From contig JAHDEO010000014.1 in assembly GCA_020628725.1 (NCBI GenBank), positions 1-35,412 on the forward strand: DNA of 35,412 nucleotides, written 5' to 3'. A program made the position numbers and the translations under genes. Within the stretch, counting starts at the first letter, position 1; every line of letters begins with the position of its first letter. Source of the stretch: Saprospiraceae bacterium (GTDB lineage: Bacteria; Bacteroidota; Bacteroidia; Chitinophagales; Saprospiraceae). The notes beneath the pieces were generated by a model. The model was not told where the DNA came from and did no database searches. It saw nothing but the letters and a program-made list of their open reading frames with translations. Positions 1 to 35,412 of the stretch are shown in pieces.

Positions 1-166
1 GTGAATATGAACGTCTTTTCCGCCCATATTTCAGCTATTTTTCGTCATGTAGCTCCCCGATAGCTATCGGGGTAATCCTCAAAATGAGCTTCATCTGAAC
101 GAAAAATACATTTCATATTCATCAAAAAAATAATTCTAAACAGCCTCTAACAAAATAGATAATATA
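1..166. other. intergenic leader before the beta-helix gene
   Basis: This gap holds the palindrome-centred inverted repeat (1-122) and then an AT-rich stretch leading to the ATG at 167. No convincing Bacteroidota -7 element (TAnnTTTG) or Shine-Dalgarno sequence was found. Confidence 0.5.
55..72. repeat. perfect 18-bp palindrome
   Basis: CCCCGATAGCTATCGGGG is a perfect palindrome. It is the centre of a much longer, diverged inverted repeat: TGAATATGAA at 2-11 mirrors TTCATATTCA at 113-122, and both flanks carry versions of TATTTTTCGT. The whole of 1-122 could therefore fold into one imperfect hairpin. It may be an interspersed intergenic repeat or the terminator of an upstream gene outside the window; no T-tract follows it. 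Confidence 0.7.
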
Positions 167-1453
167 ATGAAATTTAAGAATCAAGTACTATTCATTGGAT
201 GTATGTTGTTTGCAGCCATGTTTTTGGTGTCAAGTTGTGGTGATAAAGATGACGAAGTGATAGACGAGCCTACGGTCTGGAAATTTTCACCTGCTCCTGA
301 CAATCAAGAGAAAGTACAAGAAGCACTCATTTTGATGGAAGATGATGACATCATTGAATTTGAGGCAGGTACGTTTGAATTTACAAATACACTTTCGCTT
401 GACAATAAAAATGGCGTCACGATACGCGGTGCCGGACGTGATTTGACGACACTGTCATTTGCCAATCAGACGGCAGGTGCAGAGGGGCTTCAGATTACAA
501 ATTGCGATTGGTTATTAATGCGCGATTTTACAATCGCCGATGCAGAGGGTGATAATATTAAGGCAAGAGAATGTGACGGCATTAGTTTCGTGAATCTCGG
601 TGCGGTCTATACAGGTCCGGTGAGTGGCGACAATGGAGCTTACGCACTCTATCCCGTAGCTTGCAAAAATGTATATGTCGATAATTGCTACGTGCGCGGT
701 GCATCTGATGCGGGTATATACGTAGGGCAAAGCGAAAAAATCGTAGTACGCAACAACCTCGTGGAAGAAAATGTGGCGGGTATCGAAATTGAAAATAGCA
801 TCGAAGCAGATGTTTACAACAACGAAGCACGCAATAATACAGGCGGTATTTTGGTATTTGATTTGCCGAATTTGACGGTGATAACAAATGGTCGTCAGTG
901 CCGCGTTTATGACAATTATGTACACGACAATTCGCATGAAAATTTTGCACTTGCAGGTACGGTGCGTGATATTCCTCCGGGAACGGGTATTATGTTATTG
1001 TCCTCTGCTGATGTAGAGGTGTTTAATAATCGCATTCACAATAATAATGTAATGGGTTTAGGCATCATTAGTATGGTTACCTTGGATGCTTTTGATTTCA
1101 ATGTACCTGATTATGGTGATTACGATCCATTCATATACAATATTCACATTCACGATAATGAATTCCAACGTACTACGGAATATCCTGCCAATCCGAACGA
1201 CATTGGTCAGACATTGATGAGCGAATTTCCTGATGGTGACATGCGCGATATCCTATATGATGGCGTAATCTCAGAGGCTTTAGCCGGAGATACAACAGAA
1301 GGTATTTGCATTCACGATAATGGCGATGCGACCTTTGTTGATATTAATGCGCTCGGATTTTTTACCAACAAGCGTTTTGATATGACACCGCACGATTGTG
1401 TACAACCTTCCGTTGCGAAGGCGGAAATCAGTGCGCCGGATTATACAGAGTAA
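167..1453 (+). CDS. parallel beta-helix repeat lipoprotein, probably surface exposed
   Basis: The 428-residue protein starts with a lipoprotein signal peptide: a hydrophobic segment (7-21) and a lipobox LVSSC with the lipidated cysteine at residue 24. The residues after it, GDKDDE, contain a K-D-D-E run like the lipoprotein export signal described in Capnocytophaga and related Bacteroidota, which suggests transfer to the outer face of the outer membrane. From about residue 60 to 340 the sequence consists of short beta-strand rungs (for example NGVTIRGAG, DNCYVRGASDAGIYVGQS, VFNNRIHNNN), typical of right-handed parallel beta-helix proteins. The length and the HDN/NN-rich rungs fit the bacterial parallel beta-helix repeat family (TIGR03805-like). 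Such folds usually bind or cleave polysaccharides, but no catalytic set could be identified, so the substrate is unknown. The start is the only one that gives an intact signal peptide. A long hairpin follows the stop. Confidence 0.85.
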   Translation: MKFKNQVLFIGCMLFAAMFLVSSCGDKDDEVIDEPTVWKFSPAPDNQEKVQEALILMEDDDIIEFEAGTFEFTNTLSLDNKNGVTIRGAGRDLTTLSFANQTAGAEGLQITNCDWLLMRDFTIADAEGDNIKARECDGISFVNLGAVYTGPVSGDNGAYALYPVACKNVYVDNCYVRGASDAGIYVGQSEKIVVRNNLVEENVAGIEIENSIEADVYNNEARNNTGGILVFDLPNLTVITNGRQCRVYDNYVHDNSHENFALAGTVRDIPPGTGIMLLSSADVEVFNNRIHNNNVMGLGIISMVTLDAFDFNVPDYGDYDPFIYNIHIHDNEFQRTTEYPANPNDIGQTLMSEFPDGDMRDILYDGVISEALAGDTTEGICIHDNGDATFVDINALGFFTNKRFDMTPHDCVQPSVAKAEISAPDYTE

Positions 1454-1458
1454 GAAAT

Positions 1459-1525
1459 ATTGATTATTCTATGTTCTTCGTTATACCGCTTATAAAGTAC
1501 AGATAACGAAGAACATAGAATCAAT
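1459..1525 (+). terminator. long inverted repeat after the beta-helix gene
   Basis: The left arm at 1468-1484 (TCTATGTTCTTCGTTAT) is exactly complementary to 1503-1519. The stem extends with ATTGAT (1459-1464) against ATCAAT (1520-1525), interrupted by a three-base bulge on the left. The loop is 18 nt (1485-1502). It begins six bases after the stop codon, so a transcript-end role is likely, although no T-tract follows. The stem is unusually long and AT-rich for a terminator. Confidence 0.6.
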
Positions 1526-1932
1526 AGCATGAAAAACCCACTTATATGAACACAAAATATTTATTGTCAACCCTTTATTTATGCAACGTTTTTATCAGCT
1601 TTTAACTCTAAGCAACATACTCAAAGTATATCCTTTCTTTTGAAAGAAATCCAATTCCCGAATCTTTGATTTGTAAAAATGCCCCAAACTGTTACTTGCA
1701 TTGACATTTGAAAAATGTTAATTTGCAATCATATATTTAGTTAAATCATTAAAATGAATTCAAAAACCTAAGTTTATATATAAAGAAAAAAAATAATTTC
1801 AAAATCAACACAAACACCTTCGTATTTCATACTTTTGTGATGTAAAGAGCTTTTTCTTAGGGTTTTTAACTCTTTTTTACAGCTGTTTTCTCGCATAAAT
1901 AACTAAAAATTTAAGAGACTATTTAGAATTAT

Positions 1933-1952
1933 TTATTTCAGAATAAAATCTA
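1933..1952. repeat. 20-bp motif shared with MITE end (copy 1)
   Basis: TTATTTCAGAATAAAATCTA matches 19 of 20 positions of the right end of the inverted-repeat element at 20507-20526, and 17 of 20 positions of a copy at 14651-14670. It is partly palindromic (TTATT...AATAA). It could be a solo MITE terminus or a protein-binding site. Confidence 0.5.
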
Positions 1953-1984
1953 ATATAGATAATTTTGAATAATCCTTAAATCTC

Positions 1985-2028
1985 ACACTATTCCCCTGCA
2001 CCCACTTGCGTATTCATCTATCCTTGCT
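1985..2028 (+). promoter_or_regulatory. conserved leader block of HYR gene 1
   Basis: This block shares ACACTATTC, then ACTTGCG, then TATCCTTGCT, in the same order and nearly the same spacing, with 14670-14715 upstream of the paralogous gene. It lies 100 bp before the ATG. Conservation against a diverged AT-rich background suggests a promoter, operator or 5' UTR element, or a remnant of the original duplication. Confidence 0.5.
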
Positions 2029-2127
2029 GTAACCAACTATTGTTTTGTAAGCACACACACAAACATATTTTATATTTTAATGGACTATTTTTTATGAAAA
2101 ATTACTTCATAAACTAAACCTTTATCC

Positions 2128-5100
2128 ATGAAGAATCAAAGTATCAAACTAAAATTTAACCAAACCAGTCATTATTATTTTGCCTCTTTAATAATAATGA
2201 TTTTTGCTGCGAGCATTGGAAATGTCCAAGCTCAAGCACTTACAGTTGATGGGGTTGTTACGACAGACTGTACATGTCCTGTCGGCGAAGACAACTTGAT
2301 TGACTTAACCGTAACAGGTGGTACACCACCTTATTCTTACGATTGGACACAAAACGGCTTACCGCTTGCTTGTGATGCCGATGTTGATTTTTCTGCATTG
2401 GATGGTACAACTTGCCCGCCTGAAAACGGCGCAGGATGCCCTCCGGCAGCAACATGTACTACGACCACCGATGCTATTAATGCTCAAATGTATATGGTGC
2501 AAGGTGCTATACTCACTGTAAGTGAACCGATGCCGATGGGAGGTGCATGTGTAGACGAAAACGAAATCAACGATAGCCAGTTAGCGGGTACGGTAGCCTT
2601 ACGTACAGGTGTTACGATGAATGGCAATGCAGGACCCGCAGCCAATGTCACCCGTACCTGGGATTTTAGCGAACCGGTATGTAACCTCGAAGTCTTTATC
2701 AATGACCTTGATGATACGGATGCTGTTATCGTCAATGCTCTGGACGAAAATGGTATGTTGATTACACTCACCGCAGCCGATTTTACATTGACCAATACGA
2801 CTGCCGACCCTGCTTGCCCGGTCTATGTGGGAGGCAACGAATGGCAATCTATGGGATGCCCGCAAATTCCTACGGGCGATAGAGGTGGTTTTATTATCAC
2901 TTTTCCTTCATGTGTGACTTCGATTGATTTTATCTACTACGCGACAGATAACACGGGAGGTTCTTACTCCATTGGTTTTGCCAATTTTTGTGGTCAAGAC
3001 TTGCAGTGTGTCGAAGATGGTGTATATCAAGTTACCGTTACCGATGCAGTCGGCAATACAGCCACGCAGACTTTTACCATCCCTGAACCGGGCGCAAACG
3101 AAAATCCGTCTATCACTTGCCCTGCTGATATTATAGTTAATGTTGACCCGGCAACTTGCGAAGCAGTTGTTGCATTGCCGGATCCGGTTATAAATGATGA
3201 ATGTCCTGATGAACTGACGGTTTCTTGTACGGCGATGTCAGGTGATGTTTTTCCGGTAGGAACAACAACAGTTATGTGTACCGTCACAGATAGAGACGGC
3301 AACACAGCAACATGCGATTATGATGTTACTGTTGTTGACAATGAAGCACCTACAATCGTGAATTGCCCTGCCGATGTTACCGTTAGCACGGACGCAGGTA
3401 TTTGTGCGGCATTTGTCAATTGGACGCCTCCTGTATTGAATGATAATTGTCCGGGCGCAACGGTCTCAAGCACAGCCAATCCGGGTGATTTATTTCTAAA
3501 AGGAACAACCGAAGTTGTGTATGCAGTGACAGATGCAGCGGGCAATACGACCACTTGTGGCTTCGATGTCATAGTGAATGATACAGAACTCCCTGTGATT
3601 ACCTGCCCTGCGGATATTATAGTTGATACCGACCCCGGAGTGTGTGGTGCAGTCGTCACATGGACACCGCCCGTTCCTACGGACAACTGCCCTGATGAGC
3701 TTGTAGAAAGCACGAATACTCCGGGAGAAACCTTTCCCGTAGGGACAACCACAGTGACTTATACCGTTACAGATTGTGGCGGAAATGTAGTGACATGTAG
3801 TTTCGATGTTACGGTGAATGATACCGAAGACCCAACTATCGTAAACTGCCCGACAGACATCATAGTAAATACAGATGCAGGTGTATGTGAGGCAGTTGTA
3901 AATTGGGCTGTACCAACGGCGGCTGATAATTGTCCGGGTGAAACTGTAACCAGCACAGCCAATTCAGGTGATACTTTTCCTTTAGGTACAACAACTGTTA
4001 CCTACACCGTTACAGATGCGGCAGGCAATACAGTCACCTGTAGCTTTGATGTCACGGTGAACGATACCGAAGACCCGACGATTACTTGTCCTTTAGATAT
4101 TGTGATTGATAATAATCCGGGTGTATGTGGTGCGGTTGTGAATTGGCCCCCGCCAACTACTGCTGATAATTGTCCGGGAGAAACAGTTTCCCAAACAGGC
4201 GGATTACCACAAGGCGCGACATTCCCAATAGGAACAACAACAGTTAGTTACACCGTTATGGATGCCGCAGGCAATACAGCAACATGCAGTTTTGATGTGA
4301 CGGTAAATGATACCGAAGCCCCGACCATTACTTGTCCTCCTGATGTTATTGTTAGTACTGACCCCGGAGTTTGTGAAGCAGTAGCAACTTGGGCTGCGCC
4401 AATTGTAGTGGATAATTGCCCGGGCACAACAGCAACAAGTACAGCAAGTTCAGGTGATACTTTCCCACTTGGCACGACCACAGTGACTTATACCGTAACT
4501 GACGCAGCAGGAAACACAGCAACTTGTAGTTTTGATGTGACGGTAGTAGATGATGAAGCCCCAACCATTACTTGCCCTGCTGACATTACAGCATCTACCG
4601 ATTGTGATGAGACAGTAGTGAGTTGGACAGTAACAAGTGCTGATAATTGTCCGGGAGAAATAGTTGTTTGTACCAGTAATTCGGGTGATACCTATCCACT
4701 CGGTACAACTACCGTTACTTGTACAGTAACAGATGCAGCAGGAAATACTGCAACTTGTGATTTCAATATTACGGTGATTGATGATGTGCCGGAGCCATTA
4801 GATTGCTCGGCGATAAATGGTATTCGCCCTACAGATGCGGGCGTATGTACATATACTACGCAAGGCGGTGAATTTGACCCCACTTCAAGTGCCAATTGTC
4901 CGGGTGTTACATTAACCAACAGTATAAATAATACGGCAACACTCGCAGGAGAAATCTTCCCGAAAGGTACGACACCTGTCATTTGGACAATAACCGATGC
5001 AGGAGGAAATATGACCACTTGCGAAATTGCCATTACAATAAATGATGAAGAATTACCTGTTATAACATGTCCTGCGGATATTACAGTAGGAAATGATGCA

Positions 5101-8100
5101 GGTGTATGTGAAGCAGCGGTAACTTGGGCAGCACCTACAGTTACAGACAACTGTCCTGACGCGATAGTTACCAGTACTGCGAATCCGGGCGATATTTTCC
5201 CGAAAGGAACAACAACTGTTACTTACACGGTGACGGATTGTGGAGGAAATGTGGTAACGTGCAGTTTTGATGTAACGGTAGAAGATACCGAGCCACCTGT
5301 AATTACCTGTCCTGCCGATGTAATAGTTTCCACAAGTCCGGGTGCTTGCGAAGGTGTGGCTACATGGACAGCACCAATATTAGGTGCAGGTGCAAGTGAT
5401 AACTGCCCCGATGCAGTCATCACCAGCACAGCGAATCCGGGTGATACCTTCCCAATCGGAACAACCGCAGTAACCTATACAATTACGGATTGTGGTGGAA
5501 ATGTAGTTACTTGTACATTTAATGTAATTGTAGAAGATAATGAATTGCCGACAATTATTTGCCCTGCCGATGTAACAGTTTCAACTGCTCCGGGTGTATG
5601 CGAAGCTACGGCGAATTGGACCGTTCCTGCAGGTAGTGACAATTGCCCCGGTGTAACGGTGACAGGCACAGCGAATCCGGGTGACACCTTCCCGAAGGGT
5701 ACAACCACAGTGACTTACACAGTGACAGATGCAGCAGGCAATGTTGCAACATGCAGCTTTAATGTAATTGTTGAAGATACCGAATTGCCAACGCTTATTT
5801 GTCCTGCTGATATTACAGTAGGTACAGACCCGACTGTTTGCGAAGCAGCAGTAAATTGGGTGCCACCTGTGCCCGTAGATAACTGCCCTGATGCAGTGTT
5901 GACAAGTACCCATAATCCGGGCGATATTTTCCCGAAGGGAACTACAATAGTGACTTACACCGTAACTGATTGTGGCGGAAATGTGGTAACATGCAGCTTT
6001 AATGTAACAGTTGAAGATACTGAACCGCCTGTCCTGAATTGTCCGGCAGATATTATCGTATCAACCGATCCGGGTTTATGTACGGCAGTTGTGAACTGGA
6101 TAGCACCTGTTCCAACAGATAACTGTCCTGATGTAACGGTTGTAGGTTCTGCGAATCCGGGTGATACCTTCCCGACAGGTACGACAACCGTTACTTATAC
6201 AGCCACAGATTGTGGTGGAAATGTAGTCACCTGTAGTTTTGATATAATTGTAGAAGATGCAAACGCACCAACAATTACTTGTCCCGGCGATGTATTTGCC
6301 GTAACCGACGCGGGTTTATGTACGGCAGTAGTGAATTGGACAGCTCCCGTTGCAAGTGATGATTGTTCTGCTGTTACAGTGACAACGACGAATGAACCGG
6401 GTAGCGAATTTCCAAAAGGAACGACAACCGTTGTTTATACAGCTACCGATGCCTCTGGTAATGTGGCTACCTGTAGTTTTGATGTAACGGTATTTGATAA
6501 TGAATTACCTATCCTCAACTGTCCGGGCAACGTAACCGTAGGCACCGATCCGGGTGTATGTGAAGCCGTTGTTACATGGAATGTTCCTGTACCGACAGAC
6601 AACTGTCCTGATTTTACGCTAACGAGTAATTTTAATCCGGGCGATACCTTCCCGCTTGGTACAACAACCGTTACTTATTCAGTAACAGATTGTGGTGGAA
6701 ATGTAACCAGTTGTAGCTTTGAAGTAACTGTAATAGATGACGAACCACCGGCGATTGTATGTCCTGCCGATGTAACGGTTTCAACCACACCGGGTACATG
6801 TACAGGTATTGCGACTTGGACGATTCCGCCTCCTACAAGCGATAATTGTGATGTAATTATTATTGGATCAACTCATGAGCCGGGTGATATATTTACAATT
6901 GGTACAACAACCGTTGTTTATACCGTAACAGATGCAGGAGGGGTAGCAGCAACATGTAGTTTCGAGGTCACAGTAGTAGACAACGAACCGCCTTCCATCA
7001 CATGTCCACCAGACATTACAGCGACTACAGATTGTAATGAAGCAGTCGTCAATTGGGTGATACCTTCATCTGATGTTTGTTCACCAACTACGGTGATGTG
7101 TACCAGCAATCCGGGGGATACCTTCCCATTAGGAGATACGCCTGTAACTTGTACGGCGATGGATGCAGCAGGTAATGAAGCCATGTGTAGTTTTACTGTA
7201 ACGGTAATCGATACAGGCGCGCCCGAACTGGATTGTTCCGCTATTGACGGAATGGTATCTACAGATGCGGGCGTGTGTACGTACACGGTACAAGGCGGTG
7301 AATTTGACCCAACCTCTGCCGGAAATTGTCCGGGTAATACATTGACCAATAATATAAATAACACTGCTACATTAGCAGGTGAAATCTTCCCGAAAGGTGC
7401 TACACCGGTCATCTGGACAGTAACCGACGCAGGAGGAAATACGACGACTTGCGAGGTCACGATTGAAGTGAGCGACGAAGAACTCCCAACGATTACTTGT
7501 CCCGCAGATGTCACGGCAACTGCTGACCCAACTACTTGTACATCGGCTGTTACATGGGCACCTCCTGTACCCATAGACAACTGCCCCGATGCAGTAGTGA
7601 CAAGTACACACAATCCGGGTGATGCCTTCCCTGTCGGAACGACAACTGTTACTTATACTGTAACTGATTGTGGAGGAAATGTAGTCACATGCAGTTTTGA
7701 TATTACAGTAGTAGATCCGGGTGGAAATGTGGTGTTAGAATGTCCTGATGATGTGATAGTGCCAAGTGTACCGGGAACTTGTGAGGCAGCAGTACCCTGG
7801 GATATTCCGATAGCAATGGGTGGCTGTACGACAGGTACGGTAGTGTGTACGAGTTCTCCTTTGGATGTTTATGCTGTAGGTATAAATCCTGTAACGTGTA
7901 GTGTTATGGATGCTGCCGGAAATACGATTAGCTGTACATTCAATGTAATTGTAGAAGACAATGAACCACCTATTCTGGATTGCCCTGAAGACATTATGGT
8001 GTCTACCGATTTCGGGCGTTGTGGTGCGACAGTGGGTTGGACTATACCAATCGTAGTCGATAGTTGTGGCGTGGCGTTTATCACTTATGCCTCTCATACT

Positions 8101-11100
8101 CCGGGTAGCACATTCCCTGTGGGAACAACTACCGTTGAATACATTGCTGCCGATAATTCGGGCAATACAACTGACTGTACATTCGATATTACGGTAGTAG
8201 ATAACGAACCGCCAACCTTACAATGTCCGGGCGATATTACGGTGACAGCCGTTCCGGGTCAATGTAGCGGTGTAGCGAATTGGATTGTTTTCCCGCCAAC
8301 GGATAACTGTACAGGCGCAACCGTCATGTGTACCCACGAATCCGGGGATGTATTCCCAATTGGTACGACAACGGTATCGTGTACGGCGGTGGATGCCTTC
8401 GGCAATGAAGCTATGTGCGAATTTGATGTGACGGTAGATGAATGTTTTGGTGGAACGCCTGAAACAACCACTGAGACAGTAACGCTTGTAGCAGATAGCG
8501 ATTTGAATATTGGTGCTACTGATGCCATGAGTTTCGCTTCAAATCCAACATATGTATTTACTGATCCTGCTACGCCTACCAATGCAGTATTGTCAAATAT
8601 TACACTTGAATTATTCTTCCGTGTAGAAAACGCTTCTTGCGAAAGTGATATTGAAGTTCAATTGACAGACCCGACAGGTGCGGTGGTTTTCGTTGGCGCA
8701 CCATTTACGACATGTAATGGTTCGGGTGCAAATCCATTCCCTGGACAATTATACAATACGACGATTACGATACCAAGTGGCTCGACCACAGGTAGCGTAG
8801 CAAATTGGATAGCTGAATTTAGAGATACCAATGACCAAAACGCAGGTGCGGTAGAATATACCGTTCGCTTTGGAAGATTGACATACGACGCCTCAATTAC
8901 AACAGGTGGCGGTAGCGGTACTTGTGGCAATCCGGTTATCGTCAATTGCCCTGCACCAATTACTCAAACGGCAACTGCAGGTTGCGGTGCAAATCTGACT
9001 ATTCCTGCACCGGTATTTGGTACAGACTTTACCGATTGTGTTGGTGCTACCGCAACGAATGACGTAACAGGTACATCCGATGCTTCCGGCTTCTACGAAG
9101 TAGGTACGACGGTAGTGACTTGGACATTCACGGATGAACAAGGCAATACATCCACTTGCCAACAAATCATTACGATTACAGATGGCGTTCCTGCCACATT
9201 AGATTGTCCGGCAGATGTAGTCATCACTGCTACGCCGGGTACATGTGGTGCTACGGCAACTTGGGACGAACCAGCCTTTGACGACAACTGCCCCGGTGGT
9301 AGTATCACAAGCAGTACACACAGTTCGGGCGATGAGTTCCCGATTGGTACGACGACTGTAACTTACACAGCTACGGATGCACAAGGCAATACAGTGACAT
9401 GTAGTTTTGATGTGATTGTAGATGAATGTAGCGGTGGTGCATCAACTAGTGAAACGATTGTATTGATTGCGGATAATGATTTTAATGTCGGCACAAATGA
9501 TACAGAGAGCTTTGCAGACAATCCGACCTATACATTTACCGACCCCGCGACTCCTGCGAATGCGGTTTTATCCAATATCACACTTGAATTATTTTTTAGA
9601 TTAAATGGTAGTTCATGCGAAAGCGATATTGAGGTACAACTCACCGACCCTGCGGGCAATGTGAGCGTATTTACACCATTCACTACCTGTAATGGTCCGG
9701 GACAATTATACTACATTTCAATACCTGTACCGAGTGGTTCTACCATTGGTAGTATAGCGGATTGGACGGTAGCCTTTAGAGATACCAACGACCAAAACGC
9801 AGGACTTCCTGAGTATTCTGTTCGATTTGGACGCTTGACTTATACCGCTACCATCGGCGGAAGTGCTAATTGCGGTCTTCCGGTCATCGTCAATTGCCCG
9901 ACCGACATAGCGGTAGTCGCTGATACCGGACAATGCGGTGCGGACGTTGCCGTTCCTGTTCCGACCTTTGGCATAGATTACACAGATTGTACCGAAACCA
10001 CTGCCACCAACAGTTACACGGGCACAACTGACGCATCAGGCACATATCCTGTGGGCACAACAACAGTTACATGGACATTCACTGATGCAGATGGCAACAG
10101 CGTGACTTGTACACAAGACATTGTTGTGATTGATAATGAAAATGCCACACTCACTTGCCCTGCGGATGTAATGGTACAAACTTCTCCGGGAACTTGTGAA
10201 GCCATTGCAACTTGGGATTTACCAATCTTCACGGATAATTGTCCGGGAGGTGGTATCACAAGCAGTACAGCGAATCCGGGCGACAGCTTCCCGATTGGTA
10301 CGACGACAGTGACTTACACAGCTACAGATGCACAAGGCAATACCGTCATGTGTAGTTTTGATGTGATTGTAGAAGAATGTAGCGGTGAAAGTGGTTCAAC
10401 CACCGAAACCGTCACACTCAATGCCGATTCTGATTTCAATGTAGGTATGAATGATACGGAAAGTTTTGCCGATAATTCGACTTATACTTTCACAGATCCA
10501 GCTACGCCTGCGGCAGCTACATTATCCAATATTACCCTCGAATTATATTTCAGAGTATTTGGAAGTTCTTGTGAAAGTGATATTGAAGTCAGATTGACTG
10601 ACCCTGCGGGTAATGTGAATGTATTTACACCATTTGCAACTTGTATAACAACAGGTCTATTCTACGCACCGATTAGCGTACCGAGTGGTTCGACCACAGG
10701 CAGTCTTGCGAATTGGACAGTAGAATTCAGAGATACCAACGACCAAAATGCAGGCGCAGCAGAATATTCAGTCCGCTTCGGTAGAATTTCTTACGATGCG
10801 ACGATTGTTGAGAGTGAAGGTTGCGGAATACCTGTTATTGTCGAATGTCCTGCACCTATCAATGCAACTTCACAGCCCGGTCAATGCGGTGCGAATGTCA
10901 CCGTTCCGGTACCGATGTTTGGTGTGGACTTTACGGATTGTACAGGCGCGACGATTGCAAATGACATCACAGGTACATCCGATGCTTCGGGCTTCTATCC
11001 GGTAGGCACAACAACGGTTACATGGACAGTTACCGACCTTGACGGCAATACGGTTATGTGTACACAAACCATCACCGTAGAAGACGTAGAAGCACCAACC

Positions 11101-14100
11101 GTAACTTGTCCCGCAACAGTCATGGTAGAAACAACTCCGGGCAATTGCGACGCAGTAGCAACTTGGGCTGCACCAACGATTATGGATAATTGCGGTGCGT
11201 CAGTTGCAAGTAGTTCACACAGTTCGGGTGATACTTTCCCATTGGGTACAACGACTGTTACATACACGGTTACAGACGATGCAGGTAATACAGCGACTTG
11301 TGAATTTGATGTGATAGTGGAAGAATGTGGTGCGGGTACATCCGTCACGACTCCGGTAGTATTATTGAGTGATAGTGATTTTGTAGTTGGTGTAAATGAT
11401 ACAGAGAATTTTGCGGATAATTTGACTTATACCTTTACCGACCCTGCTACACCTGCAAGTGCGGTATTGACCAATATTACGCTTGAATTATATTTCAGAG
11501 TATTGGGCGCATCTTGTGAAAGCGATATTGAAGTGAGAGTCACTGACCCTGCGGGTAATGTAAATGTTTTCACACCATTTGCTACATGTGCGGGTGCGGG
11601 ACCATTATACTTCATCTCATTAAATGTACCAAGTGGTAGCACCATCGGCAGTATCGCTGATTGGGTAGTCGAATTTAGAGATACCAACGACCAAAACGCC
11701 GGAGCAGCCGAGTATTCTGTTCGTTTCGGACGTTTATCATACGATGCAACTACAGGCGGCGGCGGTTGCGGCGACCCTGTTATCTTGAATTGTCCTGCGG
11801 ATATTAGCGTGTCATCTGATCCGGGTGATTGTGTGGCATTTGTCACTGTTCCTGAACCGCAATTTGGTGTAGATTTCACCGATTGTGTAGGTGCTACGAT
11901 TACAAATAGCTATAACGGCACATCTGATGCGACCGACATTTATCCTGTTGGTACAACAACTGTTACTTGGACAGTTATTGATGATGATGGCAATATTACG
12001 ACTTGTACACAAACGATTGTTGTAGGTGATGGTCAACAGCTTGGTTTGACTTGTCCTGATAACATTACCGTTTCTACGGACGCGGGTACATGTCAGGCAC
12101 AGGTATTCTGGGATGCACCTGTATTGAGTGACAACTGCGGTGCGTCTATCACGAGTACAGCCGAGCCGGGAGATATATTCCCAATCGGAACGACAACGAT
12201 AACTTACACTGCCGTTGATGCAGCAGGAAATACAGTAACATGTAGCTTCACAATTACCGTTGAGGATAATGAAGCACCTGTGATTGCTTGTCCTGCGGAA
12301 GTAGTCGTCAATACTGCTCCGGGAGCTTGCGGTGCAGTGGCTACTTGGTCAGCACCAACGGTAACGGACAACTGCGATAATGGATTGACAGCGACATCTA
12401 ACATTTCTTCCGGTTCGATATTCTTGCCGGGAACTACGGTTGTCACGTACACTGTCACAGATGCTTCGGGCAATATCACAACTTGCAGCTTTGATGTAAC
12501 AATAGTAGACAACGAACCACCTGTGGGCGTATGTCCGCCGGACATTACGGTAGTAGCACGTCCGGGAGAATGTACAGCTCCGGCAGAATGGGAAATCCCC
12601 GTGCCAACCGACAATTGCAGTGCAGTCATTAAAGATGCCAGCGATGCACCGGGAGATGTATTCATAGTAGGTACAACAACGGTAACTTACACCTTCATTG
12701 ATGAAGCTGGCAATACTTCAACTTGTAGCTTCAACGTCACAGTAGTTGATGAAGAAGTTCCGACAATTACATGTCCATTGGATATTACCGTAGGAACTGA
12801 TCCGGGTACTTGCGAAGCGGTCGTTAATTGGGCGGTGCCAACAGGCGCGGATAATTGTCCGGGTGCTACAGTAAGCGGTACATCCAATCCGGGCGACAGC
12901 TTCCCGCTTGGAACGACAACGGTAACTTACACTGTTACAGATGCCGCAGGTAACACTGCAATGTGTAGTTTCGACATCACAGTAGAAGATACCGAAGCAC
13001 CAATGGTGATTTGTCCTACTAACGTAACGGTTTCCGCTGATGCGGCAACTTGTACAGCCGCAGCGACTTGGGGTACACCTACATTTATGGATAATTGTGG
13101 TAGCGCGAGTATCGCGAGTAGTACGCACAATTCGGGTGATACCTTCCCACTTGGCACAACGACCGTAACTTATACGATTGTTGATGATGCAGGAAATGAG
13201 GTTGAATGTAGTTTTGATGTCATTGTAGAAGACAATACGGCTCCGGTGATTATCAATTGTCCGCCGGATCTACCGAACTTACTCGCGCCTCCGGGTGAAT
13301 GTGAAGGTTCGTTTACGATTCCTGTGCCGATATTTGGTACAGATTACACCGATTGTCAAGCAGGTACAGTGATTACGAATGACCAAAATGGTACTGCCAA
13401 TGCTTCGGGTACATATCCTGTTGGTACTACTGTCGTTACATGGACGGTCACAGACCCAAGTGGTAATTCAGTGACTTGTGAGCAGACGATTACCGTAGGC
13501 GAGCAGGATTTGGTTTACGACGAAATATTGGTAACAGACCAAGATGTTTTTGTCGGCGCAGGTATAGACAATGCAGACTTCAATGAGAGTGACAGTATTC
13601 TCATCGTAGCTCCGGGCATACCGCCGAATGCGACAGTCAATACCGTAATTCTGGACTTCTTCTTCCGTCCTGAAGGTAACTCTTGTGAGCGTGACGTAGT
13701 AGTGGAAGTTACAGACCCTGCGGGTATGGTGACGATATTCCCTGCACCTACAACAACTTGTAATGGTAATGATGCAATATTCCAGTTCTTATTACCGGTG
13801 GCTTCTGTACCACTCAATGGTGGTATATGGAAATTGAGATTCCTTGATACCGATGACCAAAATCCGGTATCTGCCGGTTCGCCGGGAGCTTTCGCGCCTG
13901 CGGGTACGGAATTCTCTGTTAGATTTGGTCGTATCACTTATAATATTACGGTCGATCCGGATTGTGGTATTCCTCCAATGCTTGTTGACGAAGATGATAC
14001 TCCGCAAGTGGACGAGAATCAAGACATCACAGAGGAACTTGTCATTGATGACATCACAATTGAGGAAATAACCGATAAGCCTGATTTCAATCTATTCCCT

Positions 14101-14337
14101 GTACCAACTACAGGAAGATTGAATGTGGAATACACCGCACCACAAGACGGAAGTATTTATATTGAAGTCGTGGATGCCAATGGTAAAATCATGTACACAG
14201 AAAAAGCAAATGTGTTAAAAGGCACAAATGCGCTGAATATGGAGTTATTTGATTTGCCGGGTGGTTTATATTACATGACCATAAGAGACGGTAGCGGACA
14301 TATTATCGCGAAGCCGTTTACGAAGTTATCACCTTGA
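2128..14337 (+). CDS. giant T9SS-secreted HYR-repeat protein with P-domain-like modules
   Basis: The 4069-residue protein begins with a signal peptide (hydrophobic core about 19-33, probable cleavage after VQAQA). Residues 64-78 and 297-320 are two halves of one SprB-like repeat separated by a roughly 215-residue cysteine-containing insert. From about 326 to 2107 come 22 HYR repeats of about 80 residues (CPADI, G-x-C, DNCP, GTTTVTYTVTD, TCSFDV), each with at least four cysteines. Five beta-sandwich modules follow, at about 2105-2270, 2432-2585, 2750-2902, 3066-3217 and 3793-3950 (SDIEV-LTDPAG, then W-x-EFRDTNDQN, then RFGRL-Y), resembling P/Homo B domains and separated by HYR pairs. In all 35 HYR repeats were counted. 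A short acidic linker leads to a type A T9SS sorting domain (about 3985-4069, FPVPTTGRLNVEY to the C-terminus). Inferred role: a cell-surface or released adhesive fibre. No catalytic domain was seen. The start agrees with its paralogue, which has the same initial codons. Confidence 0.93.
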   Translation: MKNQSIKLKFNQTSHYYFASLIIMIFAASIGNVQAQALTVDGVVTTDCTCPVGEDNLIDLTVTGGTPPYSYDWTQNGLPLACDADVDFSALDGTTCPPENGAGCPPAATCTTTTDAINAQMYMVQGAILTVSEPMPMGGACVDENEINDSQLAGTVALRTGVTMNGNAGPAANVTRTWDFSEPVCNLEVFINDLDDTDAVIVNALDENGMLITLTAADFTLTNTTADPACPVYVGGNEWQSMGCPQIPTGDRGGFIITFPSCVTSIDFIYYATDNTGGSYSIGFANFCGQDLQCVEDGVYQVTVTDAVGNTATQTFTIPEPGANENPSITCPADIIVNVDPATCEAVVALPDPVINDECPDELTVSCTAMSGDVFPVGTTTVMCTVTDRDGNTATCDYDVTVVDNEAPTIVNCPADVTVSTDAGICAAFVNWTPPVLNDNCPGATVSSTANPGDLFLKGTTEVVYAVTDAAGNTTTCGFDVIVNDTELPVITCPADIIVDTDPGVCGAVVTWTPPVPTDNCPDELVESTNTPGETFPVGTTTVTYTVTDCGGNVVTCSFDVTVNDTEDPTIVNCPTDIIVNTDAGVCEAVVNWAVPTAADNCPGETVTSTANSGDTFPLGTTTVTYTVTDAAGNTVTCSFDVTVNDTEDPTITCPLDIVIDNNPGVCGAVVNWPPPTTADNCPGETVSQTGGLPQGATFPIGTTTVSYTVMDAAGNTATCSFDVTVNDTEAPTITCPPDVIVSTDPGVCEAVATWAAPIVVDNCPGTTATSTASSGDTFPLGTTTVTYTVTDAAGNTATCSFDVTVVDDEAPTITCPADITASTDCDETVVSWTVTSADNCPGEIVVCTSNSGDTYPLGTTTVTCTVTDAAGNTATCDFNITVIDDVPEPLDCSAINGIRPTDAGVCTYTTQGGEFDPTSSANCPGVTLTNSINNTATLAGEIFPKGTTPVIWTITDAGGNMTTCEIAITINDEELPVITCPADITVGNDAGVCEAAVTWAAPTVTDNCPDAIVTSTANPGDIFPKGTTTVTYTVTDCGGNVVTCSFDVTVEDTEPPVITCPADVIVSTSPGACEGVATWTAPILGAGASDNCPDAVITSTANPGDTFPIGTTAVTYTITDCGGNVVTCTFNVIVEDNELPTIICPADVTVSTAPGVCEATANWTVPAGSDNCPGVTVTGTANPGDTFPKGTTTVTYTVTDAAGNVATCSFNVIVEDTELPTLICPADITVGTDPTVCEAAVNWVPPVPVDNCPDAVLTSTHNPGDIFPKGTTIVTYTVTDCGGNVVTCSFNVTVEDTEPPVLNCPADIIVSTDPGLCTAVVNWIAPVPTDNCPDVTVVGSANPGDTFPTGTTTVTYTATDCGGNVVTCSFDIIVEDANAPTITCPGDVFAVTDAGLCTAVVNWTAPVASDDCSAVTVTTTNEPGSEFPKGTTTVVYTATDASGNVATCSFDVTVFDNELPILNCPGNVTVGTDPGVCEAVVTWNVPVPTDNCPDFTLTSNFNPGDTFPLGTTTVTYSVTDCGGNVTSCSFEVTVIDDEPPAIVCPADVTVSTTPGTCTGIATWTIPPPTSDNCDVIIIGSTHEPGDIFTIGTTTVVYTVTDAGGVAATCSFEVTVVDNEPPSITCPPDITATTDCNEAVVNWVIPSSDVCSPTTVMCTSNPGDTFPLGDTPVTCTAMDAAGNEAMCSFTVTVIDTGAPELDCSAIDGMVSTDAGVCTYTVQGGEFDPTSAGNCPGNTLTNNINNTATLAGEIFPKGATPVIWTVTDAGGNTTTCEVTIEVSDEELPTITCPADVTATADPTTCTSAVTWAPPVPIDNCPDAVVTSTHNPGDAFPVGTTTVTYTVTDCGGNVVTCSFDITVVDPGGNVVLECPDDVIVPSVPGTCEAAVPWDIPIAMGGCTTGTVVCTSSPLDVYAVGINPVTCSVMDAAGNTISCTFNVIVEDNEPPILDCPEDIMVSTDFGRCGATVGWTIPIVVDSCGVAFITYASHTPGSTFPVGTTTVEYIAADNSGNTTDCTFDITVVDNEPPTLQCPGDITVTAVPGQCSGVANWIVFPPTDNCTGATVMCTHESGDVFPIGTTTVSCTAVDAFGNEAMCEFDVTVDECFGGTPETTTETVTLVADSDLNIGATDAMSFASNPTYVFTDPATPTNAVLSNITLELFFRVENASCESDIEVQLTDPTGAVVFVGAPFTTCNGSGANPFPGQLYNTTITIPSGSTTGSVANWIAEFRDTNDQNAGAVEYTVRFGRLTYDASITTGGGSGTCGNPVIVNCPAPITQTATAGCGANLTIPAPVFGTDFTDCVGATATNDVTGTSDASGFYEVGTTVVTWTFTDEQGNTSTCQQIITITDGVPATLDCPADVVITATPGTCGATATWDEPAFDDNCPGGSITSSTHSSGDEFPIGTTTVTYTATDAQGNTVTCSFDVIVDECSGGASTSETIVLIADNDFNVGTNDTESFADNPTYTFTDPATPANAVLSNITLELFFRLNGSSCESDIEVQLTDPAGNVSVFTPFTTCNGPGQLYYISIPVPSGSTIGSIADWTVAFRDTNDQNAGLPEYSVRFGRLTYTATIGGSANCGLPVIVNCPTDIAVVADTGQCGADVAVPVPTFGIDYTDCTETTATNSYTGTTDASGTYPVGTTTVTWTFTDADGNSVTCTQDIVVIDNENATLTCPADVMVQTSPGTCEAIATWDLPIFTDNCPGGGITSSTANPGDSFPIGTTTVTYTATDAQGNTVMCSFDVIVEECSGESGSTTETVTLNADSDFNVGMNDTESFADNSTYTFTDPATPAAATLSNITLELYFRVFGSSCESDIEVRLTDPAGNVNVFTPFATCITTGLFYAPISVPSGSTTGSLANWTVEFRDTNDQNAGAAEYSVRFGRISYDATIVESEGCGIPVIVECPAPINATSQPGQCGANVTVPVPMFGVDFTDCTGATIANDITGTSDASGFYPVGTTTVTWTVTDLDGNTVMCTQTITVEDVEAPTVTCPATVMVETTPGNCDAVATWAAPTIMDNCGASVASSSHSSGDTFPLGTTTVTYTVTDDAGNTATCEFDVIVEECGAGTSVTTPVVLLSDSDFVVGVNDTENFADNLTYTFTDPATPASAVLTNITLELYFRVLGASCESDIEVRVTDPAGNVNVFTPFATCAGAGPLYFISLNVPSGSTIGSIADWVVEFRDTNDQNAGAAEYSVRFGRLSYDATTGGGGCGDPVILNCPADISVSSDPGDCVAFVTVPEPQFGVDFTDCVGATITNSYNGTSDATDIYPVGTTTVTWTVIDDDGNITTCTQTIVVGDGQQLGLTCPDNITVSTDAGTCQAQVFWDAPVLSDNCGASITSTAEPGDIFPIGTTTITYTAVDAAGNTVTCSFTITVEDNEAPVIACPAEVVVNTAPGACGAVATWSAPTVTDNCDNGLTATSNISSGSIFLPGTTVVTYTVTDASGNITTCSFDVTIVDNEPPVGVCPPDITVVARPGECTAPAEWEIPVPTDNCSAVIKDASDAPGDVFIVGTTTVTYTFIDEAGNTSTCSFNVTVVDEEVPTITCPLDITVGTDPGTCEAVVNWAVPTGADNCPGATVSGTSNPGDSFPLGTTTVTYTVTDAAGNTAMCSFDITVEDTEAPMVICPTNVTVSADAATCTAAATWGTPTFMDNCGSASIASSTHNSGDTFPLGTTTVTYTIVDDAGNEVECSFDVIVEDNTAPVIINCPPDLPNLLAPPGECEGSFTIPVPIFGTDYTDCQAGTVITNDQNGTANASGTYPVGTTVVTWTVTDPSGNSVTCEQTITVGEQDLVYDEILVTDQDVFVGAGIDNADFNESDSILIVAPGIPPNATVNTVILDFFFRPEGNSCERDVVVEVTDPAGMVTIFPAPTTTCNGNDAIFQFLLPVASVPLNGGIWKLRFLDTDDQNPVSAGSPGAFAPAGTEFSVRFGRITYNITVDPDCGIPPMLVDEDDTPQVDENQDITEELVIDDITIEEITDKPDFNLFPVPTTGRLNVEYTAPQDGSIYIEVVDANGKIMYTEKANVLKGTNALNMELFDLPGGLYYMTIRDGSGHIIAKPFTKLSP
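4549..5283 (+). repeat. higher-order HYR block, copy 1 (units 7-9)
   Basis: Three successive HYR repeats with a distinctive order: one with ADITASTDCDE and an extra cysteine pair, one long variant with GGEFDPTS and LAGEIFPKG, then one beginning DEELP-ITCPAD. The same order returns ten repeats later at 6979-7713, indicating segmental duplication. Confidence 0.75.
6979..7713 (+). repeat. higher-order HYR block, copy 2 (units 17-19)
   Basis: This matches the block at 4549-5283: PDITATTDCNE, then the long variant with GGEFDPTS and TATLAGEIFPKG, then DEELPTITCPAD. The two copies are about 2.43 kb apart, equal to ten HYR units. Confidence 0.75.
8437..13975 (+). repeat. five P-domain-like modules, gene 2
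   Basis: Approximate module limits are 8437-8938, 9421-9885, 10372-10836, 11320-11780 and 13501-13975. Each has D(S/N)D near its start, a TDPA or DPA motif, SDIEV-LTDPAG (ERDVVVEVTDPAG in the last), a central TTC or ATC cysteine, W-x-EFRDTNDQN and RFGRL-Y. The first four are bounded by a cysteine in a V(D/E)EC linker and one in a C-G-x-P linker. The fifth is more diverged, lacks the leading linker cysteine, and precedes the sorting domain. The order of motifs matches P/Homo B domains of subtilase-type proteins; this assignment is an inference from motif order. Confidence 0.65.
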
Positions 14338-14362
14338 TAAAGGTATTGAATATGAAATAGAT

Positions 14363-14396
14363 AACCGGAAGTCGCGTCAGCGGCTTCCGGTTTTTT
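14363..14396 (+). terminator. rho-independent terminator of HYR gene 1
   Basis: AACCGGAAG pairs with CTTCCGGTT, extended by a T-G pair and CGC/GCG around the loop GTCA, and is followed by a run of T. It starts 26 bp after the stop codon. Near-copies lie after genes 3 and 4. Confidence 0.9.
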
Positions 14397-14650
14397 ATAG
14401 GTTTTGTTAAAAAGTAGAGTTAATATATGAATTAAAAAAATAATTTAAAGTACATCCTAAACCTTACACATTTCAATAAATTTACGTCATAAAAGACGAC
14501 AAAAGTCTACCCGTCTTATTTCTCAAAGGACATGAAGGAATAAAATTTTAATAAATGTACATTTATTAAAACCCTGTTCCTGAGCAGAATTTTCATTCAT
14601 TTTTGCAACTGTTTTTTTGAAAGTGCGTATGAATAAAAAATCTGCTGTGC

Positions 14651-14670
14651 TTATTTTAGAATAAGTTCTA
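14651..14670. repeat. 20-bp motif shared with MITE end (copy 2)
   Basis: TTATTTTAGAATAAGTTCTA matches 17 of 20 positions of the MITE terminus at 20507-20526 and lies directly against the conserved leader block. A similar copy lies upstream of the first HYR gene. Confidence 0.4.
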
Positions 14671-14715
14671 CACTATTCGCAGACACACTCACTTGCGCGT
14701 CCGTTTATCCTTGCT
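14670..14715 (+). promoter_or_regulatory. conserved leader block of HYR gene 2
   Basis: ACACTATTC, ACTTGCG and TATCCTTGCT appear in the same order as at 1985-2028, with a two-base difference in spacing. It lies 135 bp before the ATG at 14850. Confidence 0.5.
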
Positions 14716-14849
14716 CCGATATTATTGAAGTATGGACAATGAATTATAAATACTGAATTTGAAATTAACTGATGTTGAATTCAAGATTTATGACTCGTGG
14801 TTCGTAACTCGTAAATCATATTTCATCCTAAAAATAAAAGGCTCTATCC

Positions 14850-17800
14850 ATGAAGAATCTAAGTATCAAATCAAAAAGGATTCGTTGTTATGCTATTTTA
14901 TTAGCAATTTTTATGGGAAATGTCGGGTACATCAATGCAGAAATATTTGCAATTTGTCCTGACGACATTATAATTGCTGCCAATGAGGGGCAATGTGCAG
15001 GTACAGCTACTTGGACGGTTTTGCCTCCGGCTGATAATCCTGATGGCACCGTCATATGTACGCATGAATCGGGCGATACCTTCCCGCTGGGTACCACGAC
15101 GGTGACTTGCATGTCCGTAGATGCCTCCGGAAATGATGTCACCTGTGACTTTGAGGTCACAGTCGTTGAGTGTATAGAAGGAGAAGAAATAGACAAAAAA
15201 GTCACCCTGATAGTAGATAGTGATTTGCCTGTAGGGGTAGATGATACGGAGGACTATGAGGGTATTACTTACCTTTTTACGGATCCCGCTACGCCTGTCA
15301 ATGCGACAATTACCAATATTTCAATCGAATTATTTTTTCGTGTACAATATGCTTCTTGTGAAAGTGATATTGAAATACGCTTGAGCGATCCTGCGGGAAA
15401 TGTCGTTTACGAAGGCGCACCTTTTACCACTTGCAATGGTTCAGGCAACAATCCCTTTCCCGGTGAATTATATATTGCAACTATCCCGCTTGCAAGTGCT
15501 ATGACCACAGGAAATATTGCGAACTGGGTAGCAGAGTTTAAAGACACCAACGACCAAAATCCGGGCGAAGTAGAATACACGGTTCGTTTTGGAAAACTGC
15601 TGTATGAAACAAATTTCATTGTAGGTGGTAGTGGCGAAAATTGTGGCAACCCTGTCATCTTAAACTGCCCTGAATCTGTTAATCAACCGGCTAATATAAA
15701 CTGCGGTGCGGTAGTTAGTATTCCTGAGCCGATGTTCAATGTTGATTATACGGATTGCTTTGTTGCAGCAGCGGTGAATGACTATACGGGCGGACCAAAT
15801 GCTTCGGGTTTTTATCCAATAGGGACAACTGTGGTAACATGGACTTTTACAGATTTACAAGGAAATGCCTCAACCTGCGAACAAGTCATTACCATTGAAG
15901 ATAGCGGCACTGGGACCGGACTTGAATGCGTCGAGGATGTAATTGCCATGACCAATATAGGCGAATGTACCGCAACTGCCACTTGGGATGAACCTGTTTT
16001 TACAGATTGTGGTGATGGAGGTATCACAGGAAGTACACATGATTCAGGTGATACATTTCCAATTGGTACAACTACCGTCACCTATACCGCCGTTGATGGA
16101 GACGGCAACGAATTGACCTGTAGTTTTGATGTGATAGTGGAAGAATGTGATTCGCCGCCACCTATCACAACAAATATTGATGCTGCCGACGATGAGGATT
16201 TTGATATTGGAGTGAATGATACAGAGAATTTTGAAGATAATCCAATCATGGTATTTACCGACCCCGGTACGTCGGCAGATGCTGTTTTAGTTAATATTAC
16301 CCTTCAATTTTATTTTAGAATATTTGGAAATTCCTGCGAAAGCGACATCGAAATACGCCTCACCGACCCTGTAGGAAATACGACCGTATTCACTGATGTC
16401 TACACAACCTGTGATGGTGAAGGTCCGCTATATTTTATCGAGTTAAATGTACCGAGTGCCACCACTACAGGCACAATAGCAAATTGGGTAGCGGAATTCA
16501 GAGATACCAACGACCAAAATTCGGGCGAGGCTGAATACTCCGTGCGTTGGGGGAATTTATCATACGATACAGTCGTCAGTGGCGGCGGTTGTGCCGACCC
16601 GATTATCGTCAACTGTCCTGCGGATATAACGGCAGCGACAAACATGGGAGATTGCACGGCTTTTGTCGAAATTCCTGAACCACAATTTGGAGCAGATTTT
16701 ACCGATTGCACAACGGCTACGATTACGAATAGCTACAACGGCACGTCTGATGCCACCGACATTTATCAGCCGGGAACAACTGTAATCACTTGGACGGCAA
16801 CAGACGCACAGGGCAATATCGCTACCTGCACTCAGAACATCACAGTAGAGGAAATTGAAAACATTGTTCTCTCTTGTCCGGGAGATATGACGGTAGAAAC
16901 CACGCCGGGTATGTGTAGCGCTGTAGCAACTTGGGCAGACCCTTCTGTTACAAGTAATTGCTCAAGCAGCGCAGGCGGCGGTGGAGCGATGGATAGTACA
17001 CATGATTCAGGTGATGAATTTCCAATTGGTATAACTACGGTAACTTACTCAACCATAGATTTGCAAGGCAATGAGATAACATGCAGCTTTGATGTTATAG
17101 TGGAAGAATGCCCCTCGCCTCCACCTGTTACCACAAGTCTTGCGACCCCCGATGATGAAGATTTTTTTATTGGCGAAAATGATACAGAGAATTTTGCAGA
17201 TAATCCTACCTTAATATTTACCGACCCCGGCACGCCCGCAGATGCCGTTTTGACCAATATCAAACTCGAATTATATTTCAGAGTATTTGGTAGCTCATGT
17301 GAAAATGACATCGAAGTGCGCCTAATGGATCCTGTTGGGAATACGAATATATTTACACCATTTACCACCTGTAATGGCGAAGGTCCTTTATATTTTATCG
17401 AATTAAACGTACCGAACGGCGCGACAACAGGCACAACGACTGATTGGGTCGCAGAGTTTAGAGATACCAACGACCAAAATCCCGGCGAATCAGAATACTC
17501 TGTACGTTGGGGACGCCTCTCTTACGATACCGAAGTTAGCGGTGGCGGTTGCACAGACCCGACGATTGTCAATTGCCCCGAAAGTATGTCCGTACCGCCG
17601 GGGGCTGATGGGTGCAGTGCTGTCGTCGAAATTCCCGAACCACAATTTGGTGTTGATTTTACGGATTGTTCCAATGCTTCAATAACAAATAGTCATAATT
17701 TGACCTCCAATGCTTCCGGCACTTATCCCATAGGTACGACTATGGTCATATGGACAGCAGCAGATACAGAAGGAAATACTTCGACCTGCACCCAACTCAT

Positions 17801-20324
17801 CACGGTAGAAGATATAGAAGCTCCACAAGTGGCTTGTCCTCAAAATATTATCATGGAAACTACACCGGGCATGTGCGATGTAGTAGCTTCTTGGGATACG
17901 CCTGAATTTACAGATAATTGCGGTGCATATGTGGCGAATGTTTCGCATGATTCAGGACAAACATTCTCCATTGGTACAACAACAGTAACTTATAATATTG
18001 CAGACGATGCAGGCAATACCGCTGTGTGTAGTTTCGATATTATAGTGGAAGAATGTGCTTCTCCGCCGCCCGTCATGACAAGCCTTGCAACACCCGACGA
18101 TGAAGATATTTTTATTGGTGAAAATGATACAGAGAATTTTACGGATAATCCGACTTTGATATTCACCGACCCTGGAACTCCCGCCAATGCTGTTTTAACC
18201 AATATCAAACTCGAATTATATTTCAGAGTATTTGGCAATTCTTGTGAAAATGATATTAGAATACGCCTCACCGACCCTGCGGGAAATATGAATACATTTA
18301 CACCATTTGCGACTTGTATGGGCGAAGGTCCTTTGTACTTCATCGAATTGACTGTGCCAAGTGCTGCCACGACAGGTACGATAGCGGATTGGGTAGCAGA
18401 GTTTAGAGATGCGAATGACCAAAATTCCGGCGAATCGGAATACTCCGTCCGTTGGGGACGCTTATCTTATGAAACCATCACAAGCGGCGGTGGATGCAGC
18501 GACCCGATTATCGTCAATTGCCCCGAAAATATCACTGTAATGGGTGATTGTGGTGCTTTCGTAGAAGTACCTGAACCGCAATTTGGTGTAGATTTCACGG
18601 ACTGCTCCAATGCTACAATAACGAATAATTATAATGCCACCTCCAATGCTTCCGACAACTACCCACCCGGCACAACGAATGTCTTGTGGACAGCCGCCGA
18701 CTCGGAGGGCAATATTGCTACCTGTATTCAATCAATTACCGTGACAGGGGGGCAATCATCACTCGAACTAACTTGTCCTGATGATATTATCGTCGAAGCT
18801 AATAATATTTGTCAAGCGGAAGTGTTCTGGACACCACCTTTAGGTAATAATAATTGTGGCTTGAACATAACGAGTACTGCGGAACCGGGCGAGGTTTTTT
18901 CATTGGGAACAACTACCGTCACTTACACTGCTACGGATAGCATTGGCAATACGACGTCGTGTAGCTTTGATGTGATAGTGGAAGACAATACTGCACCCAT
19001 AGCACTCTGCCCGCCTGATGTTACGCTCAGTTCTCAAACAGGAACTTGCGGGGCAACACTCAGTCATATTGTAGTGCCTTTTTATGGAGATAATTGTGGA
19101 ATACCAACGATTGAAAGTACAAGTCATACTACTTCGGATGTGCTTCCTATTGGTACGACAACGGTTTCGTATACACTTGCAGATGCTTCAGGAAATACGA
19201 GATTATGTTTTTATAATGTTACGGTAACCGATACGGAATCTCCTGTTATTCTCAATTGCCCGGAGGATATAGCCACCTTCGCACCTCCCGGTGAATGTGA
19301 AACTTTACTAACGATACCTGCGCCGATATTTGGAGAAGATTATACCGATTGTGTGGAAGGGGCAGTGATGACCAATGATTATAATGGGACTTCCAATGCT
19401 TCCGGTTCGTACCCTGTTGGGACAACCACAGTGGTGTGGACAGCCACCGACCCAAGCGGCAATTCAGCTACTTGTGAACAAATCATCACGATAGAAGAAC
19501 AAAACCTCACTACCGACCAAGTACTTGTAACAGACATAGATGTATTTGTTGGTGCTAACATAGACAATGCCGATTTTCATCAAAGCGACAGCATTCTGAT
19601 AAATGACCCCGGCGTACCGCCTAATGCTACGGTCAATTCTGTGGTTTTGGACTTCTTTTTCAGTCCTGAAGGTACTTCATGTGAGCGCGATGTAGAGTTG
19701 GAGGTCACCGATCCTGCGGGAGATGTCTACCCGATATTTGCTGCACCAACCAATACTTGTAATGGAACGGATGCGATATTCCAATTCACGCTTCCTGTAG
19801 CTTCCGTACCTACGAGTGGTGGTGTTTGGAAACTACGATTCCGCGATACCGAAGACCACAATCCGGTGTCCGCCGGTCCGCCTGCATACGCTGTACCGCC
19901 GGGTACGGAATATTCGGTCAGATTCGGACGTATCACGTATAATGTAACCATTGACCCGGACTGTGCTGTTCCACCGATGCTCGTAGATGAGTATGACACA
20001 TCAACACATCAACACATCAATACGCCAACTCATCAACTCAACAACTCATCAACTCGTGAACTCGTCAACTCGTTGAAAATCTTCCCCGTGCCAACTATAG
20101 ACAGATTGAATGTAGAGTATAATTCGAAGAGTGATGATAACATTTCCATCGAAATCATTAATTCAAACGGTGCTGTTATGCAGATGCAGACAATGAACGT
20201 ATTAAAGGGCATTAATGTACTTCAAATGGAATTACCGGACTTGCCAAGTGGTTTATATTACATCAAATTAATAGATAATAAAGGTCACATTCAGGCGAAG
20301 CCTTTTACGAAATTATCACCTTGA
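14850..20324 (+). CDS. T9SS-secreted HYR-repeat protein, paralogue of the gene at 2128
   Basis: The 1824-residue protein has a signal peptide (hydrophobic stretch about 13-30, probable cleavage after INA). One HYR repeat with an extra cysteine pair is followed by four cycles of a P-domain-like module plus HYR repeats, then a fifth P-domain-like module and a type A T9SS sorting domain (about 1741-1824, FPVPTIDRLNVEY to KPFTKLSP). In all 11 HYR repeats and five P-domain-like modules were counted. The module order equals that of protein 2 from its 22nd HYR repeat onward, minus three HYR repeats in the last run. The first codons and the last residues (AKPFTKLSP, then TGA) also match. The linker before the sorting domain is replaced by a simple-sequence tract. 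Inferred role: a shorter surface adhesin or matrix protein exported by the same route. Confidence 0.92.
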   Translation: MKNLSIKSKRIRCYAILLAIFMGNVGYINAEIFAICPDDIIIAANEGQCAGTATWTVLPPADNPDGTVICTHESGDTFPLGTTTVTCMSVDASGNDVTCDFEVTVVECIEGEEIDKKVTLIVDSDLPVGVDDTEDYEGITYLFTDPATPVNATITNISIELFFRVQYASCESDIEIRLSDPAGNVVYEGAPFTTCNGSGNNPFPGELYIATIPLASAMTTGNIANWVAEFKDTNDQNPGEVEYTVRFGKLLYETNFIVGGSGENCGNPVILNCPESVNQPANINCGAVVSIPEPMFNVDYTDCFVAAAVNDYTGGPNASGFYPIGTTVVTWTFTDLQGNASTCEQVITIEDSGTGTGLECVEDVIAMTNIGECTATATWDEPVFTDCGDGGITGSTHDSGDTFPIGTTTVTYTAVDGDGNELTCSFDVIVEECDSPPPITTNIDAADDEDFDIGVNDTENFEDNPIMVFTDPGTSADAVLVNITLQFYFRIFGNSCESDIEIRLTDPVGNTTVFTDVYTTCDGEGPLYFIELNVPSATTTGTIANWVAEFRDTNDQNSGEAEYSVRWGNLSYDTVVSGGGCADPIIVNCPADITAATNMGDCTAFVEIPEPQFGADFTDCTTATITNSYNGTSDATDIYQPGTTVITWTATDAQGNIATCTQNITVEEIENIVLSCPGDMTVETTPGMCSAVATWADPSVTSNCSSSAGGGGAMDSTHDSGDEFPIGITTVTYSTIDLQGNEITCSFDVIVEECPSPPPVTTSLATPDDEDFFIGENDTENFADNPTLIFTDPGTPADAVLTNIKLELYFRVFGSSCENDIEVRLMDPVGNTNIFTPFTTCNGEGPLYFIELNVPNGATTGTTTDWVAEFRDTNDQNPGESEYSVRWGRLSYDTEVSGGGCTDPTIVNCPESMSVPPGADGCSAVVEIPEPQFGVDFTDCSNASITNSHNLTSNASGTYPIGTTMVIWTAADTEGNTSTCTQLITVEDIEAPQVACPQNIIMETTPGMCDVVASWDTPEFTDNCGAYVANVSHDSGQTFSIGTTTVTYNIADDAGNTAVCSFDIIVEECASPPPVMTSLATPDDEDIFIGENDTENFTDNPTLIFTDPGTPANAVLTNIKLELYFRVFGNSCENDIRIRLTDPAGNMNTFTPFATCMGEGPLYFIELTVPSAATTGTIADWVAEFRDANDQNSGESEYSVRWGRLSYETITSGGGCSDPIIVNCPENITVMGDCGAFVEVPEPQFGVDFTDCSNATITNNYNATSNASDNYPPGTTNVLWTAADSEGNIATCIQSITVTGGQSSLELTCPDDIIVEANNICQAEVFWTPPLGNNNCGLNITSTAEPGEVFSLGTTTVTYTATDSIGNTTSCSFDVIVEDNTAPIALCPPDVTLSSQTGTCGATLSHIVVPFYGDNCGIPTIESTSHTTSDVLPIGTTTVSYTLADASGNTRLCFYNVTVTDTESPVILNCPEDIATFAPPGECETLLTIPAPIFGEDYTDCVEGAVMTNDYNGTSNASGSYPVGTTTVVWTATDPSGNSATCEQIITIEEQNLTTDQVLVTDIDVFVGANIDNADFHQSDSILINDPGVPPNATVNSVVLDFFFSPEGTSCERDVELEVTDPAGDVYPIFAAPTNTCNGTDAIFQFTLPVASVPTSGGVWKLRFRDTEDHNPVSAGPPAYAVPPGTEYSVRFGRITYNVTIDPDCAVPPMLVDEYDTSTHQHINTPTHQLNNSSTRELVNSLKIFPVPTIDRLNVEYNSKSDDNISIEIINSNGAVMQMQTMNVLKGINVLQMELPDLPSGLYYIKLIDNKGHIQAKPFTKLSP
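14949..19970 (+). repeat. HYR and P-domain-like module array, gene 3
   Basis: P-domain-like modules lie at about 15164-15655, 16139-16600, 17102-17563, 18049-18506 and 19498-19972, with the nearly invariant coding phrase (AGAGATACCAACGACCAAAA and close variants). Each of the first four is immediately followed by a HYR repeat of the FTDC/VWT subtype and then by one or more others. The last module is preceded by an FTDC-type repeat, as in the larger paralogue. Confidence 0.75.
19995..20075 (+). repeat. in-frame simple-sequence tract in the linker of gene 3
   Basis: Degenerate direct repeats of ACATCAAC, CAACTCATC and GAACTCGTCAACTCG are translated as a run rich in T, H, Q, N and S (for example THQHINTPTHQ and SSTRELVNS). 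The corresponding linker of the paralogue is acidic (D/E-rich). The tract joins the last P-domain-like module to the T9SS sorting domain. Confidence 0.75.
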
Positions 20325-20363
20325 CGAATGTGATATTATATAGGAAATACAGCATAAATAATA

Positions 20364-20524
20364 GACTTTATTCTGAAATAATTTGTATGAAGCTAAATAG
20401 TCTTTTTTCGCTACTCTTCGTTGGTCAAACAATCCCTATGCGACGGCATAACTCATATTTGACCGCCTTGATTAGTAAAAAAATCCTTATTTCCATTCAT
20501 TACAAATTATTTCAGAATAAAGTC
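20364..20524. mobile_element. MITE-like element with 24-bp perfect inverted ends
   Basis: The left end (20364-20387, beginning GACTTTATTCTG) is the exact reverse complement of the right end (20501-20524, ending CAGAATAAAGTC). The pairing extends by TGAA/TTCA with a one-base bulge. The element is flanked on both sides by TA (20362-20363 and 20525-20526), as expected for a TA target-site duplication of the IS630/Tc1-mariner type. The 113-bp interior has no convincing gene. A 68-residue frame crossing the region (20321-20527) is compositionally unconvincing. Confidence 0.7.
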
Positions 20525-20538
20525 TAATTAATAAATAG

Positions 20539-20571
20539 ACCGGAAGTCATGTAAATGGCTTCCGGTTTTTT
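20539..20571 (+). terminator. rho-independent terminator of HYR gene 2
   Basis: ACCGGAAG pairs with CTTCCGGT, plus T-G and CAT/ATG pairs around the loop GTAA, followed by a T-run. It lies 215 bp after the stop codon, against about 25 bp for its two sister terminators. The MITE-like element accounts for most of the extra distance. Confidence 0.88.
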
Positions 20572-20975
20572 ATTATAAATGGTGCTTTGTAACCTCTGTT
20601 TATATCCTGTCACATTTTTAAGGAAATAAAATTTTTGAAACGCAATTATATTACTTTTATTTGCAATGCAAAATGTGTTAATAAAAATATTTTAAAAGAG
20701 GAAAAAATTGAATTTAGAGGAAAAAGACTTACCGTCATTATTGAATAGGAATAACGAGAAACACTTGCCACTTCACTTTCCACAAATAACAAATATATCT
20801 GAGAATTACTATTCACTTAAAAAAGTGTTATAGCGTTTTATTGTATCATTTAATATAGAACAAGAAACATTTAAAAAGCATTCTTTTCCCACTCACTGAT
20901 AATAGAAGATAATTTCTTCTGATTTATTAATTATTCATCAATTTTCATCGACCCAATCTTAAAAATCAGTTAGTT
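20572..20975. other. 400-bp AT-rich gap upstream of the carboxypeptidase gene
   Basis: No reading frame of note. A 13-bp palindrome TTTGCAATGCAAA lies at 20660-20672. The leader block found before the two HYR genes is not recognisable here, and no clear TAnnTTTG element was found close to the start. Confidence 0.45.
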
Positions 20976-23900
20976 ATGAGGAATAGCATCTACATTTTCG
21001 CGCTTTTATGTTTATGTTTTGGAATGAATAACAGCTTTGCACAACATTCGCATGAAGAACACCATCACCATGGTCATCATCATACATTACAGCATGATAT
21101 ACAAGATGGCGAAATACCTATTTACAAAAAAATCGAAGTCGTTATTAATGGAGATGACGATTTGAAGCGTGTCGCTGATTTAGGAATTGACTTATATTGT
21201 GGTGCAACATTCAAACAAGTTAATGGACAAAATATTTTAATGCTCGAAGTCAGTGAGCATAATTATGAAAGCCTCAAAAACGATTTGCAGACAAAAGTCT
21301 TGGTCGAAGATTTATCGAAATTTTACGAAGAAAGAAATAAAATAGAACTACCAAAAGCGCAAGAGGCTTTGCAAAGAGCCAAGCAAGAAGCATTATTCAA
21401 AAATGCTGAAGCAGGACAAGATTTGGGTTGTGCAGAAGATGGTTTCCCTGTACCGCAGAACTTTAAGCTCGGTAGCATGGGAGGTTTCACGACTTACGAT
21501 GAGATGTTGGCTGAACTCGACCTCATGCGTAGCATGTACCCAAATCTGATTACAGCTCGCGCACCTGCCAGTACATCTATCACAACGATACAAGGTAGAA
21601 CGGTTTATTACGTAAAATTATCCGATAACCCGGAAGTAGATGAAAATGAGGCAGAGGTATTGTACACAGGCGTACACCACGCTCGTGAGCCGCTTGGTAT
21701 GATGAACCAATTGTACTTGATGTGGTATTTATTGGAAAATTACGCGACCGATGCAAAAGTCAAAAATATAGTAGATAATACAGAATTATACTTCATTCCC
21801 GTCGTAAATCCTGACGGTTATGTATACAACCAACAAACCAATCCCAACGGCGGAGGTATGTGGCGTAAAAATCGTCGCAACAACGGCGACGGCACTTACG
21901 GCGTAGACCCAAATCGTAACTACGGTTACAATTGGGGCTACGACAATTCAGGTTCAAGCCCGACCACAAGCTCAGAAACTTACCGAGGTACAGGTCCTTT
22001 TTCCGAGCCTGAAACACAGATTGTACGCAATTTCGTACAGAGCCACAATTTTGTGAATGCCTTCAACAATCACTCTTACTCGAATCTCTTATTGCACCCG
22101 TGGGGCTACACACCTTCAGCCGGACCGGATGAGGAACTTTTCGGAGAAATTTCCGAGCACATGTGCTGGCACAATCGCTATCACTACGGTAATGCAAACG
22201 AAGTAATTTACCCCGCAAATGGTGATGCAAATGACTGGTTTTATGGTCAGGAAGATGTATTTGCATGGACGCCGGAAATTGGTTCGGTAGCAGAAGGCGG
22301 CTTCTGGCCCTCACCGTCTGACATCGTTCCGCAATGCGATAGACATATGAAAATGTCTTTGATTCTCGCATCTTCTGCGGCGAATTATGGCGTACTCAAC
22401 GACCTTACACCATATAGCCTTGATACTCAAAATCCCGAATTGACCTTTAGTGTAGAACACATGAGTAATGTGAATGGCTCGTTTACGGTTTCCGTTTCTT
22501 CGAGTAGCCCTTATGTGACGGCTATCGCCAATGCGAATATGAACACGGGTACTATCACGGATGCTAATTTTGGCACTGTGAGTACTGCGCTCACACTTGA
22601 CCCAAATACACCTGCGGGAACGACTATCAGCTTTGATGTCGTACTCAATAACGGTACTTACGACATTCACACGACAACAATTTCAAAAGTATATAATGCT
22701 TATGAATTATTCCAAGACACAGGTGCTTCTTTGACGAATTGGACGAGTAGTGGCGGATGGGGTGTTACAAATTCCGGCGGATATTCGGGGTCGAATAGTA
22801 TTACCGATTCTCCTTCGGGCAATATGAGTACAGCCACTCGTACATTGACCCTTTCAAATCCAATTGACCTTTCTTCTGCACAAAACCCTGTATTAGAATA
22901 TTATGCAAAATGGGACATTACACGCTTGTTTGATTATGTTCAAATAGAAGTGTCTACCAATGGTACTAATTGGTCAGAACTATGCGCCACATACACCAAA
23001 CCGGGAACTAGTCCCGATAATGTTTGGGGTGGAAACGGTACACCCGACCAACCAACTGGCGAAGGCTTATACGATGGCTTCCAAAAAGACTGGGTACGTG
23101 AAGAAATTGACCTTTCTGCCTATGCAGGTACAAATACGCTTTACCTCCGCTTCAAAGCAGATGGCGATACAGAACGCGCGCAATCAGACGGATTTTATTT
23201 CGATGATTTTAGAGTATATAGAGAGCCACTCGGACACTGCGAAAACGGCATACAAGATGCCGACGAAACCGATGTAGATTGCGGCGGCGTAGATTGTTTG
23301 GCTTGTCCGACTTGTGATGATGGCATTCAAAATGGCAATGAAACAGGAGTTGACTGCGGTGGTGATTGCGGTGTTTGTCCGGTATGTCCGACTTCGGTTA
23401 GTAGCTTCCCTTATACAGAAGGTTTTGAATCAGGTTTGGGGCAATGGTCACAGAGCAGTGGCGATGATTTGAATTGGACGAGAAATTCAGGCAGTACAGC
23501 TTCGAGCAATACAGGACCTTCTTCTGCATCCGAAGGTAGTTGGTACATGTATATTGAGGCATCTAATCCAAATTATCCTACTAAAACAGCAGGTCTCATC
23601 TCTCCTTGTTTTAATTTGACAGGAATGCAAACGGCAAGTTTGAGTTTCCGATATCACATGTATGGTTCGTCTGCAAATATGGATTTGGATGTGCAAATCA
23701 GTACAGACGCAGGTGCTACTTGGTCCAATGCAATTTGGAGTCAAACAGGCAATCAAGGCAATCAATGGTATACTGCAAATATTAATTTAGATGCTTATGT
23801 AAATGAATATGTAACGATACGTCTTTGGGGAACAACGGGTGAAACATGGCAAGGCGATGTCTCTATCGACGATGTAGAAGTAGATGCTGCCGGTCCTGCG

Positions 23901-25748
23901 TGTACAGTTGGTGCAGCTTGTGATGATGGCGATGTTTGCACAACGGGCGAGACTTATGATTCAAATTGTAACTGCACAGGCGGTACATTAGTCGATTCAG
24001 ATGGCGATGGTGTTTGCGATAGCAATGACCAATGTCCGGGCACAGATGATGGCGTTATTGGAACGGCTTGTGATGACGGAGATGCCTGCACGACAGGCGA
24101 TACATACGACTCAAATTGTAATTGCGTAGGAACATTCCAAGATGCTGATGGCGATGGTGTTTGTGATGCAAATGACGTTTGCGCCGGAGGCGATGATACT
24201 GTAGATACAGATGGCGACGGCACTCCTGATGCCTGTGATTCATGTGATGATACCTTAGTAGGTACGGCTTGTGACGACGGCGATGTTTGCACCACAGGAG
24301 AGACTTACGACGCCAATTGTAACTGTACAGGTGGTACAGTTCAAGATTCAGACGGTGACGGTGTTTGTGATGCAGACGATGCTTGTCCGGGCACAGACGA
24401 CAGTTTAATCGGAACAGCTTGTGACGATGGTAATGCATGTACCACAGGCGATGTGTACGATGCTAATTGTAACTGTGCAGGTACACTACAAGACGCAGAC
24501 GGTGATGGCGTCTGTGATGCAGATGATATTTGTCCCGGAGGCGATGACGCTTTAGATACAGATGGCGACGGTATACCTGATGCTTGTGATACTTGCGATG
24601 GTACATTAGCCGGAACAGCCTGTGATGATGGTGATGCCTGTACCACAGGTGAGACTTACGACGCCAACTGTAATTGCGGAGGCGGTACGGTACAAGATTC
24701 AGACGGCGACGGCGTTTGTGATGTAGACGATATTTGCGCCGGAGGCGATGATACTGTCGATGCAGACGGTGACGGTACACCTGATGCTTGCGATGCTTGT
24801 GATAATACATTAGCCGGAACAACTTGCGATGATGGCGACGCATGTACTACAGGTGACATATATGACGCCAACTGCAACTGTGCAGGTACATTCACGGACG
24901 CAGATGGCGATGGTCTATGCGTAAGTGAAGACCCCGACGATACCGACCCATGTAATCCAATTGCTTGCAGTACCTGCAACATATATAACAGTAATGACTT
25001 TGAAAGTGGCTGGGGTATTTGGAATGATGGCGGTACCGATGTCCGTAGAAGTATCAATGATGCGCGTTATGCAAGTAGTGGAAGTTACTGTATTCGCCTA
25101 CGTGATAATACTGGTTCTGCGTCCTCTGCTTACACGGACATATTGGACTTGAGTGCATACAGTTCTATAGAAGTAAAATTCTCATATATCACCAACAGTA
25201 TGGAAAATAATGAGGACTTCTTCCTCGAAGTTTCAAATGATGGCGGTGCATCTTACACATTGATACAAGAGTGGAATTCAAATGTAGAATTCACCAATGG
25301 CATACGCTACGATGAGGTAGTTGCGATTGATGGTGCATTTAGTAATAATGTGAGAATCCGCTTCCGCTGCGATGCATCGGGTAATGGTGATAAAGTTTAT
25401 ATTGATGATGTGGTTATTGAAGCATGTGGTGCACCCGTCCCATTAATCGTCAACGACGAAAACCAAGTAGCTAAATTGGAGACAACTCCTGATCCATACA
25501 TGATACTTTATCCAAATCCTGCAAATCAATACGTTAATTTGGAATTGCACGATTTAGAATTATCCCTTGATAAACAAATGACCGTGATGATACATGCTTT
25601 GGACGGTAAACAAGTCTACGAAAATCGTATGAGTCAGACCGACTTATTACACCTTGACATAGGACATTTGCCATCCAATCAAATGTATCTCCTACATCTC
25701 CGAACAGATGATGGGCGAATGTTAAGAGCTAAGTTTTTGAAACTTTGA
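20976..25748 (+). CDS. secreted M14 zinc carboxypeptidase with MAM-like domains and T9SS tail
   Basis: The 1590-residue protein has a signal peptide (1-22), then a histidine-rich stretch with ten His in residues 24-40, and a propeptide-like region to about 150. The M14 catalytic domain follows: zinc ligands H235 and E238 (HHARE), substrate-binding N313-R314 in DPNRN, third ligand H366 (NNHSYSN), and catalytic E434 in WTPEIG. A beta-sandwich (about 575-750) resembling immune-inhibitor/MAM-type domains, a cysteine motif region (NGIQ-DADETDVDCGG, 754-805), a second MAM-like domain (807-975), six ACDDGD-x-CTTG units alternating with thrombospondin-3-like DSDGDGVCD calcium loops (976-1335), and a third beta-sandwich (1335-1487) come next. 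The last 85 or so residues (LYPNPANQYVNLEL to AKFLKL) are a type A T9SS sorting domain. It probably digests extracellular peptides from their C-termini while bound to cells or matrix. Confidence 0.93.
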   Translation: MRNSIYIFALLCLCFGMNNSFAQHSHEEHHHHGHHHTLQHDIQDGEIPIYKKIEVVINGDDDLKRVADLGIDLYCGATFKQVNGQNILMLEVSEHNYESLKNDLQTKVLVEDLSKFYEERNKIELPKAQEALQRAKQEALFKNAEAGQDLGCAEDGFPVPQNFKLGSMGGFTTYDEMLAELDLMRSMYPNLITARAPASTSITTIQGRTVYYVKLSDNPEVDENEAEVLYTGVHHAREPLGMMNQLYLMWYLLENYATDAKVKNIVDNTELYFIPVVNPDGYVYNQQTNPNGGGMWRKNRRNNGDGTYGVDPNRNYGYNWGYDNSGSSPTTSSETYRGTGPFSEPETQIVRNFVQSHNFVNAFNNHSYSNLLLHPWGYTPSAGPDEELFGEISEHMCWHNRYHYGNANEVIYPANGDANDWFYGQEDVFAWTPEIGSVAEGGFWPSPSDIVPQCDRHMKMSLILASSAANYGVLNDLTPYSLDTQNPELTFSVEHMSNVNGSFTVSVSSSSPYVTAIANANMNTGTITDANFGTVSTALTLDPNTPAGTTISFDVVLNNGTYDIHTTTISKVYNAYELFQDTGASLTNWTSSGGWGVTNSGGYSGSNSITDSPSGNMSTATRTLTLSNPIDLSSAQNPVLEYYAKWDITRLFDYVQIEVSTNGTNWSELCATYTKPGTSPDNVWGGNGTPDQPTGEGLYDGFQKDWVREEIDLSAYAGTNTLYLRFKADGDTERAQSDGFYFDDFRVYREPLGHCENGIQDADETDVDCGGVDCLACPTCDDGIQNGNETGVDCGGDCGVCPVCPTSVSSFPYTEGFESGLGQWSQSSGDDLNWTRNSGSTASSNTGPSSASEGSWYMYIEASNPNYPTKTAGLISPCFNLTGMQTASLSFRYHMYGSSANMDLDVQISTDAGATWSNAIWSQTGNQGNQWYTANINLDAYVNEYVTIRLWGTTGETWQGDVSIDDVEVDAAGPACTVGAACDDGDVCTTGETYDSNCNCTGGTLVDSDGDGVCDSNDQCPGTDDGVIGTACDDGDACTTGDTYDSNCNCVGTFQDADGDGVCDANDVCAGGDDTVDTDGDGTPDACDSCDDTLVGTACDDGDVCTTGETYDANCNCTGGTVQDSDGDGVCDADDACPGTDDSLIGTACDDGNACTTGDVYDANCNCAGTLQDADGDGVCDADDICPGGDDALDTDGDGIPDACDTCDGTLAGTACDDGDACTTGETYDANCNCGGGTVQDSDGDGVCDVDDICAGGDDTVDADGDGTPDACDACDNTLAGTTCDDGDACTTGDIYDANCNCAGTFTDADGDGLCVSEDPDDTDPCNPIACSTCNIYNSNDFESGWGIWNDGGTDVRRSINDARYASSGSYCIRLRDNTGSASSAYTDILDLSAYSSIEVKFSYITNSMENNEDFFLEVSNDGGASYTLIQEWNSNVEFTNGIRYDEVVAIDGAFSNNVRIRFRCDASGNGDKVYIDDVVIEACGAPVPLIVNDENQVAKLETTPDPYMILYPNPANQYVNLELHDLELSLDKQMTVMIHALDGKQVYENRMSQTDLLHLDIGHLPSNQMYLLHLRTDDGRMLRAKFLKL
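23905..24980 (+). repeat. cysteine-rich unit plus thrombospondin-3-like calcium repeats
   Basis: Six units of ACDDGD-x-CTTGETYD-x-NCNC, each followed by DSDGDGVCD or DADGDGVCD. After units 2, 4 and 5 an extra DTDGDGTPDACD-type loop is present, giving a partly dimeric higher-order pattern. The Asp-rich loops are typical calcium-binding segments. Confidence 0.85.
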
Positions 25749-25772
25749 TTGTAATAATTTTTTGCAAATAGG

Positions 25773-25805
25773 AAACGGAAGTCGCGCGAGTGGCTTCCGT
25801 TTTTT
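25773..25805 (+). terminator. rho-independent terminator of the carboxypeptidase gene
   Basis: AAACGGAAG pairs with CTTCCGTTT, with further T-G, C-G, G-T and C-G pairs closing a GCGA tetraloop, then a T-run. It starts 25 bp after the stop and ends 2 bp before the stop of the convergent gene, so it may also limit transcription from the other side, though the opposite strand lacks a strong T-tract. Confidence 0.9.
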
Positions 25806-25807
25806 GA

Positions 25808-27280
25808 TTATAATTCATTGATTTTTTCCAATAGCCAATTTCTATCGCTATTTACGTCTTGTTTATTGAGTCTCTCTGTGATACTTTCTATAGTCATTTT
25901 GGTACTACGATGTCTAAATTTATAGGTATAGATGAGTATGCGGACGAAGTTTTTGTAGCTTCTTTTTCTGGTAGGGGAGAGGTGTTTGTTTTCTTTGAAG
26001 AATTTTTCTGTGGAGCGAAATCTTTGCATCGTTCGTTCGTCGTAATATTCGTCATTTTCATAAAATGATTTGAGCAACATTACTCTGCCGTTGATATCAT
26101 AATCTGCACTTACATTGTCGGTACGAATAAAATGACTCAGGGCTTTTTTGTAATCTTTTTGATAGAAAGCTATCACACCGCTATTGTAATGCCAAACTGA
26201 TTCGCGTATTGGTTTGTTTATGAACGATTTATATTTTTCAATAATTGTTTTTGCCCATTTAAACTCACCAATTCGACAAGCACATATGATAGCACTTTTT
26301 AGACTAACAGAAGAAACGAAATTTCCTTCAATCAATAGATTTTTGCGCTCTATTTTTTGATATAACTCAAATAAATCGTGATAACTAAATTGTCCTCTAT
26401 TAATTTGGCGGATACAAAAATTGGTTAGAGTCGCATAAAAACCGTTCAAATCTGCTTTGGGAATATAGGTAGTATCACATTCCAATAAATTTAGCAATTG
26501 ACGATAATTTGCTTCGTTTTGAGTCTTCATTAATTGGATAGTGGCTTTGTAAACTTGCAGCATTGGATGATTGACATATTGTGGTAAATTTAATAGCTGT
26601 AGAGTGATTTCCATAGAAGAAGTGTCATAAGTCCTTTCGTTTATACCCTTCAGTGAAAGTATAGTAATGTAAAGGTTGAGTTTTGATAGGCAATTACGTA
26701 TATCTAAGTGATATAATATCTCGGGAAGATTGTCCTTCTTGTAAAATTCACCTGTATAATGGAGGTGAGACAAGGTGTTTACAGCTAATTCGTAGTGTTG
26801 ACTATGATAGATTAGGTCTCTTTCTATTTGTGCGGATAGCATTTTTTTTTCTTTGTTTATGGTGCGATTAAATAATAAATACTGTTTCTTCTCCAATAAT
26901 TTTTTGCACACCAAGTCACTCCTGTATACTTTATTTTCTTCCAATCCTTCAATAGCTAAAAAACGCTCAGCAAGACGCGTCAAACCCGTTAGTTTGGCAC
27001 TCAAACGCTTTCTTTGTTCGAGGTTCAAACCCTTTGTAGAAACCTTATCTGAGAAAACTTTCGCATATACACTTTTTTTTATATCTTCATCAAATTGTCT
27101 TTTGCCCAGCACTTCTCGTCTTAATATTTCTAATAATCGTGTAATGTACTTATCGGTATTGAAATGTAGGCAAGCGACGAAGTGACTAAACCCCTCAATT
27201 TCTTTTTTAGAAAAATTATTGAGCAAATCAATACCTATGCTATGTAGATTATTTTTCGTTTGAAATTGTTTTTCTTGCAT
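25808..27280 (-). CDS. helical TPR-like cytoplasmic protein of unknown function
   Basis: The 490-residue protein has no signal peptide, membrane segment or sorting domain, unlike its neighbours. It is rich in Lys, Leu and Glu and reads as almost entirely alpha-helical. Its N-terminus (FSKKEIEGF-x-HFVACLHFNTDKYITRLLEIL, residues 23-52) resembles the opening of a group of uncharacterised roughly 500-residue helical proteins common in Bacteroidota, which begin with a SKKE-type motif and an FN motif. Residues 361-395 (VWHYNSGVIAFYQKDYKKALSHF) look like a tetratricopeptide repeat, and the rest may be degenerate TPRs, so a scaffold or protein-binding role is plausible. No function can be assigned. 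The gene is convergent with the carboxypeptidase gene and divergent from the M4 peptidase gene, with 189 bp between the two likely start codons. Confidence 0.8.
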   Translation of the reverse strand: MQEKQFQTKNNLHSIGIDLLNNFSKKEIEGFSHFVACLHFNTDKYITRLLEILRREVLGKRQFDEDIKKSVYAKVFSDKVSTKGLNLEQRKRLSAKLTGLTRLAERFLAIEGLEENKVYRSDLVCKKLLEKKQYLLFNRTINKEKKMLSAQIERDLIYHSQHYELAVNTLSHLHYTGEFYKKDNLPEILYHLDIRNCLSKLNLYITILSLKGINERTYDTSSMEITLQLLNLPQYVNHPMLQVYKATIQLMKTQNEANYRQLLNLLECDTTYIPKADLNGFYATLTNFCIRQINRGQFSYHDLFELYQKIERKNLLIEGNFVSSVSLKSAIICACRIGEFKWAKTIIEKYKSFINKPIRESVWHYNSGVIAFYQKDYKKALSHFIRTDNVSADYDINGRVMLLKSFYENDEYYDERTMQRFRSTEKFFKENKHLSPTRKRSYKNFVRILIYTYKFRHRSTKMTIESITERLNKQDVNSDRNWLLEKINEL

Positions 27281-27355
27281 TTTAATAATTGGTTTACAAT
27301 TTTTTATGAAAATATTTTAATATAAAATAAGTTAGTTTTAACTGATTTTCGTTTA

Positions 27356-27363
27356 CAAAAGTA
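27356..27363 (-). promoter_or_regulatory. candidate -7 element for the helical protein gene
   Basis: On the minus strand this reads TACTTTTG, matching the Bacteroidota -7 consensus TAnnTTTG, and lies about 75 bp upstream of the ATG at 27280. No clear -33 TTG element was found. Confidence 0.3.
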
Positions 27364-27377
27364 TCAAAAAATGCCTT

Positions 27378-27385
27378 TATATTTG
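27378..27385 (+). promoter_or_regulatory. candidate -7 element for the M4 peptidase gene
   Basis: TATATTTG matches TAnnTTTG and lies 85 bp upstream of the ATG at 27470. If real, transcription starts downstream of the earlier in-frame ATG at 27371, supporting the later start. No clear -33 element was seen. Confidence 0.35.
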
Positions 27386-27469
27386 TATTGTGACATCAAA
27401 AAAGTACAAGTTTTAGAAGAAAAGAAAGATCGCATTAGTCGAAACATTGTAATCACCAAGATTCCTACT

Positions 27470-30400
27470 ATGAAAATTTTATTACATGTATTAGCGTACT
27501 TTGTAATGCTAGTGACACAAATTCATGCTCAGTCTGTGCGAGATTTTTCGCACAAGGGGAATCTTGATTGGAAGACCTTCAAATCAGAAGAACAGACTTC
27601 TGCGGTATCACTCAGCACAGACAAAGAAGCTTTGTCGCTTGATACAAATGATGACTTACAACTTGTTGATACACAAGATGACCAATTGGGTTTTCGTCAT
27701 TATCGTTATCAACAAACCTATAAAGATATTCCCATAGAAGGTGCAATTTTTCTCATGCACGAATTGAACGGCCGCTTGAAGAACATTAATGGTAGATTAA
27801 CCCGAAATCTTGACCTCTCTACAACACCGGCTATAAGTGAAGCGACTGCTCTACATGCTGCCATGCAGCATGTAGACGCTTCCCTTTACGCATGGAATGA
27901 TACTGCACACGAAACGAATCTCAAGCATACTCACGACTGTTCCGATTCAAGTTTTTATCCTCATGGCGAATTGGTCATCTTTGCTTCCGGCAAGCAAAAA
28001 AAGGCTGATGATTATCGACTTGCCTATAAATTTGACATCTACGCTCTACAACCTCTGACACGACAAATCGTGTATGTAGATGCTCAAAGCAATATGATAT
28101 TGACGAGTATCGAAAAAATACACAACTGCACAGGCACACCTGCCTCCGGTGCGACCAATTATTCCGGTGATGTCGATTTTTCGGCTTGTACTATCGGTGG
28201 CACACGTACTTTGAAAAGTAATGATACAGGGGTAGACATACAGGTGTTCGATGCAGAAAATACATGGGCATCTCCACAAGTAACCGTAACGGATACAGAT
28301 GGATTTTTTGAGCAAGACTCGACTGCGGTGGAGGTGTATTGGGCAACCAAAGAAACATATGATTACTTTTTTTACACACATGGTAGAAACAGCTTAGACG
28401 ACAATGGAATGGCGTTATACAGTTGGGTGCATCATGGTGTTGACTATAATAACGCTTTCTGGAATGGTTCATGGATGACTTATGGAGACGGTGATAATCA
28501 GCAATTTAGCTCATTTACCTCTCCCGATGCAGTCGGACATGAAATCATGCACGGAATCACGGATTTCTCTGCCGATTTAATTTATCAAGATGAATCGGGC
28601 GCATTGAATGAGTCTTTTTCTGATATTTTCGGAGAGTTGGTAGAGGCATATATTCGCGGTACAAATGACTGGATAGTTGGTGCTGATTTTACGGTACAAG
28701 CAGGCAAAAACGGATTGCGTAATCTAAGCAATCCTAAAGATATAAATATGATGCGTGCTCAACCCGACACTTATTTTGGCGACAACTGGTTTAGCGGAGG
28801 CGGTAGAGGCGGCGTACATACCAACAGTGGTGTACAAAATTACTGGTTTTACCTACTTGCACAGGGTGGAACGGGTGTGAATGATTTTGGATATGAATAC
28901 AATATACAAGGCATAGGTATATCCAAAGCCGCAGCTATCGCCTACCGCAATCTCACCGTATATCTGACTCCCGAATCACAGTATTTTGATGCTCGCATAG
29001 GCTCAATACAATCAGCTATTGATTTATACGGCTTAACCTCTGAAGAAGTAAAACAAACAAAGGCAGCTTGGGAAGCAGTAGGCGTAGGAACATATACTAC
29101 CACACCCTGTCGCGAACGTGACTCGCTGGCACTCGTAGCTTTATATGATGCAACTAATGGCGCAAACTGGGCAGAAACATGGGATTTGACTCAGCCGATA
29201 GATACTTGGTATGGGGTGAGTTTGAATCAAGGTGGATGTGTGAGTGCTTTAGATTTAAATTCCAACCAATTAGAAGGGGAGATTCCTGCTGAATTGGGTG
29301 ACTTGGTAAGTTTGTTGGATTTGCGTTTGCAACATAATAGTTTGAGTGGCACTATTCCTTCTGAATTAAGCGACTTAATTTATTTGGAGGTATTGAACAT
29401 GGGTTTCAATCAATTGCAAGGTAGCATTCCATCGGAACTAGGGAATTTGATTAGTCTGGCACAATTAGGATTGAATAGCAATCAATTGAGCGGAACGATT
29501 CCTGAGACTTTGAGCAATTTGACCAAACTAAATTTGCTCTTTCTGGGAAATAATCAGTTGACAGGCGAGATTATTTCCGGAGTAGGAGGTATGAGTAATC
29601 TCGTAAATTTAGATTTAGGACTCAATCAGTTGACAGGCAAAATTCCGGCTGAATTGGGGAATCTGATTTATTTGACGAATCTGAGTTTAGGAGGCAATCA
29701 GTTGACAGGTGAAATTCCTGATAAATTAGGGAATTTGATTAATTTAAAATCTCTGATACTCACCAATAACCAATTGGAAGGAGAGTTTCCTGTATGGATA
29801 GGCAATTTGCCCTATCTGACTTCTCTGGCTTTATCTTCCAATCAACTAAGTGGTTGTTATCCCTCCAATGTTGCTAATTTGTGTAGTCAATTGACTAGCC
29901 TCAATGACAATTCTAATATTAGCAATGGCAATAATTTCAACAACACATGGGAAAGTTTCTGTGCTATAGGTGCAGGTAGATGCAATCCTTACTCTCCTTG
30001 TCGAGACAGTGATTCGCTGGCATTGGTCGCTTTCTACAATTCATTAATCAACGACCCGCTGGTTTGGAACCTCAACCAACCCATAGATACTTGGAATGGG
30101 GTAACACTAAGTCCCAAAGGCTGCGTGATTCATATAGAACTGGACGATGGATATTTGAGTGGAAATATCCCGGCTGAAATAGGTGATTTGAGTCACTTGA
30201 CTGTGTTGGATGTAGATGAAAATCAAATTTCCGGTGCGATTCCTCCTGAATTGGGTGATTTGACAACATTGGAATATATTGATTTATCTGATAATGGTTT
30301 AAGTGGAAATATTCCGCCTGAATTGGGCGATTTGACAGCTTTGGAATACATTGATTTGTCTGCCAATGGTTTAAGTGATAATATTCCACCTGAATTGGGT

Positions 30401-33400
30401 GAATTAGCTCAATTGAGTTACTTGGATTTGACAGGTAATGGTTTAAGTGGTACTATTCCACCTGAATTAGGTGATTTAAGCGAATTAACCACGCTATTAT
30501 TGGGTTTTAATGAATTAACCGGAGCTATTCCTGTTGAATTGGGTACTTTAAATTATTTAAAAAGATTAAACTTAAGTAACAACCAATTAAGCGGCAGTAT
30601 TCCGGCAGAAATTGGAAATTTAAGTAATCTAATATCCATACATCTTCTTGGCAATCAACTTACAGGAAGCATTCCCCCTGAAATAAGTAATTTAAGTTAC
30701 TTGGAGCATCTTTATGTAAGCGACAATCAATTGAGTGGTTGCTTTGCTCCCGAACTCCTCAATCTCTGTAGTCAATTATCAGAAGTCGATGTCAATCAAG
30801 GCAATAACTTTTATACTACATGGGGAAATTTATGCAATACAGGCGCGGGAGTATGTAGTTCTTACTCTCTATGCAGGCAGGGTGACTCATTAGTACTGGT
30901 TGAGTTCTATAATGCTAATCCAAATGCAAACCTGCAATGGAATTTAAACGAATCCATGGATACATGGTATGGTGTGACATTAAGCATTGACGGATGTGTG
31001 GAAGGGATTGATTTCGTGGATGAAGGAGTTGCTTACATTCCACCTGAATTTGGTGATTTAGCTCATTTGAAGTTTTTGGATTTGCATGAAAATAGTTTGA
31101 GTGGTATTTTCCCGCTTGAATTACTCTATTTAACTACATTAGAACATTTGACATTAGGAGGTAATAATTTTAGTGGCGAAATTCCTGAAGAAATAGGTAA
31201 TTTGGTTAATCTTAAACACTTAGATTTAAGTGATAATGATTTTAGTGGAAATATTCCATCAGAATTAGGAAACTTAGCGAATCTCGAAAGCTTGTATTTG
31301 AGTGGCAATGAATTAACAGGAAACATTCCGGGTGAATTAGGTAACCTGACCAATCTGACACGCTTGTATTTGTCCTACAACTATCTCACAGGTTGTTATG
31401 CCTCCAATTTGACAAATCTTTGCGGACAATTAGTGAATTATAACTTCAATAGCACCATCACTCAACTTGAAGCTACTTGGGAAGGTTTTTGCAATATTGG
31501 AGAGGGTATGTGCGATGCCTACTCTCCTTGTAGGCAAAGTGACTCATTGGCATTGGTGGCTTTTCACAATGCTATGGGAGCTAACGTCTGGGATATTAGT
31601 TCAAATATGAGTACTTGGGATGGAATAAGGCTAAGTCCCGAAGGCTGTGTGATTGAAATAGAGTTGGATAATGGTATTTTGAGTGGAAGTATTCCTTCTG
31701 AAATAGGTGATTTGAGTCATTTAGTCGTGTTGGACTTACATGAAAATAACATAGGAGGTAGTATTCCGTCGGAACTGGGTAATCTGACCGACTTGAAATA
31801 TTTGAGATTAGGATATAATGCCATAAGTGGCGAAATACCGTCTGAGTTAGGCAACTTAACTAAATTAGAATATTTGGATTTAAGTCTAAATGAGTTAAGC
31901 GGCAGCATTCTCCCGGAGTTGGGTAATTTGAGTAACTTGAAATACCTTAGTTTAACTGACAATCAATTGAGTGATTCTATTCCGGTCGAATTAGGAAATT
32001 TAGAACGTCTGTCGCACTTGCGTCTGCATAACAATCAATTAAGCGGTAGCATTCCCGGAGAATTGGGTTATTTGAATAATCTGAAATCCTTACTTCTAAA
32101 TGGTAATCAATTGAGTGGCGAAATTCCTGCTGAGCTTGGCAATTTGGGGCTGCTTTCAAGATTAGAGTTAAGTAGCAATCAATTAAGCGGCAACATTCCT
32201 ATCGAATTTGGCAATTTAAATAGTCTCAAATTTTTATCATTATTCTATAATGAATTAAGTGGTGAAATTCCAGTCCAATTAGGTAGTTTAAGTAATTTGG
32301 AACATCTACATGCGGGTTTCAATCAATTAAGTGGAAATATTCCATCTGAATTAAGCAACTTAATTAATCTGCAAGAATTATCTCTGCAACACAATCAATT
32401 AGGTGGTACTATTCCTTCTGAATTAGGAAATTTGATTAATCTGGAGCTTTTATCTCTACGCAATAATGAACTAAGTGGAGACATTCCACCTGAATTAGGA
32501 AATCTAAACAACCTTGCAAGACTATATCTGCAATATAACCAGTTAAGTGGACACATACCACCTGAATTAGCCAACTTGAGTAAGTTGAGAAGGTTGTTTA
32601 TTACTTATAATCAACTAAGCGGCTGCTTTACCCCTGAGCTCTTCAAGCTTTGCAGCCAATTATCAGAGGCAGATGTTAGTCAAGGCAATAATTTCGACGC
32701 TGCATGGGAAGAACTCTGCAACACAGGTACAGGAAGTTGTGCACCAATTACTGCATCTGCCGTATGGCCCGGTGATTTCAACAGCGATGGCATAGTTGAC
32801 AACGTAGATGTACTCACATGGGGGTTAGCTGAAGGCAATACAGGCATAGCTCGCCCTAATGCCACAAACGACTGGATTGCCCAACCTTGCCCGGATTGGC
32901 AAACCTCGGTAGGCTCAGTCAATGGTAAACACCAAGATGGAGATGGTAATGGTAGAGTTGATGAACAGGATTTGCAGGTGTTAGTTGATAATTACGGTAG
33001 CACGCACACACCTGCTTCCACCAATAGCCCTTTACAATTTCGTTTAGAGGAAGTCAGTAGCACACAGAGCGATGGGCAAATAATCATCACTTATCACCTA
33101 ATTGTAGAATCGTCGCTTGGTATGCCTGTTAGTACACATGGTCTATCATGTAGTATTGATTTTGGCAATCTAATGATTAACAGTGTAACAGCAGATTTGT
33201 TGAATTCGTCTTTAGTGCCAGATGAATATATTCAAATATTTAATGCGCAAAATAATACTTTTAATCTTGCCCTTACTCGGACGGATCACAATAATCGAAT
33301 TATTGATGGGCCCGTGGCAGTTATCATTGTAGCACATGAAGATTTGCAGTCCGGCGAACCCTTTGTCACTAGAATTAACAATGGGCGTATGATGTCCGCT

Positions 33401-34417
33401 AATGGAGAATTAAATCCCACAGGTAGCACATCTTTGTATGGAATTGTAGGAGCTTCTGGTGCTAACAGCGAACCTTTATTATCCATATTTGCTACGGATG
33501 AAAGTTGCTACACACTCGGTACTGCCACTGCTCAAGTCATTGGTGGCACTGCTCCCTACACTTATACATGGAGCAATGGCGCAAATACCGCCGAAGCAGA
33601 GAATCTCACGGCTGGAATGTATACTGTAGAAATCACCGATGCAAATGGCTATACCCAAAGTATGGATGTGGAAATCAATCCACCCACACCTATATACAAC
33701 GAGTTTGGAAATCAGATAGATTGTAGTCAGTATATTCAATGGGTTAATCCACGGATTCATGTTTGGTTAGAAGGCGCGTATCGTACTGAGACCGGTGATA
33801 TGCGGGCAGACATGTTAGGAAAACTGGCAGAGTTACCACCTGTACAACCATACGGAGAAGCCCCTTGGAATTATCGAGGTATAGAGGGGGAAGGTTGGTC
33901 TATAGATAATTATCCGGCAGATGCGGTGGATTGGGTATTGGTGTCATTCCGGGATAGCGAAAATTTCCAAGAAGTATATCGAAAAACAGCAGCTCTTGTA
34001 TTGCAAAATGGTGAATTGCATTTCCTCGACTCGCGTGTATTGCCTACGACTTCTACACCTGTGTATGTGATGATTCAGCATCGTAACCACATCGCAGTTA
34101 TGACACCTCAACCCATTTACATAACGAATAATACACTCGCTTACGATTTCCGAACAAGCGATAGCTACCGTACGGAAACGAGCGTTGGACAAAGACAAAT
34201 GCCTGATGGTAGTTGGGCAATGCTTGCCGGAGATTGTGATAAGTCTGATACAGGAGGTTATGATATTACCGGACAAGATAAGATTATATGGGCGGAATCA
34301 AATGGTAATTTTGCTCAATATCTATCGACTGACATCAACCTTGATGGAGATGTTACGGGAGAAGACAAAATACTGTGGGAAATCAATAACGGTAGTTCGT
34401 CAACATTACCTAAGTAA
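27470..34417 (+). CDS. secreted M4 metallopeptidase fused to four LRR solenoids, dockerin-like and SprB domains
   Basis: The open frame begins at 27371, but the start at 27470 gives a clean signal peptide (MKILLHVLAYFVMLVTQIHA) and a 2315-residue protein. After an FTP/PepSY-type propeptide (about 60-210) the thermolysin-like domain has HEIMH (H357, E358, H361), the third zinc ligand E381 in GALNESFSDIFGE, and catalytic H450 in GGVHTNSGVQNYWFYL. From 547 to about 1757 there are four leucine-rich-repeat arrays of 9, 9, 6 and 14 units (IP-x-ELGNL-x-x-L-x-x-L-x-L-x-x-NQLSG, 24 residues). Each is opened by a cap (CR-x-x-DSLALV, W, GV-L, GCV) and closed by LSGC plus LC-x-QL. Then come a dockerin-like calcium region (1766-1844), a cohesin-like beta domain (1854-1993), one SprB repeat (2012-2070) and a conserved C-terminal region ending in a second dockerin-like segment (2253-2315). 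No type A T9SS sorting domain is present. Likely an extracellular protease with broad binding surfaces. Confidence 0.9.
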   Translation: MKILLHVLAYFVMLVTQIHAQSVRDFSHKGNLDWKTFKSEEQTSAVSLSTDKEALSLDTNDDLQLVDTQDDQLGFRHYRYQQTYKDIPIEGAIFLMHELNGRLKNINGRLTRNLDLSTTPAISEATALHAAMQHVDASLYAWNDTAHETNLKHTHDCSDSSFYPHGELVIFASGKQKKADDYRLAYKFDIYALQPLTRQIVYVDAQSNMILTSIEKIHNCTGTPASGATNYSGDVDFSACTIGGTRTLKSNDTGVDIQVFDAENTWASPQVTVTDTDGFFEQDSTAVEVYWATKETYDYFFYTHGRNSLDDNGMALYSWVHHGVDYNNAFWNGSWMTYGDGDNQQFSSFTSPDAVGHEIMHGITDFSADLIYQDESGALNESFSDIFGELVEAYIRGTNDWIVGADFTVQAGKNGLRNLSNPKDINMMRAQPDTYFGDNWFSGGGRGGVHTNSGVQNYWFYLLAQGGTGVNDFGYEYNIQGIGISKAAAIAYRNLTVYLTPESQYFDARIGSIQSAIDLYGLTSEEVKQTKAAWEAVGVGTYTTTPCRERDSLALVALYDATNGANWAETWDLTQPIDTWYGVSLNQGGCVSALDLNSNQLEGEIPAELGDLVSLLDLRLQHNSLSGTIPSELSDLIYLEVLNMGFNQLQGSIPSELGNLISLAQLGLNSNQLSGTIPETLSNLTKLNLLFLGNNQLTGEIISGVGGMSNLVNLDLGLNQLTGKIPAELGNLIYLTNLSLGGNQLTGEIPDKLGNLINLKSLILTNNQLEGEFPVWIGNLPYLTSLALSSNQLSGCYPSNVANLCSQLTSLNDNSNISNGNNFNNTWESFCAIGAGRCNPYSPCRDSDSLALVAFYNSLINDPLVWNLNQPIDTWNGVTLSPKGCVIHIELDDGYLSGNIPAEIGDLSHLTVLDVDENQISGAIPPELGDLTTLEYIDLSDNGLSGNIPPELGDLTALEYIDLSANGLSDNIPPELGELAQLSYLDLTGNGLSGTIPPELGDLSELTTLLLGFNELTGAIPVELGTLNYLKRLNLSNNQLSGSIPAEIGNLSNLISIHLLGNQLTGSIPPEISNLSYLEHLYVSDNQLSGCFAPELLNLCSQLSEVDVNQGNNFYTTWGNLCNTGAGVCSSYSLCRQGDSLVLVEFYNANPNANLQWNLNESMDTWYGVTLSIDGCVEGIDFVDEGVAYIPPEFGDLAHLKFLDLHENSLSGIFPLELLYLTTLEHLTLGGNNFSGEIPEEIGNLVNLKHLDLSDNDFSGNIPSELGNLANLESLYLSGNELTGNIPGELGNLTNLTRLYLSYNYLTGCYASNLTNLCGQLVNYNFNSTITQLEATWEGFCNIGEGMCDAYSPCRQSDSLALVAFHNAMGANVWDISSNMSTWDGIRLSPEGCVIEIELDNGILSGSIPSEIGDLSHLVVLDLHENNIGGSIPSELGNLTDLKYLRLGYNAISGEIPSELGNLTKLEYLDLSLNELSGSILPELGNLSNLKYLSLTDNQLSDSIPVELGNLERLSHLRLHNNQLSGSIPGELGYLNNLKSLLLNGNQLSGEIPAELGNLGLLSRLELSSNQLSGNIPIEFGNLNSLKFLSLFYNELSGEIPVQLGSLSNLEHLHAGFNQLSGNIPSELSNLINLQELSLQHNQLGGTIPSELGNLINLELLSLRNNELSGDIPPELGNLNNLARLYLQYNQLSGHIPPELANLSKLRRLFITYNQLSGCFTPELFKLCSQLSEADVSQGNNFDAAWEELCNTGTGSCAPITASAVWPGDFNSDGIVDNVDVLTWGLAEGNTGIARPNATNDWIAQPCPDWQTSVGSVNGKHQDGDGNGRVDEQDLQVLVDNYGSTHTPASTNSPLQFRLEEVSSTQSDGQIIITYHLIVESSLGMPVSTHGLSCSIDFGNLMINSVTADLLNSSLVPDEYIQIFNAQNNTFNLALTRTDHNNRIIDGPVAVIIVAHEDLQSGEPFVTRINNGRMMSANGELNPTGSTSLYGIVGASGANSEPLLSIFATDESCYTLGTATAQVIGGTAPYTYTWSNGANTAEAENLTAGMYTVEITDANGYTQSMDVEINPPTPIYNEFGNQIDCSQYIQWVNPRIHVWLEGAYRTETGDMRADMLGKLAELPPVQPYGEAPWNYRGIEGEGWSIDNYPADAVDWVLVSFRDSENFQEVYRKTAALVLQNGELHFLDSRVLPTTSTPVYVMIQHRNHIAVMTPQPIYITNNTLAYDFRTSDSYRTETSVGQRQMPDGSWAMLAGDCDKSDTGGYDITGQDKIIWAESNGNFAQYLSTDINLDGDVTGEDKILWEINNGSSSTLPK
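29108..32740 (+). repeat. four tandem leucine-rich-repeat arrays, about 38 units
   Basis: Plant-type 24-residue LRRs (72 bp each). Array limits are approximately 29108-29985 (9 units), 29999-30863 (9), 30873-31515 (6) and 31530-32740 (14). Each starts with a cysteine-containing cap like the plant LRR N-terminal domain and ends with a cysteine-containing terminal repeat followed by a W-x-x-(F/L)C-x-x-G segment. Confidence 0.9.
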
Positions 34418-34460
34418 TTTTAAAGGGGATTATCCCTATTATATACGTGAATAGTAAAGC

Positions 34461-34493
34461 AGCGTCTCTGCCAAAGGGTGGAGGCGCTTTTTT
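34461..34493 (+). terminator. rho-independent terminator of the M4 peptidase gene
   Basis: AGCGTCTCTGCC pairs with GGTGGAGGCGCT (12 pairs, three of them G-U) around the loop AAAG, then a T-run. It starts 44 bp after the stop. Confidence 0.85.
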
Positions 34494-34644
34494 CATCAAT
34501 CTCTCAGTAACCATCGTTTATCACTTAACAATTCTGCTAAAACTCTTTGTACCTTCGAGCCTTTGTGGCAAAATTCAAAGCGTGCAATGGATAGGTGTTT
34601 TGGCGTTTCATACCTGATTGCCCCCTAATGTTTTATGCACTAAA

Positions 34645-34656
34645 GGTAGAGACGCT
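34645..34656. repeat. inverted copy of the terminator left arm
   Basis: GGTAGAGACGCT is complementary to AGCGTCTCTGCC (34461-34472) at 11 of 12 positions. The two copies bracket the gap between the M4 and DUF1080 genes. It may be a member of a dispersed GTAGAGACGC-type repeat. Confidence 0.4.
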
Positions 34657-34673
34657 TTATTTTATCTAACATC

Positions 34674-35405
34674 TCAAAGCTCTCTCACCCAGATATTTCT
34701 AAAGCTGACCAAGTTTCCGTGATCTTGCAACATAATCGGCGCATCACCATGTGCGATATTTTTGGGTAAACCAATATATTCTGTTGTACCTTTTACTTCG
34801 ACATGATTTTGAATAAGCACGCCATTATGAAATACCGTCAAGTACCCCGGACGCACCAAAATACCATCTGCATTAAACTCAGGTGCCATAAAAATAATAT
34901 CGTAAGATTGCCACTCACCGGGCGCACGGCAAGCATTCACCAATGGAATATATTGCTTGTAAATCGACCCTGCCTGACCATTGGGATAAGTTTTGTTATT
35001 ATAATTGTCCAATATTTGAACTTCATATCTTTTTTGGAGAAAAACACCACTATTACCCCTGCCTTGCCCCTCGCTTTCTACTTTGGCAGGACTGCGCCAT
35101 TCGATGTGTAGTTGGATACTTCCAAAGCTCTGTTTGGTTTCAATATCGCCTGTTCCGGGCTTTACTGTCATGGCGTCTCCGTCAGTCGTCCACATTGCAA
35201 GGGTATCTTTTTTCGCTGATTTCCACGCACTCAAATCCTTTCCATCAAATAAAACGATGGCATCACTCGGTACAAATTTATCGCTTGGTGAATCCACCAC
35301 ACGCGGCACAGGCTCCCAAACTTCCGTAGCTACAGGGTCAGTAATTTGTCCAAAAATTGTTGAGGCGTAAAAGCAAGTAATTATTAAAATGAGTATATTT
35401 TTCAT
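34674..35405 (-). CDS. secreted DUF1080 (3-keto-disaccharide hydrolase-type) protein
   Basis: The 243-residue protein has a signal peptide (1-19, [19 protein letters not shown]). The DUF1080 domain covers about 48-243: [79 protein letters not shown], and the closing [18 protein letters not shown]. These are the standard landmarks of the family, which adopts a concanavalin-like beta-sandwich; some members cleave 3-keto-glycosides in a GMC-oxidoreductase-linked sugar pathway. The length is close to that of single-domain members. The expected oxidoreductase or isomerase partners are not in this window but could lie beyond its right edge. The start is 7 bp from the end of the window, so its promoter is outside. 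The final residues reach the stop at 34674, so the gene is complete. Confidence 0.92.
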
Positions 35406-35412
35406 GTGTAAA

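Follow-up and report, generated by a model that had tools for sequence, protein, structure and literature searches.

The question raised by this locus is why, in two large proteins built of tandem HYR repeats, a few repeats carry cysteine at two particular positions, always at both, and whether these two cysteines would bond to each other. The window, i.e., the whole stretch of 35,412 nucleotides analysed here, is from a Saprospiraceae bacterium (contig JAHDEO010000014.1) and encodes both proteins, P0001 and P0002 (Table 1). Against the HYR family PF02494 (cut-off 21.7 bits), P0001 scores 1,422.7 bits in 32 stretches and P0002 295.5 bits in 7. Since T9SS sorting domains are present, both proteins are probably exported.

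Position A was defined as the cysteine of a VxCT motif in the first strand and position B as that of a VxC motif in a later strand; a unit with cysteine at both is called a CC unit. Cysteine was found at both positions in six of the 46 HYR units of the window and at only one of them in none. These are the six units named in a sequence-only reading of this DNA, and its statement that no unit carries a single one of the two cysteines also held on re-count; five of the B motifs agree with its list, from which the VTCTA of unit 17 was missing. The span 3223-15117 given for the observation begins shortly ahead of the A codon in P0001 unit 1 and ends shortly behind the B codon in P0002 unit 1. Searched one by one against PF02494, the six units all scored above the cut-off (49.1, 53.9, 56.5, 36.1, 51.4 and 39.0 bits). 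C1 and C4, two further cysteines of the repeat, are kept in all six.

Table 1. The two HYR-array proteins of the window and their CC units
Feature	Positions	Strand	A codon	B codon	A motif	B motif	Remarks
P0001	2128..14337	+					4,069 aa; 35 HYR units, five P-domain-like modules, T9SS C-terminal sorting domain
P0001 HYR unit 1	3097..3333	+	3226-3228	3277-3279	VSCT	VMCTV	six Cys complete; C1 3118, C2 3157, C3 3202, C4 3313
P0001 HYR unit 7	4549..4776	+	4669-4671	4720-4722	VVCT	VTCTV	C2 shifted upstream (TDC)
P0001 HYR unit 17	6979..7206	+	7099-7101	7150-7152	VMCT	VTCTA	C2 shifted upstream like unit 7
P0001 HYR unit 20	7726..7953	+	7846-7848	7897-7899	VVCT	VTCSV	
P0001 HYR unit 22	8200..8436	+	8329-8331	8380-8382	VMCT	VSCTA	AlphaFold2-modelled unit
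P0002	14850..20324	+					1,824 aa; 11 HYR units, five P-domain-like modules, T9SS sorting domain
P0002 HYR unit 1	14937..15164	+	15057-15059	15108-15110	VICT	VTCMS	Pro at C3 position (15039)

If the units were independent, the chance of this joint occurrence would be about 1e-7, a figure that is not valid as such because the units of the window are not independent. In P0001, units 7 and 17 have the shortened "TDC" form in common, and a W-type unit, the same in both cases, comes after each. One and the same module of about 140 residues follows both P0001 unit 22 and P0002 unit 1. Comparison of the units suggests about four independent CC cases in the window. The Foldseek matches of the 140-residue module itself were scattered and weak.

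Five named phyla and one unnamed lineage supplied a wider sample of 1,168 near-complete HYR domains. In their alignment, the cysteines at A and B were found together in 149 domains, at A only in 1, at B only in 4 and at neither in 1,014 (phi 0.98), with the reservation that the detection profile was built from Cys-rich repeats of the window and Cys-poor HYR domains may be under-sampled. After redundancy reduction at 75%, the corresponding numbers were 133, 1, 3 and 783. Among the five singles, one proved to be a genuine pair that the alignment had displaced by a column. In another 88 domains, sampled separately from the phylum of the window, there was no pair, one domain with B only and 87 with neither. 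Unpaired exceptions do occur, with A only in L037, which has Tyr at B, and with B only in L055 and L105. Repeats with just one of the two cysteines, which in numbers would have spoken against a bond, are thus rare. CC units make up 44 of 954 domains in Bacteroidota vs 91 of 117 in Acidobacteriota. The covariation first seen within two proteins holds there, but it is not peculiar to them, as the pair is a common state of HYR in some phyla.

An alternative of low probability, rejected as a full explanation, is that CC units all go back to a single ancient HYR subfamily that duplication and transfer have dispersed, so that the co-occurrence would stem from descent rather than contact. The concentration of CC units in Acidobacteriota and in certain arrays of Saprospiraceae fits this reading, as do the apparent duplicates (units 7 and 17; unit 22 and P0002 unit 1). 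In the window and loci L009-L090, all ten CC-bearing arrays with at least eight units and uncut by a locus edge also contain non-CC units, and in eight of the ten a CC unit is found beyond the first position; such mixing argues against mere descent. Three arrays of at least eight units, all from Acidobacteriota (L177, L180 and L181), are wholly CC, and these fit plain inheritance too. On the best domain tree 38 changes were counted, only 2 of them independent switches on supported branches, which would favour common descent, but this test of independence is weak because HYR domains are too short. Identity between a CC and a non-CC domain reaches 72% at most, so that the comparison captured no joint switch of very recent date. 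Against shared ancestry, the A-B association ranks first among 38,552 residue-pair associations in equally related domains. The runner-up (phi 0.81) would, as a comparison within the same sequences, gauge the background that ancestry alone produces. In addition, the CC units of the window are just 32-61% identical to each other.

Another argument against ancestry comes from the domains without these cysteines. In the direct coupling analysis, A-B ranked 2 of 2,850 column pairs, and when only the 1,014 domains lacking cysteine at both positions were used, it still ranked 15 of 2,850 (z 4.6). The non-Cys combinations found there are complementary packing pairs (S-Y, G/N-W, Q-F, I/V/L-L and Y-A), the inverted Y-A pair being observed 11 times against 0.6 expected. 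Positions A and B are on the alternating hydrophobic side of their strands (columns 41 V/I/L and 43; 58 V, 60 and 62 A/V), while columns 40, 42, 44, 57, 59, 61 and 63 are mostly T/S. The couplings 43-60, 43-58 and 45-60 were read as pairing of strands C and F, and the couplings 55-77, 57-75 and 59-73 as pairing of strands F and G.

The AlphaFold2 model of P0001 unit 22 is all-beta with a mean pLDDT of 94.4, and it places A (residue 44) in the strand 41-44 and B (residue 61) in the strand 56-64. If the model is taken as an Ig-like sandwich, these would be its strands C and F. The best VIA match of the model was the PKD domain 4u6t (Z 8.5, rmsd 1.9, 73 residues aligned), followed by SraP 4m00 (Z 8.1, rmsd 2.2, 74 aligned). 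A Foldseek search with the model gave no match at E ≤ 0.001, and no solved HYR structure was significant by sequence (best E 0.012 with phmmer and 0.023 with the profile).

The cysteine patterns of the 1,168 domains are in line with pairing. At the six cysteine columns, C1C2C3C4 was found in 778 domains, all six in 87 and AB alone in 21, each of the last containing exactly two cysteines. Rarer patterns are C1C4 alone (16), C2C3 alone (13), C1C4 with AB (8), C2C3 with AB (3) and none (1). Counted over match columns, cysteines are even in number in 1,037 of the 1,168 domains vs 57% after column shuffling. Of the 149 CC domains, 33 have an odd number, so that some cysteine in each of these lacks a partner or has one outside the pairs considered. 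P0002 unit 1 belongs to this group, and its C2 looks unpaired because proline occupies the C3 position. The proposal that A-B forms a third disulfide is supported, with the correction that in 21 domains it is the sole cysteine pair and not a third one.

We consider it very likely that A and B form an all-or-none, core-facing C-F cross-strand disulfide, which is one of several packing solutions at this site. The HYR unit would be a small Ig-like beta sandwich, in which A on strand C adjoins B on strand F, the two strands being antiparallel in the same sheet and both residues facing the core. The contact would be filled either by complementary side chains or by two cysteines, which on oxidation would give the disulfide; A and B would change jointly because a lone cysteine is disfavoured. 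Three cysteine pairs would then be gained and lost largely independently, namely C1-C4, C2-C3 with a movable partner, and A-B. As A-B lies inside the C1-C4 loop in six-Cys units, its function there is most likely stability and protease resistance and not the limitation of stretch; in AB-only units it would be the sole staple. Also counted against a disulfide was that no member of the VKOR or DsbB families, which could mark a route of oxidation, was found in the genome of the window (95% complete). The DsbA family gave one match above the cut-off and one below, and the DsbA-like frame of L217 was not among the open frames of more than 200 residues listed from the two DsbA-match loci.

A C-F disulfide of this kind has a precedent in domain 2 of CD4, where Cys130-Cys159 links strand C to its neighbour F within an Ig-like fold and was gained within the family; thioredoxin, glutaredoxin and PDI are reported to reduce it in vitro, and its reported reduction potential is -241 mV (PMC4354306). 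By analogy, the HYR bond could be a labile redox switch by which the adhesion of the array, or its unfolding, is adjusted, with the same strand pair, as read here, and a pair that is optional among otherwise similar units. This is improbable, as the frequency of CC units in Acidobacteriota looks structural and as C1 and C4 would still clamp the ends of all six CC units of the window. It is equally doubtful that arrays mix stapled and unstapled units as a redox- or force-dependent switch and that the pattern, often with a CC unit first, was selected; if such a switch existed, reducing CC units would soften or open chosen repeats, much as has been proposed for domain 2 of CD4. It is very improbable that the A and B cysteines, rather than bonding to each other, hold a metal or some other ligand or form cross-links with an adjacent unit or another molecule. 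Two cysteines could form part of a site and the odd counts would suit it, but where cysteine is absent the two positions hold ordinary packing pairs with no ligand chemistry, 21 domains have these two cysteines only, cysteine numbers are mostly even, and cysteine at A or B appears in none of the other 13 strongest associations listed.

The CC units can be compared with several known systems. HycP is a protein with 23 HYR (PMC3723904); P0001 and P0002 are likewise tandem arrays in large proteins, and the extra A-B pair is the difference of the units described here. HYR_4C (PF23237), an HYR-like family with four cysteines, is likewise a Cys-defined HYR variant already in Pfam; it matches P0001 in two stretches, the best being residues 3401-3459, outside the CC units. 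In the literature searched, which did not extend to the original HYR paper and was seen in part, no disulfide scheme for HYR was found. In CD4, a state with one cysteine persists in some species, while HYR shows almost none, and no common ancestry is claimed. The I-band Ig domains of titin also form a tandem array in which a given cysteine pair occurs in some domains only; their cysteines are on strands B, F and G, with all three in 21 of 101 domains, whereas HYR has a strict C-F pair, as read here (PMC5766482). In DraE, an Ig-like fimbrial subunit, an adjacent-strand disulfide raises stability, but it joins strands A and B (PMC5625045). The extra internal disulfide of HYR is probably real and widespread, though of a familiar sort.

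For the HYR family, the finding gives a testable map of three cysteine pairs, of which C1-C4 and A-B are gained and lost almost strictly as units. It also shows, for a single cross-strand site, a range of ways in which nature has solved the packing. It may be of use in modelling HYR arrays and in the choice of expression conditions, and it provides a clean data set on the gain of paired cysteines, with very few single-Cys intermediates left.

Cysteine is present at both of two sites in 6 of the 46 HYR units of the window and at one alone in none. Site A lies in the first strand (VxCT; column 43 of the HYR profile) and site B in the later strand (VxC; column 60); columns are numbered from 0 over the 79 profile positions, so that residue numbers in unit 22 are column + 1. 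The units with both (CC units) are 1, 7, 17, 20 and 22 of P0001 and unit 1 of P0002, exactly the six named in the sequence-only reading, which had claimed that the two cysteines always come together; P0002 unit 1 lacks C3 and has five cysteines in all. Units 7 and 17 of P0001, and likewise P0001 unit 22 and P0002 unit 1, look like block duplicates, with variants and neighbours in common, and hence about four independent CC cases were counted. Both proteins match PF02494 in Pfam and end in a C-terminal T9SS sorting domain. The detection profile, built from 24 window repeats (six of them CC), found 35 units in P0001 and 11 in P0002; the canonical unit has four cysteines, C1 (xCP), C2 (GxC), C3 (DNC) and C4 (xxCSF). 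The source assembly comprises 683 contigs (7.2 Mb), and a scan of genome contigs gave MAGs named Saprospiraceae as the best matches to the window repeats.

The wider set consisted of the window, 75 loci from the genome-contig scan, seven stretches of the window's genome and loci L119-L216; L001-L008 duplicated stretches already covered and were left out. Removal of identical rows gave 1,414 domains, and removal of 246 with fewer than 70 of the 79 columns left 1,168. Among these, 149 had both cysteines, one A only, four B only and 1,014 neither (phi 0.98), which bears out the co-occurrence; P-values from such 2x2 tables take related domains as independent and are not to be read as probabilities. 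When the coverage cut was omitted, the counts (both/A only/B only/neither) were 53/3/1/1,040 in the first sample and 122/0/4/116 in the second. A separate scan of L091-L118 with looser limits added 88 domains, with no pair, 87 with neither and one with B only (L105, which lacks C1 and C4). As to the five singles of the main set, L157 is a true pair displaced by one column, L206 has six cysteines in a different layout, and L163 has lost C2, so that C3 could be an alternative partner of B; in L037 (A only, with Tyr at B) and in L055 (B only), the cysteine seems to be genuinely without a partner. The CC domains contain 2 (21 domains), 4 (10), 5 (23), 6 (80), 7 (10) or 8 (5) cysteines; in the 33 of the 149 with an odd count, at least one cysteine, which need not be A or B, must be free or have a partner elsewhere.

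The background expected from shared ancestry was gauged by the same association for 38,552 features, each a pair of residues at columns four or more apart, with both residues at a frequency of 5-95%. Cys-A/Cys-B was the strongest of all (0.98), the second being 0.81. After removal of domains with at least 75% identity outside A and B, 133 had both, 1 + 3 a single one and 783 neither. The best domain tree has 38 changes at A, but when just the supported branches are considered, two independent pairs are left. By lineage (both/A only/B only/neither), the counts were 44/1/1/908 in Bacteroidota and 91/0/2/24 in Acidobacteriota, a group that takes in genomes drawn as the phylum of genome G198. Verrucomicrobiota (14/0/1/7), Zixibacteria (0/0/0/28) and Planctomycetota (0/0/0/18) are represented by one genome each, which says little about the phylum, and one further lineage (0/0/0/29) by a single genome.

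By mean-field direct coupling, A-B came second among 2,850 column pairs, with C1-C4 first. Without the 154 sequences bearing Cys at A or B, A-B still ranked 15 (z 4.6), and this residual coupling is of a physical form: among 920 non-redundant domains, Y-A (11 vs 0.6 expected), I/V/L-L, Q-F, G/N-W and S-Y were enriched, besides C-C itself (133 vs 19.8 expected). Other top couplings trace an F-G hairpin (55-77, 57-75, 59-73, 62-70) and the C-F neighbours (43-60, 43-58, 45-60), and since columns 41, 43 and 58, 60, 62 alternate with T/S-rich columns, A and B would share an inner face. The AlphaFold2 model of P0001 unit 22, obtained with 93 aligned sequences (23 of them CC), had a mean pLDDT of 94.4 and put A in the strand formed by residues 41-44 and B in that formed by residues 56-64; the letters C and F are our own assignment on this coordinate-free model.

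The A-B pair is one of three that appear to combine as modules. C1-C4 is the tightest of the canonical two (both 1,114, singles 3 + 3, neither 48; phi 0.94) and C2-C3 is looser (896/28/197/47). Cysteine at column 50 nearly excludes C2 (99 of 102 lack it), C2 is absent from all 33 domains with cysteine at column 16, and because either stands in for C2, C3 may switch partner; against such a switch everywhere, no other candidate cysteine occurs in match columns in 57 of the 197 domains that have C3 without C2. All eight possible combinations of the three pairs were found. An even number of cysteines over the match columns was counted in 1,037 of the 1,168 domains, compared with 57.2% (sd 1.4 points) after column shuffling. 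Where A-B is the only pair (21 domains from six loci, each of them in Acidobacteriota), there are exactly two cysteines. As the detection profile is Cys-rich, the number of Cys-free domains is probably an underestimate. Cysteines at columns 16, 50 and 66 were seen in L215, L207 and others; columns 16 and 66 tend to have cysteine together (phi 0.49, with both in 14 domains), perhaps as a further optional bond.

Cysteine patterns of the 1,168 HYR domains, scored at six Cys columns and column 65
Pattern	Domains
C1C2C3C4	778
C1C3C4	163
All six Cys	87
C1C3ABC4	25
C1C2C4	22
AB alone	21
C1C4 alone	16
C2C3 alone	13
C1C2C3C4 + column 65	8
C1C4AB	8
C2C3AB	3
No Cys at scored columns	1
Every remaining pattern	at most 6 each

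Several other features of the arrays were observed. The first unit was CC in 5 of 10 CC-bearing arrays that have at least 8 units and are not truncated at a locus edge, compared with 1.55 expected (p about 0.007), a pattern found after the fact; the five are P0001, P0002, L085, L013 and L015, and as the last two are almost alike in pattern and may be related, the excess weighs less than its p. Elsewhere in the window's genome, the pair occurs in 4 of 4 sampled units of another HYR protein (L088, contig C205) and in 1 of 58 units of L085 (C639). In seven P0001 units (3, 9, 10, 12, 13, 15 and 19), a fifth cysteine appears as DCGGN in place of DAAGN, and in all seven NCPD replaces NCPG after C3; one other unit has CPD without DCGGN, and the remaining 35 window units with C3 have neither. 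L041 is the sole other case of this type in the 1,168 domains. With an odd number of cysteines, these units would have either a free thiol or a bond to another unit.

Ten copies of a module of about 140 amino acids are interspersed among the HYR units. One copy gave a weak Pfam match to P_proprotein (E 0.027), the only Pfam match among the ten. The predicted structure (pLDDT 76) best matched the furin P domain 4omc in VIA (Z 9.0, rmsd 3.2, 114 aligned), with BcsB domains a close second (Z 8.7), and the modules are probably P (Homo B)-like domains.

Features of the window
Feature	Position	Length	Remark
P0001	2128-14337	4,069 aa	long HYR array
P0002	14850-20324	1,824 aa	long HYR array; gene adjacent to P0001 gene
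DCGGN units	3580-7710		in P0001
Module 1	8479-8898	~140 aa	
Module 2	9436-9855	~140 aa	
Module 3	10387-10806	~140 aa	
Module 4	11335-11754	~140 aa	
Module 5	13534-13953	~140 aa	
Module 6	15198-15617	~140 aa	
Module 7	16158-16577	~140 aa	
Module 8	17118-17537	~140 aa	
Module 9	18063-18482	~140 aa	
Module 10	19533-19952	~140 aa	
M14 zinc carboxypeptidase	20976-25748		T9SS-tailed, with MAM domains
M4 (thermolysin-type) metallopeptidase	27371-34417		fused to long LRR arrays

With its T9SS tail, each protein would be exported, and the HYR unit would fold as an Ig-like sandwich in which either side-chain packing or a cross-strand disulfide closes the inward-facing C-F contact. A cysteine on its own in the core would have no partner and could mispair, which would account for the rarity of singles at A or B. 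The C1-C4 bond would lie near the two ends of the unit, and where it is present A-B would leave the stretch under pull unaltered, the likely gain being stability. The same kind of C-F bond, redox-active, is described for CD4 domain 2 (PMC4354306), and optional disulfides within a tandem Ig array are described for titin (PMC5766482); both are analogies of working, and no kinship is claimed. Within the reach of sequence data and a model without coordinates, the optional third, cross-strand disulfide predicted earlier is supported, and on the same footing the A-B cysteine pair is an alternative state common among HYR domains and no peculiarity of the window.
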